Below are positions 1 to 64,000 of a DNA stretch of 64,000 nt, one piece after another. The notes under the pieces were generated by a model. It searched no databases, was not told the DNA's origin, and worked only from the letters and a program-made list of their open reading frames with translations. The stretch comes from Chromohalobacter marismortui (lineage in GTDB: Bacteria; Pseudomonadota; Gammaproteobacteria; Pseudomonadales; Halomonadaceae): assembly GCF_004364315.1 (NCBI RefSeq), contig NZ_SOBR01000004.1:62001-126000 (forward strand), in the 5' to 3' direction. The position numbers and the translations under genes are program-made. Each line of letters begins with the position of its first letter. Position 1 is the stretch's first letter.

Positions 1-1053
1 CGCCGCCAAGGCTTTCCCGTAATTCTGATAGAAAAGTCCCCCCATTGGCCCGCCAGCGGGGTAGGTATCATTCAACAATTCAATGTCCTGCGTGCCATGC
101 AAGCGCTAGATGTTCTCGAGGATTATCTGGCGCAATCCTATGGCTTCGATACCACGCAAGGCTTCGGGCCGCAGGGAGATCCGCTGTTTGCCTTTACGGC
201 CCCTCGCCTGGCGGGGGAACACCTGCCGTCGAACGTGGGCATCCGGCGCACCTCGCTGCAGAACATCCTGGCCGGCAAGGCCCGCGAACTGGGGACCGAC
301 ATCCGCCTGGGGACCGTCGTCGAACACTGGGAAGACACCGGGGACGCGGTCGAGGTGCGCCTGAGCGATGGCAGCCGCGAGGCCTTTCATCTGATGGTGG
401 GGGCCGACGGCATCTTCTCGCAGACTCGCCAGACGCTGTTCCCGCAGGCACCGCAGCCGCGCTATACCGGCCAATGGGTATGGCGTTACAACATGCCGCG
501 CCCCGCGGACGTGACCGGCATCCAGCTCTTCTATGGCCGTGTCAATGGTGGTCTTACGCCGCTCTCCGACGACCTGATGTATCTCTTCATGCTCAGCGAA
601 GAGCCCGACGACTTCCGGCTCGAACGTGAAAGAGCCTGTGCCATGATGCATGAACGTGCCATCCATGCGGCACCGCAGATCCGAAAGCTGATGGACAACG
701 TGACCGAAAGTGCCGAGGTCGTCGCCAAGCCCCTCGAGGTAGTTTTTCTGGAAGACGAATGGCACCGGGGCCGGGTGGTGTTGCTGGGCGATGCCATCCA
801 CGCCTCGACCCCCCATCTCGCCCAGGGCGCCGGCATGGCGATCGAGGACGCCCTGGTGCTGGCCGAGGAACTGGCCAGCGGCGACGCCCTGGACCCTTTG
901 CTTCGCCGCTACCGAGAACGGCGCATCGAACGCTGCCGCTTCGTCAACCACAACTCGCTGGCGATCGGCGACATGCAGATGGGCAAACGCCGCGACGTCG
1001 ATCCCGCCGCGATCAATGACCAGTGCGTAAAGCTGATGGCAGAGCCGCTCTGA
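1..1053 (+). CDS. FAD-dependent aromatic monooxygenase (5' truncated by window edge)
   Basis: The reading frame is open from base 1, so the N-terminus with the first FAD-binding glycine motif lies outside the window; about 350 residues are visible. What remains is typical of class A flavoprotein hydroxylases (salicylate or 6-hydroxynicotinate or dihydroxypyridine hydroxylase type): the GADG motif in the middle of the chain (bases around 400) and the FAD-ribityl GD motif, LLGDAIHASTPHLAQGAGMA, near base 785. These enzymes use NAD(P)H and O2 to hydroxylate a ring, often with decarboxylation, in the cytosol. The next gene begins 33 bp downstream and encodes an alpha/beta hydrolase, so the two are probably co-transcribed. 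The substrate cannot be read from the sequence. The family call is firm; the specific activity is open. Confidence 0.85.
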   Translation, partial: RRQGFPVILIEKSPHWPASGVGIIQQFNVLRAMQALDVLEDYLAQSYGFDTTQGFGPQGDPLFAFTAPRLAGEHLPSNVGIRRTSLQNILAGKARELGTDIRLGTVVEHWEDTGDAVEVRLSDGSREAFHLMVGADGIFSQTRQTLFPQAPQPRYTGQWVWRYNMPRPADVTGIQLFYGRVNGGLTPLSDDLMYLFMLSEEPDDFRLERERACAMMHERAIHAAPQIRKLMDNVTESAEVVAKPLEVVFLEDEWHRGRVVLLGDAIHASTPHLAQGAGMAIEDALVLAEELASGDALDPLLRRYRERRIERCRFVNHNSLAIGDMQMGKRRDVDPAAINDQCVKLMAEPL

Positions 1054-1086
1054 GTCCACTCACTCTTCATCAAGGAACCGTTTCGT

Positions 1087-2247
1087 ATGGCACTGTTCGA
1101 CTATTTTCCCAATTACGTATGGAACCTCTCCGTCGCCATCGCCATGGAGAGCGGCGCCAAGCTCGGCGAGATCATGGATATGTGTCAACCGCTTCTCGAG
1201 GCCTCCGCAGAAGGCGAAGACATCGGCACCCAGGCCTTCATGCAGGCCTGGGTGCGCAAGGCCGACCAGTTGGTGTCACTGGCAGACGAGGACAGCGCCT
1301 CAGGGCGCGGTTTCTCGGCCAGTGACAAGCTGCATCGCGCCTCGCTGTATTATCTGATCGCCGAGCGCATGCAAGCCCAGGGATCCGAGAACCGTCTGGC
1401 AACCTTCCATAAGGGGCGCAAGACCTTCGACGATGGCGCACGGCTGGGCACGTTGAACGTGGCGAGACACGAAATTCCTTATGGCGACAAGCGGATCGCC
1501 GCTCTCTTCAGTCAAGCCCAGGGCGTCGAAGGCCCCGCTCCGGCCGTGGTCTTTCTCAACGGGCTGGATAGCTGCAAGGAACTGCTGTGGTGGTCGCGCC
1601 TACCGGAGGAGCTCGCGCGTCGCGGCATCAGCTGCCTATGCGTGGATCAGCCGGGCACCGGAGAGAGTCTGCGCCTGCAAGGTCTGCCCGCTACCTGGCA
1701 AGCCGAACAGTGGGGGACACCGGTCTACGAATGGCTCGCGGCCCAGCCCGGGGTCGACGCCGACCGCATCGGTATCACCGGCATCTCCCTGGGCGGCTAC
1801 TATGCCCCCCGTATCTGCGCCATGGAACCGCGTTTTGCCTCGGGGGCGGTATGGGGCGCCAACCACAACTGGGCGGAAGTACAGCGAAGACGGCTGCAGC
1901 GCGAGGGAGAAAACCCGGTTCCCCACTACTGGAACCACGTCCAGTGGGTCTTCGGCGCCAGCGACCGCGACGATTTCTTCCGCCGCGCCGCAGGCATGAC
2001 ACTGGACGGTGTCATGGAACTCATCAAAGTACCCTTCCTGGTGACCCACGGCGCCAAGGATCGCCAGATCAGCCTCGACTACGCCCATCAATCGTATGAT
2101 CAATTAATTAATTCCCCACGCCGTGAGTTGAAGATATTTACGGAAAGAGAAGGCGGTGTAGAGCATGTCGGCGCGGATAACATGAGCTTCGGAAGACACT
2201 ATATTGCCGACTGGTTTGCCGAAACACTGGGCGGCTGGACCGCCTGA
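1087..2247 (+). CDS. alpha/beta hydrolase, DHPON/C-C-hydrolase-like
   Basis: This 386-residue protein has an N-terminal helical region of about 120 residues followed by an alpha/beta-hydrolase core. The nucleophile elbow GISLGG gives Ser234; Asp325 (HGAKDRQ) and His360 (VEHVG) complete a triad. The architecture, with a helical N-terminal cap and a late histidine, resembles 2,6-dihydroxypseudooxynicotine hydrolase, a C-C bond hydrolase of nicotine degradation, and the FrsA-like esterases. An AAGGAA ribosome site precedes the ATG. It follows an FAD hydroxylase and is closed by a strong terminator, so it probably hydrolyses a side chain or ring-opened product of that hydroxylase. The resemblance is by fold and motif order; the substrate is unknown. 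Confidence 0.8.
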   Translation: MALFDYFPNYVWNLSVAIAMESGAKLGEIMDMCQPLLEASAEGEDIGTQAFMQAWVRKADQLVSLADEDSASGRGFSASDKLHRASLYYLIAERMQAQGSENRLATFHKGRKTFDDGARLGTLNVARHEIPYGDKRIAALFSQAQGVEGPAPAVVFLNGLDSCKELLWWSRLPEELARRGISCLCVDQPGTGESLRLQGLPATWQAEQWGTPVYEWLAAQPGVDADRIGITGISLGGYYAPRICAMEPRFASGAVWGANHNWAEVQRRRLQREGENPVPHYWNHVQWVFGASDRDDFFRRAAGMTLDGVMELIKVPFLVTHGAKDRQISLDYAHQSYDQLINSPRRELKIFTEREGGVEHVGADNMSFGRHYIADWFAETLGGWTA

Positions 2248-2252
2248 AAGCC

Positions 2253-2280
2253 AACCCCTTCTACCTTGGTAGAAGGGGTT
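2253..2280 (+). terminator. rho-independent terminator after the alpha/beta hydrolase
   Basis: A perfect 13-bp inverted repeat, AACCCCTTCTACC and its complement, with a 2-base centre, is followed by TTTTA. It starts 6 bp after the stop codon and separates the first two genes from the outer-membrane-protein gene. Confidence 0.9.
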
Positions 2281-2473
2281 TTATCGTTTATCTAAAACAT
2301 ATTTATCGCGTCAATAATTGGCATCGGGGAAAGTGTTTTTTCAACGTATATCGTGGGTCTTAATGTATTGAATAGCCATTCGTTGCACGCCTTTCAATGT
2401 CCTCGGAATGGTGCATAAACCCCAAAAAGCATCTCGAATATCATTTCGATACAATAACGACAGAGAGCTCACG

Positions 2474-3631
2474 ATGTTCAAGACAATCAACCTCACGGGG
2501 ATCACCGCGATCTCCCTTCTCATCGCGCATCCGGCCCTGGCCCTGACACCATCTTCGCCCGCTCATGAGGCCAACCAGCCGCCGCTCCCCAAGCTCTCCC
2601 AGGGGGCACGCTCACTGATCAACCTCGGCGACGCCGGACTCCTGCAGCCCTTCTTCTCCAACGACAAGTTTGGTCAGGCACAGTCGCGGATGGGGGCGGC
2701 ACGCTATGCCTACGGTGCCAAGGACAACAACCCGGCACTCGATGATTTCCGGGAAGACCACGATGTTGTGATCACTCCTCTCAATGCAATGATCGAGCTC
2801 CCCGCCTCTTCCGGGGCCAGCTTTCTGCGCCTCAACGGGGGATACACGAACGGAAGCTCCGAGCCTCATGCGCTGGACCTGGAGGATGAGCTCTATCAGG
2901 GCACCATCGAGTTTCTGCACTTGCCCAACGAGAATGTCATGTGGGGTGTCGGGCTGGTCGCCAACAATTTCGAAAGTAAGGACCAGATCAGTGGCACCGA
3001 AGTCATCCGCGATAGCCGCGGCCTACGTCTCGATTATCTGCAAAAATTCAACGACCACTGGGGCATCGCCACACGCGGGATGTACCTGTGGGGGGAAACC
3101 GAGAACCGCGTCTATGACATTCCGACCCCCTATGGGCCCGCCGACCTCCGCAAGAAGCAGGATGACGATCGCTACTACCTGCAAGCCGATCTGGTCGGTT
3201 CCTGGCTGGGAGACGAAACCAGTTGGCTACCGGACGGCACGCTGGCCCACCCGCGCTTGGGCGTGCTCTATCACCACAGCGATCTGGGCCGCACGACCCC
3301 TCGCCTAGGCAATACGGAGCTGCCGGAGGTCACCGGGGTCAACGGCGCCAACGAGGACTTCGGACTGGCCTGGGCACACTTCACGCTGCAGCGAGCACCG
3401 CACCAGACGCTCGGTTTGCAATGGCTGCCCAGCGCCACGATCGGTATCGAACAGGAATACGCAAACTCACTCGACGAATTCAACGACGAGTCCACCTACG
3501 CCGTGATCGGTGCAGGCATCACCGCAACGATGTACGGACAAAGTATTTTTGCCGACTACAAGCGCTACCAAGGCGTAAACGGCGACAAGATCGACAACGT
3601 CTTCGTCACCGGAGTCACGCTCTCGTTCTGA
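2474..3631 (+). CDS. putative outer-membrane beta-barrel protein (aromatic-pathway porin-like)
   Basis: The chosen ATG is preceded by GAGAG and gives 385 residues beginning with a signal peptide (MFKTINLTG, a hydrophobic core, then a cut after ALA near residue 24). A longer in-frame ATG at 2408 would place 22 charged residues before the signal and is unlikely. The mature part alternates polar and aromatic residues and ends in a beta strand with C-terminal phenylalanine (VTGVTLSF), the usual outer-membrane insertion signal. Proteins of this shape, sometimes grouped with the MetA-pathway phenol-degradation porins, accompany aromatic catabolic operons and probably help hydrophobic substrates cross the outer membrane. 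The family assignment is tentative; the export and barrel nature are well supported. Confidence 0.7.
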   Translation: MFKTINLTGITAISLLIAHPALALTPSSPAHEANQPPLPKLSQGARSLINLGDAGLLQPFFSNDKFGQAQSRMGAARYAYGAKDNNPALDDFREDHDVVITPLNAMIELPASSGASFLRLNGGYTNGSSEPHALDLEDELYQGTIEFLHLPNENVMWGVGLVANNFESKDQISGTEVIRDSRGLRLDYLQKFNDHWGIATRGMYLWGETENRVYDIPTPYGPADLRKKQDDDRYYLQADLVGSWLGDETSWLPDGTLAHPRLGVLYHHSDLGRTTPRLGNTELPEVTGVNGANEDFGLAWAHFTLQRAPHQTLGLQWLPSATIGIEQEYANSLDEFNDESTYAVIGAGITATMYGQSIFADYKRYQGVNGDKIDNVFVTGVTLSF

Positions 3632-3701
3632 GGTGACGCCTTGCCGACCGCCATGGCGGAGTCGGCGATTCGGGAACGCCAGCCTATCTACGGAGATCAT
3701 C

Positions 3702-4499
3702 ATGCTCACACAAGGAAAAACCCTCATCGACCTGGCGGTGAGTCTCACCGCCGGCATCGCCTCGGACCCACCCGGCCTGGGGCCACAGATCGACTATATC
3801 GATCATGACCAGGGCGCGCGTGACTTCGAGGAGATCTTCGGCATCGGGGTCGATCAGCAACTCGAGGGCAAGGGCGCCGCCGTCGAACGCTGCGTGATGA
3901 GCACCCACGCCGGCACCCACATGGATGCCCCCTGGCACTACCACCCCACCATGGACGGCGGCAAACCGGCGATGACCATCGACGAGGTGCCGCTGGAGTG
4001 GTGTATCGGTCCCGGCGTCAAGCTCGACTTCCGGAAATTTCCCGACGGGCACCGGGTGAGCGCCGCTGAGGTCGCTGCCGAATTGGAACGTATCGGTCAC
4101 GAGCTGAGCCCTGGCGACATCGTGCTGGTCAACACCCGGGCCGGCGAACGCTATGGCCAGGATGACTACGTGGCCTCGGGGTGCGGTTTCGGCCGCGAAG
4201 CCACGCTCTATCTGACCCAACGTGGCGTGAAGATTGCCGGCACGGACGCCTGGAGCTGGGATCCGCCCCTGGCCAGTCAGGTGGCGCGCGTGCGCGAAAC
4301 CGGCGATGCGTCGCTGTTCTGGGAAGGCCACAAGGCGGGGGCGGAAACCGTGTTCTGCCACATGGAGAAGCTGGGCAACCTCCATCGGCTGCCCGCCACC
4401 GGCTTCGAGGTCATGTGTCTGCCGGTGAAGATCGCCCGCGCCTCGGCCGGCTGGTGTCGGCCGGTGGCGTTGGTACCCACCCAACCAAGGAGTGAGTGA
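3702..4499 (+). CDS. cyclase-family (kynurenine formamidase-like) metal hydrolase
   Basis: The protein of 265 residues belongs to the putative cyclase family (PF04199), which includes kynurenine formamidase and isatin hydrolase. The signature HAGTHMDAPWHY, with the metal-binding HxGTHxD pattern, is at residues 68-79. A CGGAGAT ribosome site precedes this ATG; an in-frame GTG or ATG upstream at 3633 would add an arginine-rich stretch without such support. The stop overlaps the next start (TGATG), so translation with the FAA-hydrolase gene is coupled. Members hydrolyse amide or lactam or ring-opened acid bonds using a metal. Here it likely opens or hydrolyses an intermediate of the upstream hydroxylase pathway; the exact reaction is unknown. 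Confidence 0.8.
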   Translation: MLTQGKTLIDLAVSLTAGIASDPPGLGPQIDYIDHDQGARDFEEIFGIGVDQQLEGKGAAVERCVMSTHAGTHMDAPWHYHPTMDGGKPAMTIDEVPLEWCIGPGVKLDFRKFPDGHRVSAAEVAAELERIGHELSPGDIVLVNTRAGERYGQDDYVASGCGFGREATLYLTQRGVKIAGTDAWSWDPPLASQVARVRETGDASLFWEGHKAGAETVFCHMEKLGNLHRLPATGFEVMCLPVKIARASAGWCRPVALVPTQPRSE

Positions 4500-5476
4500 T
4501 GCGCTTCGCAACGTTTGCCAATGGTCATCCCGACGGCCGCCTGCATCTGGTCTGCCGCCACAACGCCCTGACGGTGGCAACGGAAGCCGCCTCGACGCTG
4601 CAGGAGGCCCTGGAGCGCTGGGAGGAAGTCGCGCCACGCCTGGAGGCGCAATACCACCGACTCAATGAAGGCTGTCTGAAAGATGCCCGGCCGTTCGAGC
4701 CCACCGAAGCCATGGCGCCGCTACCCAGGGCCTGGCAGTGGCTGGATGGGTCGGCCTTCGACAGTCACGGCGAACTGATGGAGCAGGTCTTCAAGCTGGA
4801 GGCACGCCATGCGCTGGGACGGCCGCTGATGTATCAGGGCATCTCCGATCGCTTCCAGTCACCGGCCGAGCCCAGCGTCTTCCCGTCGGTGCAGGACAAC
4901 ATCGACTTCGAGGGCGAGTTTGCGGTGATCACCGGGGCGGTGGGGATGTCCGCCGATGCCGAGGCCGGCATGGAGGCGATCCGCCTGATCGTTCAGGTCA
5001 ACGACTGGAGCCTGCGCTACCTGGGGCCGATCGAGATGAAGAGCGGGTTCGGCATGCTCCAGTGCAAGCCGCGCTGCTCGATGGCACCGGTTGCCGTGAC
5101 ACCCGATGAACTGGGCGCCAGCTGGCGGGAAGGACGCGTCGCGCTGGATTTGAGGCTCTCCCTCAACGATGACCCGTTTGGGCACCCCAACGGCGCTGCC
5201 ATGGCAGTGGGCTTCCACGAGCTGATCGCTCATGCGGCTTACTCCCGCGACCTGCCGGCGGGCACGGTGATCGGTTCGGGCACCGTGTCGAATACCGGTT
5301 TTCGCCAGGTGGGCTCCGCCTGCATTGCCGAACGTCGCGCAGTGGAAATCTTAGACTTGGGTGAAGCGCGCACGCCTTTCCTGCAGCCCGGCGACCAGGT
5401 CTGCATGGAAGCGCGCCAAGCCGATGACACGCCGCTGTTCGGTGCCATTCGCCAACAAGTGGTGGTTCGTCAGTAA
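4499..5476 (+). CDS. fumarylacetoacetate hydrolase family protein
   Basis: The protein has 325 residues and a C-terminal FAH fold. IDFEGE near residue 140 supplies the acidic ligands for Mg2+ or Mn2+, and VIGSGTVSNTG near residue 260 matches the conserved glycine-rich segment. Family members hydrolyse C-C bonds of beta-diketone acids or act as hydratases, decarboxylases or isomerases in meta-cleavage pathways. The ATG overlaps the stop of the cyclase-family gene by one base; a GTG three bases earlier is possible but less likely. Together with the upstream gene it forms a two-step hydrolytic module for a ring-opened product. The family is certain; the substrate is not. Confidence 0.85.
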   Translation: MRFATFANGHPDGRLHLVCRHNALTVATEAASTLQEALERWEEVAPRLEAQYHRLNEGCLKDARPFEPTEAMAPLPRAWQWLDGSAFDSHGELMEQVFKLEARHALGRPLMYQGISDRFQSPAEPSVFPSVQDNIDFEGEFAVITGAVGMSADAEAGMEAIRLIVQVNDWSLRYLGPIEMKSGFGMLQCKPRCSMAPVAVTPDELGASWREGRVALDLRLSLNDDPFGHPNGAAMAVGFHELIAHAAYSRDLPAGTVIGSGTVSNTGFRQVGSACIAERRAVEILDLGEARTPFLQPGDQVCMEARQADDTPLFGAIRQQVVVRQ

Positions 5477-5493
5477 ATCCGAGGAGCACAGGC

Positions 5494-6000
5494 ATGACAA
5501 CGACAAGACAAACCGACGAGAAGGCCATGGAGCACGAACTGAAACACACGATTATAAAGGAGGCATCGATCGCCGCCGTGGTCAGCGCCCTGATCAGCGC
5601 CGCCTTCGTGTTCGCGCTGTTCGGTGACGGCCGTTCGGCGCCGCTGTGGGGAGCCGGCGGTGCCGCCGTCGACTTCCTGCCGCAGACCTTCATGCTGTCG
5701 TTGATGAGCGCCCTGATACCGGCGCTGACCATGCGCCGCAAGTTGGCGCACGGGAAGCTGGAAGCCGTGGCCGGCAAGACTTGGCGGTTGCCGCGTCACC
5801 CGCTCGTGCGCAGCTTGCTGATTGCCTTGCTGGCGACCCTGGCGGGTAGTCCCTGCGGTACCGTTCTTTTATGGGCCATTGCCGGGCCCAACATCGACTT
5901 TGCCGTGTTGCTGGTGGCCAAGATGGGCTACGGCGCGCTGGTCGCCACGCTTGTGGCGCACGTCAGCATCAGGACCACTCTCGCTCAGGCGAGAGACTAA
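5494..6000 (+). CDS. small inner-membrane protein, unknown function
   Basis: This 168-residue protein starts 17 bp after the FAA-hydrolase gene behind a GAGGAG ribosome site. It has about four predicted membrane segments: roughly residues 24-42, 55-75, 103-125 and 133-155. The middle loop is basic (MRRKLAHGK). I do not recognise it with confidence; the pattern of two hydrophobic pairs recalls DUF2798-type proteins. A second ATG at 5527 (MEHELKHTI) is possible. Its position between catabolic genes suggests co-expression, but nothing in the sequence shows transport or catalysis. Confidence 0.6.
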   Translation: MTTTRQTDEKAMEHELKHTIIKEASIAAVVSALISAAFVFALFGDGRSAPLWGAGGAAVDFLPQTFMLSLMSALIPALTMRRKLAHGKLEAVAGKTWRLPRHPLVRSLLIALLATLAGSPCGTVLLWAIAGPNIDFAVLLVAKMGYGALVATLVAHVSIRTTLAQARD

Positions 6001-6206
6001 AACGTATGCCCAAACGCGCCTGTGCGGCACAAGCCGGTGCAGGTTGAAGCAAGAGCTCGGAATGCACTCAGGGGCGCCGCGACTCAATGGGTTGCCGGCG
6101 CCCCCCTTGATTCTCGTCACGGTCATCGCAAGAAAGAGGGGTGAGGCCAGCAGGAACGGCTACCTCAGGAAGACTCGTCACCGACGACCCCGTTAAGGAG
6201 GATGAC

Positions 6207-7586
6207 ATGAGCCGCAAGACCCTCACCGCCGTCAATCCCGCCAACGACCAAGTACTCGGCGAGCACGAGATGCTCGACGATGCCCAGTTGGCCGAAAAGC
6301 TCGACCAAGCCCGCGCAGGCTATGCCGAATTCCGCCATTTGCCGGTGGCCGACCGCCAACACCGGCTGACGGCATTGGCCGACTTGATCGATAAGCATCA
6401 GCGCGAAATGGCCGAGATCATTGCTCACGAGATGGGCAAGCCCTTTCATCAGGGCATAGCCGAGACGCAGATTTCCTCGGCCATCGTCCGCTTCTACGCC
6501 GACAACCTGGACTCACTGCTCAAACCCCAGCCACGGCAGGTGGAAGGCGCTCAAAAGGCCGAAATCGTTCACGACCCGATGGGGGCCGTGCTCGGTGTGA
6601 TGCCGTGGAACTATCCGCTTTACCAGGTGGTTCGCTTCGCCGCGCCCAACTTGGCGGGCGGTAACGTCTGCCTGCTCAAGCATGCCTCCAACGTGCCGGG
6701 CTGCGCCAAGTTCATCACCAAACTGTTCCATGATGCGGGCTTCAAGGAAGGCACCTTCACCTGGCTGCCGATTGGCTCCGACAAGGTCGAGGGCATCATC
6801 CACGACCCACTGGTGTGCGGTGTCACGCTCACCGGCAGTGAAGATGCCGGCCGTGCCGTGGCCAAGATCGCCGGCGAGGCCATCAAGCCCAGCGTGCTCG
6901 AGCTCGGCGGTATCGACCCGCTGATCGTGCTCGACGATGCCGATGTCGACAAGGCGGTGGAGCTGGCCGTGAATGGTCGCTTCGACAATACCGGGCAGAG
7001 CTGCGCGGCGTCCAAGCGTTTGATCGTGGAGCGCCCGATGCTTGAGCGTTTCACGGAGCGCCTTATCGACCGTGTACAGAACATGGGCATTGGCGATCCC
7101 ATGGACGGCGACACCGAGGTCGGCCCCATGTCGCGCAAGGACCTGCGTGACGACCTGCACGACCAGGTACAGCGCGCCATCAAGCACGGTGCGCAACTCG
7201 AAACCGGTGGTGAAGTCCTCGACCGTCCCGGTGCCTGGTATGCCCCAACCGTGCTGACCAACGTCGCGCCCGGCAATCCGGCCTTCGACGAAGAGCTGTT
7301 CGGCCCGGTGGCATCGGTCATCGTCGCCGACGACGCCGAGCACGCCATCGAGTTGGCCAATAACTGCCGTTATGGCCTGGGCGGAACCGTGGTCGGCCAA
7401 GACGTGAAGCGCGCCGAACAGGTCGCGCGTCGCCTCGAAGTCGGCATGAGCTTCGTCAACCGCCCCACCACGCCCTTTGCCGAGCTGCCATTCGGTGGCG
7501 TCAAGGAAAGCGGTTACGGTCGCGAGCAGAGCGAATACGGCTTCGGCGCCTTCCTCAACGTGCGCACGGTCTACATCGCTGAATAA
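6207..7586 (+). CDS. NAD(P)+-dependent succinate-semialdehyde dehydrogenase
   Basis: The 459-residue aldehyde dehydrogenase starts behind TAAGGAGG at 6194-6201; an in-frame ATG at 6141 lacks such a site. The active-site pieces are present: NYPLYQ after MPW (residues 133-140, with the catalytic Asn), ELGG with Glu232, and NTGQSC with Cys266. Length and motifs fit the Sad/YneI type of succinate-semialdehyde dehydrogenase rather than the longer GabD. ELGG is followed by Ile where most relatives have Ser or Asn, a small deviation. It would oxidise succinate semialdehyde or a similar omega-acid aldehyde to feed the TCA cycle. It ends the first catabolic run and is followed by a strong terminator. 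Confidence 0.85.
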   Translation: MSRKTLTAVNPANDQVLGEHEMLDDAQLAEKLDQARAGYAEFRHLPVADRQHRLTALADLIDKHQREMAEIIAHEMGKPFHQGIAETQISSAIVRFYADNLDSLLKPQPRQVEGAQKAEIVHDPMGAVLGVMPWNYPLYQVVRFAAPNLAGGNVCLLKHASNVPGCAKFITKLFHDAGFKEGTFTWLPIGSDKVEGIIHDPLVCGVTLTGSEDAGRAVAKIAGEAIKPSVLELGGIDPLIVLDDADVDKAVELAVNGRFDNTGQSCAASKRLIVERPMLERFTERLIDRVQNMGIGDPMDGDTEVGPMSRKDLRDDLHDQVQRAIKHGAQLETGGEVLDRPGAWYAPTVLTNVAPGNPAFDEELFGPVASVIVADDAEHAIELANNCRYGLGGTVVGQDVKRAEQVARRLEVGMSFVNRPTTPFAELPFGGVKESGYGREQSEYGFGAFLNVRTVYIAE

Positions 7587-7610
7587 GCGAGCCGGCAATG
7601 CACCAACGCA

Positions 7611-7642
7611 AGCGCCCCGCCCAAACATTTGGGCGGGGCGCT
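7611..7642 (+). terminator. rho-independent terminator after the semialdehyde dehydrogenase
   Basis: A perfect 15-bp stem (AGCGCCCCGCCCAAA with its complement) and a 2-base centre, followed by a short T pair. It lies 24 bp after the stop codon and marks the end of the plus-strand catabolic run. Confidence 0.85.
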
Positions 7643-7712
7643 TCGTCGTTCGGCGTCCGCGATGTGCCCTTACCGGTATGGCCGACCCTATCGCGAATCC
7701 TTGGATCAGGGC

Positions 7713-7841
7713 TTAGATATAAGGCGTGGATGTCTGTGATTGAAAGCCGCGATACGCGCTCTCGGTCATCATTTCCAGCACATGGCCTGCATACTTGCCA
7801 AAACGCTTGAGCAGAGTCGGTCGTGCAGTCGAAATCGTCAT
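7713..7841 (-). CDS. possible small protein of 42 residues
   Basis: A 43-codon frame reads MTISTARPTLLKRFGKYAGH and continues to end in TSTPYI. It is too short for routine gene callers. It is the only plausible coding unit in the 348 bp between the terminator at 7642 and the MipA gene. It is basic in the first half and has no membrane segment. Support comes from a perfect TATAAT box 34 bp upstream and a nearby inverted repeat; the ribosome site is weak (ACAGG, 12 bp away). I do not recognise the family. Confidence 0.45.
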   Translation of the reverse strand: MTISTARPTLLKRFGKYAGHVLEMMTESAYRGFQSQTSTPYI

Positions 7842-7874
7842 GGATAACGTGCCTGTGTCGGTGGATACACACGC

Positions 7875-7905
7875 ATTATACCTTAGTCTTTAGACTTTGG
7901 TCTAA
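7875..7905 (-). promoter_or_regulatory. promoter with overlapping inverted repeat, for the 42-codon ORF
   Basis: On the minus strand TATAAT (7880-7875) is preceded, at 18 bp, by TAGACC (7904-7899), a 4 of 6 match to a -35 box. A perfect 6-bp inverted repeat TTAGAC-TTTG-GTCTAA at 7890-7905 covers the -35 region, where a dimeric repressor would block polymerase. No regulator gene is adjacent, so the binding protein is unknown. Confidence 0.5.
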
Positions 7906-7934
7906 TCGATGCAACGCACGGCCAACTCCTCAGG

Positions 7935-8705
7935 CTAAAAATTGTAATTGATGAACCCACCCGCGTAGGCCTGGGTCGCATCACCGATGGTGTCGACGAT
8001 GGGGCTATCCTTGGCATCACCGGTCAGGCGCGACATACCGACCACGCCGGTGATGGACCATGTCGGCGTGAGATAGTAGCTAGCACTGGCATCCGCCCCC
8101 ACCTTGAAGTAGCCCTCGTTCGGTGAATACGCATTCAACCCCGAACGCTGGCTTTCACGCGCCGAGATGCCGAACATGTCCTCGGCCCATGACTCGCTTC
8201 CATAGGCGACGCTTGGACCCAGCGAAACGGAAAGCCGCTCGGTCAAGCGCGATCGCCAATGTGCCTTGGCGCTGGCGTGATACCCATCCATGTCTCCGCT
8301 CAGCGGCGTTTCCACGGACGCGCTGTACTGCCAATGCCCCTCGGTGTATTCGGCCCGCAGCCCTGCCGTGACGCCACCGTCGACCTTGTCCAGTCGATGC
8401 AGGTCGTCCTCGTCGTCACGCCCGAAGGTGTAACCGAGAAACGGCGACACCCGCCAGCCATCCCGGTTGATGACGTTCCAGCCCACGCCATCGCGCGCGT
8501 TGATATACAGGCTATCGCCATAGGTCAGGTCGACCGATGGCCATACGGACGCCTCGTAGTCGTCGCTTCCCAGATAATCGGGGGCGTAGATCGCCCCCGC
8601 CCCCAGACTCCCTTGCCAGCCGCTGTCCTGTGCCTGGCTGGGCATTGCTACCGCCAGCATCGGTAGCGTCACGGCCAACGCCGCGTATCGATATCCTGCC
8701 TGCAT
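7935..8705 (-). CDS. MipA/OmpV family outer-membrane protein
   Basis: The 256-residue product starts at MQAGYRYAALAV and has a signal peptide ending in PSQAQD near residue 24. The mature protein shows the MipA/OmpV pattern: GSLGAGAIYAPDYLGSDDYE at the start (the conserved P-Y-x-G-S-D), repeated amphipathic strands, and a C-terminal YAGGFINYNF ending in phenylalanine. MipA proteins sit in the outer membrane and have been linked to murein-synthesis scaffolds or to antibiotic and osmotic responses. An upstream in-frame extension to 8813 is rejected because it places arginine- and tryptophan-rich sequence before the signal peptide; AGGGAG lies 11-16 bp before the chosen start. It is unrelated to the catabolic genes by function and strand. 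Confidence 0.85.
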   Translation of the reverse strand: MQAGYRYAALAVTLPMLAVAMPSQAQDSGWQGSLGAGAIYAPDYLGSDDYEASVWPSVDLTYGDSLYINARDGVGWNVINRDGWRVSPFLGYTFGRDDEDDLHRLDKVDGGVTAGLRAEYTEGHWQYSASVETPLSGDMDGYHASAKAHWRSRLTERLSVSLGPSVAYGSESWAEDMFGISARESQRSGLNAYSPNEGYFKVGADASASYYLTPTWSITGVVGMSRLTGDAKDSPIVDTIGDATQAYAGGFINYNF

Positions 8706-8938
8706 GTCGACCGACTCCCTGGATTCATTGCATGACCACCGGCTGGCCGCCCACCACGTCGCAGGCACGCACACCCGGCCCTTTACATACAATATCGTAG
8801 GTATTGCTGCCACGCCAGCCGGCCGCTTGCAGTGGGAAGCAGACCGCGCTGACGTACGTGACCACTTGCGTCTACAATAGCCATCGTTTCTTATTTCCGC
8901 TCAAGCGGTAGCTGGCACAGTAGCCAAGGAGCGCCGCA

Positions 8939-9694
8939 GTGACAGGATGGATTTACTGGCTGGACCTGGCGGGCGTGATCGTCTTTGCGCTCTCGGGCGT
9001 GATCATTGCCTGCCGCTCGCGAATGGATCCGTTCGGCATGCTGGTACTCGCCGCGATGACGGGCATCGGCGGCGGTACCCTGCGCGATCTGTTACTGGGC
9101 ATTCGCCCGGTGTTCTGGGTCACCGATCCCACCTATCTATGGGTGATCATCATCACCGTCGTGTCATCGATCATCGGCTTTCATTACATTCACCGGTTAT
9201 CACGCACCGTCTTGCCCGTACTCGATGCCTTCGGACTCGCCATCTTCACCATCATCGGCGCTCACAAGGCATTGGCGCTGGGCCATGGAGGTACCGTCGC
9301 TGTCTTGATGGGTCTCCTCACCGGTGTCGCGGGTGGCATGCTCCGGGATGTACTCGCCCGGCGAGTCCCCATGGTGCTGCGCCAGGAAATCTATGCGACT
9401 GCCTCCATCGCAGGCGCCACGACATACGTCATCCTGTACACGCACCCTATCCACCCCTACGCCACTATCGCGCTGCCTATCCTGGTAATCCTGACACTGC
9501 GTCTCAGCGCCATCTACTGGCGCCTCTCCTTGCCGGTATTCGCCTGGATCACCTCGCCAGCCGCGCCCTCATCTGGCAGCCTTAAATCTCAAAGTGCTAT
9601 GCACAACGCAGCACCGTCATCGAACGAGATAGAAAAGACGCCACGCTCTAAAGCCCGCGTGCGAATGCTGTCGCCCAAACGGCGGCGTCGATAG
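8939..9694 (+). CDS. trimeric intracellular cation (TRIC) channel family protein (UPF0126)
   Basis: The 251-residue integral membrane protein starts with GTG behind AAGGA. It contains two glycine-rich UPF0126 repeats: an N-terminal half with GGGTLRDLLLG and a second half with GGMLRDVLARRVP, each with three membrane helices plus a seventh near residues 175-205. Bacterial TRIC proteins form trimeric K+-permeable channels. The last 50 residues are polar and very basic (PKRRRR at the end), an unusual cytoplasmic tail for this family, which normally ends near residue 205. It is transcribed away from mipA and is not obviously tied to the catabolic functions. Confidence 0.85.
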   Translation: MTGWIYWLDLAGVIVFALSGVIIACRSRMDPFGMLVLAAMTGIGGGTLRDLLLGIRPVFWVTDPTYLWVIIITVVSSIIGFHYIHRLSRTVLPVLDAFGLAIFTIIGAHKALALGHGGTVAVLMGLLTGVAGGMLRDVLARRVPMVLRQEIYATASIAGATTYVILYTHPIHPYATIALPILVILTLRLSAIYWRLSLPVFAWITSPAAPSSGSLKSQSAMHNAAPSSNEIEKTPRSKARVRMLSPKRRRR

Positions 9695-9756
9695 CCATTG
9701 CCATGTAATTATTAGCACGCTACATTGTTGCCATCATTCGCTTCAGGAAGGTTTCA

Positions 9757-10857
9757 ATGGCATCCCCTAAGCTGTTCTCGCCGCTCACGCTCGGCCGGCT
9801 CGAATTGCCCAATCGCATCGTCATTTCCCCGATGTGCCAATACTCCGCCGACGAAAACGGCAGCATGACAGACTGGCACAAGATTCATCTGGGACATCTC
9901 GCTCTCTCCGGGGCAGGACTATTGATCGTCGAGGCCTCCGCCGTCGCGCCGGAAGGACGCATCACCTCTGGCGACGTGGGGCTCTATTCGGACGACAACG
10001 AGCAGGCGATGGCACGTGTACTCGAGTCCGTTCGTGCCTACTCGCCGATACCGATCGGCATCCAGTTGGGCCACGCCGGACGCAAGGCCTCTTGCCAGGC
10101 GCCTTGGGAAGGCGGTGCCCAGCTTAGTCTGGAAGAGGGTGGCTGGCAGACCGTGGCGCCTTCCGCCGTGGCGTATCAGGACGGGCAGCGTCCGCCACAG
10201 GCGATGAGCCTGGATGATATCGAGCAGCTCAAGGCGAACTTCGTCGCTTCGGCCAAGCGTGCCGAGCGTCTCGGTTTCGAACTGATCGAACTGCACGCAG
10301 CGCATGGCTATCTGCTGCACGAGTTCTTGTCGCCGCTTTCGAACCAGCGCGATGACGAGTACGGCGGCAGTCTGGAAAACCGCATGCGGATCGTGCTGGA
10401 GATCTTCGATGCCGTGCGCGCGGTCTTCCCGGACGACAAGCCTGTGGGTATCCGTATCTCCGGAAGCGATTGGGTCGCAGGCGGCTGGGATCTGGAGCAA
10501 AGCGTCGAGTTGGCCAAGGCTCTCGACGCCCGCGGCTGCAGCTTCATCGACTGCTCCGGTGGTGGCCTGGACCCACGCCAGACCTTGAACGTCGGCCCCA
10601 ACTATCAGGTACCGTTCGCTCGCCGCATGAAGCAGGAAGTCGCCATGCCGGTGATTGCGGTCGGCCTGATCACCGAACCGGAACAGGCAGAGGGCATCGT
10701 CTTCGGTGGCGAAGCAGACGCCGTCGCGCTGGCCCGCGGCATGCTCTACGATCCGCGCTGGCCGTGGCACGCCGCCGCCAAGCTCGGCGCGACCGTACAT
10801 GCCCCGAAGCAGTATTTGCGCAGCCAGCCGCATACGCTCAAAAAGCTATTCGGCTAA
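9757..10857 (+). CDS. NADH:flavin oxidoreductase, old yellow enzyme family (YqjM/XenA class)
   Basis: The 366-residue TIM-barrel flavoprotein has the YqjM-class marker Cys27 in SPMCQYSA, the FMN and substrate contacts in QLGHAGRKAS, and the long motif HAAHGYLLHEFLSPLSNQR with DEYGGSLENR. It reduces activated C=C bonds of enones, maleimides or nitro compounds using NAD(P)H and FMN. The ATG follows CAGGAAGG. It is a single-gene unit convergent with the alcohol dehydrogenase gene. In this setting it may detoxify unsaturated aldehydes or enones formed from aromatics, but a general xenobiotic reductase role is equally likely. Confidence 0.9.
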   Translation: MASPKLFSPLTLGRLELPNRIVISPMCQYSADENGSMTDWHKIHLGHLALSGAGLLIVEASAVAPEGRITSGDVGLYSDDNEQAMARVLESVRAYSPIPIGIQLGHAGRKASCQAPWEGGAQLSLEEGGWQTVAPSAVAYQDGQRPPQAMSLDDIEQLKANFVASAKRAERLGFELIELHAAHGYLLHEFLSPLSNQRDDEYGGSLENRMRIVLEIFDAVRAVFPDDKPVGIRISGSDWVAGGWDLEQSVELAKALDARGCSFIDCSGGGLDPRQTLNVGPNYQVPFARRMKQEVAMPVIAVGLITEPEQAEGIVFGGEADAVALARGMLYDPRWPWHAAAKLGATVHAPKQYLRSQPHTLKKLFG

Positions 10858-10911
10858 CGTGACATTCAAGCGTCGTCGACGTTTTTCATCTTCTGCAACA
10901 AGCGTATGAGT

Positions 10912-12003
10912 CTATGGATTCATACGCACCACCGGCTTGATGGTCTTGCCGGACTTGGAATCCGCGAAGGCCTCTTCCAGAGCGTCGAACTCGTAAAACG
11001 TCACCAGCTTGTCGAACGGGAACTGCCCCTGGCGGTAGTAGTCGATGAGCTGGGGGATGAACACCTTGGGCACCGAGTCGCCCTCGATCACGCCCAGCAT
11101 GGTCTTGCCTTCCGCCATCAGGTCATTGTGCACGTCCAGCGTGACCTCCGGCGTCACCCCCACGATGGCCAGCTGGCCCAGGGGACGCAGTGCATGCAGC
11201 CCCTGGCGCACGACCTGCGGCACACCGGTTGTCTCGACACCATAGTGCGCCCCCGCGCCGGTCACCGCACGAATCTCTTCCACCACGTCTACCTGGCGGC
11301 CATTGAAGACGTGCGTGGCCCCCAGCTCCTTGGCGAGCGACAAGCGATTGTCGTGCACGTCGACGGCGATGATCCGTGCGCAGCCGGCAATACGGGCCGC
11401 CATGACGGCGCTCAACCCCACCGCGCCGCAGCCATAGACCACCAGGCTGCTGCCGAACGCCGGCTTGAGGCGATTGAGAACCGTGCCGCTCCCGGTCTGA
11501 ACGCCGCAGCCCAATGGGGCCAGCAAGCCCAGGTCGAGATCCGGGTCCACCTTGACCGCGTTGCGCTCATGCACCACCGCATGGGACCCGAACGACGACT
11601 GACCGAAGAAGGTGGACACCGCTTCGTCGCCTCGATGCAGGTAACAGGCCCCGTTCTCGGCACGCCCGCCGAAATTCAACTCGTTCATGCGCATGCAGAC
11701 GGTAGGATGGCCGGTCAGGCAATGCTCGCATGCGCCGCAATGGGCAAACGACAGCACGACATGGTCCCCCGGCGCGAACGCCGTGACCTCGCTCCCCACG
11801 GCTTCCACCACCCCGGCGCCCTCGTGCCCCAGCACGACGGGGAACGGCGTCAGTTCCAGGTCCCGCGCGACGGCGTCCGTGTGGCACACCCCGGTGGCCA
11901 CGATGCGCAGGCGCAACTCGTTGGCCCCCGGCTCGGTCAAGGTCAGGGTCTCCACCGAGAAGGGCCCGCCCTTGTCTCGCGTCACAGCCGCTTTGATTTG
12001 CAT
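10912..12003 (-). CDS. zinc-dependent aryl-alcohol dehydrogenase (XylB-like)
   Basis: The 363-residue MDR protein starts at MQIKAAV behind GAGGAG. Catalytic zinc ligands Cys40 and His60-Glu61 (VLGHEGAG) and structural zinc cysteines 89, 92, 95 and 103 are all present. The cofactor motif GCGAVGLSAVMAA lies near residue 195. The sequence resembles benzyl-alcohol dehydrogenases, which interconvert aryl alcohols and aldehydes with NAD+. It lies 74 bp downstream of an aryl-aldehyde dehydrogenase on the same strand, so the pair could take benzyl, 4-hydroxybenzyl or vanillyl alcohol to the acid. The neighbouring pobA and vanAB would then use the acids. Exact substrate preference is inferred from context. 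Confidence 0.85.
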   Translation of the reverse strand: MQIKAAVTRDKGGPFSVETLTLTEPGANELRLRIVATGVCHTDAVARDLELTPFPVVLGHEGAGVVEAVGSEVTAFAPGDHVVLSFAHCGACEHCLTGHPTVCMRMNELNFGGRAENGACYLHRGDEAVSTFFGQSSFGSHAVVHERNAVKVDPDLDLGLLAPLGCGVQTGSGTVLNRLKPAFGSSLVVYGCGAVGLSAVMAARIAGCARIIAVDVHDNRLSLAKELGATHVFNGRQVDVVEEIRAVTGAGAHYGVETTGVPQVVRQGLHALRPLGQLAIVGVTPEVTLDVHNDLMAEGKTMLGVIEGDSVPKVFIPQLIDYYRQGQFPFDKLVTFYEFDALEEAFADSKSGKTIKPVVRMNP

Positions 12004-12077
12004 GGAAAGCTCCTCACGACGTTGCGGTGAATGTCCCCGGACCATGCCTCGGCCCGGGGATCGCTTCCGCCTAAAGA

Positions 12078-13550
12078 TTAGAACGGATACTGGCGCGGTT
12101 CATGCTGCAGCGTGATCCAGTGCTCCGTGGTGAACTCATCGATCGCCCAGTCGCCGTTGAAGCGGCCCAGGCCGGAGTTCTTCTCGCCGCCGAACGGCGC
12201 ATGCGGCTCGTCGTTGACGGGGATGTCGTTGACATGGGTCATGCCCGCCTTGATGCCCTGCGCGAAACGCACGCCGCGTTCCAGGTTGCGCGTGAAGACC
12301 GCGCTCGACAGACCGAACTCGGTGCGGTTGGCCAGCTCCAGCGCATGCGCTTCGTCACGCGCGGATTGAATCCCCACCAGCGGCCCGAATATCTCCTCGT
12401 CGGCCAGCTCCATGTCCGCCGTGACATCGCCGAACACGTGCGGCGGCAAGACATTGCCCTCGGGGTCGCCTCCGGTCAGCAAGGTGGCGCCCTCGGCATG
12501 CGCCTTGGCGATCTTGGTCTGAAGCCCCTCGAGCTGCTTGGCGTTGATGATCGGCCCCACGGCGGTCTCGGGGTCGGCGGGGTCGCCCAGACGCAATGCC
12601 TTGACGCGTTCGACGAAGCGGGCGGTGAAGGCGTCACGCAGCGGCTCTTCGACGATGATGCGATTGATCGCCATGCAGATCTGGCCCTGATGGAGGAACT
12701 TGCCGACCACCGCCGCATCGACCGCCTGCTCCACATCGGCATCCGCCAGCACCACGAAGGGGCTATTGCCGCCGAGTTCCAGGGCGACGTGCTTGAGATG
12801 CTTGCCACCGCTGGCCAGGCGGCCGATATTCAGCCCCACGGGGGTGGAGCCGGTGAAGGTGATCAACGAAGGCACGGGGTGCTCGACGAAGGCATCGCCG
12901 ATCTCGGAACCGGCACCGACGACGACACTCAACACGCCCGGTGGCAGCCCTGCCTCTTCGAAGATGCGTGCCAGCAGCAGCCCGCCGGTCACCGGTGTGT
13001 CGCTGGCCGGCTTGATGACCACCGCGTTGCCCAGCGCCAGCGCCGGCGACACCGAACGAGCGCTCAGGTTGAGCGGGAAATTCCACGGGCTGATCACGCC
13101 CACCACGCCCAGCGGCGCCCGATAGACGCGACTTTCCTTGCCGGGAATGTCAGACGGCAGGATGCGGCCGTGGGCCCGGGTCGGCATGCTCGCCGCTTCC
13201 TGGGTGATCGCCCGTGCCGCGCTCCACTCGATCTGCGCCTTGATCCGCGTACTGCCCGACTCGCGAATGATCCAGTCGATGATCTCGTCACGGCGCTCGT
13301 CGAAGATCGCCACCGCGCGCCGCATGACATCGCCACGCGCGTTCGGTCCCAGTGCCGCCCATGCGGCCTGAGCCGACTGCGCATGGCGGTAGGCATCGTC
13401 CAGGTCATGGCGGTCGGCCATCGCCAGATCGAGCAGCGTTTCCCCGGAATATGGATTGGTCACGCTCAGGCGGCGCTCGGCACGTCCCTGGCGCCAGCCT
13501 CCCGCGATCGGCTGGGCATCCTGACCGGCAAACAGCGGTGCTTGTGTCAT
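12078..13550 (-). CDS. aryl-aldehyde dehydrogenase (benzaldehyde/vanillin type)
   Basis: The 490-residue aldehyde dehydrogenase starts at [10 protein letters not shown] behind GAGGTGAG; the open frame further upstream lacks support. Active-site residues are Asn157 (PWNFPL), Glu258 (ELGGNSPF) and Cys292 ([11 protein letters not shown]), the last being typical of benzaldehyde (XylC) and vanillin (Vdh) dehydrogenases. It oxidises aromatic aldehydes to acids with NAD(P)+. The product acids match the neighbours: 4-hydroxybenzoate for PobA, vanillate for VanAB. Benzaldehyde from the benzoylformate decarboxylase at 47-48.6 kb is another candidate substrate. The sequence alone does not separate these. 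Confidence 0.87.
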
Positions 13551-13685
13551 GTGTCTCACCTCAATCGTCATGCGAAGACGCGCCTCGTCGGGCCGCGTCG
13601 TGGTCATGCGAGCCTAGTCGGACAATTAATACGCAGACTAATAGTAATGATCAATCAACTTGATACCCCGCGGCGACCCCATGGC

Positions 13686-14953
<1,268 letters not shown>

Positions 14954-15040
14954 ACAAAATCCCCGCATGAATTTATACTTTTCCAAGATCCGGCCATAAC
15001 TTTGGTCGAAGACTCGACTTTCGTCGCACAGGAGATTGCC

Positions 15041-15928
15041 ATGTCGGCATCGCCCAAGCGCGCCATTCCCGTCTTTCAGCTGTATGGCGAAACGCACCAA
15101 TGGCCGACCCCCGACCTGCTGCACTGCGAGTCCATCGCCGAGCGCAGCCGACTGCACGATTGGCACATACGGCCGCACCGCCACGCCGATCTCGTGCATG
15201 TGCTGCATATCGCGCACGGCGACGTGAACCTGACCTTCGAGGAGGGTGCGCAGCGCGTCCAAGGGCCTCTGCTGATCGTCGTCCCCTCGATGACGGTGCA
15301 TGCATTTCGCTTCTCGCACGATGTCGATGGACACATCATCACCCTGGCGATGCCGCTGGCGACCCACATAGCCGATACGCTGCATCCCCAGGGAAAGATC
15401 CTGGCACGCGCAGCGTTTTATCCGCTTGCCGACCAGCCGGAACGCGCGCCCATCGCCACGCTCGTCGACCAGCTCGATGCCGAGTACCGCCAGCCCGCCG
15501 AAGGGCGCGACGCCTTGCTCGACGCCTTGCTCAACAGCTTGCTGGTGCTCGCCTCACGGCGCGCGACCCGACGCCAGGCACGTCCCGCGTCACGCCATCA
15601 TGAACGCGGCGAAGCGCATCTGGCCCGCTTTCAACAACTCATCGAAGCCCACTACCATCAGCAGCCCAGTATCCCCGAGTTCGCCGAGCGTCTGGGCATC
15701 AGCAGCGCGCACCTCAGCGCGATCTGCCAACGCCTCGCCGGCCGCAGCGCCCAGCAGCTGCTGCACGAGCGTGTGCTTCTCGAGGCCAAGCGCCACCTGA
15801 CCTATACCAACATGACCATCGGCCAGGTCGCCGAACGGCTCGGCTTCAAGGAACCGGCCTATTTCACGCGCTTCTTCAAACGCCATGTCGGCTGTTCGCC
15901 GAAGGAATTCCGCCAGCGTCAGGCATGA
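15041..15928 (+). CDS. pobR: AraC-family activator, PobR/PobC-like
   Basis: The 295-residue protein has an N-terminal cupin-like sensor (HWHIRPHRHADL with clustered histidines near residues 40-55) and a C-terminal AraC/XylS double helix-turn-helix from about residue 195: FAERLGISSAHLSAICQRL, then GQVAERLGFKEPAYFTRFFK. AGGAG lies just before the ATG; no usable start exists further upstream before the shared intergenic region. AraC-family regulators of this length next to pobA activate it in response to 4-hydroxybenzoate in pseudomonads and Azotobacter. The divergent placement supports the same role here. The name is by context plus family. Confidence 0.8.
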   Translation: MSASPKRAIPVFQLYGETHQWPTPDLLHCESIAERSRLHDWHIRPHRHADLVHVLHIAHGDVNLTFEEGAQRVQGPLLIVVPSMTVHAFRFSHDVDGHIITLAMPLATHIADTLHPQGKILARAAFYPLADQPERAPIATLVDQLDAEYRQPAEGRDALLDALLNSLLVLASRRATRRQARPASRHHERGEAHLARFQQLIEAHYHQQPSIPEFAERLGISSAHLSAICQRLAGRSAQQLLHERVLLEAKRHLTYTNMTIGQVAERLGFKEPAYFTRFFKRHVGCSPKEFRQRQA

Positions 15929-15954
15929 GGCTGGCGACAGCGGCCCCGCGACCG

Positions 15955-15968
15955 CTTTGGATCCAAAG
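15955..15968. promoter_or_regulatory. VanR-type operator palindrome, orphan copy between pobR and vanR
   Basis: The perfect palindrome CTTTGGATCCAAAG is identical to the copy at the vanA promoter and contains TTGGATCCAA of the known Caulobacter VanR operator. It lies in the 43 bp between the convergent pobR and vanR genes, where no promoter for a downstream gene is expected. Confidence 0.7.
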
Positions 15969-15971
15969 ACC

Positions 15972-16688
15972 TCATGTCGCGTTCGGCGCTTGCCCCACGC
16001 CGCCCAGCCCGAACAGCGTGCCGTACCGCAGCCCGATGTAGGCATGCTCGCGCATCAGCATCTCCGCCCGGGCTCCCTCGCCGCGCGATAGCGCCTGGAA
16101 CACGAGCTGGTGCTGGGCATGCGCCATGCGCAGCTTGCCGTATTCGCGATCCAACGCCGCGTCGTCGATGACGATCGAGTCGGCCGACGCGAAGGGCAGG
16201 TGGTCGTTACGTGCGATCGCGTCGTGGATGACGCGACTGCCGGTGGCACCGACGATGGCACGGTGAAATTCCTGGTTGAGGGTGGCCCAGACCTCGATAT
16301 CCGCCTTGGCCAGATACCCCTTTTCCAGCAGCGCCTCGCCCCGCGACAAGCAGTCTCGTAGCTGCGCGCCAACTTCCTCGGTCACGCCCTGTTCGGCCAG
16401 ACGGCGCGCTGCCAGCCCCTCCAGGGCCCCGCGCACCTCCACCGCACAGAGCACATCCTCTTCGGAGAACTGACGCACCACATAGCCGCGGGTGCCGGTC
16501 TTCTGTAGCAGCCCCTCTTGCTCGAGCGTCCGGAAGGCCAAACGCACAGGCATGCGAGAGACCTGAAGCCGCTCGGCGACATGCAATTCCTTGAGCCGTT
16601 CACCGGGGGCGTAAACCCCTTCACTGATGAGCTTGCGCAAACTGGCGATGACATTGAGGCGACCATTTTTGTCCGATTTTTCCGGCAT
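15972..16688 (-). CDS. vanR: GntR-family repressor of the vanillate genes
   Basis: The 238-residue protein has an N-terminal GntR winged helix (residues 10-75: ERLKELHVAERLQVSRMPVR, then LEQEGLLQKTGTRGYVVRQF) and a C-terminal FCD effector domain with the metal-site histidines in NQEFHRAI and MREHAYIG. FadR-subfamily GntR proteins next to vanAB are VanR repressors that release DNA when vanillate binds. It is divergent from vanA, and VanR-type palindromes sit in the shared intergenic region, which implies autoregulation as well as control of vanAB. An AGGATCG site precedes the ATG. Confidence 0.9.
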   Translation of the reverse strand: MPEKSDKNGRLNVIASLRKLISEGVYAPGERLKELHVAERLQVSRMPVRLAFRTLEQEGLLQKTGTRGYVVRQFSEEDVLCAVEVRGALEGLAARRLAEQGVTEEVGAQLRDCLSRGEALLEKGYLAKADIEVWATLNQEFHRAIVGATGSRVIHDAIARNDHLPFASADSIVIDDAALDREYGKLRMAHAQHQLVFQALSRGEGARAEMLMREHAYIGLRYGTLFGLGGVGQAPNAT

Positions 16689-16716
16689 CTACGCGATCCT
16701 ATCGACGCTTTCATTT

Positions 16717-16726
16717 TTGGATCCAA
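16717..16726. promoter_or_regulatory. VanR-type operator, vanR-proximal copy
   Basis: TTGGATCCAA, the 10-bp core of the VanR palindrome, lies 29 bp upstream of the vanR start codon. The flanks are not symmetric (T on one side, C on the other), so it may be weaker than the other two copies. Position suggests autoregulation of vanR. Confidence 0.75.
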
Positions 16727-16738
16727 CTAAAGGCTAAC

Positions 16739-16780
16739 TTGACGCCAGGAGCCCTTAAAATCTTTACTTTGGATCCAAAG
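16739..16780 (+). promoter_or_regulatory. vanA promoter with VanR operator over the start site
   Basis: A -35 box TTGACG (16739-16744), an 18-bp spacer and a -10-like TTTACT (16763-16768) are followed by the perfect palindrome CTTTGGATCCAAAG (16767-16780). The palindrome overlaps the end of the -10 box and the expected start of transcription, a classical repressor position. The palindrome core equals the known VanR site of Caulobacter. Confidence 0.75.
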
Positions 16781-16814
16781 AACAATAAACCCTATCCATA
16801 ATGAGGAGGTTACC

Positions 16815-17876
16815 ATGTTCCCCAAGAACACTTGGTACGTGGCCTGCACGCCGGACGAGATCGAAGAAAAACCGCTCGGCCGCACGGTCTGCAACGAACA
16901 AATCGTCTTTTTCCGTGCCGAGGGCGGTCAGGTCGCCGCCGTCGAAGACTTCTGCCCTCATCGCGGCGCCCCCTTGTCGCTAGGCTTCGTGCGTGACGGC
17001 CAGCTGGTATGCGGTTACCACGGTCTGGAGATGGGTTGCGAAGGCAAATGCACCAGCATGCCGGGCCAGCGCGTACGCGGCTTCCCCAGCATTCATGCCT
17101 ATCCGGTCGTCGAGCGGCATGGCTTCATCTGGGTCTGGCCCGGCGATGCCGAGCAGGCCGACCCGGACCAGATCCCCGAGCTGCACTGGGCCAACGACCC
17201 CGAGTGGGCCTATGGCGGCGGGCTTTATCACATCAACTGCGATTATCGCCTGATGATCGACAACCTCATGGACCTGACCCATGAGACCTACGTGCATGCA
17301 TCCAGCATCGGCCAGCCCGAAATTGAAGAATCCGCGCCGGAAACCAAGGTCAACGGCGACGAAGTGCTGACCATTCGGCACATGGAAAACATCACCGCGC
17401 CGCCGTTCTGGCAAGCCGCATTACGTGGCAACAACCTCGCCGACGACGTGCCCGTGGACCGCTGGCAGATCTGCCGCTTCACCCCGCCCAGTCACATCCT
17501 GATCGACGTGGGGGTCGCGCACGCCGGCAAGGGCGGCTACGACGCGCCGGCCGATGCCAAGGCGTCGAGCATCGTGGTGGACTTCATCACACCGGAAACC
17601 GACACCTCGATCTGGTACTTCTGGGGCATGGCGCGCAACTTCAATCCGCAGGACGAGGCGTTGACCGAGAAGATTCGCGAAGGCCAGGGACAGATCTTCG
17701 CCGAAGACCTGGAAATGCTCGAGTCCCAGCAACGCAACCTGATCCGCTATCCCGATCGCCGTCTACTGATGCTCAACATCGACGGCGGCGGCGTTCAGGC
17801 ACGTCGGGTCATCGACCGCATCCTCAAGGCGGAAGCAGAAAACGCGCAGCCGCAGCAGGCCGCCACCGCCAGTTGA
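16815..17876 (+). CDS. vanA: vanillate O-demethylase, oxygenase subunit
   Basis: The 353-residue Rieske oxygenase has the [2Fe-2S] ligands Cys47-His49 and Cys66-His69 (CPHRGAPL and CGYHGL) and the mononuclear iron ligands in the N-x2-D-x2-H-x4-H pattern at Asn150, Asp153, His156 and His161. Length and sequence fit VanA. With VanB it removes the methyl group of vanillate as formaldehyde, giving protocatechuate. GAGGAGG lies a few bases before the ATG. It follows a VanR-regulated promoter and precedes vanB by 76 bp. Formaldehyde can be handled by FdhA encoded at 28.4-29.5 kb. Confidence 0.95.
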   Translation: MFPKNTWYVACTPDEIEEKPLGRTVCNEQIVFFRAEGGQVAAVEDFCPHRGAPLSLGFVRDGQLVCGYHGLEMGCEGKCTSMPGQRVRGFPSIHAYPVVERHGFIWVWPGDAEQADPDQIPELHWANDPEWAYGGGLYHINCDYRLMIDNLMDLTHETYVHASSIGQPEIEESAPETKVNGDEVLTIRHMENITAPPFWQAALRGNNLADDVPVDRWQICRFTPPSHILIDVGVAHAGKGGYDAPADAKASSIVVDFITPETDTSIWYFWGMARNFNPQDEALTEKIREGQGQIFAEDLEMLESQQRNLIRYPDRRLLMLNIDGGGVQARRVIDRILKAEAENAQPQQAATAS

Positions 17877-17892
17877 TGGATCTTGCACAACG

Positions 17893-17916
17893 AAGGATCG
17901 GCGCGCGCCGATCCTT
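17893..17916 (+). other. 24-bp perfect palindrome between vanA and vanB
   Basis: AAGGATCGGCGC is followed immediately by its exact complement, so the transcript can fold into a 10 to 12-bp GC-rich hairpin. It is followed by TCCC, not a T tract, so a full terminator is unlikely. It probably stabilises the vanA message or reduces readthrough into vanB. Confidence 0.6.
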
Positions 17917-17952
17917 TCCCGGTTCGCCGTTCCCCCGGCAGTAGGTCATCCC

Positions 17953-18921
17953 ATGAACGATAGTACGCTGTCTCTGTTCGTCAGAGTCACCCAGAAATGC
18001 CAGGAAGCCGAGGATATCGTCAGTTACGAGCTGTCCGATCCTCACGGGCGCCCCCTGCCCGCCTTCAGTGCCGGCGCGCACATCGATGTACGCGTCAAGG
18101 AAGGCGTGATTCGCCAATACTCGCTGTGCGGTCATCCGGAAGAACGTGATCGCTACTTCATCGCCGTCCTGCGCGAGCCCAGCTCTCGTGGCGGCTCGGT
18201 CGCCATGCACGATGAGATCGAGGAGGGCGATCTGCTGCAGATCAGCGCCCCCAAGAACCACTTTCCTCTAGAACCCGCCAAGCGCTCGGTCCTGTTCGCC
18301 GGCGGCATCGGCGTCACGCCGATCCTGTGCATGGCCGAACGTCTGGCGCACACGCAAGCACAGTTCGATATGCATTACTGTTCACGCTCGCGCGAACGCA
18401 TGGCCTTCGTCGACCGCCTTGAGCAATCCGCTTACGCTGATCATGTGCATTTTTATTACGACGATGCGCCCGAGGCCGGCAAGCTGGATGTGGCCACCGT
18501 CGCGGGTGAGCCGAACGACGAGACGCATATCTATGTCTGCGGCCCGGGCGGCTTCATCGATCACGTCATGTCGACCTGCAAGGCGCAGGGCTGGCCGTCG
18601 TCACAATTGCATACCGAGTATTTCAGTGGCGTGGAGACGACCTCCGAGGACGACGAAAGCTTCGACGTGAAAATTGCCAGCAGCGGCGCGACGTTCCCGG
18701 TCCCCAAGGACAAGAGCGTCTACGAGGTGCTGAGCGAAAACGGCGTCGAAATCATGGTGTCGTGCGAACAGGGTGTCTGCGGTACCTGCCTGACGCGCGT
18801 TCTAGAGGGAGAGCCGGATCATCGCGACCTCTACCTCGATGACGATGAACACGCCGCCAACGACCAGTTCACGCCATGCTGCTCTCGCGCCAAGAGCAAG
18901 ACGCTGGTGCTGGATTTGTAA
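17953..18921 (+). CDS. vanB: vanillate O-demethylase, reductase subunit
   Basis: The 322-residue class IA reductase has FMN-binding RQYSLCG at residues 54-60, the NAD(P) region FAGGIGVTPI near 115-124 and YVCGPGGF near 195, and a C-terminal plant-type ferredoxin with Cys271, Cys276, Cys279 and Cys309. It passes electrons from NAD(P)H through FMN and [2Fe-2S] to VanA. It is the second gene of the vanAB operon. A relative with the same domain order is encoded at 26.1-27.1 kb for another oxygenase. Confidence 0.95.
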   Translation: MNDSTLSLFVRVTQKCQEAEDIVSYELSDPHGRPLPAFSAGAHIDVRVKEGVIRQYSLCGHPEERDRYFIAVLREPSSRGGSVAMHDEIEEGDLLQISAPKNHFPLEPAKRSVLFAGGIGVTPILCMAERLAHTQAQFDMHYCSRSRERMAFVDRLEQSAYADHVHFYYDDAPEAGKLDVATVAGEPNDETHIYVCGPGGFIDHVMSTCKAQGWPSSQLHTEYFSGVETTSEDDESFDVKIASSGATFPVPKDKSVYEVLSENGVEIMVSCEQGVCGTCLTRVLEGEPDHRDLYLDDDEHAANDQFTPCCSRAKSKTLVLDL

Positions 18922-19296
18922 GAGTCACCTATCCATCCCAACTGGCGGTGCCCGATGACCGGCCCCGGGACGCCGCCATTCTCACGCGTTTCCTGCACAA
19001 TGCCCCGCGAGCGACATGGCCGCGGTGCGAACCGCTGTGTACGCGTTACCATTCCGGGTACACGCGACGACGCCCTTCCCGGCCCTTGGAGCGGCAGACC
19101 CGCCGGCACGCGCCGGATGGTGTCGCGACCATGCGATGACTGCGGCCGGATGGCCGCGTCCGAATGCCTTCCCGCCCTGAAACATTACCGCTTGGTCGCA
19201 TAAACAAAGGGATAATATCTCAAAATACGAGATTATTACATACTCCAGTTCCCTAGCATGACAACAAAGCCGTTCGCGAAGGTCTTAGGAGTCAAC
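18922..19296. other. 375-bp intergenic region between vanB and the TAXI transporter genes
   Basis: No coding sequence with a convincing ribosome site was found. It holds a 6-bp GC hairpin (GCGGCC-GGAT-GGCCGC, 19142-19157), a smaller one near 19100, and an AT-rich stretch with the inverted repeat ATCTC-AAAATAC-GAGAT at 19218-19234. The latter lies about 65 bp before the TAXI gene and could be an operator, perhaps for the IclR regulator of the same cluster. Confidence 0.5.
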
Positions 19297-20241
19297 ATGA
19301 ACCATCTCAAAACAAAAACTGTCGCTTTTGCGGTGCTTCTTTTGTTCGCTTCGGCGACACAGGCACAGCAACTCGGCATCGGCACGATGGGCCAGGGTAC
19401 CAGCGGGTATTCCATGGGCGCCGCGATTGCACGCGTGCTATCGGACAACGGCATAGACGCCCTGGTGCAGCCTAGTGCAGGCACCAGTGCCTATCTGCCT
19501 CTGATCGACATGGGGGAGCTCGACCTCGGCATTGCCAATGCCATCGAGGTCAGCGACGCGGTCTCTGGCCAGGGTTACTTCGAAGGACACGCTCTAAAGA
19601 ATATTGCACCGGCCGCGCGTCTCTATCCGTTTAGGGTGGGGATCTTCGTGCGCGACGATAGCGATATACAGACGGTTGCGGATCTGGCTGGGCATTCCGT
19701 CACCTATGGCTTCACCAGTCAAGCCACGATGAACCGCGTGTTGGACGCGATACTTGCCGCTGGCGGCCTCGAGCCGTCCGATATCGAGCAAGTCATGGTG
19801 CCTAATATCGTGCGAGGGGTGAACGCTTTCCTAACTGGCCAAGCTGATGGAGCCTTCTTCGCCGCAGGGTCCGGTAAGGTAACGGAAGCTGACGCCTCTG
19901 CGGGTGGCATTCACTTCCTTCCCTTGCCTGAAAGTGACGAGGCGGAAAAGCGTCTTCAGAGCGTCATCCCACAAGCCTACGTGGATACCCTCGAGCCGCG
20001 CGAAGGCCTGACGGGTATCGATAATCCCATGCCCATGATGGCCTATGACTACATGCTAGTTGTAGGAACCCACGTCCCTGATGAACAAGTGGCGCGTATC
20101 GTCACGATCCTGCGCGACAACAAGCAGGCACTTGTCGACTCCTTCGGCGCGTTCCAGGACATGGATCCCGACGCCATGTATGTCGATATCGGCGTGCCCT
20201 ACCACCCCGGCGCGCTCAGCGTACTGAATAGCAAAAACTAA
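19297..20241 (+). CDS. TAXI-family TRAP transporter periplasmic binding protein
   Basis: The 314-residue protein starts at MNHLKTKTVAF behind TTAGGAG and has a signal peptide cut after TQAQ near residue 24. The mature start QQLGIGTMGQGTSGYSMGAA is typical of TAXI (TRAP-associated extracytoplasmic immunogenic) proteins, which bind small anions or acids in the periplasm and deliver them to a fused DctQM permease. That permease is the next gene. The following IclR regulator and aromatic hydroxylase suggest that the ligand is an aromatic acid or phenol. Family firm, ligand unknown. Confidence 0.88.
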   Translation: MNHLKTKTVAFAVLLLFASATQAQQLGIGTMGQGTSGYSMGAAIARVLSDNGIDALVQPSAGTSAYLPLIDMGELDLGIANAIEVSDAVSGQGYFEGHALKNIAPAARLYPFRVGIFVRDDSDIQTVADLAGHSVTYGFTSQATMNRVLDAILAAGGLEPSDIEQVMVPNIVRGVNAFLTGQADGAFFAAGSGKVTEADASAGGIHFLPLPESDEAEKRLQSVIPQAYVDTLEPREGLTGIDNPMPMMAYDYMLVVGTHVPDEQVARIVTILRDNKQALVDSFGAFQDMDPDAMYVDIGVPYHPGALSVLNSKN

Positions 20242-20252
20242 AGGGCACGACC

Positions 20253-20280
20253 CCCACGGGCGCAGCAACGGGCCCGTGGG
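20253..20280 (+). other. stem-loop between binding-protein and permease genes
   Basis: CCCACGGGC (20253-20261) pairs perfectly with GCCCGTGGG (20272-20280) across a 10-base loop, without a T tract. Such hairpins after binding-protein genes often keep that message more abundant than the permease part. Confidence 0.6.
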
Positions 20281-20342
20281 AGGCTCACCCATTTCCGCGG
20301 CCGCAGCACGCCGTTCGGCTTTCGCCACTATCTGATTGATGG

Positions 20343-22262
20343 ATGACCGCCATGACCCTCTCGTCTCCAGGCACCCCTAGACGATCCACTCCCTATGGCC
20401 TGCTGACGGCGACGCTGGCCACGATCATGACCCTCTGTGCCATTCTTCAAGCGCTCGACGTCCCACAGATGCTGGGGCTCAGCCTCTATACCGAACAGTA
20501 TCTGGCCTCGATCCTAGCCTTCGCGCTCGGCATGACCTTCCTCGTGGCTCCCCGCTTCACCGGACGGCTACGTTTCCTCGACCCGCTCATGGCGCTGGCA
20601 GGCTTTTGTGCCGCTGGCTATATCGCCCTGAGCTACCCGACGATCGTCAACGAATTGGTCTATCGGCCCGTGGACGGCCTGACCGTCAGCCTGGTCATCG
20701 GCTTGCTGACGATCGAGGCCGTACGCCGGCTAACCGGACCGGGACTGACCGTCATCGTGTCCCTGTTTCTAGCCTATGGCCTCGTCGGTTACCTGCTGCC
20801 CTTCGAGATGACGCGACAGATTCTGTGGGACAGGCTCGCGATCTATGTGGTCATGGATACCAACGGCCTGATCGGCTTGCCACTAATGGTCACGGCCAGC
20901 ATGGTCTTTTCGTTCATATTTCTGGGCCAACTCCTCGTCAGTTCCGGCGGTAGCGCGTTCTTCAACGACTTGGCCCTGGCTTTGGTGGGACGCTCGCGAG
21001 GCGGGGCGGCCAAGATTGCGGTGGTCTCGTCTTTTCTCTTTGGCAGCGTCTCGGGCAGCGCGGTCGCCAATGTCGCGGCCTCGGGCGGCGTCACCCTGCC
21101 GCTGATGCGCCGAGCAGGCTACAAACCCCACATGGCCGCCGCGATCGAGGCACTTTCTTCCACCGGGGGGCAGCTTGCGCCGCCGATCATGGGGGCGGCT
21201 GCATTCCTGATGGCGGAGTTCCTGCAGATTTCTTTCGCCACGGTGATCCTGGCGGCAGTAATCCCCTCCTTGCTCTATTATCTGGCGATCTTCTTCTACA
21301 TCGATGCCCACGCCGCCGCGAACGGCATGTCTCTGCCCGAGGACGTGGAAATTCGCCCACTTCGGCAAGTATTAGCGGACGGTTGGCAGTTCGTCGCCCC
21401 CTTCGTGATTCTCATCTGTGGCTTATTCGGACTAAACTGGCGCCCGGAACTTGCCGCACTGGCGGCCGCGCTGGCATTGGCCCTTCTGGCGTTGTTCCTG
21501 CCCTACCGCGGGAAGCGCAGCCGCCTAGGCGACCTGCTGCGCGCATTTCCCGACGCGGGCAAGGGCATGATCGAGATCGTCATCATCGCGGCAGCCGCTG
21601 GGATGGTCATCGGTGTCCTTAACATCTCGGGCCTTGCGTTTTCCCTGACACTGAACCTAGTGGCGATGGCGGAAGGTAGCCTGATGTTACTTCTGCTTAT
21701 CGCAGCACTTGTCAGTGTCGTGCTGGGCATGGGGATGCCCACCGTTGGGGTCTACGTGCTTCTGGCCAGCCTGATCGGCCCCGCCCTCGTGCGTGCCGGG
21801 ATCGAGCCCATCGCCGCGCACATGTTCCTGCTCTACTTCGGCATGCTGTCGATGATCACACCCCCTGTCGCCTTGGCGAGTTTCACCGCCGCGACCATGG
21901 CCGGCGCCGAAGCGATGAAAACCGGCTGGCAAGCGTTCCGCATGGGCTGGGTGGCTTATCTGATCCCCTTCGTCATGGTGTTCGAGCCGGGGCTGGTCAT
22001 GCAGGCCGAACCCGCTGACGTCATGTGGCAACTCACCGGCGCCCTGATTGGAGTCTGGTTCGCGACCGGCGCCATCTACGGTTATCTCACCCGGCACTTG
22101 GGCATCGTGGAGCGCATCCTTTTAGGCACGATTGCGTTGGCGGGAATCTTACCGTTTTCGCTGGGTTGGGGTGGACATCTGGTCAACCTGCTCGCCATCT
22201 TCGCAGGCGTGGTTCTCATATTTCGTACTCGGTTAATCCCGAGTCTATCTGGAAGGAGTTGA
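20343..22262 (+). CDS. TRAP transporter fused permease (DctQM-type, TAXI system)
   Basis: The 639-residue integral membrane protein has around 16 to 18 hydrophobic segments. The first part corresponds to the small DctQ-like subunit and the rest to DctM, with conserved LFGSVSGSAVANVAASGGVTLP near residue 235 and GMGMPTVGVYVLLASLIGPA near residue 462. Fused permeases of this length pair with TAXI binding proteins and use an ion gradient, often Na+. The start is ATG with a weak ribosome site; ATG at 20352 is an alternative. Its stop lies 3 bp before the likely start of the IclR gene, so the three genes form an operon. Confidence 0.9.
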   Translation: MTAMTLSSPGTPRRSTPYGLLTATLATIMTLCAILQALDVPQMLGLSLYTEQYLASILAFALGMTFLVAPRFTGRLRFLDPLMALAGFCAAGYIALSYPTIVNELVYRPVDGLTVSLVIGLLTIEAVRRLTGPGLTVIVSLFLAYGLVGYLLPFEMTRQILWDRLAIYVVMDTNGLIGLPLMVTASMVFSFIFLGQLLVSSGGSAFFNDLALALVGRSRGGAAKIAVVSSFLFGSVSGSAVANVAASGGVTLPLMRRAGYKPHMAAAIEALSSTGGQLAPPIMGAAAFLMAEFLQISFATVILAAVIPSLLYYLAIFFYIDAHAAANGMSLPEDVEIRPLRQVLADGWQFVAPFVILICGLFGLNWRPELAALAAALALALLALFLPYRGKRSRLGDLLRAFPDAGKGMIEIVIIAAAAGMVIGVLNISGLAFSLTLNLVAMAEGSLMLLLLIAALVSVVLGMGMPTVGVYVLLASLIGPALVRAGIEPIAAHMFLLYFGMLSMITPPVALASFTAATMAGAEAMKTGWQAFRMGWVAYLIPFVMVFEPGLVMQAEPADVMWQLTGALIGVWFATGAIYGYLTRHLGIVERILLGTIALAGILPFSLGWGGHLVNLLAIFAGVVLIFRTRLIPSLSGRS

Positions 22263-22265
22263 TTG

Positions 22266-23084
22266 GTGGCCGAAGGAAGCGCCTCTTCAAGCCTCACACG
22301 GCTGATGTCGATCCTCGACATTTTTACCGAAACACGTCCGGAATGGTCGTCGGACGACATGATGACCGTGCTCGGTTATCCACGTCCAACGCTCTACCGC
22401 TATCTCAAGGTCCTCACCGATTCCGGCATGCTTGCCTCTAATGGGCATGGCATCTACACGCTCGGGCCCAAGGTCGTTGAGATGGATCATCTCCTTCGGT
22501 TATCCGACCGCCTTGTCGGTATCGGGCGTCCCGTCGTCGAGCGACTGACCGAGCAGTACGCCTGTACCGCTTTTCTCGTGCGCTGGTACCGCAACCGACT
22601 TCTCTGCATGCACTCGGAAACATCGCTTGAGGCCCCGCTCAGCAGCTACCCGCGTGGTCGCGTCATGCCCATGAACCGGGGAGCCATTGCACGCACGATC
22701 CTCGCCCATCTGCAATCTCGCAAGGCGCGCAAGATCATTGAGTCCTTCGCCCCCGAAGGTCCCGAAGACGCCCGCAAAGCCTATATCGACGAGCAGATCT
22801 CGGCGCTGCGCACGGTTCGCCGGAACGGCTACGCCATCGCGTTCGGCGAGGTCACTCCCGGTGTGGTCGGCGTCGCTTCGCCGATTTTCGACGAAGCCGC
22901 GGAGCCCGCCGGTGCGCTCTGCATGACCATGCGACAGGAAGACTGTCCTCATGAGTTGCGCACCCTAATCACACAGGCAGTGCCCACCGCCGCCAACAAC
23001 ATCACCGGGACGCTGCGACAGTCCCGTCATACCGGCGCGGACCACACCCACCTCCCCCCACAAGAGGAAGTTAAAAACCGATGA
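22266..23084 (+). CDS. IclR-family transcriptional regulator
   Basis: The protein of about 272 residues has an N-terminal winged helix (SLTRLMSILDIF, then TVLGYPRPTLYRYLKVLTDSGML) and a C-terminal IclR effector domain. The likely start is GTG at 22266, seven bases after AAGGAG; TTG at 22263 is too close to the ribosome site. Its last four bases overlap the ATG of the flavoprotein hydroxylase, so regulator and enzyme are translationally coupled. It probably controls the transporter and hydroxylase in response to the hydroxylase substrate. The N-terminal helix-turn-helix departs somewhat from the usual IclR consensus (TVLGYPRPT). Confidence 0.85.
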   Translation: MAEGSASSSLTRLMSILDIFTETRPEWSSDDMMTVLGYPRPTLYRYLKVLTDSGMLASNGHGIYTLGPKVVEMDHLLRLSDRLVGIGRPVVERLTEQYACTAFLVRWYRNRLLCMHSETSLEAPLSSYPRGRVMPMNRGAIARTILAHLQSRKARKIIESFAPEGPEDARKAYIDEQISALRTVRRNGYAIAFGEVTPGVVGVASPIFDEAAEPAGALCMTMRQEDCPHELRTLITQAVPTAANNITGTLRQSRHTGADHTHLPPQEEVKNR

Positions 23085-24685
23085 AAAACCAACAAGATGC
23101 GGATGTCATCATTTCAGGGGGCGGCCCCGTCGGAATGGGGCTGGCAATCGAGCTGGGCCAGCGCGGCATCGACGTTCTGGTGATCGAAAAACATCCGTCG
23201 CCGCAGCGAGTCCCCAAGGGACAGAACCTGACGCAACGGACGATGGAACATTTTCGTGCCTGGGGCGCCGAATCCGAACTGCGCGCGGCCCGCACCGTGC
23301 CGGCCAACTTCGGTATTGGCGGATTGACCAGCTATGGCACGCTGCTGGGTGACTATCACTACGACTGGATGAAGCGCGAACTCGTTCACTCCTATTACGG
23401 CGCCGACAACGAGCGGTTGCCTCAGTACGCCACCGAGGAAGTCCTGCGCGCCCGGGCGGCCTCTCTGGACAGCGTGACGCTGCTGACCCGGCGGGAAGTG
23501 CGTGAAGTTCGAGAGGATGCGGAAGGCGTGACCGTCACGGTTCACGACCGCACCGACGGTACGAAGGCGACGTTCCGCGCCGCTTATGTCGTCGGGGCGG
23601 ATGGTAGCCGGTCGGTGGTACGCGAATCCGTCGGACTGACGCAGATCGTATTCGACCACGACCGCTTGATGGTCCTACTCGTGTTTCAGTCCGATACGCT
23701 GCATCGCGCCCTGTTGGACAAGCATCCCGGCAAGAGCTTTTTCAATGTCCTGCATCCGGACCTTCAGGGTTACTGGCTGTTCTTCGGTCGCGTCGACCTG
23801 GAAGGCGAGTTCTTCTTCCATGCGCCCGTTCCCGACGACGCAGACCCCGAGACCTTCGACTTCCAAGGGTACGTCGAACGCGCTGTCGGCCAATCCATCG
23901 ACATGCATATCCGCCATCGTGGGTTCTGGGATTGTCGCGTCGCCATCGCCGACAGTTACGGCAGTGAACGCACCTTCATCGCCGGGGACGCCGCGCATAA
24001 TCACCCGCCCTATGGCGGTTACGGCATCAACACCGGCTTCGAGGACGCCCGCAATCTTGGCTGGAAACTCACCGCGCGTCTCAAAGGCTGGGGTGGCCCC
24101 GAGCTGCTGGCCTCCTACGATGCCGAACGTCGGCCGGTCTTCTGGTCCACGGCGAAGGACTTCATCGAGAAGTCCATCGAGACCGACCGCGACTTCTTGG
24201 CAACCTACGATCCAACCACAGACCTTGCCGAATTCGAGGCCGTCTGGTCCGCCCGCGCACGTGGCGCGGTCAATGAAGTCGGTGATTTCCAACCCAACTA
24301 CCGTGGCTCTCGCGTCGTGGCCGGCTCGCGGGACGGCACCGCCAGCGCGAAGGGTGCGCATAGTTTCATCGCCCAGCCGGGGTATCACCTCGCGCCGCGG
24401 GCGCTTCCCGAGGGAGGCACAACCCATGATCGACTCGGCTCGGGGTTCTCGCTGATCGCACTCGGACAGGCCAGCGCCGCGGCACGTTTTGCCGAGGACG
24501 CGGCCCGGTTGCATATTCCCTTGACGGTCATCGAAAGCGCTGCCCCGGGAGAGGAAGATGAAACGGCCGACTACGGCGCATCGCTCATACTCGTGCGTCC
24601 CGATCAGTTCGTGGCCTGGGCCGGCGACACGATACCTAGTGACCTCGATGCAAACGACATACTGAAGTTAGCGATCGGCGCCTGA
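23081..24685 (+). CDS. FAD-dependent phenol/3-hydroxyphenylpropionate hydroxylase-type monooxygenase
   Basis: The 534-residue protein is a large class A flavoprotein hydroxylase: GGGPVGMGLAIELGQRGI at residues 11-28, the DG motif VGADGSRSVVRE near 170, and the GD motif FIAGDAAHNHPPYGGYGINTGFEDARNLGWKL near 305. A C-terminal thioredoxin-like domain of about 120 residues follows, ending in DLDANDILKLAIGA. Relatives include MhpA, TfdB and PheA, which hydroxylate phenols to catechols. No ring-cleavage gene follows directly; the catechol product may be used elsewhere in the window or genome. AGAGGAAG precedes the ATG, which overlaps the IclR stop. Confidence 0.85.
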   Translation: MKNQQDADVIISGGGPVGMGLAIELGQRGIDVLVIEKHPSPQRVPKGQNLTQRTMEHFRAWGAESELRAARTVPANFGIGGLTSYGTLLGDYHYDWMKRELVHSYYGADNERLPQYATEEVLRARAASLDSVTLLTRREVREVREDAEGVTVTVHDRTDGTKATFRAAYVVGADGSRSVVRESVGLTQIVFDHDRLMVLLVFQSDTLHRALLDKHPGKSFFNVLHPDLQGYWLFFGRVDLEGEFFFHAPVPDDADPETFDFQGYVERAVGQSIDMHIRHRGFWDCRVAIADSYGSERTFIAGDAAHNHPPYGGYGINTGFEDARNLGWKLTARLKGWGGPELLASYDAERRPVFWSTAKDFIEKSIETDRDFLATYDPTTDLAEFEAVWSARARGAVNEVGDFQPNYRGSRVVAGSRDGTASAKGAHSFIAQPGYHLAPRALPEGGTTHDRLGSGFSLIALGQASAAARFAEDAARLHIPLTVIESAAPGEEDETADYGASLILVRPDQFVAWAGDTIPSDLDANDILKLAIGA

Positions 24686-24733
24686 AAATAGCGAGTAGGC
24701 GATAGGGAATCCCTTCGGCTTCCCTGTCATGCT

Positions 24734-25966
24734 CTAGTTCGCGCCGTCTCCATTAACGCTATCAACCGCGAACCGCTGTGCCAAGCCGTCGGCGAACTTC
24801 TTTTGAGCGAAATTCAACCCTCCGCTACGCCGGTAGGTGATACCAATCCGGCGACGATTGTCCGGCAACGTCACCGGCACACGAACCAGTCCCTCCGGCA
24901 GCGCCCTGACTTTGCGCGGTGAGTAGAGCAATAACGCCAGGCTCTGACTTTCGCGCACCATGTTTTCGGCCAAATGAAACGTCACGATTTCACATGGCTG
25001 AACGGGGGGCGTTTGTCCGATGTCCAGGAAAAGAGACTCGAAATAGGTACGTATCGGTGTCCCCGTCGGCGCCACGATCCAAGTCTGAAGTGCCAAGTCT
25101 TCCATCGATACGAATTGTCGGGCACAAGGATGATCCGAGCGCGCCAGCACCGTGATTTCTTCTTCGGAAAGCGGTACTTCGACTAACTCATCGTCTTCGC
25201 CAAACTCGCGTAACAAGCCGACGACTAGATCGATTTCGCCACGGCGCAGCGCATCCGTGAGCATCACATAGCTACCGGTCAACGCAGATAAATGCAATTG
25301 AGGATACGCCACCAGCAATTCGCCGAAGACCTGAGTGATTCTTTCCTGTTCACAGAACGGGGTCATCCCTACCGCCACGCGTCCAGTCACCTCGCCGGCC
25401 AGCCGATCGAGCCGTTCATTGAGCGGTAGCATCAGGGCACGCAGTCGATTGCGTAACGCCGACAATCTTTCCGCCACGGGCTCGGCCCGCAGGCCGCCGC
25501 CCGTACGTTGAAACAACGAAACTCCCAGCCTCACGGACAAGGCACCCAGCGTACGACTGACATGCGACTGAGAGGTACCGAGCACACCGGCCGCCACAGT
25601 GGCCTTACCCGTCTGAACCACAGCCGATACGCAATCAAGGTCAGCCCACGTCACATCGAAAGGCAGGGGCAAAGTGGTCACCCCAGCGCCGAGTAGTGCC
25701 TCACGCTCACGCCTCAGCTCCGCCACTAGGCGAGCACAATGTTGACGCACGACCTCGCCCTCGGGCGTCGGTTCCGCCCCACTCCAACCGCGTTGAAACA
25801 AGCTTATGGACAACGTCGATTCGGCACGATGAATGGTTCGCGAAAGGCTGCTTTGGCTGATATTGAGCGCCTTTGCGGCCCGCGAAAAACCCCGTTGCTC
25901 GGCGACGGCCAGAATGGCACGCACCTCACGGATGGAAAGACGGGGTGACACCTCATCGTGCGACAT
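24734..25966 (-). CDS. LysR-family regulator with two tandem helix-turn-helix domains
   Basis: The 410-residue protein starts at MSHDEVSPRLS behind CAGGAGGC. Residues 10-70 form a LysR-type DNA-binding domain (FSRAAKALNISQSSLSRTIHRAE); residues 106-166 form a second one (VAAGVLGTSQSHVSRTLGALSVRLGVSLFQRT). Then comes a normal LysR effector domain (RVAVGMTPF at about 192 onward). Standard LysR proteins have about 300 residues and a single helix-turn-helix. It is divergent from the VanB-like reductase gene (139 bp between start codons) and probably controls the reductase-Rieske pair. A relative with the same double architecture lies at 32.6-33.9 kb. Confidence 0.85.
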   Translation of the reverse strand: MSHDEVSPRLSIREVRAILAVAEQRGFSRAAKALNISQSSLSRTIHRAESTLSISLFQRGWSGAEPTPEGEVVRQHCARLVAELRREREALLGAGVTTLPLPFDVTWADLDCVSAVVQTGKATVAAGVLGTSQSHVSRTLGALSVRLGVSLFQRTGGGLRAEPVAERLSALRNRLRALMLPLNERLDRLAGEVTGRVAVGMTPFCEQERITQVFGELLVAYPQLHLSALTGSYVMLTDALRRGEIDLVVGLLREFGEDDELVEVPLSEEEITVLARSDHPCARQFVSMEDLALQTWIVAPTGTPIRTYFESLFLDIGQTPPVQPCEIVTFHLAENMVRESQSLALLLYSPRKVRALPEGLVRVPVTLPDNRRRIGITYRRSGGLNFAQKKFADGLAQRFAVDSVNGDGAN

Positions 25967-26079
25967 TCTCGTGCCTCCTGGCGGCTGGTTTTTCACTATA
26001 TCAAAAACGCAAAGCGCTATTTCACCTTCGCATGAGACGGCCGTGACGCTTTCACCTAACTTCAGAAAGACCTGACTAT

Positions 26080-26092
26080 CTTGGCAACCAAG
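26080..26092 (+). other. small inverted repeat at the ribosome site of the reductase gene
   Basis: CTTGG-CAA-CCAAG lies directly before TGAGGAG. It may be a leader hairpin that limits ribosome access or part of a regulator site. Short and low weight. Confidence 0.3.
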
Positions 26093-26104
26093 TGAGGAGA
26101 CAGC

Positions 26105-27079
26105 ATGCCTGACAAATATAAACCGGCGGTGGTGCTCAAGCGACGCGAGCTGACCGATCATATAAGTGAAATCACTCTGGGCTTAGCCGACGACTCACCC
26201 TTGCCGGCGTCCCGAGCAGGTGCGCATGTCGAGCTACGCTTTGGCGGAAACGACGGCCGATTCTTGCGTCATTACTCGCTTATCGGCCCGCTCGATCTCA
26301 CCAGCACTCATGAGCCTTTCTGGCGTATTGCCGTGCAACGTGAAAACCGCCGCCGGGGATCCGATTACATTCATCGGCATTTCAGAGCGGGCACTAACGT
26401 ACTGATATCTCCCGCGCTCAGCCCCTTTCGGCTGACTTCCGATGATGGCCCTGCTTTGCTTATCGCCGGCGGTATCGGCATTACCGCAATCCTCCCCATG
26501 CTGCGCTCCTGCGTGATGCGCCGACGCGATGTCCACATGCTCTATGTCGGGCGCAGCCGTGAGGCCATGGCCTATGTCGAGGAAGCCGAGGCGCTGGGGG
26601 GTGACGCCGTCACCGTGCATGACGCCACGGCGCTCGGAGGTAGGCCCGATCTCGACGCATTGCTCGCTCAGCAGCCCACCAATACCACCGCCTATGTGTG
26701 CGGCCCGCCGGCATTGATCGACGGCACCCGCCAAGCAGCGCAACGATTGGGATGGGCGCCGGAACGCGTGCGTCACGAGATATTCAATGCCGCCCACAAG
26801 GCCGAGGACCATGCCGTTACGGTGCAGACCCGAAGCGGTACGCAGATTCCCGTCTCACCCGGCCATACCTTGTTGGAAGCACTCGAAGCGGCCGGTGCCG
26901 AGACCTTTTCGGACTGCCGCCGCGGAGAGTGTGGCCTGTGCATCACCCCGGTCAGCAGCGTCGATACTGACATCGACCATCGCGATCGCTTTCTCACCCC
27001 CGATCAGAAACGGAGCAATCGGCAAATCGCCTTGTGCTGCTCTCGTCCGCGTTCGGGATCGATTGCACTCGATATCTGA
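26105..27079 (+). CDS. VanB-like oxygenase reductase (FMN, NAD, C-terminal ferredoxin)
   Basis: The 324-residue protein has the same domain order as VanB: LRHYSLIG at residues 54-61 for FMN, LIAGGIGITAIL near 119-130 and YVCGPPALIDG near 197 for the nucleotide, and a C-terminal [2Fe-2S] domain with Cys271, Cys276, Cys279 and Cys311. The next gene, 29 bp downstream, encodes a Rieske oxygenase, so this is its electron donor. TGAGGAG precedes the ATG. It is divergent from the double-HTH LysR gene. The low identity visible between this and VanB argues for a distinct substrate system rather than a recent duplication. Confidence 0.9.
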   Translation: MPDKYKPAVVLKRRELTDHISEITLGLADDSPLPASRAGAHVELRFGGNDGRFLRHYSLIGPLDLTSTHEPFWRIAVQRENRRRGSDYIHRHFRAGTNVLISPALSPFRLTSDDGPALLIAGGIGITAILPMLRSCVMRRRDVHMLYVGRSREAMAYVEEAEALGGDAVTVHDATALGGRPDLDALLAQQPTNTTAYVCGPPALIDGTRQAAQRLGWAPERVRHEIFNAAHKAEDHAVTVQTRSGTQIPVSPGHTLLEALEAAGAETFSDCRRGECGLCITPVSSVDTDIDHRDRFLTPDQKRSNRQIALCCSRPRSGSIALDI

Positions 27080-27108
27080 AAGATAAAAAAATAAAGGAGC
27101 TAACTGCC

Positions 27109-28221
27109 ATGATCCACGCTAGCCAAGCGATACCGCTCAACGACGAAGCCATTTTCGACGCCATGCCCATGGAAGAAGGTGGCCAATTCGCCAATCATGC
27201 CACGCCCCTGATTCGTAACTGCTGGTATGTGTGTGCGCGGCGCGATGAGGTGGGCCGTCAGCCTATCTCACGCCGCCTTCTCGACACGGATGTGGTCATG
27301 TACCGCACCCAAAGCGGCCAGCCGGTAGCCATGCATAATCGCTGTCCGCACCGTGCCTTTCCCCTAGTGAAAGGCCGGGTGGAGGGCGACCGGCTGGTGT
27401 GCGGTTATCACGGCATGGAGTTCGAACCCGACGGGCTATGCGCGCATCTGCCCGCGGTCTCTCATGTACCCGCCAACGCCTGTGTCCAAACCTATCCCAT
27501 TGCCGACCGCGGCCCATTGACCTGGATCTGGATGGGAGATCCCAACCTGGCCGACGAAGCATTGATCCCCGAACTGCCCTGGCTTGCTTCTCCTGAGTGG
27601 GGCAGCGTGACCGGTGGCTTTCATATCAAAACCGACTATGTGTCGATGCATGAAAATCTCATCGATCAGACCCACTTCCCCTTCTTGCATCCAGGCACGG
27701 TGGGGACGCCTGAGTACGCGCGGGCCAGCATGAGTGCCGCCACCGAGGGCAATCAGGTGATGATCAATCGCCGTCTAGACAACGCGCCGCCCCCGGGCAT
27801 TTACGGCAAACCGGCCGATATCATGCACAAGAACGTGGACCGCACCTCCGAGGCACGTTTCGTCTCACCTGCTGTGCATACTGCTCACGCCCAGATCTTC
27901 GATAACTATCCGGAGCCAAGTAAGCCCTCGGTATATGGCTATTACATAACGCATTGCTTCACGCCCGAATCCAACCATTCCATCCACTACTGGTGGTTCA
28001 ATTCGCGCGATTACCGACTTGACGATACCGACATCGATGACTTCATGCGTGATGCGAGTACGCAAGCGTACTATGAGGACGTCGAAGCGCTGGAATGGAT
28101 CATGGACGTCGTGCTGACCGACAAAGAAGCCCAGCAATTCGAGTTGAGTTTCGCGCCCGACAAGCCTGGTTTGATGGCTAGGCGAATCATGCATCGCCTG
28201 GCGATGTCTGAGCGGGGGTAA
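27109..28221 (+). CDS. Rieske non-heme iron oxygenase, probable O- or N-demethylase
   Basis: The 370-residue oxygenase starts behind AAAGGAG. Rieske ligands are Cys79-His81 and Cys98-His101; the iron site is Asn183, Asp186, His189 and His194 (NLIDQTHFPFLH). The family groups with single-component-type oxygenases such as vanillate, dicamba and phthalate-type enzymes, which remove methyl groups or hydroxylate aromatic acids. A formaldehyde dehydrogenase gene converges on it, and a gallate operon lies 6 kb away. A demethylase for syringate, 3-O-methylgallate or another methoxy compound is therefore plausible, but the sequence does not prove it. Confidence 0.87.
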   Translation: MIHASQAIPLNDEAIFDAMPMEEGGQFANHATPLIRNCWYVCARRDEVGRQPISRRLLDTDVVMYRTQSGQPVAMHNRCPHRAFPLVKGRVEGDRLVCGYHGMEFEPDGLCAHLPAVSHVPANACVQTYPIADRGPLTWIWMGDPNLADEALIPELPWLASPEWGSVTGGFHIKTDYVSMHENLIDQTHFPFLHPGTVGTPEYARASMSAATEGNQVMINRRLDNAPPPGIYGKPADIMHKNVDRTSEARFVSPAVHTAHAQIFDNYPEPSKPSVYGYYITHCFTPESNHSIHYWWFNSRDYRLDDTDIDDFMRDASTQAYYEDVEALEWIMDVVLTDKEAQQFELSFAPDKPGLMARRIMHRLAMSERG

Positions 28222-28263
28222 TGGCCGATCATCGACATGCATTGCTGGCATACTTTGTTCATC

Positions 28264-28302
28264 AATAATGAAGCCGGGCAATCATGGCCCGGCTTCATTA
28301 TT
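28264..28302. terminator. strong bidirectional-type hairpin between Rieske and fdhA genes
   Basis: A perfect 16-bp inverted repeat (AATAATGAAGCCGGGC and its complement) around a 7-base loop lies between the convergent oxygenase and fdhA genes. AT-rich ends on both sides suggest termination for both strands. Confidence 0.85.
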
Positions 28303-28359
28303 ACCTCATCTTGACACACCTTTCCCTATTTTACGCCTCAAGTTGATACCTTCATTTGC

Positions 28360-29547
28360 TCATGCCGCGCCCAATAGCCCATGCGGGTCCAGCACGAACT
28401 TGCTGGCCACACCGGAATCGAATTGCTGATAACCTTGCGGCGCGTCTTCCAGGGAAATGACCTGAGCATTGACGATCTCGGCGATATTAAGTCGTCCGTG
28501 CAGAATCGCCTGCATCAACTGGCGGTTGTACTGCACCACCGGCGTCTGCCCGGTGTGGAAGGAATGTCCCTTGGCCCAGCCCAGGCCGAAGCGCAGGCTG
28601 AGATTGCCACTCTGGGCCGCTTTCTCGGTGGCGCCGGGATCTTCAGTGACATAAAGACCCGGAATGCCGATCGAGCCGGCCTCGCGAGTGACCTCCATCA
28701 TCTGGTTGAGCACCACCGCCGGTTGCTCCTTGCCGCCATGGCCCACCGCTTCGAAGCCGACGGCGTCGATGGCACTGTCGACCTTCGGCTCGCCCACCAC
28801 GGCAGCGATCATCTCGCCCAGGCGATCGTGACGGTTCAAGTCGATGGGCTCGAAGCCCATCTTGCGGGCATGCTCCAGACGCTGCTGGTTGAAGTCTCCG
28901 ATCATGACCACCGCGGCCCCCAGCAGGTGCGCCGATGCCGCCGCGGCAAGCCCCACCGGGCCGGCCCCCGCGACATAGACCGTCGAGCCCGGGCCCACCT
29001 TGGCATTCAAGGCACCATGGAAGCCGGTCGGCAGGATATCGCTCAACATCGTCAGGTCGCGGATCCTGTCCATCGCCTGGTCGCGATCCGGGAACTTAAG
29101 CAAGTTGAAGTCGGCATATGGCACCATGACATAGTGCGCCTGGCCACCGACCCAGCCGCCCATGTCGACGTAGCCGTACGCCCCGCCGGCACGCTCGTCG
29201 TTGACGTGCAGACACAGCCCGGTATGCCCTTCTTTGCAGGTGCGACAGCGGCCACACGCAACGTTAAATGGCACCGAGACCAGGTCGCCGATATCGAGGA
29301 ACTCGACGTCCTTGCCCTTCTCGATGACCTCGCCGGTGATTTCGTGGCCCAGCACCATGCCCGCTGGCGCCGTCGTGCGGCCACGTACCATGTGCTGGTC
29401 GGAACCGCAGATATTGGTGGAGACCACATTGAGGATCACGCCATGCTCAATGGCCTTGCCACTCGGCGCTTGCATCCTGGGGTAAGCAATGTCTTGAACC
29501 TCGACCTTGCCGGGCCCGGTATAGACGACACCACGATTGTTAGCCAT
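28360..29547 (-). CDS. fdhA: glutathione-independent formaldehyde dehydrogenase
   Basis: The 395-residue MDR protein starts at MANNRGVVYTGPGKVEV and is close to Pseudomonas putida FdhA (about 399). Catalytic zinc ligands Cys47, His68 and Glu69 and structural zinc cysteines 98, 101, 104 and 112 are present; the cofactor motif GAGPVGLAAAASA follows. This enzyme converts formaldehyde to formate by an internal dismutation with tightly bound NAD. It lies 83 bp downstream of the dctM gene on the same strand and is probably in the same transcript. Formaldehyde is produced by VanAB and probably by the neighbouring Rieske oxygenase, which explains its place here. Confidence 0.92.
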   Translation of the reverse strand: MANNRGVVYTGPGKVEVQDIAYPRMQAPSGKAIEHGVILNVVSTNICGSDQHMVRGRTTAPAGMVLGHEITGEVIEKGKDVEFLDIGDLVSVPFNVACGRCRTCKEGHTGLCLHVNDERAGGAYGYVDMGGWVGGQAHYVMVPYADFNLLKFPDRDQAMDRIRDLTMLSDILPTGFHGALNAKVGPGSTVYVAGAGPVGLAAAASAHLLGAAVVMIGDFNQQRLEHARKMGFEPIDLNRHDRLGEMIAAVVGEPKVDSAIDAVGFEAVGHGGKEQPAVVLNQMMEVTREAGSIGIPGLYVTEDPGATEKAAQSGNLSLRFGLGWAKGHSFHTGQTPVVQYNRQLMQAILHGRLNIAEIVNAQVISLEDAPQGYQQFDSGVASKFVLDPHGLLGAA

Positions 29548-29630
29548 CTTCGACCTCTCTTGCTGAGAATGGGCCGATACCGCCCCCGGTATCGGCATAG
29601 CGGGACCGGCGCCCACCTGACGCATGGCAC

Positions 29631-30935
29631 CTAGTCCATCATCGTATCGGGAAGAAACAGCACGATTTCAGGGAACACGATCAGCAGTCCGATGGCCGCG
29701 ATCATCACCAGCCAGAACGGCATGACGCCCTTGAAGATGTCGCGCAGCGGCACGTTGGGCGCCACGGACTTGACGATGAAGACGTTCACGCCCACTGGCG
29801 GACTGATCAGTCCCATTTCCAGTGTCAGCACCACCAACACGCCGAACCAGATGGGATCGAACCCCAACTGGGTAATCACCGGGAAGAAGATCGGCATGGT
29901 CAGCACCAGCATCGCGAACCCTTCCAGGAAGCATCCCAACACCAGGTAGCAGGCCAGGATTATGAGCAGGACCCCATACGGCCCGATATCCAAGCCTATC
30001 AAGAAATCACCCAGCGCTTGGGGGATATGGCTCAAGGCCAGAAAGGGGTTGAGCATATGCGCGGCGATCAGAATCAGCATCACGGTCGCCGTCGTGGTGA
30101 TCGAACTTTGTGCTGCCCGCCAGAAAGACGCCAGCGTCAGCTTGCGCATGGCGGCACCGAAGAGGATCGTCAGCCCGGCACCCACCGCAGCAGCTTCCAC
30201 CGGCGAGAAGATCCCCGAATAGATACCGCCGATCGTCAGCAAAATGATGATCAAGATCGGTGTCGCGCCTAGAAGCCCTTGTTGCTTCTCTCGCCAAGAC
30301 GTCTTGGGTCCGGAGGGCGCCAGCGTCGGCTTGATAGTGGCCAACACCATGATCAAGATGACAAATAGCAAACACAGCATGATCCCCGGTAACACGCCCG
30401 CCAGAAACAGGCGTCCAATGGACTGCTGCGTCAAGATGGCGTAGATCACGAAGCCGGTCGAGGGCGGAATGAGAATCCCCAACGTCCCCCCCGCAGCCAC
30501 CGCCCCCGTCGAGAGCTTGGCACTGTAATTAAAGCGCTCCATTTCGCTGAGCGAGACACGGCCCATGGTCAACGCCGAGGCCACGGAAGAGCCGCATAAC
30601 GCGGCAAATCCCGCGCACCCCACCACCGTGGCTGACGCCAGGCCACCGCGTACGGAACCGATGAGCGCATAAGCCGCGTCATAAAGCTTGCGGCTCATCC
30701 CTGACTCGGTGGCGATATTACCCATCAATATGAACAAGGGAATGACGATCAACTCAGCATTCGAGACGATGGTAAAGGTTTCACTGGCCAACAAGCTCAA
30801 CGCTGAGTTGAGACTATCGAGCAAGGCAATGCCGCCGAACCCGACGACGAATATTGCAAAGGCCACGGGGATTCGCAGTACCAAAAGCGCAAATAGCACC
30901 AAGATGCCCAAGGCACCCACCAGCTCGGTACTCAT
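29631..30935 (-). CDS. TRAP transporter large permease (DctM)
   Basis: The 434-residue protein has around 12 hydrophobic segments and DctM landmarks: GCAGFAALCGSSVASALTMG near residue 108, AAGGTLGILIPPSTGFVIYA near 148 and LITPPVG-type LISPPVGVNVFIV near 382. It forms the ion-driven transport channel of a tripartite carboxylate transporter. Its ATG overlaps the stop of the small-permease gene by four bases. The operon order dctP-dctQ-dctM-fdhA suggests import of a methylated organic acid whose demethylation yields formaldehyde; the ligand itself is unknown. Confidence 0.92.
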   Translation of the reverse strand: MSTELVGALGILVLFALLVLRIPVAFAIFVVGFGGIALLDSLNSALSLLASETFTIVSNAELIVIPLFILMGNIATESGMSRKLYDAAYALIGSVRGGLASATVVGCAGFAALCGSSVASALTMGRVSLSEMERFNYSAKLSTGAVAAGGTLGILIPPSTGFVIYAILTQQSIGRLFLAGVLPGIMLCLLFVILIMVLATIKPTLAPSGPKTSWREKQQGLLGATPILIIILLTIGGIYSGIFSPVEAAAVGAGLTILFGAAMRKLTLASFWRAAQSSITTTATVMLILIAAHMLNPFLALSHIPQALGDFLIGLDIGPYGVLLIILACYLVLGCFLEGFAMLVLTMPIFFPVITQLGFDPIWFGVLVVLTLEMGLISPPVGVNVFIVKSVAPNVPLRDIFKGVMPFWLVMIAAIGLLIVFPEIVLFLPDTMMD

Positions 30936-31459
30936 AAATCCTCTTCCTTTTGCGGAGCCGCGCGGCTATAGGAGGGGGTCAATAACGTTTTGACGATACG
31001 CGTCAGGATGGAAAGTGCCGTCAAGAAGGCAAAAAACGCCACGATGTATTGGAATGGCGCCTTGGGTATGCCAATGATGTTGGTACTCAAGTTGAGTAAT
31101 TTCGACATTTCCGCCGCACCGAGCATCGTGTAGCCAATCGCCGTGAAGATGGCACACCCCAGCACCCAGCCCGCGATATCCAGCCAATAATTCATTCGCG
31201 CGGGAAACTTATTCTCGAAGATATCCACAGCGATGTTGCCGCCCTGCTGATCGCAAAGCGCCATACCGCCGAACACAATGATGACCATGGTCATTTGCGA
31301 TAGATCCTGCCCCCCTGTCAGAGGAGCACCAAAAAAGCGCCCTGTGACGTCTACCACAGTCACTAGAACCGCGAAAATCAGGGCAAGAGTACCGACGACA
31401 CTGGAAAGATTCACAAACCTATCCAGTGTCCGGGTCACCTGCGTGAGAAAGTGACTCAT
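30932..31459 (-). CDS. TRAP transporter small permease (DctQ)
   Basis: The 175-residue protein has four membrane segments, with the DctQ pattern VDVTGRFFGAPLTGGQDLSQ near residue 38 and FGGMALCDQQGGNIAVDIFE near 66. The start at MSHFLTQ follows GGGGAG; a GTG at 31477 would overlap the binding-protein gene and is less likely. It couples the binding protein to the large permease. Genes are tightly packed with dctP and dctM. Confidence 0.88.
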   Translation of the reverse strand: MSHFLTQVTRTLDRFVNLSSVVGTLALIFAVLVTVVDVTGRFFGAPLTGGQDLSQMTMVIIVFGGMALCDQQGGNIAVDIFENKFPARMNYWLDIAGWVLGCAIFTAIGYTMLGAAEMSKLLNLSTNIIGIPKAPFQYIVAFFAFLTALSILTRIVKTLLTPSYSRAAPQKEEDL

Positions 31460-31466
31460 AGGCGGT

Positions 31467-32462
31467 TCACTCCCCACGCATGGCGTTTAGCACGTCCTCA
31501 GTCCCCTTATCCGCCAAACGCTGCTTGCGGAAGGTATCGGCGATGGCCTCGAACTTTGCAATTTCTTTATCGCTGAGTTCGATCACCGTATTGTCGGGAT
31601 CCTCACGCAATGCCTTGAGCGTTTCATTGGCACGTTCATTCCAGCCTTGTTCCCCGCTACGTGATAGCTTCATTCCGCTATTGTCATCGATAGCCTGCTG
31701 GAACTCAGGGGAAAGGCTGGCGTATTTCTTCTGATTCATGGCTAGATAAAACATGATATGGCCCAGTGGCGCACCCACCGAATATACGTTGGCCACTTCA
31801 TCGAGCTTGAAATCGTTCACGGCACTCGCGCCGGTGACCAAGCCATCGATGAGACCGGTTTGCAGCGCGTTATAAACCTCGCCGGCAGGCATTTGCACGG
31901 GCGTGCCGCCATAGGCATCGATCAATGCTGCCGTCATTTCTCCCGAAACACGAATCTTTAATCCCTCGAGATCTGCCGGATTATGGATTTCTTTATCTTT
32001 CATTATGAAAATGCTGGGCTCGCTGGTCCAAAGTGCCAAAGGCTTAGTGCCAGGAAATTCACTTTTTAGATGCTCATCATAGGCATTCCAGAGCATCTCA
32101 TAACCATGCATTCCTTCTGGAATCGCCCCCGGCATTTCCACGACCATCGACTTCTTGAATTGTGACGAGGTATACCCTGGAATCCCCCAGACGATATCCG
32201 CCACGCCCTGTAGCACTCGCGGATACTGCTCCTTGGGGCCCGAACCCAACTCACCGCCTGGATAGACGTTGATTTTCAATTCACCATTCGTTTGTTCTTC
32301 AACCCCTTCCTTCAGGGGATAAACGATGGCGCTATTGACGACATGCGCCGGCGCGACGAAGTGAGCAAGCTTCAAGGTCTCAACGGCATTGGCACCTGCA
32401 CTGAGAGCCATCGCCACGCCAGCCGTCAGTGTTAGCAGGGTGCGGTTTTTTAACGTTTTCAT
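31467..32462 (-). CDS. TRAP transporter periplasmic binding protein (DctP)
   Basis: The 331-residue protein has a signal peptide ending at ANAVET near residue 27 and a DctP fold with the conserved arginine segment in EGLKIRVSGEMTAALIDAYGG near residue 168, where the arginine normally pairs with the substrate carboxylate. LQTGLIDGLVTG follows. It differs clearly from the three DctP proteins at 46-53.6 kb. It is encoded just downstream of the double-HTH LysR gene and upstream of dctQ, dctM and fdhA. The ligand is probably an aromatic or methylated acid by context. Confidence 0.9.
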   Translation of the reverse strand: MKTLKNRTLLTLTAGVAMALSAGANAVETLKLAHFVAPAHVVNSAIVYPLKEGVEEQTNGELKINVYPGGELGSGPKEQYPRVLQGVADIVWGIPGYTSSQFKKSMVVEMPGAIPEGMHGYEMLWNAYDEHLKSEFPGTKPLALWTSEPSIFIMKDKEIHNPADLEGLKIRVSGEMTAALIDAYGGTPVQMPAGEVYNALQTGLIDGLVTGASAVNDFKLDEVANVYSVGAPLGHIMFYLAMNQKKYASLSPEFQQAIDDNSGMKLSRSGEQGWNERANETLKALREDPDNTVIELSDKEIAKFEAIADTFRKQRLADKGTEDVLNAMRGE

Positions 32463-32612
32463 TCCGGCGTCTCCCGACTTTTATTAAACTTTAGTTTTAT
32501 TTTCTCTCCGTCTTCGCACAAAAGCACATAAAGAAACGGAGCCTGGAAGCACCGTACTCGGCTCTCAGTCACCGCAACAAATTCAAATCACGTGCTTGGG
32601 TATACGTTTTTG

Positions 32613-33875
32613 CTATCCCGTACACGTGCGAATAAGCGAGGTAGGATCGGCCATGCGCTCACCCAGCGCCAGCAAGATGTCTTTGAGCACCTTCAAAGCC
32701 TGGGTCGGGGAATCATCGGCACGCGTGGTGATGCCGATCGGGCGTAGAGTGCCCGTCAGTTTGATGGGCAGCAGCGCCAGCTGGCCGCTTTGCACCTCGA
32801 AGAACACCTGATGGGGCGACACCAGGGTCACGCGATCGCTATCCAGCAGTAGGGTACGAATCGTACTGAGATTGCCGGACTCCACTACCACCGAGGGTGT
32901 CGTCAGGCCAGCGCTGCGGAACTCCTGCTCGAAGCTCACCCGCGCTGGCGTACCTTGTCGCGGCGCGATCCACTGTGCATCGAGCAGATCACACAGTTGC
33001 AACGAGGCATGTTGCATTAAAGGGTGGTCGTGGCGCGCCGCGACGGCGAGGCGATCATGGAAAAGGCGCTGTTGGTGGGTGTCTTCGCTGGTCCCCGCTT
33101 GGCGTAGCGCTCCGATAAGGATATCGATCTCGCCATGACGCAACGATTCGAACAACGCATCGTAGGTCCCCTCGATAATCGTCACGTTCAACCCCGGCAA
33201 CTCACGCAACAAGGCATCCACGGCATGTGGTACCAATAGCGAGCTGGAGAGTGGCAAGGTGCCGATCACTACCCGCCCACGCACTTCGCCCTGCCAGGCG
33301 GAAAGATCGTCGCTGACCAGGGACAGCTCTCGCAGCGCCACCTTGAAATGACGAATCAACACCGCGCCGCCATCCGTCGCCAGCATGCCGCGTTGCGTGC
33401 GCAGGAAGAGCGACACGCCCAGCAGGCGTTCCAGGTCGCGCAGATTGCCGCTGACCGCCGGCTGGGTCAATCCCAGGCGTTTGGCCGCCAGGGGCTCGTT
33501 ATGCAGGTCGGCGACGGCCACCAGCACCGTCAACTGACGATGCGACAAGCGTTGCGGGAGGCGCTCGAAATTGCCCTCGGGGTGCAGACGTGCCAGCGCG
33601 GTCTCGGCTTCGATCAATTGCTGCAAGGCACGCCGGAAGCGATGCAGGACTATCTTCCCCGCCGTGGTGCATAACATGCCGCTGCGATGGCGCTCGAACA
33701 GCGCCAGGCCGAGTTCCTTTTCCAGGTCGCGTACCGCCCGCGTCACGGCGGGTTGCGATAGATGAAGCGTCTCGGCCGCCCGCATCACGCTGCCCGCCTC
33801 GGCCACCGCGATGACCGCGCGCAAGCGCCGCATGTTGGGTGCGTACTCGAATGCCTCGCGATGCAGTTCGGTCAT
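32613..33875 (-). CDS. LysR-family regulator with two tandem helix-turn-helix domains, gallate-operon candidate
   Basis: The 420-residue protein starts at MTELHREAFEY, six bases after AAGGGG. Residues 15-75 form one LysR DNA-binding domain (AAETLHLSQPAVTRAVRDLEKELGLALFERH) and residues 110-172 a second (AAKRLGLTQPAVSGNLRDLERLLGVSLFLRT). An effector domain follows from about residue 205. It is divergent from galB, with 199 bp between start codons and a LysR-type box between them, and lies upstream of the TRAP-fdhA genes on its own strand. It is therefore the likely regulator of gallate catabolism, uptake or both. The double DNA-binding architecture matches the gene at 24.7-26.0 kb. Confidence 0.87.
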   Translation of the reverse strand: MTELHREAFEYAPNMRRLRAVIAVAEAGSVMRAAETLHLSQPAVTRAVRDLEKELGLALFERHRSGMLCTTAGKIVLHRFRRALQQLIEAETALARLHPEGNFERLPQRLSHRQLTVLVAVADLHNEPLAAKRLGLTQPAVSGNLRDLERLLGVSLFLRTQRGMLATDGGAVLIRHFKVALRELSLVSDDLSAWQGEVRGRVVIGTLPLSSSLLVPHAVDALLRELPGLNVTIIEGTYDALFESLRHGEIDILIGALRQAGTSEDTHQQRLFHDRLAVAARHDHPLMQHASLQLCDLLDAQWIAPRQGTPARVSFEQEFRSAGLTTPSVVVESGNLSTIRTLLLDSDRVTLVSPHQVFFEVQSGQLALLPIKLTGTLRPIGITTRADDSPTQALKVLKDILLALGERMADPTSLIRTCTG

Positions 33876-33963
33876 GGCCGACCCCTTCGACATGAATCGC
33901 TGCCTAGCATGCCGCACGTCGTCGTCGCGCGATATGCCATAAAGGGCGCATGCCAAGCACCTA

Positions 33964-33978
33964 ATGCACCTGCCGCAT
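33964..33978. promoter_or_regulatory. LysR-type box between the tandem-HTH regulator and galB
   Basis: ATGC-ACCTGCC-GCAT is a 15-bp inverted repeat with the T-N11-A arrangement of LysR-family binding sites. It is centred about 105 bp upstream of the galB start, inside the divergent promoter region. No other copy was found by eye elsewhere in the window. Confidence 0.5.
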
Positions 33979-34074
33979 AAGCAAAACGCATGTTGACGCT
34001 GGCGAAAAACATTATTCGTGTTTCAGGCAAGCTGACAGGATAAAACCATCGTCTTCAACGGTAGGTTCTGGCCC

Positions 34075-34815
34075 ATGACTGTCGCGTCTTCTTCTCCCGC
34101 TGGCCTGGTGGTCAGCGCACATTCGGCGGATTTCGTATGGCGGGCGGGCGGCGCCATTGCCCTGCATGCCCGGCAGGGCTATGCCATGCATATCGTCTGC
34201 CTGTCGTTCGGCGAGCGGGGCGAATCCGCCAAGTTGTGGCGCCAGGGGAACATGAGCGAGGCAAAGGTCAAGGCGGCCCGCCGCGAGGAAGCCGAAGCGG
34301 CCGCCGCAGCCCTGGGCGCCACGGTCGAATTCTTCGATATCGGCGATTATCCCATGCGCGCCGACAAGGACACGCTATTCCGACTCGTCGATGTCTATCG
34401 CCGTGTGCAGCCCGAGTTCGTGCTCACGCATTCGCTCAAGGATCCCTACAACTACGATCACCCGCTCGCCACCGATCTCGCCCAGGAAGCCCGCATCATC
34501 GCGCAGGCCGAGGGCCACAATCCCGGCGAGACCATCGTCGGTGCCCCGCCCGTCTATTGCTTCGAGCCGCACCAGCCGGAGCAATGCCAGTGGCGTCCCG
34601 ACGTACTGCTCGACATCACCGAGGTATGGGACGACAAGTACCGCGCGATTCAGTGCATGGCCGGGCAGGAACACCTGTGGGAATACTATACCCGCGTCGC
34701 CCTGCAACGCGGCGTGCAGGCCAAGCGCAACATCGGCATCACCGCGCAGAAGAACATCCAGTATGCCGAGGGCTATCAAAGCATCTTCCCCCGCGTCACG
34801 GAGAATCTGGCATGA
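34075..34815 (+). CDS. galB: 4-oxalomesaconate hydratase (PIG-L/LmbE-type)
   Basis: The 246-residue protein belongs to the PIG-L zinc family, with [15 protein letters not shown] at residues 15-29 in place of the common AHPDDE, and the later zinc-binding region [14 protein letters not shown] near residue 122. This variant motif is that of GalB of Pseudomonas putida, a hydratase of 4-oxalomesaconate to 4-carboxy-4-hydroxy-2-oxoadipate. It is the first gene of the gallate operon and overlaps galC by four bases. The combination with galC, galD and galA makes the assignment strong. Confidence 0.9.
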
Positions 34816-35546
34816 CGACCTCTCTGGAAACCCCCGGCATCGTCGTACGCGACATTCCCCGGGCCAAGCGCGAACACATCGATGCCCTCGGCGAAGAGGG
34901 CGTCGCCACCGTGCATGAAGCCCAGGGCCGCAAGGGACTGCTCGACCCCGCGATCCGCCCCATTCAGCAGGATCGCGGCATCAGCGGCTCGGCGGTGACC
35001 GTGCTGGTCTCGCCCGGCGACAACTGGATGTTCCACGTCGCCGTGGAGCAGTGCCAGCCCGGCGACATCCTCGTGGTGGCCACGCGCTCGCCCTGTATCG
35101 ACGGCTATTTCGGTGACCTGCTGGCCACCTCGCTGCAGGCCCGTGGCGTGCGCGGCCTGGTCCTCGACGGCGGCGTGCGTGACACGCGCACCCTGCGCGA
35201 CATGGGCTTCGCCGTCTGGTCGCGCGCCGTGCATGCCCAGGGCACCGTCAAGGAGACCCTGGGCTCGGTAAACATTCCCGTCGTCTGCGCCGGCCAGTGG
35301 ATCAATCCCGGCGATATCGTCATCGCCGACGACGACGGGGTGGTCGTGGTGCGTCGTGACGAAGCCGACAGCGTGGTCACCGCCAGTCGCAAGCGCGCCA
35401 CCGCCGAGGAAGACAAGCGCGTGCGCCTGGCCAATGGCGAACTGGGCCTCGACATCTACGACATGCGCCAGCGCCTCGCCGACAAGGGACTGACCTATTA
35501 CGACGATCCGCAGGCGCTGGCGCGTGCCATGGAGTCCTCGTCATGA
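34812..35546 (+). CDS. galC: 4-carboxy-4-hydroxy-2-oxoadipate aldolase (HMG/CHA aldolase, RraA fold)
   Basis: The 244-residue protein has the RraA-fold active site of class II HMG/CHA aldolases: Asp102 in DGYFGDLLA and Arg123-Asp124 in [15 protein letters not shown]. It cleaves 4-carboxy-4-hydroxy-2-oxoadipate to pyruvate and oxaloacetate with a divalent metal. The ATG overlaps the galB stop (ATGA) and its end overlaps galD. Although the frame is open further upstream, that part is out of phase with galB and is not used. It completes the shared lower route for gallate and protocatechuate 4,5-cleavage. Confidence 0.92.
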
Positions 35547-36655
35547 GCCAGACGCGCATCCCGTGTCTGCAGATGCGCGGCGGCACCTCGAAGGGGCTGT
35601 ACTTCCTCGCCGAGGACCTTCCCCGCGACGCCGCCCGGCGCGATGCGGTGTTGCTCGCCGCGATGGGCTCACCGGATGCGCGTCAGATCGATGGCCTGGG
35701 CGGGGCGACCTCGCTGACCAGCAAGGTCGCGATCGTCGACCGCCCGACTCGCGACGACGTGGATGTGGACTACCTGTTCGCCCAGGTCGTCGTTGATGCC
35801 CCACGCGTCGACTATGGCCAGAACTGCGGCAACATCCTCGCCGGCGTCGGCCCCTTCGCCATCGAGCGCGGTTGGGTGACGGCATGCGACGGCACGACGC
35901 CGGTACGCGTGCACATGGTCAACACCGGCCAGGTGGCGATCATCCATGTCCCGACGCCTGGCGGGAGCGTCGAATACGCCGGCGACGCCCAGATTTCCGG
36001 CGTGCCGGGCAGTGCCGCCCCCTTGATCGTCGAATTCCAGGATACCGCCGGCTCGAGCTGTGGCGCCCTGCTGCCCACCGGCCAGCCCCGCGATACCGTC
36101 GAGGGCATCGACGTGACCTGTCTCGATAACGGCATGCCGGTGGTCCTGCTGCGTGCCGAGGATCTCGGCGTCAGCGGCCACGAAAGCTGCGCTGACCTGG
36201 AGGCCAATACCGCGCTGCGGGAACGCCTCGAACGCATTCGCCTGGCGGTGGGGCCGTGCATGAATCTGGGTGACGTCAGCGAACGCACCGTCCCCAAGAT
36301 GACCCTCGTCGCCGCGCCTCGGCATGGCGGCAGCCTCGCCACGCGCTCGTTCATTCCACATCGCTGCCACGACGCCATCGGCGTACTCGGCGCGGTCAGC
36401 GTGGCCAGCGGCTGCCTGGTACCGGGCACCGTGGCCGAGGGGCTGGCGGTGCTGAACGAGGGACCGACACAGCGCCTGTCGATCGAGCACCCGACCGGCG
36501 AGTTCACCGTCGAGCTGACCCGTGACGCGGACGGCGAGATCGTCCGCGCGGGACTGCTGCGCACCGCCCGACTGCTCTTCGAAGGCCACTTGCATGTGCC
36601 GCGTGCCGTCTGGAATGGCGACACCGCGGCCCACTCCAACGGAGCCGCTTCATGA
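35543..36655 (+). CDS. galD: 4-oxalomesaconate tautomerase (PrpF family)
   Basis: The 370-residue PrpF-type isomerase has [12 protein letters not shown] at residues 10-21 and [20 protein letters not shown] near residue 93, the two conserved halves of the active site, plus GPCMNLGD in the C-terminal half. GalD converts the keto form of oxalomesaconate to the enol form needed by GalB. It overlaps galC upstream and the alpha/beta hydrolase gene downstream by four bases each, so the operon is translationally coupled. Confidence 0.92.
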
Positions 36656-37365
36656 CATCCGTCCCGCTATTGCCGCTGCCGGGCCTGCTGTGCGACGACG
36701 CCGTCTGGACCGAGGTGCGCGAACATCTCGTCGCCCCCACACTGCCCACGCCCGACTACGGCATGGCCGATTCCATCGGTGCCATGGCCGACATTGCCTT
36801 GCAAGACGCGCCCGAGCGCTTCATCGCGGTGGGCCATTCCATGGGCGGCCGCGTCGCCCTCGAGATCCAGCGACGCGCACCGCAGCGTCTCGCGGGCCTG
36901 GCGCTGCTGGATACCGGCTTCCGCGGTCGGGCGGCGGGAGAAGCGGGCCAGCGCGAACGCGAAAACCGTCACGCGCTGCTGGCCAAGGCCCGCCAGGACG
37001 GGATGCGCGCGATGGGCGGCACCTGGCTGCAAGGCATGGTGCACCCCGAACGCCTCGACGACGAAACACTCGTCGAGGCGATTCTGGCGATGATCGAGCG
37101 CAAGGATCCCGACACCTTCGCCGCCCAGATCGACGCGCTGCTGGCCCGTCCGGACGCCACCGAGCAACTGGCCGGCATCGCCTGCCCGACCCTGCTGCTG
37201 TGCGGACGCCAGGATGCCTGGAGTCCGCTGGAACGCCACGAGGAAATGGCGGGGCTGATTCCCGGCAGCCGTCTCGAGGTCATCGAGGAGGCCGGCCACA
37301 TGAGTCCCATGGAGCGCCCCGCCGCCGTCGCCCGGGCGCTCGACCACTGGAGAAACCACGCATGA
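36652..37365 (+). CDS. alpha/beta hydrolase inside the gallate-lig operon, substrate unknown
   Basis: The 237-residue protein has a standard alpha/beta-hydrolase layout without a large cap: oxyanion region PGLLCDDAVW near residue 10, nucleophile AVGHSMGGRVAL (Ser near residue 63), acid in GRQDAWSPLE and histidine in EEAGHMSPMERP near residue 221. It overlaps galD and the next gene by four bases, so it belongs to the pathway. Neither gallate nor protocatechuate 4,5-cleavage uses a known enzyme of this family in pseudomonads. It could hydrolyse a lactone (2-pyrone-4,6-dicarboxylate) or a methyl ester from 3-O-methylgallate cleavage, or de-esterify a gallate ester. Confidence 0.85.
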   Translation: MTSVPLLPLPGLLCDDAVWTEVREHLVAPTLPTPDYGMADSIGAMADIALQDAPERFIAVGHSMGGRVALEIQRRAPQRLAGLALLDTGFRGRAAGEAGQRERENRHALLAKARQDGMRAMGGTWLQGMVHPERLDDETLVEAILAMIERKDPDTFAAQIDALLARPDATEQLAGIACPTLLLCGRQDAWSPLERHEEMAGLIPGSRLEVIEEAGHMSPMERPAAVARALDHWRNHA

Positions 37366-37817
37366 CCGCCTTGTCCCACGAAGCCCGAGCGGCCATCGAA
37401 CAGGCCTGCACCCGCCTGGTCCTCGATGCCGCCGCCGCCACCGACCGTCAGGACTATGCCGGCCTCGTGGCGCTTTTCACGCCGGACGGCCAGCTGTTTC
37501 GGCCCACCGCTCCCGAGGAACCGCTCGCCGGGCGCGACGCGATCCTGGCAAGCTACCAGGCACGCCCGGCACAGCGCATCACGCGGCATTTCTGCAGCAA
37601 CATCCGTGTCCAGGTGGAAAGCGCCGAGCGCGCGCGAGTCAGTACCTATGTGCAAGTTTTCGCCGCCGACACCCAATACGCGCCGGACGGCCACTTCGGC
37701 TGGCCGTTGGCAGGCCGCACCATGATCGGTGAATTCGACGACCTGTGCGTCCTCGATCAGGGTGCCTGGCGCTTTGCGGAGCGCCACGCACGTTTCGTCA
37801 TGCATCGCGATGGCTGA
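37362..37817 (+). CDS. SnoaL-like / NTF2-fold protein in the gallate-lig operon
   Basis: The 151-residue protein has the NTF2-like pattern of small hydratases, isomerases and ring-hydroxylating beta subunits: ALSHEARAAIEQACTRLVLD, ALFTPDGQLFRP and a C-terminal WRFAERHARFVMHRDG. The start overlaps the stop of the alpha/beta hydrolase gene. No catalytic residue can be named. Its position suggests a role on a ring-opened or hydrolysed intermediate, perhaps a tautomerase or hydratase, or a bile-acid-dehydratase-like function. I do not recognise a specific family member. Confidence 0.75.
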   Translation: MTALSHEARAAIEQACTRLVLDAAAATDRQDYAGLVALFTPDGQLFRPTAPEEPLAGRDAILASYQARPAQRITRHFCSNIRVQVESAERARVSTYVQVFAADTQYAPDGHFGWPLAGRTMIGEFDDLCVLDQGAWRFAERHARFVMHRDG

Positions 37818-37876
37818 CGCCATGGCACGCTATGCGTCATGTCATCTAGCAACCACACAAAAAGGGAGTACACGCC

Positions 37877-38233
37877 ATGTCGGATACACAAGAGCGCTGG
37901 GGCATTCCCGGCACCTATGTCTTCGATCTCACGCTCTCGCGGCAAGGGTATGCCATCAACAAGATGTGCAACTCGCTCAAGTTCGACGAGAACCGCGAGG
38001 CCTTCAAGGCCGATGAAGAAGCCTATATGGAACGCTATGGCTTGTCGGAAGAACAGAAACAGGCCATTCGCGAGCGTGACTGGCTGCGCCTGACCCAGCT
38101 CGGCGGCAATCTGTTCTTTTTCCTCAAGCTTGGCGCCACCCTGGGCTACGGGCTTTACACCATCGGCGCACAGATGCGTGGCGAGAGCTACGAACAGTTC
38201 ATGTCCACCCGCAACGTGCCAGGAGCAACCTGA
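37877..38233 (+). CDS. ligA: protocatechuate 4,5-dioxygenase, alpha (small) subunit
   Basis: The 118-residue all-helical protein matches LigA: PGTYVFDLTLSRQGYAINKMCNSL at residues 11-34, EEQKQAIRERDWLRLTQLGGN in the middle, and a C-terminal MRGESYEQFMSTRN. It caps the active site of the beta subunit. AAGGGAG precedes the ATG. It lies 59 bp after the SnoaL gene and overlaps ligB by one base. A homologous segment is fused to the C-terminus of GalA two genes downstream. Confidence 0.92.
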   Translation: MSDTQERWGIPGTYVFDLTLSRQGYAINKMCNSLKFDENREAFKADEEAYMERYGLSEEQKQAIRERDWLRLTQLGGNLFFFLKLGATLGYGLYTIGAQMRGESYEQFMSTRNVPGAT

Positions 38234-39078
38234 TGGGCAAGATCGTCGCCGGTATCGGCTCCTCCCATGTGCCCTCCATAGGGCGCGCCTACGACCAGCA
38301 GAAACAGACCGACCCCGCCTGGCAGCCTCTCTTCGACGGTTACGAACCCGTCAAGCGCTGGCTGGCCGAGGAGGTCAAGGCCGATGTCGTCATCCTGGTC
38401 TACAACGATCACGGCACCGAGTTCTTCCTCGATTGCTACCCCACCTTCGCGCTGGGTGTCGCCGACAGCTACGCCGTGGCAGACGAAGGCTACGGTAAAC
38501 GCCCCCTGCCGGACTTCCCCGGGGATGCCGCCTTTTCCGAGCATCTCGCCAACCATCTGGTCTCCGACGAGTTCGACCTGACCTTGTGCCAGGAAATGGC
38601 CCTGGACCATGGCTTCCTCACCGCCATGCCCCTGCTCTGGGATCACGACGACACTGCCTGGCCGGTCAAGGTCGTGCCGCTGCTGGTCAACGTCATCCAG
38701 CACCCTCTGCCCACCGGCCAGCGCTGCTTCAAGCTGGGCGAGGCCATTCGGCGCGCCGTCGAGGCCTACCCCGAGGACACGCGCGTCGTGGTGGTCGGCA
38801 CCGGCGGTCTCTCGCACCAGCTCAATGGCGAGCGTTTCGGACACATCAACGAAGAGTGGGACAAGCAGTGGATGCAGCGCATTCAGGACGAACCCCGCGA
38901 GCTTGCCGCCCTGTCGCACAAGGAGGTCATGACGGAGGCCGGCGCCGAGGGTGGTGAAGTCATCATGTGGTTCGTGATGCGCGGTGCCATGACCGAACGC
39001 GTCGAGGAGGTGCATCGCTTCTACTACGCCCCGATGACCACCGGCATCGGCCTGCTCGCGCTCAACAACAGCGACTGA
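38233..39078 (+). CDS. ligB: protocatechuate 4,5-dioxygenase, beta (catalytic) subunit
   Basis: The 281-residue extradiol dioxygenase has the LigB iron ligands His12 (SSHVPS), His60 (YNDHGTEFF) and Glu242 (GGEVIMW), and the catalytic base His195 (GGLSHQ). It inserts O2 next to a hydroxyl of protocatechuate to give 4-carboxy-2-hydroxymuconate-6-semialdehyde; LigAB enzymes also accept gallate and 3-O-methylgallate. The follow-on enzymes LigC and LigI are not in this window. Translation is coupled to ligA through TGATG. Confidence 0.93.
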   Translation: MGKIVAGIGSSHVPSIGRAYDQQKQTDPAWQPLFDGYEPVKRWLAEEVKADVVILVYNDHGTEFFLDCYPTFALGVADSYAVADEGYGKRPLPDFPGDAAFSEHLANHLVSDEFDLTLCQEMALDHGFLTAMPLLWDHDDTAWPVKVVPLLVNVIQHPLPTGQRCFKLGEAIRRAVEAYPEDTRVVVVGTGGLSHQLNGERFGHINEEWDKQWMQRIQDEPRELAALSHKEVMTEAGAEGGEVIMWFVMRGAMTERVEEVHRFYYAPMTTGIGLLALNNSD

Positions 39079-39105
39079 CTTCCACTCTCGAACGAGGTAT
39101 CGAAA

Positions 39106-40392
39106 ATGGCACGCATCGTCGGCGGACTCGCCGTATCCCACACCCCAACCATCGGCTTCGCCGTCGATCATGAGAAGCAGGAAGAAGACGCCTGGGCACC
39201 GATCTTCGAGAGCTTCGCGCCGATGACGCAGTGGCTGCAGGACAAGCGCCCTGACGTACTCTTTTACATCTTCAACGATCATGTGACGTCGTTTTTCTTC
39301 GACCACTACTCCGCCTTCGTACTCGGCATCGACGACCATTACGAGGTCGCCGACGAAGGCGGCGGGCCACGCGACCTGCCCGGCATCGGCGGGCACGCGG
39401 CGCTGTCTCGCCATATCGGCGAGAGCCTGATGGCGGATGAGTTCGACATGTCGTTTTTCCAGGACAAGCCGCTCGACCACGGCCTTTTCTCGCCCATGTC
39501 GGCGCTGCTGCCGTTCGAGGATGGCTGGCCGGTCGATGTTGTGCCCCTCCAGGTGGGCGTCCTGCAATTCCCGATCCCCAGCGCGGCGCGTTGCTACAAA
39601 CTGGGGCAGGCGCTGCGCCGTGCCATCGAGAGCTATCCGGACGGTCTCGACGTGGCCATCGTCGCCACCGGCGGCGTTTCGCACCAGGTGCACGGCGAGC
39701 GCGCCGGCTTCAACAACCCGGAGTGGGATGCGCAGTTCCTAGACCTGCTGGTCAATGACCCACAACAGCTCACCCAGATGACCCAGGCGGAGTTCGCCAC
39801 CCTGGGCGGCCTGGAAGGTTCGGAAGTGATCACCTACCTGATCATGCGCGGCGCGTTGTCCCACACCGTGATCAAGCGCCACCAGGATTATTACCTGCCG
39901 TCGATGACCGGGATCGCCACCCTGATCCTCGAAAATCAGGCGCAGCCCAACCCTATCGATCTAAGCGAGCGCTATCGTCAACACAGCCGCCATCAACTGG
40001 CCGGCATCGAGGCGCTGGAAGGCACCTACCCGTTCACGCTCGAACGCAGCCGCAAGGGCTATCGCATCAATCGCTTCCTGCATCGGCTGATCGAGCCCGA
40101 CTGGCGCGAGCGCTTTCTCGCCGATCCCGAAGCGCTCTTCGAGGAGGCGGCACTCAGCGAGGAGGAACGCCGCCTGATTCGCGAGCGCGACTGGCGGGGC
40201 ATGATCCATTATGGCGTCATCTTCTTCCTGCTGGAGAAACTCGGGGCCGTCATCGGCACCTCCAATCTCCATATCTATGCCGCCATGCGCGGCGAGAGCC
40301 TGGAAGAATTCCAGAAGACTCGCAATCAGCAGGTCACCTACTCCGTGGCTCGACGTCGAGATACCGACGACGCATCCTCGGCAGAGACTTGA
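39106..40392 (+). CDS. galA: gallate dioxygenase (fused LigB-LigA domains)
   Basis: The 428-residue protein has an N-terminal extradiol domain with iron ligands His12, His59 and Glu240 and base His193, followed from about residue 300 by a LigA-like helical domain (YPFTLERSRKGYRINRFLHRL, then EEERRLIRERDWRGMIHYG and MRGESLEEFQKTRNQ). The length is that of GalA/DesB-type gallate dioxygenases (about 420). It opens the gallate ring to 4-oxalomesaconate, which GalD, GalB and GalC convert to pyruvate and oxaloacetate. An ACGAGG site precedes the ATG, 27 bp after ligB. Confidence 0.93.
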   Translation: MARIVGGLAVSHTPTIGFAVDHEKQEEDAWAPIFESFAPMTQWLQDKRPDVLFYIFNDHVTSFFFDHYSAFVLGIDDHYEVADEGGGPRDLPGIGGHAALSRHIGESLMADEFDMSFFQDKPLDHGLFSPMSALLPFEDGWPVDVVPLQVGVLQFPIPSAARCYKLGQALRRAIESYPDGLDVAIVATGGVSHQVHGERAGFNNPEWDAQFLDLLVNDPQQLTQMTQAEFATLGGLEGSEVITYLIMRGALSHTVIKRHQDYYLPSMTGIATLILENQAQPNPIDLSERYRQHSRHQLAGIEALEGTYPFTLERSRKGYRINRFLHRLIEPDWRERFLADPEALFEEAALSEEERRLIRERDWRGMIHYGVIFFLLEKLGAVIGTSNLHIYAAMRGESLEEFQKTRNQQVTYSVARRRDTDDASSAET

Positions 40393-40432
40393 TAAGCTGA
40401 CGCTTTATTTCACCACCACCCGGGAACGTTCG

Positions 40433-41599
40433 ATGGTTCATAAAAAGGCAATCGCTTATTCAGTGTCATTCGCCGCTTTTCTAGGCCCTTTTACGCAAAC
40501 CGTCTACGTTCCCATCCTTCCCGAACTGCAGGATACGCTGGCCACCAGCCAGCTACTCATCAATGCCAGCATTTCAGTATTCACCTTCATCATCGCCTTC
40601 ATGCAGATCCTCTACGGTCCGCTGACCGACACCTGGGGGCGCAAGAAGGTGCTGCTGCCCGGCATCGCCCTCTATGTCGGAGCCTCGATCGGCTGCTTCT
40701 ACGCCGACCACATCGCCTCATTGCTCTTCTTTCGCGTGTTCCAGGCCGTGGGCATCGCGACGGGGTCAGTGGTCGCCGTGACCGTCATCGGCGATCTTTT
40801 CCAAGGCGAGGAACGCCTCAAGGCAATGGGCACCTTCCAGATGCTGGTCGCGCTCGGCCCCGTCATCGGCCCAGTGGCGGGGGGCTTCATCGCCGGACAA
40901 CTCGACTATCATTACGTCTTTTTGGCGCTGGCCATCGCCGGGGGGCTGATCGGCACCCTCAACTGGGCTTTGCTTCGGGAAACCAAGCCCGCCGGCCCCG
41001 CGCGCAGGATCGACATGGCCGAATACGCACGCATCGCGCGTGACCGCCAGGGGCTGACCATCGGTATTCTGGGCTTTGTGCAGTTCTATATTTACTACAA
41101 TTTCCTGGTCTATCTGCCGGTGATCCTCGACCAGGGCTACACGCTCTCGGTGGCCCAGAAAGGGCTGATGTTCTTACCGCTTTCCGTCGCCTTGGTACTG
41201 GGAAGCTTCCTGAGTAGCCGTGTGCAAAAGCGCCTCTCGACGGAAAGCCTGCTGGTGATCACTGCCTTGCTGTGCGCCATCGATGTCGTGGCTTTTCTTG
41301 TCACGGCGACGCACTCGCTGACGCTGCTCATCGCGACAACATTCCTATTCGGATTGCTGTTGGGCCTGTCGCTTCCCGCGCAGACCGCGCTGCTGACGCG
41401 CGTCTTCGTCACCCACCGCGCCACCGCCGTGGGGCTTTATAACTTCTTCCGCTTCATGGGCATGGCCAGCGGGCCGTTTCTCGGCGCTTTGCTCTTCGGC
41501 CTCGGCGGCCTCACGCTTCTGTTCAGCATCGCCGCCCTGCTTTTCCTGCTCATCGCTCTGCTCACCCGACGCAATCTGATGCCCGCCCGGCCCCACTAG
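40433..41599 (+). CDS. MFS transporter, 12 membrane segments (Bcr/CflA-like)
   Basis: The chosen ATG gives 388 residues and begins at MVHKKAIAYSVSFAAFLGPF; the frame is open upstream but overlaps galA. Twelve hydrophobic segments and the DHA1 signature GPLTDTWGRKKVLLPG between helices 2 and 3 are present. The protein resembles drug:H+ antiporters rather than the aromatic-acid symporters. Placed 40 bp after galA, it could export a toxic intermediate or import gallate. Direction and substrate are unknown. Confidence 0.85.
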   Translation: MVHKKAIAYSVSFAAFLGPFTQTVYVPILPELQDTLATSQLLINASISVFTFIIAFMQILYGPLTDTWGRKKVLLPGIALYVGASIGCFYADHIASLLFFRVFQAVGIATGSVVAVTVIGDLFQGEERLKAMGTFQMLVALGPVIGPVAGGFIAGQLDYHYVFLALAIAGGLIGTLNWALLRETKPAGPARRIDMAEYARIARDRQGLTIGILGFVQFYIYYNFLVYLPVILDQGYTLSVAQKGLMFLPLSVALVLGSFLSSRVQKRLSTESLLVITALLCAIDVVAFLVTATHSLTLLIATTFLFGLLLGLSLPAQTALLTRVFVTHRATAVGLYNFFRFMGMASGPFLGALLFGLGGLTLLFSIAALLFLLIALLTRRNLMPARPH

Positions 41600-41749
41600 A
41601 TTCCGTGAGAAAAATCGGCGAGCGATGACCGCCTGCGAAGGCATTCTTGCCATGCTGGGGCCAACCGCGCCTAGAATGAGGGGACATGACCTGCGCCTGG
41701 CGTGGGTGACGTTCCACGCGAGACGTGCACCGATAACAGGAGTCCCCTC

Positions 41750-42298
41750 ATGTCACTGACGCCTTCCACCATGATCGAGCTGGGCTCGCCACTGCCGGCG
41801 TTTCGGCTTCCCGATGCCGACGGCAAGGAAGTCGACAGCGCCGATTTCGCCGGGCGCCCGGTTCTGGTGGCGTTCATCTGCAACCACTGCCCCTTCGTCA
41901 AGCACATCGCGGATGCCTTCGCCGATTTCGCTCGCGAGTATCAGGCCAAGGGCCTGGCGGTGGTCGCCATCAACAGCAACGACTTTCACACCCACCCGGA
42001 CGACCGCCCTGAGCGCATGCGCGAGGAAGTCGACGCACGCGGCTATACCTTCGATTATCTGGTGGATGAAAGCCAGGATGTGGCCCGCGCCTTCGAGGCA
42101 GCCTGTACGCCGGACTTTTTCCTGTTCGATCACGAACATCGCCTGGCCTATCGGGGACAGTTCGATGCCAGCCGCCCCAGCAAGGAGACGCCGGTCACCG
42201 GGGATGACCTGCGCGCCGCCGCCGATGCAGTGCTTGCCGACCGCGCACCGGCGGCCCAGCAGACGCCATCCATGGGCTGCAACATCAAATGGAAGTGA
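41750..42298 (+). CDS. thioredoxin-like (AhpC/TSA-type) protein
   Basis: The 182-residue cytosolic protein starts at MSLTPSTMIELG behind ACAGGAG. It has the CxxC motif CNHCPFVKH near residues 44-52 and a thioredoxin fold typical of small peroxiredoxin or redoxin-domain proteins, ending in MGCNIKWK. No signal peptide is visible with this start. It overlaps the next gene by ten bases and so shares its transcript. It probably reduces or senses disulfides; a link to aromatic catabolism is not evident. Confidence 0.8.
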   Translation: MSLTPSTMIELGSPLPAFRLPDADGKEVDSADFAGRPVLVAFICNHCPFVKHIADAFADFAREYQAKGLAVVAINSNDFHTHPDDRPERMREEVDARGYTFDYLVDESQDVARAFEAACTPDFFLFDHEHRLAYRGQFDASRPSKETPVTGDDLRAAADAVLADRAPAAQQTPSMGCNIKWK

Positions 42299-43233
42299 GC
42301 GATGTCCAGCATGCGCGGGCGCGGATCGCCGAGGCCCTCGCGGCGACGCCGCTGTTGCTCGACCAGACGCTGTCAGAGCGGCTGGGACGGCGCGTGTGGC
42401 TAAAGGCCGAGTCGTTTCAGCATACCGGCTCCTTCAAGGCGCGCGGCTCGCTGAACTGGTTGCGCACGGCGAGTGACGAGGAGCTCGCCGGCGGGCTGGG
42501 CGCCGTGTCCGCCGGTAATCATGCCCTGGGGCTAGCCTGGGCGGCACGGCAAAGGAACGTGCCCGTGACCATCGTGATGCCCGAGAACGCGAGTCCGTTC
42601 AAGGTGGACGGCAGCCGCGCGCTGGGCGCGGAGGTCATCCTGCACGGCGACATCAACGCGGCCTGGGCGTTGATGCATGAACGAGTCGAGGAGCGTGGCC
42701 TGACGCTGGTGCATCCCTATGACAACGAACGCATCATCGCCGGCCAGGGCACGCTGGGGCTCGAGGTGCTCGAGCAGGCGCCGGACGCCCAGGCGATCCT
42801 GTGTCCCGTCGGTGGCGGTGGCCTGATCGGGGGTATCGGCGTGGTGACATCGGCGCTGCGCCCCTCGCTCTCGCTGATCGGCGTGGAGCCCCGCGGAGCG
42901 GCGAGCATGGCGCATGCCTGGACCCAGGGCGGCCCCGCCAGGCTCGACGGTGTCGAAAGCTGCGCCAAGAGTCTTGCCGCCGCCATCGTCGGCGAGCACA
43001 CCTACCCGCTCAGTCGCCGGCACGTCACCGAGCTCGTCGCGGTGGACGAGGACGCCATCCACCGCGCCATGCGCCACTTGCTCTACCAGACCAAGCTGGT
43101 CGCCGAGCCCGGCGCGGCCGTGGGCGTGGCTGCCCTGCTCGAAGGCGCGGCGACGCTACCACCGCAAGGCGATGTCGTGATCATCGTCACCGGCGCCAAC
43201 CTGGGACGCGATGAGCTGGCCGACTTTTTGTAA
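42289..43233 (+). CDS. PLP-dependent threonine/serine dehydratase family protein
   Basis: The 314-residue fold-type II PLP enzyme has the lysine in SFQHTGSFKARG near residue 50, the substrate loop VSAGNHALGLAWAA near 73 and the phosphate-binding GGGGLIGGI near residue 178. Such enzymes deaminate threonine or serine, or act as racemases or hydroxyaspartate dehydratases. The C-terminal regulatory ACT domain of biosynthetic IlvA is absent, so it is a short catabolic-type member. It overlaps the thioredoxin-like gene by ten bases and converges on pcaG. Confidence 0.85.
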   Translation: MEVSDVQHARARIAEALAATPLLLDQTLSERLGRRVWLKAESFQHTGSFKARGSLNWLRTASDEELAGGLGAVSAGNHALGLAWAARQRNVPVTIVMPENASPFKVDGSRALGAEVILHGDINAAWALMHERVEERGLTLVHPYDNERIIAGQGTLGLEVLEQAPDAQAILCPVGGGGLIGGIGVVTSALRPSLSLIGVEPRGAASMAHAWTQGGPARLDGVESCAKSLAAAIVGEHTYPLSRRHVTELVAVDEDAIHRAMRHLLYQTKLVAEPGAAVGVAALLEGAATLPPQGDVVIIVTGANLGRDELADFL

Positions 43234-43296
43234 GCAGCGTCTTTGCAGTACGCGCTGGAACGACATGCTGGCATCACGTACTCGCTCGTCGCGCCC

Positions 43297-43929
43297 TTAG
43301 AAGTCGAAGAACACCGTCTCGCCCTCGCCTTGCAGCCGGATATCGAAGCGATAGCGCACCTTGCCTTCGCTCTCTTCGCGCTTGGCGATCAAGGTCTGAC
43401 GGCGCGCCGGGGATTCCACCGCGTTGAGCACCGGGCAAGCCGCGTTGGCCTCGGCTTCATCCTCGAAGTAAAGCCGCGTGTGCAACTGAATATTGATCCC
43501 CCGGGCGAACACGGCGAGGGTGACGTGCGGCGCCATCAGGCGCCCGTCGCGACGCGCGACCTGGCCCGGCTTGATGGTGTGAAAGCACCACTCGCCATCG
43601 CTCTCCGCCGTCGTCGCGGTACGTCCGAAACTGTTGAACGCCGCCTGCAGATCGAATTCGCACTGATAGTTGCCATGCGCATCGGCCTGCCAGGCTTCCA
43701 GCAGGGCATCGCGCACCAAGTCACCGTTGCCGTCGATGACGCGCCCCACGAGTTCAATGGCTTCACCGTCGGCCTGCGGCGAGGCGAGGCGGTTCCAGAT
43801 CTCTTCCTCGCGCGGGGGCAAGCCGGCGATATCCAGAGCCAGGCCGATGTGCACGTAGGGACCGGCCGTCTGCGACGCGGTTTCGCGCAGCATGAGCGCG
43901 GCGCTAGGCTGTGAATTCGGCTGTTGCAT
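43297..43929 (-). CDS. pcaG: protocatechuate 3,4-dioxygenase, alpha subunit
   Basis: The 210-residue intradiol dioxygenase subunit has the typical PcaG start SQTAGPYVHIGLAL and the segments VIDGNGDLVRDALLEAWQAD and GEWCFHTIKPG. The iron ligands of the beta subunit are not conserved here, as expected for the structural alpha subunit. It forms the (alpha-beta)n enzyme with PcaH, encoded 3 bp upstream, and cleaves protocatechuate to 3-carboxy-cis,cis-muconate. The two genes are translationally close. Confidence 0.94.
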   Translation of the reverse strand: MQQPNSQPSAALMLRETASQTAGPYVHIGLALDIAGLPPREEEIWNRLASPQADGEAIELVGRVIDGNGDLVRDALLEAWQADAHGNYQCEFDLQAAFNSFGRTATTAESDGEWCFHTIKPGQVARRDGRLMAPHVTLAVFARGINIQLHTRLYFEDEAEANAACPVLNAVESPARRQTLIAKREESEGKVRYRFDIRLQGEGETVFFDF

Positions 43930-43932
43930 GAT

Positions 43933-44673
43933 TTACCCCTGGTTCTCGAAATAGGTTTGCAGTTCACCGCGAACGACCAGGTCGAAGCGGTAGGCCAGGC
44001 AATCCATCGAGCGGCTACGCGCCATGTCGAGACGCCCGGTCATGGTCTCGACAGCCTCGGGATCGCGCAGAGTGTGCACGATGGGACACAGCGGAATCAG
44101 TGGATCACCCTCGAAATACATCTGCGTGATCAGTCGCGTGGAAATCGACGGCCCCATCACCGAGACGTGGATGTGCGCCGGGCGCCAGCTATTGATGTTA
44201 TTGGGCCAGGGATACGGGCCGGGCTTGATGGTGCGGAAACGATACCAGCCCTCGTCGTCGCTCAAGCAGCGGCCCACGCCGCCGAAATTGGGATCGAGCG
44301 GTGCCAGGTAGCCGTCTTTCTTGTGGCGATAACGCCCACCGGCGTTGGCCTGCCACATTTCCACCAGGGTGTTGGGTACCGGCTTGCCGAACTGATCGAC
44401 GACACGTCCGAACACGATGACCCGCTCGCCGATGGGCAGACCGGCCTGGGCTTCGTTGTCGGCACGGAAGTTGAGCAGCAGGTCGTTGTCGTGCGGGCCC
44501 ATGCGCAGGCGCGTGAAATCCGGGCCGGCGAGCTCCGAGACACTCGGCGTCTGCAGACTGACGTAGGCCTGGCTGGGGGAGCGCGCCACCGTCGTCTTGT
44601 AGCCTGGCGCATAGGCCGGGGGATGCCAGTTACGGTCGCGCTCGACGAAGCGCTTGTTATCGTTGAGAGGCAT
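43933..44673 (-). CDS. pcaH: protocatechuate 3,4-dioxygenase, beta subunit
   Basis: The 246-residue catalytic subunit starts at [13 protein letters not shown] behind AGGAGA. The non-heme ferric iron ligands are visible as Tyr144 (GWYRF), Tyr154 (GPYPW) and His167-x-His169 (PAHIHV). It performs intradiol cleavage of protocatechuate made by PobA and VanAB. It lies 167 bp downstream of pcaQ on the same strand, with a PcaQ-type box between, and is followed by pcaG. Confidence 0.95.
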
Positions 44674-44779
44674 GCGAATCTCCTGAGCGAAAGAACCGCG
44701 GCGCCCGCGAACGCCGCGATGACATGCCGCATTGTCCGCGCTGGGCCCCGGCTGCCAATTGAAATGGCTGCCCGCCCCC

Positions 44780-44795
44780 ATAACCTCCTGGCTAT
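44780..44795. promoter_or_regulatory. PcaQ-type box upstream of pcaHG
   Basis: ATAACC-TCCT-GGCTAT matches the published Sinorhizobium PcaQ consensus ATAACC-N4-GGTTAA at all left positions and at four of six right positions. It is centred about 115 bp upstream of the pcaH start and just downstream of pcaQ. It is the likely binding site for the LysR activator. Confidence 0.6.
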
Positions 44796-44840
44796 ATCGG
44801 CCAAAGGTCTATACGACCAAGGAACAAGCCTTCGCCGCCA

Positions 44841-45767
44841 TCAAAGCGCAGGGGTCCCCACCTCGGCGACGACCTCGCGCAGACACGCGCTCAGGGCGTC
44901 GACGCCGGGGTTGCGCGGCAGGGCGATATTGGTGCACACCCCCACGGAGCCGCCCCGCGATTCCAGATGCACGGGTAGACAGGCCAGACGGCCATCGCGG
45001 AGATCCTCGCGTACCGCATCGAGAGGCGCGACCCACAGCGCGTCACTGGCCAGGGCATACCGGCGACTCAACGAGAGCGACAGGGTTTCCAGTGCGATAC
45101 GCGGCGGCCCCGCACCTTGTTCGACCCAGAAGCGCTCGACCTGATCGCGCAGGGTGGTCGAGGTCGGCGGCACGATCCACGCATTGGCGGTCAACGCTTC
45201 GCCTTCCAGCGTGCCGTGCGCCAACAGCGGATGCCCGCCGCGCACCACCAGCACCAGCGGCTCGTAATACAGGTGCTCGAACTGCAGGCCACGAATTTCG
45301 CGGGCCTCGCTCATGCGTCCGGCCACCGCATCCAGTTCCCCCATCCGCAGGCGGGAGAGCAGGTACGCACTGGGCCCCGTCACCACCTGAACGCGCCATT
45401 GCGGTGCCTGGGCATGCAGGCGATGCAGCGCCCGAGGCAGCAGGCCCTCTTCGACAGTCGACAAGGCACCCAGGCGCACCACCGCTTCCTGCTGGGCGGC
45501 GTCGCGCACCGCCTGGAAGCCCTCGCCCAGACTGCGCAGCGCCGGGCCGGCGTGACGCAGCAGGGTCAAACCGGCAGTGGTCAAGGTAGCGCCATGCGGG
45601 CTGCGCTCGAAAAGCGTCGTCTCGAGGATCTCTTCCAACTCGCGAATCGTCTTGGACATCGCCGGCTGGGTAATGGAAAGCGCCTGCGCGGCCTTGGCCA
45701 GGCTCTGCAGACGCGCAACTTCCTGAAACGCCATGAGATGGCGCAGCTTGACGCGAGCGCTCAGCAT
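44841..45767 (-). CDS. pcaQ: LysR-family activator of protocatechuate genes
   Basis: The 308-residue protein begins MLSARVKLRHLMAFQEVARL behind GAGGA and carries the LysR helix-turn-helix LAKAAQALSITQPAMSKTIRELEEIL, which is characteristic of PcaQ (S-K-T-I-x-E-L-E). The effector domain follows from about residue 90. PcaQ activates pcaHG and related genes in response to 3-carboxy-cis,cis-muconate or its lactone. Unlike the usual divergent layout, it is in tandem upstream of pcaHG here, with the PcaQ box in the gap. Confidence 0.87.
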   Translation of the reverse strand: MLSARVKLRHLMAFQEVARLQSLAKAAQALSITQPAMSKTIRELEEILETTLFERSPHGATLTTAGLTLLRHAGPALRSLGEGFQAVRDAAQQEAVVRLGALSTVEEGLLPRALHRLHAQAPQWRVQVVTGPSAYLLSRLRMGELDAVAGRMSEAREIRGLQFEHLYYEPLVLVVRGGHPLLAHGTLEGEALTANAWIVPPTSTTLRDQVERFWVEQGAGPPRIALETLSLSLSRRYALASDALWVAPLDAVREDLRDGRLACLPVHLESRGGSVGVCTNIALPRNPGVDALSACLREVVAEVGTPAL

Positions 45768-45958
45768 CGCGGTGTCCTCACGAATCACGGGCAGGGGCGC
45801 GACGCATGTGAGCCACGCTCGCTCGCCCTTGCCAAGGTCAGCATCAGTGAGATGAGGATACCAGCAGGCGCTTGGTGGCAGCCATGGCGGCAAGGCTTAT
45901 CGCCATCAACTCATGGCCGAGGAACACAGCGGCGTCACGTCACGCGAGCATGGTCTCA

Positions 45959-46981
45959 TCACAACGCGCACTTGCCGTCACGCAAGGCCAGCGCCTGTTC
46001 GTAGACTGCCCGGGCGTTGTCGATGCCCCGCTCTTCCAGCCGCTCGAGGTAACGCTCGGTGCCACGTTTCAAGGGGCCCGACCACTGCGGATCGTTCAGG
46101 GGATCCTCGACACTATGGATCGTGTCGCCCTGCTCGCGCGCCTGCGCCTTGCCCTCGCGATCGAGCCGATAGAAGACCTCGCCCGCTCGCTCTGCCCAGT
46201 CCATGCCGCTGTTGGCATCGATGGCTTCGCGTGCCTTCGGCGATAGCGCCTCGTAAGCGTCGCGATTCATGATCGCCATCAGGGCGCCCGTGTAGTAGGG
46301 AATATCCAGGTGATGGTTGACCAACTCATTGACCTGGAACACCTTCATGGCTTCCCAGGGCAAGCTCAGGCCATCGATTACGCCACGCTGCAGCGAGGTA
46401 TAAATGTCCGGTGCCGGCATGCCGATCGGATCGGCGCCCATGCTTTCCAGCATGTCGCTGGAGACTTCGCTGGGGGTGCGGATGCGCAGGCCCTCGAGAT
46501 CCGCCGGCGTTTGCACGTCGGTGTCGCGCGTATGCAAAGGCGCCGGCCCGGTGGTGAAAAAGAACAGCGGATGCGAGTCGGCGTATTCGCCCCCCAACGC
46601 CCCTTCCTCGTAAAGCGACTGCAGGATGCAGGCGCCTTGCGGTGCACTCGCCGAGACTCCCGGCAACTGCACGATCTCGGAAAGTGGGAAGCGTCCCGCC
46701 GTATAGCCTTGCAGCGTGACGGTGATATCGGCGATGCCGTTGACCACGCTCTCATAGGCGCTGCTCGCATTGCTAAGCGTCTGCGAGGGATAGATCTCTA
46801 CGTCGAGCGCTCCTCCGGCATCTTCCTCGACCTGATTCGCCCAGGCCTCGATGAGATCCTTATTGACGGCGGACTGCGCCGGCCACAGGTGACCCAGGCG
46901 CAGTGTGGTCTCGGCGTAGGTCCCGCTCGCCGCAGCGGTGAGGCCGATCCCGAGAAGACAGCAGGAGATGGCGTGTTTCAT
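45959..46981 (-). CDS. TRAP transporter binding protein (DctP), mdlC-linked paralog
   Basis: The 340-residue protein has a signal peptide ending at SGTYAET near residue 24. The mature part contains RLGHLWPAQSAVNKDLIEAW, VVNGIADITVTLQGY, and DLEGLRIRTPSEV with the substrate-binding arginine. It is clearly paralogous to the DctP proteins at 49.7 and 52.6 kb. It follows mdlC by 63 bp on the same strand and has no permease genes of its own nearby. It may bind benzoylformate or mandelate and use the DctQM pair encoded at 50.8-52.6 kb. Confidence 0.88.
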   Translation of the reverse strand: MKHAISCCLLGIGLTAAASGTYAETTLRLGHLWPAQSAVNKDLIEAWANQVEEDAGGALDVEIYPSQTLSNASSAYESVVNGIADITVTLQGYTAGRFPLSEIVQLPGVSASAPQGACILQSLYEEGALGGEYADSHPLFFFTTGPAPLHTRDTDVQTPADLEGLRIRTPSEVSSDMLESMGADPIGMPAPDIYTSLQRGVIDGLSLPWEAMKVFQVNELVNHHLDIPYYTGALMAIMNRDAYEALSPKAREAIDANSGMDWAERAGEVFYRLDREGKAQAREQGDTIHSVEDPLNDPQWSGPLKRGTERYLERLEERGIDNARAVYEQALALRDGKCAL

Positions 46982-47044
46982 GGTGATACCTCGTTATCAT
47001 TGTTGGATATTCACTGACATGGCGTGCGTCGAACGTTCCGGCCC

Positions 47045-48688
<1,644 letters not shown>

Positions 48689-48728
48689 TCATTATTCTTT
48701 CTAAACAAAATAAACAGGACTTATTCGG

Positions 48729-49655
48729 ATGCGCCCTATCGACCTCAATCTCATACGGACATTCGTGACACTTTATGAGTCAGGCAGTGTCACGCTCGCC
48801 GCCCATAAGCTCAATGTGACGCAACCATCGGTCAGTTATTCTCTCTCCCGCTTGCGCGAACTTTTCGACGATCCTCTTTTTTCCAGAACGCGCGATGGTA
48901 TGGCGCCTACCTTCTGTGCCACACAACTCTACGCATCTTTTCGACATGCCTTGACGCAGATCGAGCATACGATCGGCGACCATCAGCATTTCGATCCTCG
49001 CCACTCGCAGCGGCGTTTTCGGCTAGCCTTGACTGATTTGGGGGAAACGACACTGCTGCCTGTCATTCTTCAGCGCATACAGACATTAGCACCCTATGTG
49101 GAACTTGAAGTCGTGCCACTGGAGATAGAAAAGATAAACGCATGGTTCGACAACAAAAGTGTCGATGCCGTCGTGTGCAGCCGAGATATAATGACCCCCA
49201 GCCTGGGCAAGAGGGTCATCCTCGAGGAACGCTACGTTTGCCTGTTAAACGCGCAGCATCCTCGTATCGAAAAGACGCTCGACATGAATACTTTTACGCA
49301 TGAACATCATATCGTCGTGTCGCCCTCATCGGGACACGGCCTTGCCGAAGATGTATTGAAAAAACATGATATCAGTCGCAAAGTCAGCGTCGTGGTACCT
49401 CACTTTTCGGCGTTGCCTCGCATTCTTGAGAATTCAGAGCTGCTAACGATACTTCCGGAGCAGATCGCACGAATCTTTACTCGGGAAGCGGCACTGCAGA
49501 TATGTGAGCTACCTTTCGATGTACCAAATGTCGAGGTAGCTCTCTACTGGCCACGCCATGCCGATGACTCATCAGCGCAAGAGTGGTTCCGCCAAACGCT
49601 CATCGAAGCCATCGCCCCTGAGCATGATACGCAGGGTCCGTCAGGCGAGATCTGA
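48729..49655 (+). CDS. LysR-family regulator divergent from mdlC
   Basis: The 308-residue protein has the NodD/SyrM-type start MRPIDLNLIRTFVTLYESGS with helix-turn-helix LAAHKLNVTQPSVSYSLSRLRELF (residues 20-43), then a substrate-binding domain from about residue 95. CAGGA precedes the ATG. It is transcribed away from mdlC and toward the pca-TRAP operon, so it probably regulates mandelate/benzoylformate use. The effector is unknown. Confidence 0.87.
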   Translation: MRPIDLNLIRTFVTLYESGSVTLAAHKLNVTQPSVSYSLSRLRELFDDPLFSRTRDGMAPTFCATQLYASFRHALTQIEHTIGDHQHFDPRHSQRRFRLALTDLGETTLLPVILQRIQTLAPYVELEVVPLEIEKINAWFDNKSVDAVVCSRDIMTPSLGKRVILEERYVCLLNAQHPRIEKTLDMNTFTHEHHIVVSPSSGHGLAEDVLKKHDISRKVSVVVPHFSALPRILENSELLTILPEQIARIFTREAALQICELPFDVPNVEVALYWPRHADDSSAQEWFRQTLIEAIAPEHDTQGPSGEI

Positions 49656-49658
49656 CGG
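49638..49658. terminator. hairpin at the convergent LysR/dctP gene ends
   Basis: CCGTCAG and CTGACGG pair across a 7-base loop; three further G-C pairs are possible past a bulge. The LysR stop codon lies in the stem. No T tract follows on either strand, so termination is only partly supported. Confidence 0.4.
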
Positions 49659-49675
49659 CCCCTGCTGGGCTACAC

Positions 49676-50689
49676 TCACGTGTCGCACGACGCCTTGAGG
49701 GTCATGACAGTGTCATAAGTCTGTGCACCTGGCAGCCCTTTCTCCTGCAAATCGTTAATATAACGGTTGACCGTGTCCTTGAGTACCGGTCCCCAGTCTT
49801 CATCTTCGAGGGGGTTCTCGACGGTGATGATCTTGTCACCTGCTGCGACGGCCTCCTGACGTCCCGCCTTGATCAATTCATCATAGACGCTGGCCGCTTT
49901 CATCGACCATTTCATGCCGCTGTGGTTATCGATGACTTCCTGGAGGTCGGGCGGAAGACGCTGGTAAGTATCCTTGTTCATCGTCGCTATCAACGACAGG
50001 TCGTACAGCGGCACCTCGGTATGATAATTGACAAGCTCATTGACACGGAATGTCTTGGCGCCCTCCCAGTTGATGCTCAAGCCATCCATCACGCCGCGTT
50101 GCAAGGCGGTGTAGATATCCGGCGCAGGCATGCCGACGGGTTCGGCGCCAAGATCCGCCATCATGTCGCCCACCAAGGATGTCGGGCGCCGCAGGCGCAT
50201 GCCTTCGAGGTCACTCGGCTTGGCGAGCAACTTGTCCTTGGCGTGCAGATAACCCGGCCCGGTCGTGAACATGAACAGCACATGCGTATCCGCGTATTCT
50301 TGGTCGAGGTTGCCTTGCTGATACAGCTTTTGCAGCACACACGACCCTTGGCGACTGCTGTTGGAAACACCCGGCACCTCGACGACCTGCGTCAGCGGAA
50401 AGCGCCCCGAATTGTAGCCCTGCGCTGTGGCACCGATATCGGCGATCCCGTTGACCACGGCTTCATAGGTGGCGTCGGACTTGGCGAGGGTCTGACCGGG
50501 GAACACCTGCACGTCAAGGCGGCCGTCCGAGGCCTCTTCCACGCTATCGGCCCAGGCCTGGAAGATTTCCTTGTCGATCTTGGAGCCCCCCGGCCAGACA
50601 TGCGCCAAGCGCAGGGTTTCCGCCTGTGCCAGGCCAGGCAACACGGCCAATCCAAGGGTCAAGCCGGCGGCGTAATAGATTGTTTTCAT
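49676..50689 (-). CDS. TRAP transporter binding protein (DctP), third paralog downstream of dctM
   Basis: The 337-residue protein has a signal peptide ending at LAQAET near residue 24 and a mature start LRLAHVWPGGSKIDKEIFQAW. It shares VVNGIADIGATAQGYNSGRFPLTQ-type and IYTALQRGVMDGLS-type segments with the DctP proteins at 46 and 52.6 kb. It is encoded 73 bp after dctM as the last gene of the pca-TRAP run. Two DctP genes thus bracket one dctQM pair, suggesting that one permease accepts several ligands. Confidence 0.88.
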   Translation of the reverse strand: MKTIYYAAGLTLGLAVLPGLAQAETLRLAHVWPGGSKIDKEIFQAWADSVEEASDGRLDVQVFPGQTLAKSDATYEAVVNGIADIGATAQGYNSGRFPLTQVVEVPGVSNSSRQGSCVLQKLYQQGNLDQEYADTHVLFMFTTGPGYLHAKDKLLAKPSDLEGMRLRRPTSLVGDMMADLGAEPVGMPAPDIYTALQRGVMDGLSINWEGAKTFRVNELVNYHTEVPLYDLSLIATMNKDTYQRLPPDLQEVIDNHSGMKWSMKAASVYDELIKAGRQEAVAAGDKIITVENPLEDEDWGPVLKDTVNRYINDLQEKGLPGAQTYDTVMTLKASCDT

Positions 50690-50762
50690 TGTTGGTACCT
50701 CATGATGATTTATTGCTGTCGTTTATATCCTTCCATGCAGCTAGCGGCATCCACTCCTGGAA

Positions 50763-52049
50763 TCAAATAAGAAATAGACTGAGCACGGGAAATGCGATCA
50801 ATAGCGCCAGGCGCACGAAATCGGCGGCGATAAAGGGCGCCACTCCCTTGAAGATCTCGCCCAACCCCACGTGGGGCGCCATGGCCTTGATGACGAAGAC
50901 GTTCATTCCGACCGGAGGGGTGATCAAGCCCAGCTCGACGGTCAGTACCGTGACGATGCCGAACCACACCGGATCGATACCCAGACTCTGAATGATCGGA
51001 AATACCACCGGGACGGTAATCACCAGCATCGCGATGGAGTCCATGAACATGCCGAGCACGAAGTACAGCAGCAGGATGCACAACAGTACGACGATCGGGG
51101 CGAGATCGAGGCCGAACAAAAAGTCGCTGATGGTGAAGGAAATGCGCGACACCGAGATGAAATAGCCCAGCGTCTCGGCCCCTACCAGCATGAAAAACAC
51201 TACCGCCGACAAGGCCAAGGTTTCCTGAACCGACTGCCATACTCCCCGGGCACGCATCCCCTTGGCCAGGGCGTACAAAAGGGTGGCGAAGGCGCCGACG
51301 CTCGCCCCCTCGGTAGGCGTGAAGGCACCGAAGTAGATCCCAAGGATGAGCAGCAGAAAGACGCCAAAGAAGGGTATCAGTCCAGCCAGAGACTTGGCCT
51401 TCTCGCCCCAGCTAGTGGGCTCGCCGGCCACGGCCAGCGACGGCTTGAGGCGCATCACCACCGTGATCGCCAATGAATAGAACAACAGCCCCATCAGACC
51501 GGGGATAATGCCCGCCATGAACATGTCGCCTACCGACTGCTCGGTGAGAATGGCATAGATCAGCAGCGCAATGCTCGGCGGTATCATGATGCCCAGCGTG
51601 CCCCCGGCAGCCAGCGCCCCGGTCGCCAGGCCACGGTTGTAACCGTAACGCTCCATCTCCGGGAGCGCGACACGGGTCATGGTGCTCGCGGTAGCCAGCG
51701 AGGAGCCCGAAATCGCCGAAAAAATCCCGCACGACCCGACCGCCGCGATGGCCAGCCCGCCTTTCCACCCTCCACAGATAACGCGGGTCGAGTTGAAAAG
51801 CTTACCTGCCATTCCCGAATGGGCGGCCAGCACCCCCATGAGGACGAACATGGGAACCGCGCTGAAGCTGTAGTTGGACAGCACTTCCACCGGCACGGAC
51901 TTGACCATCGACAAGGCGGCGCCCAGGTTGATGATTTGAGCGAATCCCACGACGCCGACGATCAGCATCGAAAGCGCCACCGGCACACGCAGCATCATCA
52001 ACACCAGCAGCATGGCCAGGCCGATACCGCCTATCATTTCACTCCCCAT
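50763..52049 (-). CDS. TRAP transporter large permease (DctM), pca-linked
   Basis: The 428-residue membrane protein has around 12 hydrophobic segments and the DctM landmarks SCGIFSAISGSSLATASTM near residue 113, AAGGTLGIMIPPSIALLIYA near 153 and LITPPVGMNVFVIKA near 386. The ATG at 52049 is preceded by GGAG; an upstream extension (MFSAKRRRPL) overlaps dctQ too far. It overlaps the dctQ stop by 11 bases. Together with dctQ and several DctP proteins it probably imports aromatic acids for the pca pathway. Confidence 0.92.
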   Translation of the reverse strand: MGSEMIGGIGLAMLLVLMMLRVPVALSMLIVGVVGFAQIINLGAALSMVKSVPVEVLSNYSFSAVPMFVLMGVLAAHSGMAGKLFNSTRVICGGWKGGLAIAAVGSCGIFSAISGSSLATASTMTRVALPEMERYGYNRGLATGALAAGGTLGIMIPPSIALLIYAILTEQSVGDMFMAGIIPGLMGLLFYSLAITVVMRLKPSLAVAGEPTSWGEKAKSLAGLIPFFGVFLLLILGIYFGAFTPTEGASVGAFATLLYALAKGMRARGVWQSVQETLALSAVVFFMLVGAETLGYFISVSRISFTISDFLFGLDLAPIVVLLCILLLYFVLGMFMDSIAMLVITVPVVFPIIQSLGIDPVWFGIVTVLTVELGLITPPVGMNVFVIKAMAPHVGLGEIFKGVAPFIAADFVRLALLIAFPVLSLFLI

Positions 52050-52566
52050 GAGCGGTCTCCTCCTCTTGGCCGAAAACACCGCTCAGCACGACATGCAGCA
52101 AACTGCGCAAGCTGAGTAACGCACTCAGGAAAGCGGCAAAGAAATAAATGGGCCCCATGGAAATACGCAGGTCTTGCGTCACTTCGCCATGCTCTAGCGC
52201 TCCCCTTCCGGAATCGATCAACCCCGTACAGAGAATGAGCCCCATCACGGCGAAGCCGACGAGATAAAAGCCATGTATACGTGTCTTGAGTGAGTCATTT
52301 AAACGATGAGTTAGTACTTCAACCACCACCTGACTTTTCTCGACGCTCGCGGCCATGGCCGCGAGCAAGGAGAACAGCAGCAGGTAGCTTACCAACTCCA
52401 CGCTTCCGGCTACGCTGAGGGATACCGCACCGCTGGTCAGGTCACTCAAGAAACGCAGCCCTACATCGACAATCGTCACCATCAGCAAGGCCAATAGCGA
52501 GACACCGCCAATGACCTTGCACAGGGCGCCCAGCCAATGGCTGAGACGCATGAGCCCTTGCTGCAT
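52039..52566 (-). CDS. TRAP transporter small permease (DctQ), pca-linked
   Basis: The 175-residue protein has four membrane segments and the DctQ-like VDVGLRFLSDLTSGAVSLSV near residue 32. It starts 18 bp after the DctP stop behind AGGAGAG and overlaps dctM at its end. It forms the membrane link between binding protein and large permease. Confidence 0.88.
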   Translation of the reverse strand: MQQGLMRLSHWLGALCKVIGGVSLLALLMVTIVDVGLRFLSDLTSGAVSLSVAGSVELVSYLLLFSLLAAMAASVEKSQVVVEVLTHRLNDSLKTRIHGFYLVGFAVMGLILCTGLIDSGRGALEHGEVTQDLRISMGPIYFFAAFLSALLSLRSLLHVVLSGVFGQEEETAHGE

Positions 52567-52584
52567 ACCGTTCTCTCCTAGGCC

Positions 52585-53607
52585 TTATTTGGCTGAGCAT
52601 GCCTTGCTTGCTTCAAGGGCGGCATAGTAGACATCACGCGCCTGTTCCAGACCACGTGCTTCGAGTCCACTGAGATATTGATCGATACCGGCCTTGAGTG
52701 GCTTTTCCCATGCCGACTCTTGCAGCGGATTTTCTACTACGCGGATGGTATGCCCGGCTTCCTTGGCCTGCTGTTTGCCGGCCTTGTCATCGGCGGCAAA
52801 AACCTCGCCGGCTTTTTTCGCCCACTTCATTCCGGAATTTTCATCGATGGCCTGCTGTTGCTCGGGCGTCAGGCTTTCATAGGCATTCTGATTCATCGTG
52901 GCCACGAAGATCAGCGTATAGAAGGGGACTTGTGTGTGGTAATTGGTGAGTTCGTTGAGGCGGAACGTCTTCATTCCCTCCCAGGGGAAGCTCAAGCCAT
53001 CGATTACGCCACGCTGCATGGAGGTGTAGATTTCCGGTGCCGGCATGCCCACCGGCTCGGCCCCCATGTTCTTGAGGATATTGCCCGCCACCGCCGTGGG
53101 ACGACGTATCCGCAGACCTTCAAGGTCGGATGGCTTCTGGACATCCGTTTCACGGGTGTGGATATAGCCTGGCCCCGTGGTAAACATGAAGAGTACGTGT
53201 GAATCTTTATACTCTTGATCGATCTTCCCATCGTTATAGAGCGTTTGCAGCACGCAGGCGCCTTCCGGTGCCGAGGAGGCCACCCCCGGCAATTCAACGA
53301 TCTGGCTCAGTGGAAAGCGGCCATTGGTATAGCCTTGCGCCGTGATGCCAATGTCGGCGATGCCGTTGACGGTCGCATCATAGGTTTCATCGGCCTGACT
53401 CAAGGTCTGCGAGGGATAGTTCTCGACCTGCAACGATCCATTGGAGTCCTTTTCCACCTGGTTCGCCCAAGCCTCGAACACCTGCTCATTGATCGATGAA
53501 GCGCCCGGCCAGAAATGCGACATGCGCAGCGTGGTTTCCGCCTGAGCGGTAGAGACGGCAGCCGCCGTCAGGGAGAGGGTGAGCATGCAAGTGAGCGTGC
53601 GTTTCAT
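52585..53607 (-). CDS. TRAP transporter binding protein (DctP), pca-linked
   Basis: The 340-residue protein starts at MKRTLTCMLTLSL behind GAGGAATC; a longer frame begins with a non-signal extension. The signal peptide ends at STAQAET near residue 23. Conserved segments include RMSHFWPGASSINEQVFEAW and DLEGLRIRRPTAV with the carboxylate-binding arginine. It is the first gene of the TRAP part, 93 bp after pcaL. The ligand is probably protocatechuate, 4-hydroxybenzoate or a related acid, from its position in the pca operon. Confidence 0.9.
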   Translation of the reverse strand: MKRTLTCMLTLSLTAAAVSTAQAETTLRMSHFWPGASSINEQVFEAWANQVEKDSNGSLQVENYPSQTLSQADETYDATVNGIADIGITAQGYTNGRFPLSQIVELPGVASSAPEGACVLQTLYNDGKIDQEYKDSHVLFMFTTGPGYIHTRETDVQKPSDLEGLRIRRPTAVAGNILKNMGAEPVGMPAPEIYTSMQRGVIDGLSFPWEGMKTFRLNELTNYHTQVPFYTLIFVATMNQNAYESLTPEQQQAIDENSGMKWAKKAGEVFAADDKAGKQQAKEAGHTIRVVENPLQESAWEKPLKAGIDQYLSGLEARGLEQARDVYYAALEASKACSAK

Positions 53608-53700
53608 GGCGTTGATTCCTCTTGTTATCTCAAAGAGATCCAGCAAGGATCTCTCGGTTTCAGCGCCTTCCGAGGAAGGCCAGCCCGGGCCAGGCGTTCG

Positions 53701-54870
53701 TTATAGGGGGTTGCCCCAGCCCAGCTTCTTGGCCATCGCAAAGGCGTGGTTTGCCGCCGGCACACCGGCATAGATCGCGACATGCATCAGCGCCTGACGC
53801 AGCTGCGCCTCGCTCAGGCCGATGCGCTGCGCCGTTTTAAGATGGAGTTCCAGTTCCCCGTCGCGGCCCAGCGCCGCCAGCACCGCCAGCGTGATCATGC
53901 TGCGCTCGGTGCGGCTCAAGTCATCGTTGCCCCACAACTCGCCCCAGGCCATGCGCGTGATCATGTTCTGAAAGGGCGCATCGAGGGTCGTGGCATTTTC
54001 GCTGGCACGCGCCACGTGCTCATCGCCGAGTACCTGCTTGCGCGTTTCCAGCCCGGCGACATAGCTCACACCGTTTTCGTTGACGTGCTCATCACCCAGC
54101 CAGGCACGTAGTCGCTTGGCGATCGCCTCAGGCACTTCCACGCTGGGCACGTGGGCGATGTTTTCGAGCACCTCGAGGCGCGCATCGCCGAACTGAGACG
54201 CCAGCGTTTTCAGGGTATCGGGCGGCGTGGAGAGATCCTCGCGCCCTCCTAGTAGACGCACGGGCTCAGTGACATCACTCAGCTTGCCGGTAAAGTCGGT
54301 GTCGGCCAGCATCTCGCACAGCCGTGCGTAAGACTCGCCATCGGTGCGCATGAGCTGGACCTTCCAGCCCGTATAGGTCGCCGCATCGCCTTGCGCGAAT
54401 GCTTCGGAAAACCAGCGTGGCACGATCTCGTCGGCCATGGCGGCCAGACCTTCCTGACGCACGCGCGCGGCCCGCGTATGCCAGTTGTCCGGCGATCCGA
54501 TCACCGCGCCGGTATTGGTCAGCACCACGTTGGCAAGCCGCTCGGGGCACTGAACCAGCAACTGCTGGCCGACCACGCCACCGATCGAGGTGCCCACGAA
54601 ATGAAAGCGCGCCAGGCCCAGCGCATCGGCCAGGGCCAGGGCGTCTTCGGCCAGCGCGCGGGGATTGACCGCCGCCGACAACCCGCTGCTCGCGCCATGA
54701 CCGGGCAGATCCCAGGTCACGCAGCGAAAGCGACCGCGCAGGGCCGCGACCACGCCTTCCCAAACGTCCTGACTCATGCCCAGCGGGTGTGCCAACAGCA
54801 CCGCCGGCAGCGCGGCTTCACCGCTATCGCGATAGGCGATCGTGCGTTCCGCCACCGTCAAGAAAGCCAT
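53701..54870 (-). CDS. pcaL: fused 3-oxoadipate enol-lactonase / 4-carboxymuconolactone decarboxylase
   Basis: The 389-residue protein carries two enzymes. Residues 1-262 are PcaD, an alpha/beta hydrolase with Ser95 (GTSIGG), Asp212 (GGREDLS) and His240 (ENIAHVPS). Residues 266-389 are PcaC, with SYVAGLETRKQVLGDEHV, the helix TERSMITLAVLAALGRDGEL and IYAGVPAANHAFAMAK. The fusion performs two successive steps: decarboxylation of gamma-carboxymuconolactone and hydrolysis of the enol-lactone to 3-oxoadipate. It lies 10 bp after pcaF. The fusion is known as pcaL in actinomycetes and some proteobacteria. Confidence 0.95.
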   Translation of the reverse strand: MAFLTVAERTIAYRDSGEAALPAVLLAHPLGMSQDVWEGVVAALRGRFRCVTWDLPGHGASSGLSAAVNPRALAEDALALADALGLARFHFVGTSIGGVVGQQLLVQCPERLANVVLTNTGAVIGSPDNWHTRAARVRQEGLAAMADEIVPRWFSEAFAQGDAATYTGWKVQLMRTDGESYARLCEMLADTDFTGKLSDVTEPVRLLGGREDLSTPPDTLKTLASQFGDARLEVLENIAHVPSVEVPEAIAKRLRAWLGDEHVNENGVSYVAGLETRKQVLGDEHVARASENATTLDAPFQNMITRMAWGELWGNDDLSRTERSMITLAVLAALGRDGELELHLKTAQRIGLSEAQLRQALMHVAIYAGVPAANHAFAMAKKLGWGNPL

Positions 54871-54880
54871 GCCTGTCTCC

Positions 54881-56086
54881 TCAAACGCGTTCGATCAACG
54901 TGGCCACGCCCTGGCCCACACCGACACACATGGTGCACAGGGCGTAACGCTTGTTCTGTGCATGTAGCTCGTGCGCTGCGGTCAACAGCAAGCGTGCCCC
55001 GGACATGCCCAGCGGATGTCCCAGCGCGATCGCGCCGCCATTGGGATTGACGCGTGGGTCATCATCGGCCACACCCAGCTCGCGCAGGCACGCCAGGCCC
55101 TGGGCGGCGAAGGCTTCGTTGAGTTCGATGATGTCGACCTCATCGATGCCGATCCCCAGGCGGTCGAGCAGCTTGCGCGTCGCCGGCACCGGGCCCATGC
55201 CCATGATGCGCGGCTCGACGCCGGCGGTGGCCATGCCCAGGATCCGCGCCATCGGAGTGAGGCCGTGGCGCGCGACGGCGGCGTCGCTGGCGACCAGCAT
55301 CGCCGCCGCCCCATCGTTGACGCCCGATGCATTGCCGGCCGTCACGCTGCCGCCTTCACGAAACGGCGTCGGCAACTTGGCCAGCTTTTCCAGCGTGGTC
55401 CCGGCGCGCGGATGCTCGTCCTGCTCGACGATCAAGGGCTCCTGTTTGCGACGCGGCACCTCGACCGGCGTGATCTCCTGCGCCAGGCGCCCGGACTGCT
55501 GGGCGCGCTCGGTCTTCTGCTGCGAGCGCACGGCGAAGGCATCCTGATCCTCGCGGGACACGTGGAACTGCTCGGCCACGTTCTCGGCGGTCTCGGGCAT
55601 CGACTCGACACCGTAGTGGTTCTTCATCAGCGGGTTGACGAACCGCCACCCAATGGTCGTGTCCTCGATCGCCTGGCTGCGCGAGAAAGCCGTCTCGGCC
55701 TTGCCCATCACGAACGGGGCGCGCGACATGGACTCCACGCCGCCGGCCAGCGCCAGCTCGAACTCGCCCGCCTTGATGGCGCGAAACGCCGTGCCCACGG
55801 CATCCATGCCCGAGCCGCACAGGCGATTCATCGTGGTGCCGGGCACGCTGGTCGGCAGCCCGGCCAGCAGCGCCGACATGCGCGCGACGTTACGGTTGTC
55901 CTCGCCGGCCTGGTTGGCACAGCCCATGATCACTTCATCGATGGCCGCCGGATCGAGATCCGGGGCCTGCGCCAGCACGGCGCGGAAGATCGTGGCCGCC
56001 AGGTCATCGGGACGAACACCGGCCAGCACGCCACCGAAGCGTCCCACGGCGGAACGCGTGGGATGACACAGCCAAACATCGCTCAT
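54881..56086 (-). CDS. pcaF: 3-oxoadipyl-CoA thiolase
   Basis: The 401-residue thiolase starts at MSDVWLCHPTRSAVG behind GAGGAG. Catalytic residues are Cys90 (NRLCGSGMDAV), His357 (ALGHPLG) and Cys387 (CTMCVGVGQG). It cleaves 3-oxoadipyl-CoA to succinyl-CoA and acetyl-CoA, the last step of the pathway. The length and NRLCGSGMDAVGTAFRAI fit PcaF. It lies 10 bp downstream of pcaJ. Confidence 0.94.
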   Translation of the reverse strand: MSDVWLCHPTRSAVGRFGGVLAGVRPDDLAATIFRAVLAQAPDLDPAAIDEVIMGCANQAGEDNRNVARMSALLAGLPTSVPGTTMNRLCGSGMDAVGTAFRAIKAGEFELALAGGVESMSRAPFVMGKAETAFSRSQAIEDTTIGWRFVNPLMKNHYGVESMPETAENVAEQFHVSREDQDAFAVRSQQKTERAQQSGRLAQEITPVEVPRRKQEPLIVEQDEHPRAGTTLEKLAKLPTPFREGGSVTAGNASGVNDGAAAMLVASDAAVARHGLTPMARILGMATAGVEPRIMGMGPVPATRKLLDRLGIGIDEVDIIELNEAFAAQGLACLRELGVADDDPRVNPNGGAIALGHPLGMSGARLLLTAAHELHAQNKRYALCTMCVGVGQGVATLIERV

Positions 56087-56096
56087 CGAATTCTCC

Positions 56097-56873
56097 TCAC
56101 GCCTCACCGGCGTGTTTACGTTCAGTACGCGCCTTGAGATCGCGCAGCACTTCCAGCTCGCGCGCATCGGGGGTCGGTGTCGTCTCGAGCTGCTCGGCGA
56201 AACGAACCTCCCAGCCGGTGGCTTCGATCACGTCGTCACGCGTGACACCGGGGTGCAGCGACACCACGACGAGTTCTTTCGTCTCGGGATCGGGCTTCAT
56301 CACGCACAAATCGGAGATCACCCGGGTCGGGCCACGGCCGATATTGGGCACGCCGTCACGCGCCCTGCCATCGCGGCCGAAACCGAGGGTGGTGATGAAA
56401 TCCACGTCGTTGACGAAGGTCCGCTTGGAATGCTTGAGCGTGATGAAGATCTCGCCGGCACAGGTCGCGATCTCCGGTGCCCCGCCGCCGCCGGGCAAGC
56501 GCACCTTGGGCGATTGATAATCGCCGATCAGCGTAGTGTTGAGGTTGCAGTAGCGGTCGATCTGCGCGGTGCCCAGAAAGCCCACATCGATCTTGCCGCC
56601 CTGCAACCAGTAGCGGAACATTTCCGGCACCGACACGGTGGTCAGCGCCGACTCGCAAAGTTCGCCGTCGCCGATGGAAAGCGGCAGCACGTCCGGCTTG
56701 GTCTGCAGCGTGCCGGACTCGTAGATCAGCACCACGTCAGGTGCATGCGTCAAACGCGCCAGATTGGCGGCCTCGGACGGCAAACCGATGCCCACGAAAC
56801 ACGTCATGCCGTTCTCCAGCGCTTTCGCCGCCGTCACGGTCATCATTTCCGAGGAGGTGTATTCGTTACTCAT
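56097..56873 (-). CDS. pcaJ: 3-oxoadipate CoA-transferase, beta subunit
   Basis: The 258-residue subunit starts at MSNEYTSSEMMTV behind GGAGG and carries the catalytic glutamate, Glu52, in YESGTL. FVGIGLPSEAANLA near residue 26 and GGGGAPEIAT near 130 are typical. With PcaI it moves CoA from succinyl-CoA to 3-oxoadipate. The ATG overlaps the pcaI stop by four bases. Confidence 0.93.
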   Translation of the reverse strand: MSNEYTSSEMMTVTAAKALENGMTCFVGIGLPSEAANLARLTHAPDVVLIYESGTLQTKPDVLPLSIGDGELCESALTTVSVPEMFRYWLQGGKIDVGFLGTAQIDRYCNLNTTLIGDYQSPKVRLPGGGGAPEIATCAGEIFITLKHSKRTFVNDVDFITTLGFGRDGRARDGVPNIGRGPTRVISDLCVMKPDPETKELVVVSLHPGVTRDDVIEATGWEVRFAEQLETTPTPDARELEVLRDLKARTERKHAGEA

Positions 56874-57691
56874 TGGGCCTGACCTCCTGCGTTGTGAACG
56901 TTCTCGTCGAGCCATGTCTGGAAGGTGTCGCGATCGCGGGCGATGGCGTCCCACTCCTTGTAGAAGCGGTTATCACGTGGATAGTAGCCGTGAGCGTAGG
57001 AGGGATAGGCGCCCTTCTCGGCTACGGCGATGGCGTCGATCGCCCACCCCGGAATCACGCAGGCGTTGGGGCTGGCTCCAAGGTCGTCGACCACTTCCTC
57101 GACGGTGACGATGCTCTTGCCCGCGGCGAGGATCGCTTCCTTCTGTACGCCGATGATGCCCTCCACCAGGACATTGCCCTTGCGATCCGCCTTCTGCGCA
57201 TGCACCAGGGACACGTCCGGGCGCACCGAAGGCACCGCCGCGAGGCGCTCGCCGGTGAACGGGCACTCGATGAACTTGATCTGGTCGTTGACGCTGGGCA
57301 GCTCGCTGCCCACGTAACCGCGCAGCACCGCCAGCGGCAGGCCCGCCGCACCGGCCTCGAAGGCACAGGCCATGGCCGCGTGGCTATGCTCGAAAATCTC
57401 CACCTTGTGCGGCCAGCCTTTTTCCACCGCGTCTCGCAAGCGATGCAGCGACCCCACGCCGGGATTCCCTCCCCACGAGAAGATCAACTTCCTGGCGCAA
57501 CCGGCGCCGATCAATTGGTCGTAGACCAGGTCCGGCGTCATGCGGATCAGCGTCAGGTCGCGCTTGCGCTGGCGAATGACTTCATGCCCGGCGGCGAAGG
57601 GAATCAGGTGGGTGAAGCCTTCCATGGCCACGGTGGCGCCATCTTCGACATAGCGCGCCACGGCGTCATGCAGGCTAAGAAATTCGGCCAT
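56870..57691 (-). CDS. pcaI: 3-oxoadipate CoA-transferase, alpha subunit
   Basis: The 273-residue subunit starts at MAEFLSLHDAV behind GCGAGG; a GTG 12 codons upstream gives an unusual extension. Conserved GATVAMEGFTHLIPFAAGHE and FSWGGNPGVGSLHRLRD are present. It is the first gene of the pcaIJFL-TRAP run. Two 15-bp PcaR-type boxes lie 20 to 53 bp upstream of the start, where an IclR-type activator would act. Confidence 0.93.
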   Translation of the reverse strand: MAEFLSLHDAVARYVEDGATVAMEGFTHLIPFAAGHEVIRQRKRDLTLIRMTPDLVYDQLIGAGCARKLIFSWGGNPGVGSLHRLRDAVEKGWPHKVEIFEHSHAAMACAFEAGAAGLPLAVLRGYVGSELPSVNDQIKFIECPFTGERLAAVPSVRPDVSLVHAQKADRKGNVLVEGIIGVQKEAILAAGKSIVTVEEVVDDLGASPNACVIPGWAIDAIAVAEKGAYPSYAHGYYPRDNRFYKEWDAIARDRDTFQTWLDENVHNAGGQAQ

Positions 57692-57710
57692 GCGGATTGC
57701 CTCGCAACTT

Positions 57711-57725
57711 GTTCGCTTAGTGAAC
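57711..57725. promoter_or_regulatory. PcaR-type box 1 upstream of pcaI
   Basis: GTTCG-CTTAG-TGAAC is a 15-bp inverted repeat with the same length and left arm as the published PcaR binding sequence GTTCGATAATCGCAC. It begins 20 bp before the pcaI start codon. Confidence 0.6.
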
Positions 57726-57729
57726 ACTG

Positions 57730-57744
57730 GTTTGTGATACGAAC
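57730..57744. promoter_or_regulatory. PcaR-type box 2 upstream of pcaI
   Basis: On the minus strand this reads GTTCG-TATCA-CAAAC, again GTTCG-N5-xxAAC, with its centre 19 bp from box 1. Two turns of spacing place both boxes on the same DNA face, as expected for an IclR-type dimer pair. Confidence 0.55.
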
Positions 57745-57781
57745 AAAATAATCACGAAAGCAGGTCTCGTCAAACCTCGCG

Positions 57782-57812
57782 AAGATTCATATCGTCGCCG
57801 TCGGTGAATCTT
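57782..57812. other. inverted repeat between pcaB and pcaI
   Basis: AAGATTCA and TGAATCTT form perfect 8-bp arms around a 15-base GC-rich loop, 34 bp after the pcaB stop. It may end or slow pcaB transcription, although no T tract follows. Confidence 0.4.
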
Positions 57813-57845
57813 GAAACCCTTGATAAAATTAATTTAAACAAATAC

Positions 57846-59186
57846 TTATGAAAAATTTAGCCGCTCGAGAACGCGCTCGACCAGACAGCGGCTACTACCA
57901 ATGTATGATTCAGGGCGCACCGCCTGACGCAGTGCCTCGGCATCGATACCGCTCCCCACGACGTCCTCGTGGTCCAGCAAGGCATCGGCATAGGCCACCC
58001 CATCGCGGCGCGCGTTTTCCGATGCCTCGCGCGCAACGCGACGCGCATCATCGTTGGCTAGAATGCTCTGCAGCACACGCGCGGCGGGTTCGGCCATGAT
58101 CGCACCGCCCGTCACGTCCAAGTTACGCGCCATCACGTGAGCGTGGACCTCGAGTCCGCCCAGTAGATGGTGCAGGGTTTCGAGAGCCCCCTCGAGCAGC
58201 AACACCGCATCCATCAGCGGTGCCCACTCGGCATGCCATTCACCCAAGCCACGTTCGAGTGGTTGCGCACCGGCATTGGACAGCACGTTCAACGTCGCAT
58301 GGATCTGGCGTGCCGCCGCACGGATACGTGCGCAGCCCACCGGATTGCGCTTGTGCGGCATCGACGACGATTCACCGACCCCGGCTTCAGCCGGTTCCGC
58401 CAGTTCACCGACCTCGGTCTGGGTGAGCAAGGCGATATCCAGGGCAACCTTTTCGGCAGCCACGGCCACGGCATCCATCGCACTTCCGAGTGCATGAATC
58501 GGCTGGCGGTCGGTATGCCAAGGCAGCCACGGCTCGGCAAGTCCGAGACGACTCGCCATGCCGGTCATGATCGCGACACCCGCGTCATCCAGGCCTGAAT
58601 GCACGCCCACGGCGCCTCCGAACTGCACGTAGAGCCCACCGGCCAACACATCGTCCAAGCGTTCACCCGCCTGGTGTAGCCCCCACGCCCATTGCCCGAC
58701 CTTGGCGCCGAAGGTGAGGGGCAACGCCTGCTGCATCAGCGTGCGCCCGACCATCGCCGTATCCCGATGCGTCACCATCAATGACCGGCCATCGTCGATG
58801 GACGCCGTCAGCAGACGCCGGCAGCGTGTCAGCCGCGGCTTGAGCATGAGCATCAAGGCACTGTCGACGATATCCTGGCTGGTTGCCCCACGATGGAAAT
58901 GCGGCTTCAATGTAGCGGGAAGGGCCGCCTTGGCCTGCTTGACGAAGGGAATCGCCGCATTACCGCCCTTGGCGGTGTCGTCCGCCAGTGCCTCGACATC
59001 GAAGACCTCAGGCGTCAGATATTCACCGAGCGCCTCGGCAGTGCCCTCGGGCAGCATCCCCAGGTGCTCTTGCTCGGCGGCCAGTGCCAGTTCCACGTCA
59101 CGCATCGCCACGACCAAGTCCAGAGCCTGGCACTGTTCGCGGCCGGAGGCACTCGTGAACGGATGGCGTAAAAGCTGCTCGTACAA
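57846..59186 (-). CDS. pcaB: 3-carboxy-cis,cis-muconate cycloisomerase
   Basis: The 446-residue fumarase-superfamily enzyme has the signature GESSSMPHKRNP at residues 271-282 and the conserved HFHRGATSQDIVDSALML near residue 96. It lactonises 3-carboxymuconate to gamma-carboxymuconolactone, the substrate of PcaL. The start is TTG: AAGGAG lies seven bases before it, the reading LYEQLLRHPF matches the usual N-terminus, and no ATG or GTG nearby has a ribosome site. It is divergent from the IclR regulator gene, with a PcaR-type box between. Confidence 0.93.
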   Translation of the reverse strand: MYEQLLRHPFTSASGREQCQALDLVVAMRDVELALAAEQEHLGMLPEGTAEALGEYLTPEVFDVEALADDTAKGGNAAIPFVKQAKAALPATLKPHFHRGATSQDIVDSALMLMLKPRLTRCRRLLTASIDDGRSLMVTHRDTAMVGRTLMQQALPLTFGAKVGQWAWGLHQAGERLDDVLAGGLYVQFGGAVGVHSGLDDAGVAIMTGMASRLGLAEPWLPWHTDRQPIHALGSAMDAVAVAAEKVALDIALLTQTEVGELAEPAEAGVGESSSMPHKRNPVGCARIRAAARQIHATLNVLSNAGAQPLERGLGEWHAEWAPLMDAVLLLEGALETLHHLLGGLEVHAHVMARNLDVTGGAIMAEPAARVLQSILANDDARRVAREASENARRDGVAYADALLDHEDVVGSGIDAEALRQAVRPESYIGSSRCLVERVLERLNFS

Positions 59187-59235
59187 TGGATTTCTCCTTC
59201 GTCGCTTGCCACCAATATCGCAATGGCGGACATGT

Positions 59236-59250
59236 GTTCGCAGTTCGAAC
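59236..59250. promoter_or_regulatory. PcaR-type box between pcaB and the IclR gene
   Basis: GTTCG-CAGTT-CGAAC has perfect 5-bp arms and a 5-base centre and matches the two boxes upstream of pcaI and the published PcaR sequence at both ends. It is 49 bp upstream of the pcaB start and close to the regulator gene start. Confidence 0.65.
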
Positions 59251-59270
59251 TCTATGCTAGAGTCAGCCAG

Positions 59271-60107
59271 ATGACCGAGCAACACAATGATCAGAGACAA
59301 GATGGCGCCAAATCGATGACCCTACAGATCAACGACGAACCTCTCAGACCGGACGATCGCGATTTCGTGACCGCGCTGGCCAGCGGTCTGGACGTCATAC
59401 TCGCCTTCGATCATGCCAACCCGCGCATGACGCTCAGCGAAGTTGCCGCCAAGACCGGCATGAATCGTGCCCGTGCCCGGCGCTTTTTGCTGACGCTCAA
59501 TGCCCTGGGGTATGTGCGCAAGCAACATCGGCATTTCGAACTGGCGCCCAAGACGCTGCAGCTCGGGTATGCGTTTCTGTCGGCCAATAATTATCGAACG
59601 GTCATTCAGCAGCATCTCGAAGACATCACGCACCAGACCGGCGAGTCCTCGTCACTGGGGGTGCTCGATGGCAGCGAGGTGACATACGTATGCCGCTCGG
59701 CGGCGCCGCACCGACTGATGGTGATCACATTGGCGGTCGGTACCCGCCTGCCGGCGGTAGCGACCTCCATGGGGCGTGTGCTGCTGGCGCAATTACCCAG
59801 CGACGAACTCGAGGCGCTGCTTGATACGCTCACCCTCGAGCAGCACACCGAGCGCACCATTACTGACAAGGAAGAGCTCCGTGATTGCCTGCGCCAGGTT
59901 CGCGAGCAAGGTTATTGCATCGTCGATCAGGAACTCGACTCCGGCCTGCGCTCGCTCGCGGTGCCTGCCTTCGACGCTCACGGCAAGCTGCTCGGCGCCA
60001 TCAACGTGAGCACCAACGCCGCGCGCATCGACATGACAATGCTGACCGAGCGCTTCTTGCCGCTACTTCGTGAGAAAGCACAACAGATCGCGCATCAGGT
60101 CAGTTAA
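59271..60107 (+). CDS. pcaR: IclR-family regulator of the pca genes
   Basis: The 278-residue protein contains PNDRDFV-like RPDDRDFVTALASGLDVILAF, followed by a winged helix TLSEVAAKTGMNRARARRFLLTLNALGYV and an IclR effector domain ending around residue 275. This opening is the PcaR/PcaU/CatR hallmark. These proteins activate pca genes in response to 3-oxoadipate or protocatechuate. The start is uncertain: ATG at 59271, 59316 or 59223 are in frame and none has a strong ribosome site. It is divergent from pcaB with a matching operator between. Confidence 0.85.
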   Translation: MTEQHNDQRQDGAKSMTLQINDEPLRPDDRDFVTALASGLDVILAFDHANPRMTLSEVAAKTGMNRARARRFLLTLNALGYVRKQHRHFELAPKTLQLGYAFLSANNYRTVIQQHLEDITHQTGESSSLGVLDGSEVTYVCRSAAPHRLMVITLAVGTRLPAVATSMGRVLLAQLPSDELEALLDTLTLEQHTERTITDKEELRDCLRQVREQGYCIVDQELDSGLRSLAVPAFDAHGKLLGAINVSTNAARIDMTMLTERFLPLLREKAQQIAHQVS

Positions 60108-60149
60108 CGTTCCTAGTGCATTGCAACCTTCGACGTTAAGGAAGGATAG

Positions 60150-60932
60150 ATGGCTGGCAGCCTGATCGAACGCACGCTGCGCGTACTCGAGACGCTCTCG
60201 AGTGAGCCCGAGGGCATTCCCCTGCAGCACTTGGCCGCGCACCTGGAGATTCCCAAGAGTGCCGCGCATCGGATCTGTAACGAGCTGATGCGGCTGGGAT
60301 ACGTCCGACAGGAGGCCCGCACCGGCCACTACCGGCTGTCGACGCGGCTGATCGCGTTGGGATTTCGTTACCTGGGCAGCACCGGTGCCAGTGATGTGCT
60401 GCAACCGATTCTCGACCGGCTGGCGGCCGAGACCGGCGAATTGGTGCGCCTGGGCGTGATCGAAGGCGATCGCCAAACCTGGATCGCCAAGGCCCAGGGT
60501 ACGCACACCGGGCTACGCTACGACCCGGACATGGGACGCGAAGCCCCCTTGCGCTATACCGCCTCGGGCCAGGCCTGGCTCGCCAGCCTGGACAATCCGG
60601 CAGCCTTGGCGCTGCTCGACCGGCAGGGCGGGCACGATCCCGAGCACTTCGGACCCAACGCCCCACGCACCGACGCCGAACTGCTCGAATGCCTGGACCT
60701 CGCCCGGGAACGCGGCTATACGTGCTGCATCGATAGCTCGGCGCTGGGAACGTCGGCCTTCGGCGCCGTGATCCGTCATCCCATCCAGGGGCACACCATC
60801 GGTGTCATCAGCGTCGCCGGGCCGAGTGTTCGACTGACCGAAGCGCGCATGCACGAACTGGCTCCCAAGCTGCTGCAAGCCGTCGAGGAACTCTCGCACT
60901 GCAGTCAGGCGTCGCAACTGTTCTCGGAGTGA
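60150..60932 (+). CDS. second IclR-family regulator
   Basis: The 260-residue protein starts behind TAAGGAAGG with MAGSLIERTLRVLETLS. The winged helix IPLQHLAAHLEIPKSAAHRICNELMRLGYV and an IclR effector domain are clear. It is 42 bp downstream of pcaR and upstream of an AEC transporter. It may respond to another aromatic acid and control the transporter; it is not a close copy of PcaR, since the RDFV opening is absent. Confidence 0.87.
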   Translation: MAGSLIERTLRVLETLSSEPEGIPLQHLAAHLEIPKSAAHRICNELMRLGYVRQEARTGHYRLSTRLIALGFRYLGSTGASDVLQPILDRLAAETGELVRLGVIEGDRQTWIAKAQGTHTGLRYDPDMGREAPLRYTASGQAWLASLDNPAALALLDRQGGHDPEHFGPNAPRTDAELLECLDLARERGYTCCIDSSALGTSAFGAVIRHPIQGHTIGVISVAGPSVRLTEARMHELAPKLLQAVEELSHCSQASQLFSE

Positions 60933-60968
60933 ACCTCTCATGGGCATTACCCCAAGCCGCTAATCGAC

Positions 60969-61916
60969 ATGCTTGATATTCTCGCCATCACCACGCCCAT
61001 CTTTCTCCTGATCGGCATCGGCTACCTGGCCGTGATGCTGCGCCTGTTCAGCAAGGAGCAGGTACGTGGGCTGGGCGGTTTCGTGATCAATTTCGCGCTC
61101 CCCGCATTGATCTTTCGTGCACTGGTGCAACGACCATTGGACGAGGTTCTAAACCCGATCTACCTCATCGCATATGGTAGTGGCTCAGCCACCTTGTTTC
61201 TCGGCGCCTGGCTATTCGCCCGCTATCGTGGCAAAACGATCGGTGAGAGCGGGATCCTCGCGCTGGGTATGTCGACATCCAACAGCGGCTTCATCGGCTA
61301 CCCCATCGCCGCCATGGTCGTGGGTTCAAGCGCAGTGATCGCGCTGGCGTTGAACATGATGGTCGAGAACCTGCTGATGATCCCTATCGCCCTGGCCATC
61401 GCCGAGGCGGGCCGTCAACGTGGCGCTTCCTTCCTGACCACCCTGCGCAAGACCGTGGCACGCCTGACCCGCAACCCGATCCTCCTCGGCATCCTCGCCG
61501 GTATTCTCACCGCGCTCAGCGGCATTACACTCCCGGCGCCTCTTTTCAAGGCCATCGACATGCTCGCCTCGGCCTCCGCACCGACTGCGCTGTTCGTGAT
61601 CGGCGGCACCTTGTACGGACTACGCATTGGCGGCATGCTAGGCGACGTCTCTCAGGTCGTGCTCGGCAAGTTGGTCTTGCACCCATTGCTGATACTCCTG
61701 ATGCTCTGGTGGCTTCCTCCCATCGATCCGACACTGGCCACCGCCGCCGTCATTCTCGCCAGCGCCCCGATGCTCAGCGTCTACCCCATTCTCGGCCAGC
61801 GCTACGGCCAAGACGCGTTGTGTACCGCCTCGCTGATGCTCGCCACTCTGCTATCATTCATCACCATCAGCGCTCTTTTGTGGCTGCTCGAGACCTATCC
61901 ATCGGCACTGTCTTGA
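60969..61916 (+). CDS. AEC-family (auxin efflux carrier-like) transporter
   Basis: The 315-residue membrane protein has around 10 helices, starting MLDILAITTPIFLLIGIGYLAV and with the conserved FVINFALPALIFRAL near residue 38 and SNSGFIGYPIAAMVV near 105. AEC proteins, such as MdcF-type malonate carriers, move organic acids. The ribosome site is weak, and the gene lies 36 bp after the IclR gene. It may transport an aromatic or dicarboxylic acid; direction is not shown by the sequence. Confidence 0.87.
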   Translation: MLDILAITTPIFLLIGIGYLAVMLRLFSKEQVRGLGGFVINFALPALIFRALVQRPLDEVLNPIYLIAYGSGSATLFLGAWLFARYRGKTIGESGILALGMSTSNSGFIGYPIAAMVVGSSAVIALALNMMVENLLMIPIALAIAEAGRQRGASFLTTLRKTVARLTRNPILLGILAGILTALSGITLPAPLFKAIDMLASASAPTALFVIGGTLYGLRIGGMLGDVSQVVLGKLVLHPLLILLMLWWLPPIDPTLATAAVILASAPMLSVYPILGQRYGQDALCTASLMLATLLSFITISALLWLLETYPSALS

Positions 61917-61985
61917 GACCGATCCCCCTCGCTGAAACGCCCCCAGGCCGACATGGGCTTGCTCACGAGACGACGCATCCGAGAA

Positions 61986-62017
61986 ACAAAAAAGCGGATA
62001 CTCCGAAAAGTACCCGC
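61986..62017 (-). terminator. rho-independent terminator of the last TRAP operon
   Basis: On the minus strand GCGGGTACT pairs with AGTATCCGC (8 of 9) around TTTCGG and is followed by TTTTTTGTTT. It lies 34 bp after the dctM stop. Confidence 0.8.
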
Positions 62018-62050
62018 CGTTGGCTCAATAATACCGACTGATATCGACAA

Positions 62051-63322
62051 TCAATAACCCAGCAACCTCGGCAGTCCTGTGACCGTGACCGGCACGAAGG
62101 TGATGATCAACAACACCAGTAACTCGACCAGGAACAGCGGCAACACCCGCATCGACAAGCGCCCAAGCCCGACCTTGGCAATCGAGTCGGCAACGAACAA
62201 GCATAGCCCCATGGGCGGCGTGATCAGGCCAATCATCAGGTTGAAGATAACGATGATACCGAAATGGGTTGGATCCACCCCGAGGCTGGTCGCAATGGGA
62301 TAAAGGATCGGCACCAATACGAGCATTGCCGCGATGCCCTCCAGAAAAAGCCCCACGATCAGAAACAGCACGATCACGGCCAGCAAGAACGTCCACTGTG
62401 TATTGATATACGTCAGCGCCAAATCGGTGAGCATATTAGGAATGCGGTTGTAGGTCAGAAGCCAATTGGCCGCACTCACCGCCGCGATGATGATCATGAT
62501 GACCGCACTATCGACCATGGTCCGCGAGAATATGTTCGGTAGATCTCGCCAGCGAATGTTGCGAAAAATCACCATCCCCACGAACAAGGCATAGGCTACG
62601 GCGAAGGCAGCCGCCTCGGTGGGCGTCACGACCCCCAACAGAATCGACCCCACCACGAACACAGGCATCAACAATGGGATGATGCCATCGATCAGGGTGG
62701 TCAGTTTTTCCTTTTTGGGCATGGCCACCGATTTTTTCTCGTATTTTCCGGCAAAGATCATCACATAACCGGAAAGAAAAACAGCCAATAGAAAGCCTGG
62801 AACAATACCGGCAATGAATAATGCCGGTACCGACGCCCCACTCACGATCAGCGCATAGATAATCACCGGGATACTCGGAGGAATGATCGGTCCGATGACC
62901 GAAGAAGCAGCGGTCAGGGCCGCCGCGAAGTCACGTGGATACCCCTCCTTCTCCATTTCAGGAATGAAGACACGCCCCAGAGCCGACGTGTCGGCGACCG
63001 CAGAACCGGAGAGGCCGGCGAAGATCACCGATGCCCAGATATTCACATGCGCCAGCCCACCGCGCACACGTCCCACCAACACCTTGGAGAACGCAATGAT
63101 GCGGACGGTGATACCACTCTCGTTCATCAACTCACCCGCGAGAATGAAGAGAGGAATGGCCAATAGTGCGTAAGCGCTTATGCCGGAGAACATCTGCGTG
63201 GCGACGCTTTGAATGCTATAGGGGAAACCCGCCGTGGCCATGAAATAGAACAAGGCAGCCACGATGGAGAAGGCAATGGGAAGCCCGATAGCCAGTCCAA
63301 CTACCAGGATGAGATAGATCAT
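62051..63322 (-). CDS. TRAP transporter large permease (DctM), fourth system
   Basis: The 423-residue protein has around 12 membrane segments with DctM landmarks AGLSGSAVADTSALGRVFIPEM near residue 108, SSVIGPIIPPSIPVIIYALIV near 145 and LITPPMGLCLFVADSIAK near 372. Its ATG follows the dctQ stop with no gap. The system is unrelated in detail to the pca-linked TRAP and may serve a dicarboxylate or sugar-acid-type ligand. No catabolic gene is linked inside the window. Confidence 0.92.
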   Translation of the reverse strand: MIYLILVVGLAIGLPIAFSIVAALFYFMATAGFPYSIQSVATQMFSGISAYALLAIPLFILAGELMNESGITVRIIAFSKVLVGRVRGGLAHVNIWASVIFAGLSGSAVADTSALGRVFIPEMEKEGYPRDFAAALTAASSVIGPIIPPSIPVIIYALIVSGASVPALFIAGIVPGFLLAVFLSGYVMIFAGKYEKKSVAMPKKEKLTTLIDGIIPLLMPVFVVGSILLGVVTPTEAAAFAVAYALFVGMVIFRNIRWRDLPNIFSRTMVDSAVIMIIIAAVSAANWLLTYNRIPNMLTDLALTYINTQWTFLLAVIVLFLIVGLFLEGIAAMLVLVPILYPIATSLGVDPTHFGIIVIFNLMIGLITPPMGLCLFVADSIAKVGLGRLSMRVLPLFLVELLVLLIITFVPVTVTGLPRLLGY

Positions 63323-63895
63323 TCAGGATACCTCCCTGGCCGGGGCTGAATTTCCCTCATTACCGAGTGCCTTACCAAGACGCTCGATGAATTTTAAAAT
63401 CGCTGCTATGGCCAACATTGCTCCCCCCAAGACGATTGCGAACTGGTAAGGAGCCATCGTCGCTAGACTCTTTAAGGCACTCACGCCTGTAAGCGCTTGA
63501 AGCGAGTTGGCTAGGTCAATCATTCCCGAAATGCGCATGCTTCCGCGGCTGGTCATGAACAAATAGCCGGACCATGACATCAGAACGCCAATGACAACCA
63601 CCGACAGATCCACGACCATGAACAACATGCGTTTGGGTTTCTCGGGGATGAAATCGACAATGATACCCAAGCGCACGTGACGATCCTGAATATAAGCAAC
63701 TGCCATGCCGAACATGACACCGTAAACGCCTAAAAAAACCGGTATTTGACCACCCCAGGCCAATGAGTCACCGAAAAGATAACGGCTTAAAGCATTACAG
63801 AAGACGATCAGAAAGATCAGCGCCATCGAGACGCCAGCTCCGATCGCGAAGAGTCGCATCGCATAGCGCTGTAACACATGGGATAGGAAGTGCAT
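63323..63895 (-). CDS. TRAP transporter small permease (DctQ), fourth system
   Basis: The 190-residue protein has four membrane segments: roughly 12-34, 51-72, 93-112 and 143-165. The DctQ motif VFCNALSRYLFGDSLAWGGQ is near residue 27. It directly precedes dctM. A hairpin lies between it and the upstream binding-protein gene. Confidence 0.88.
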   Translation of the reverse strand: MHFLSHVLQRYAMRLFAIGAGVSMALIFLIVFCNALSRYLFGDSLAWGGQIPVFLGVYGVMFGMAVAYIQDRHVRLGIIVDFIPEKPKRMLFMVVDLSVVVIGVLMSWSGYLFMTSRGSMRISGMIDLANSLQALTGVSALKSLATMAPYQFAIVLGGAMLAIAAILKFIERLGKALGNEGNSAPAREVS

Positions 63896-63924
63896 GAGCT
63901 TTAAACCCCAGCGTCAGACAATAA

Positions 63925-63951
63925 AGCCGCACCATTTTTTACGGTGCGGCT
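63925..63951 (-). terminator. hairpin between the binding-protein and permease genes
   Basis: AGCCGCACC and GGTGCGGCT form a perfect 9-bp stem with a 9-base loop; on the minus strand it is followed by TTATTG. It probably acts as a leaky terminator so that the binding protein is made in excess over the permease. Confidence 0.7.
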
Positions 63952-63961
63952 CGGTAGGATA

Positions 63962-64000
63962 TTACTGCTCGACTTCATCGACAGCACTTTGGAGTTTCTT
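63962..64000 (-). CDS. C-terminal end of a gene, probably the TRAP binding protein (cut by window edge)
   Basis: Only 12 codons and a TAA stop are inside the window, reading KKLQSAVDEVEQ. The charged amphipathic helix and position directly upstream of dctQM fit a DctP binding protein. The identity rests on context only. Confidence 0.6.
   Translation of the reverse strand, partial: KKLQSAVDEVEQ

Follow-up and report, generated by a model that had tools for sequence, protein, structure and literature searches.

We assign an alpha/beta hydrolase and a SnoaL-like protein of the halophile Chromohalobacter marismortui to the MgaC/MgaD step in the 3-O-methylgallate (3MGA) branch of a linear syringate pathway, a reading to which we give a probability of about 0.83. 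Their genes lie side by side in the window, i.e. the whole 64,000-nucleotide stretch of DNA that was analysed. The pathway is that of Pseudomonas sp. NGC7, which runs through VanA1B1, MgaAB, MgaC and MgaD and then GalD, GalB and GalC (PMC12314914; Ookawa et al. 2025). In NGC7, MgaAB is LigAB-like, MgaC is an alpha/beta hydrolase that de-esterifies CHMOD, the ring-fission product of 3MGA, and MgaD is a SnoaL-like (pfam13577) protein and putative isomerase (PMC12314914). Every reaction proposed below for the window's organism is by analogy with NGC7, and even in that strain the isomerase step is a predicted one; the evidence comprises gene content, gene order, conservation, co-occurrence, fusion and residue patterns. 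The original prediction had offered, among other roles, that the hydrolase removes the methyl ester left by ring opening of 3MGA and that the SnoaL-like protein isomerises the product. Both ideas fit the evidence and match the NGC7 pathway, the second as a predicted step there (PMC12314914).

The genes of the window that bear on this reading are (coordinates in the window, strand, product):

16815-18921, plus strand: second VanA/VanB-type pair (similarity and profile matches)
26105-27079, plus strand: VanB-type reductase (profile match)
27034-28221, plus strand: VanA-type Rieske oxygenase, presumed O-demethylase (VanA_C, PF19112)
28360-29550, minus strand: FdhA, glutathione-independent formaldehyde dehydrogenase (TIGR02819, 717.7 bits, cut-off 636.95)
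29631-32462, minus strand: TRAP transporter (DctM, DctQ, DctP), a possible substrate importer (DctQ by position and similarity only)
32613-33881, minus strand: LysR-family regulator, GalR-like by position, divergent from galB (two HTH_1 matches)
34075-34815, plus strand: GalB-like hydratase (PIG-L family by profile; name from position)
34812-35546, plus strand: GalC, 4-carboxy-4-hydroxy-2-oxoadipate aldolase (NF006731, 390.2 bits, cut-off 179)
35543-36655, plus strand: GalD, 4-oxalomesaconate tautomerase (NF033377, 537 bits, cut-off 440)
36652-37365, plus strand: alpha/beta hydrolase of 237 aa, MgaC-like, predicted CHMOD methylesterase (Abhydrolase_6, PF12697, 64.5 bits, cut-off 26.3)
37362-37817, plus strand: SnoaL_4/NTF2-fold protein of 151 aa, MgaD-like, predicted CHMA isomerase (tautomerase) (PF13577, 66.5 bits, cut-off 24)
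37877-38233, plus strand: LigA-type alpha subunit, MgaA-like (Leu93 at the LigA Phe103 position)
38233-39078, plus strand: LigB-type beta subunit, MgaB-like, class III extradiol dioxygenase (profile matches)
39106-40392, plus strand: GalA, one-chain gallate dioxygenase (NF009904, 823.3 bits, cut-off 412; Glu at the DesB Glu377 position)
40433-41599, plus strand: MFS transporter (profile match, scanned from 40472)

We take GalB to be a member of the PIG-L family, and the start of galC was set at 34812 given its ATGA overlap with galB. Such overlaps occur at four junctions (galB/galC, galC/galD, galD/hydrolase and hydrolase/SnoaL). The pair had been described as lying between galD and ligA with ATGA overlaps; this holds for its position and for the galD, hydrolase and SnoaL genes, but not for the junction with ligA, where 59 bases intervene without overlap and the purine-rich AAAAAGGGAG precedes the ligA ATG. 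Away from galB on the divergent side, the order is the LysR gene, the TRAP transporter, fdhA and then the VanB/VanA-type pair. PF19112 finds no genes in the window's genome other than the two of VanA type. The same window also encodes a protocatechuate 3,4-dioxygenase (43297-44742) and a PcaDC fusion (53701-54870).

The proposed route would begin with a VanAB-type O-demethylase that converts syringate into 3MGA and formaldehyde, which FdhA could oxidise. The split LigAB-type (MgaAB-like) dioxygenase would open the ring of 3MGA next to the methoxy-bearing carbon to give the methyl ester CHMOD. Ser63 of the hydrolase, together with His216 and Asp188, would attack this ester and release methanol and CHMA, ahead of the spontaneous closure of CHMOD to the lactone 2-pyrone-4,6-dicarboxylate (PDC), for which the window's genome seems to lack an opening enzyme. 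The SnoaL-like protein would isomerise CHMA to 4-oxalomesaconate, and GalD, GalB and GalC would carry this on to pyruvate and oxaloacetate.

We searched a sample of 201 genomes of the family. The hydrolase (E 1e-20) matched in 12, of which four show just 37-40% identity; the SnoaL protein (E 1e-8) in nine, one a 39-residue fragment with a stop; and the alpha subunit (E 1e-6) in nine, including one relative at 47% identity whose genome lacks the pair. The same eight genomes, the window's included, hold the hydrolase (at least 65% identity), the SnoaL protein (at least 69%) and the alpha subunit (at least 91%). As the hydrolase and SnoaL genes are conserved in the seven other genomes (65-98% and 69-95% identity, respectively), we take both to be real genes. 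Five of the eight genomes belong to one genus (Chromohalobacter, as judged by loci L004, L005, L007 and L008) and so the eight cannot be counted as separate events; in the same genus, another five of the sampled genomes contain none of the three. The one-chain gallate dioxygenase type, which the alpha-subunit search could also reveal, occurs in only two of the eight. The pair thus follows ligAB rather than galA. Within the fetched stretches of the eight family loci, ligAB and a VanA-type gene were present in all eight, galBCD in seven (not in L006) and fdhA in three (the window, L004 and L005). Conservation with lig or gal genes, on which the original prediction had made its case depend, was therefore found, next to ligAB; its placing of the pair in a gallate operon is half right, since galBCD accompany the pair in most of the eight loci and the one-chain gallate dioxygenase type was found in two of the genomes. 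We set aside the idea of horizontal transfer as weak: the hydrolase and, by a narrow margin, the SnoaL protein are alone in being nearer to their counterparts in genome G101 than to those of the window's genus, and ligA is 100% identical in L004.

The choice of ring-opening substrate was approached through Phe103 of LigA, which controls selectivity at substrate C5; active variants with V, T, L or H at that position can prefer substrates bearing bulkier groups, namely gallate and 3MGA (PMC10094722). In the window's alpha subunit the residue is Leu93 rather than the Phe expected in a protocatechuate 4,5-dioxygenase, and the protein scores 85.6 bits against the model for that alpha subunit (TIGR02792), under the cut-off of 108.6. 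Among the 24 loci with ligA within 5 kb, the position is Leu in 11, Met in seven, Val in four, Thr in two and Phe in none. Our controls were seven plasmid loci (of 61 matching records), annotated protocatechuate 4,5-dioxygenase clusters in stretches of 10-12 kb. All seven have a PmdC-type gene near ligA; six carry Phe at the position and the seventh Met, and searches at E 1e-4 found neither the hydrolase nor the SnoaL protein in these stretches. Control L133 carries an unrelated annotated alpha/beta hydrolase.

Phe is also seen in L078, which comes from a genome lacking the pair, in L088 (11.8 kb from the hydrolase gene) and in L126 (genome G205, about 15 kb). Counting against the MgaC/MgaD reading, Phe stands in the closest alpha subunit to the hydrolase among those seen in G205 and in L088. 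Val is found in L081 and in second copies in L060 and L133, and also in the ligA-linked L038, L043 and L047, which are outside the 52-locus set described below. Since clusters with Met can also hold PmdC-type genes (L051, L052, L054, L055, L056, L105 and L138), Met does not separate 3MGA from protocatechuate; eight of the hydrolase stretches hold a PmdC-type gene as well, and the dioxygenase there may also serve protocatechuate. Nor does Leu alone point to 3MGA, because active LigA mutants favour gallate too (PMC10094722). DesB Glu377 has been reported to correspond to LigA Phe103 (PMC3962378); in our sequence alignment the two do not share a column. As judged from these residues, the window's split dioxygenase is probably not a protocatechuate specialist, and 3MGA would fit as its substrate.

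Outside the family, the hydrolase matched at E 1e-25 in 45 of the 390 genomes of the order (42 of them extra-familial) and in 36 of 398 Pseudomonadaceae genomes, where the best among the matches listed were 43-46% identical. RsmY marks Pseudomonas, and a search for it was used only to pick out the Pseudomonadaceae genomes. We fetched 19 of the 42 order loci (L048-L066) plus that of G101 (L067), 17 of the 36 Pseudomonadaceae matches (L104-L119 and L123), three of four weaker Halomonadaceae matches (L120-L122), five plasmid loci with the hydrolase (L084-L088; 52 plasmid records matched) and one with a SnoaL match only (L089). Of 52 hydrolase loci, the window included, 18 have the SnoaL gene next to the hydrolase gene and three have it farther off in the stretch, and an alpha-subunit gene lies within 5 kb of the hydrolase gene in 24. 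The 18 hydrolases of L106-L123 form a single tree branch (100/100), and their stretches gave no ligA, ligB or SnoaL match; hydrolase homologues in general should thus not be called MgaC. Outside that branch are the 24 ligA-linked hydrolases, seven unlinked ones (L048, L059, L062, L063, L065, L086 and L104) and those of L061, L085 and L088. The tree label of lig-linked is used loosely for L061 and L085, with no ligA in the stretch, and for L088, where it is 11.8 kb off.

VanA- or DesA-type genes matching our queries were present in eight of the 26 extra-family stretches on the ligA-linked side; this count, like that of fdhA in three of the eight family loci, tells against the MgaC/MgaD reading. 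At three sphingomonad plasmid loci (L084, L085 and L088), the hydrolase gene adjoins a desA-type gene and the SnoaL gene is 3-8 kb away. Tetrahydrofolate and methionine-synthase-type genes were also seen around these three hydrolases. In US6-1, whose hydrolase and SnoaL protein are 45% and 37% identical to those of the window, the desA product scores above the cut-offs of two models, that for syringate O-demethylase (849.9 bits vs 800) and that for LigM (634.7 bits vs 580). Since it is found with both VanA and desA types, the pair accompanies O-demethylases of two unrelated kinds. In three genomes of two lineages, Halomonas sp. McH1-25 (L009, genome G125), G481 (L064) and G367 (L043), the hydrolase and SnoaL protein are fused in one frame of about 390 residues; G481, G367 and G295 are of one genus, and in G295 (L066) the two are separate. 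The fusions tie both proteins to one task, whilst being silent on which task that is.

The hydrolase has the Ser-Asp-His triad expected of an MgaC-type alpha/beta hydrolase: Ser63 (in GHSMGG) is kept in 50 of 52 aligned sequences and Asp188 and His216 in all 52 (the N-terminal part of the fused rows L009 and L064 was cut off for this alignment). Trp190, Ser191 and His62 mark the ligA-linked hydrolases, being present in 25, 25 and 23 of 25, respectively, vs 5, 5 and 9 of the other 27; the set of 25 includes L061 and leaves out L085 and L088. Its best NCBIfam matches are to enol-lactonases (PcaDC and PcaD). We rejected PcaD (3-oxoadipate enol-lactonase) as its identity; the fold is common to both and these are the best-scoring curated families, but the score (TIGR02427, 88.8 bits) is far under the cut-off of 255.85. 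A BphD-type ring-fission product hydrolase was rejected likewise (TIGR03343, 31.3 bits vs a cut-off of 462.15). The closest solved sequence is a thermophilic esterase from Thermogutta terrifontis (4uhc, E 5e-25), which to our knowledge has no link to the syringate pathway. Structure models were mediocre (mean pLDDT 62.5 and 69.5, with seven close sequences each). That of the hydrolase has an alpha/beta hydrolase fold, nearest to 3bdi (Z 14.4, rmsd 3.2, 157 aligned), and that of the SnoaL protein an NTF2 fold, nearest to the putative scytalone dehydratase 3ef8 (Z 9.6, rmsd 4.2, 112 aligned; ties within 1). These are the folds that Pfam assigns, and so the comparison adds nothing further.

The alternative that survives best, although we consider it improbable, is that the SnoaL-like protein is a subunit or helper of the hydrolase and not a separate isomerase. 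The fusions and the adjacency of the genes in 18 of 52 loci would suit such a role, as would the NGC7 data, in which the enzymatic role is a prediction and an mgaD mutant still reaches about half the final density (PMC12314914). However, Asp28, Arg47, His76, Asn80, Asp127 and Arg141 are kept in all 21 SnoaL sequences, as in an active site, and the nearest folds include dehydratases and LinA, albeit with Z under 10. The separation of the two genes by 3-8 kb at the sphingomonad loci also speaks for an independent protein. The acid-base set and arginines would suit a tricarboxylate, if the residue roles are as we suppose.

A second alternative, to which we give clearly less weight, is that the pair acts on some other methoxylated ring-fission ester that does not come from 3MGA. 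One homologue (L104) is encoded with VanAB, FdhA and a glyoxalase-fold protein and without ligAB, and another (L086) beside an hpaD gene; because of these neighbours the hydrolase subfamily is not tied to 3MGA alone. In the window, however, galBCD of the same operon act on 4-oxalomesaconate, which is what 3MGA should yield, and homologues elsewhere adjoin desA. We tentatively suggest that the hydrolase may be one of a broader subfamily, as yet unnamed, that hydrolyses the methyl esters formed by ring fission of methoxy-catechols, working with varied ring-opening enzymes (LigAB type, perhaps also glyoxalase-fold and HpaD types), where channelling with a SnoaL partner, fused in some species, might outrun closure to dead-end PDC.

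The fate of PDC bears on a third possibility, also raised in the original prediction, that the hydrolase opens this lactone in place of LigI. LigI is an amidohydrolase, not an alpha/beta hydrolase. The hydrolase itself matched only alpha/beta-hydrolase families in Pfam, with no Amidohydro_2 match. Profile searches of the window's genome, which is 99.99% complete, gave no Amidohydro_2 (LigI-type) match, although matches were found in other genomes, and no PF19858 (PmdC-type) match, with G205 as a positive control; the equation of PF19858 with PmdC rests on 9azo. Consequently, PDC formed from CHMOD could not be opened there by a LigI-type enzyme, nor could protocatechuate 4,5-cleavage finish in the usual way. 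Among the eight pair genomes, Amidohydro_2 is missing from G000 and G085 and present in six of the seven other than the window's (1-7 matches each, function not assigned), so the LigI-type absence holds only for the window's genome and, besides it, G085. PF19858 matched in five of the seven other family genomes with the pair, and the match in G019 shares 46% identity with the PmdC-type protein of L059. The lack of Amidohydro_2 and the best matches to enol-lactonases would favour a PDC lactonase, but the PcaD score is far under its cut-off, and LigI-type genes share the stretch with hydrolase homologues in L051, L054, L055, L056, L061, L087, L088 and L105 (labelled by family and position; the L087 protein falls short of the cut-off for the NCBIfam model that it matches best), so that another PDC hydrolase would be superfluous there. 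Moreover, NGC7 has MgaC and does not convert PDC, no LigI having been found there, and loss of mgaC abolished growth on syringate, PDC being made at 95% and left unused (PMC12314914). We therefore hold the PDC-lactonase role to be very improbable. Still harder to sustain is the idea that the hydrolase frees gallate from gallate esters to feed the gallate dioxygenase, for which an esterase fold, galA downstream in the operon and 7dq9 (a chain titled type-A feruloyl esterase) among the PDB matches could be cited, but which sits badly with a gallate dioxygenase type in two of eight pair genomes and a pair that tracks ligAB, and leaves the SnoaL partner and the fusions unexplained.

With the MgaC/MgaD reading, a route for fragments of syringyl lignin whose genetics have been worked out in a single Pseudomonas reaches the halophilic genera Chromohalobacter and Halomonas. 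Naturally fused hydrolase-SnoaL proteins offer a handle on the predicted isomerase step, and a strain with no LigI-type gene may lend itself to PDC production from syringate once a single gene is removed. Homologues of the gene set have been reported in Gammaproteobacteria and other classes (PMC12314914), so spread beyond Pseudomonas is not new in itself; neither Halomonas nor Chromohalobacter is named in the main text of that paper. Titles and abstract openings among the matches listed for Chromohalobacter or Halomonas with syringate, 3MGA, gallate dioxygenase or ligAB included no paper on this locus. Weak growth on syringate has been described for a marine Halomonas isolate (PMC7540876).

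Compared with known systems, LigI, the PDC hydrolase, feeds 4-oxalomesaconate as the pair would, but is of the Amidohydro_2 family, which has no match in the window's genome. DesC/DesD (Saro_2864 and Saro_2865) of Novosphingobium aromaticivorans DSM 12444 are proposed to convert CHMOD to 4-oxalomesaconate (PMC8091115), the same conversion as we propose here, the likeness being one of published description only. As NGC7 MgaC and DesC are just 13% identical (PMC12314914), very different hydrolases can be assigned the CHMOD job. The closest counterpart is NGC7 MgaC/MgaD (PSN_2689 and PSN_2687), likened to the window's pair by domain family and gene content and not by direct sequence identity: in both, an alpha/beta hydrolase and a pfam13577 protein, whose gene in the window overlaps that of the hydrolase by ATGA, are encoded with a split LigAB-type dioxygenase, vanAB, galBCD and fdhA. 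The earlier view that pseudomonad pathways use no such pair has been overtaken by this work on NGC7 (PMC12314914). There, the genes are split between an operon of vanA1B1 and mgaABCD (VanR2) and a galBCD-fdhA2 operon (GalR), with fdhA2 adjoining galBCD (PMC12314914), whereas in the window the hydrolase and SnoaL genes follow galBCD in one overlapping run, with galA, the TRAP transporter and the LysR gene nearby. The kind of pair was thus already described in 2025, and the window provides a well-supported further example rather than a new pathway; what this analysis adds is the compact operon form, the occurrence in halophiles, the fusions, and the finding that the pair goes with ligAB-type genes rather than with galA.

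The hydrolase and the SnoaL-like protein of the gallate operon are joined in a single reading frame in three genomes, which belong to two lineages:

L009 (Halomonas sp. McH1-25), 9278-10438, hydrolase-SnoaL fusion
L064 (genome G481), about 9450-10620, hydrolase-SnoaL fusion
L043 (genome G367), hydrolase-SnoaL fusion

The two proteins are separate in L066, from a genome that shares its genus with G481 and G367.

The window hydrolase is 98% identical to that of L067 (G101, a different genus of the same family), as against 84-94% within its own genus. Other operon proteins of L067 are 95-98% identical to those of the window, which is not closer than those of L004, another Chromohalobacter stretch. 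Judged on these identities, the hydrolase gene might just conceivably have passed between the two genera. Homologous hydrolases are also found without ligAB, alongside VanA-, VanB- and FdhA-type genes, in two stretches, L104 (8598-14448) and L063; in L104 the neighbours further include a Phenol_MetA_deg gene and a protein with a glyoxalase fold, which may be an extradiol dioxygenase of type I.

Transport, regulatory and other aromatic-catabolism genes in the window are as follows:

23081-24685, FAD-dependent aromatic hydroxylase-like gene, a short distance upstream of the VanAB-type pair (presumed O-demethylase)
24734-26161, LysR-family regulator, two HTH_1 matches
29631-32462, TRAP transporter including DctM (the large permease)
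32613-33956, LysR-family regulator, two HTH_1 matches
53701-54870, fused PcaD-PcaC protein (NF051488, 423.1 bits; cut-off 390)

Given the paired HTH_1 matches, the DNA-binding part is apparently doubled in both regulators. Relatives of the operon-adjacent DctM (72-78% identical) lie near the hydrolase-SnoaL pair in L061, L064 and L066, which suggests that the transporter may import syringate or 3-O-methylgallate.
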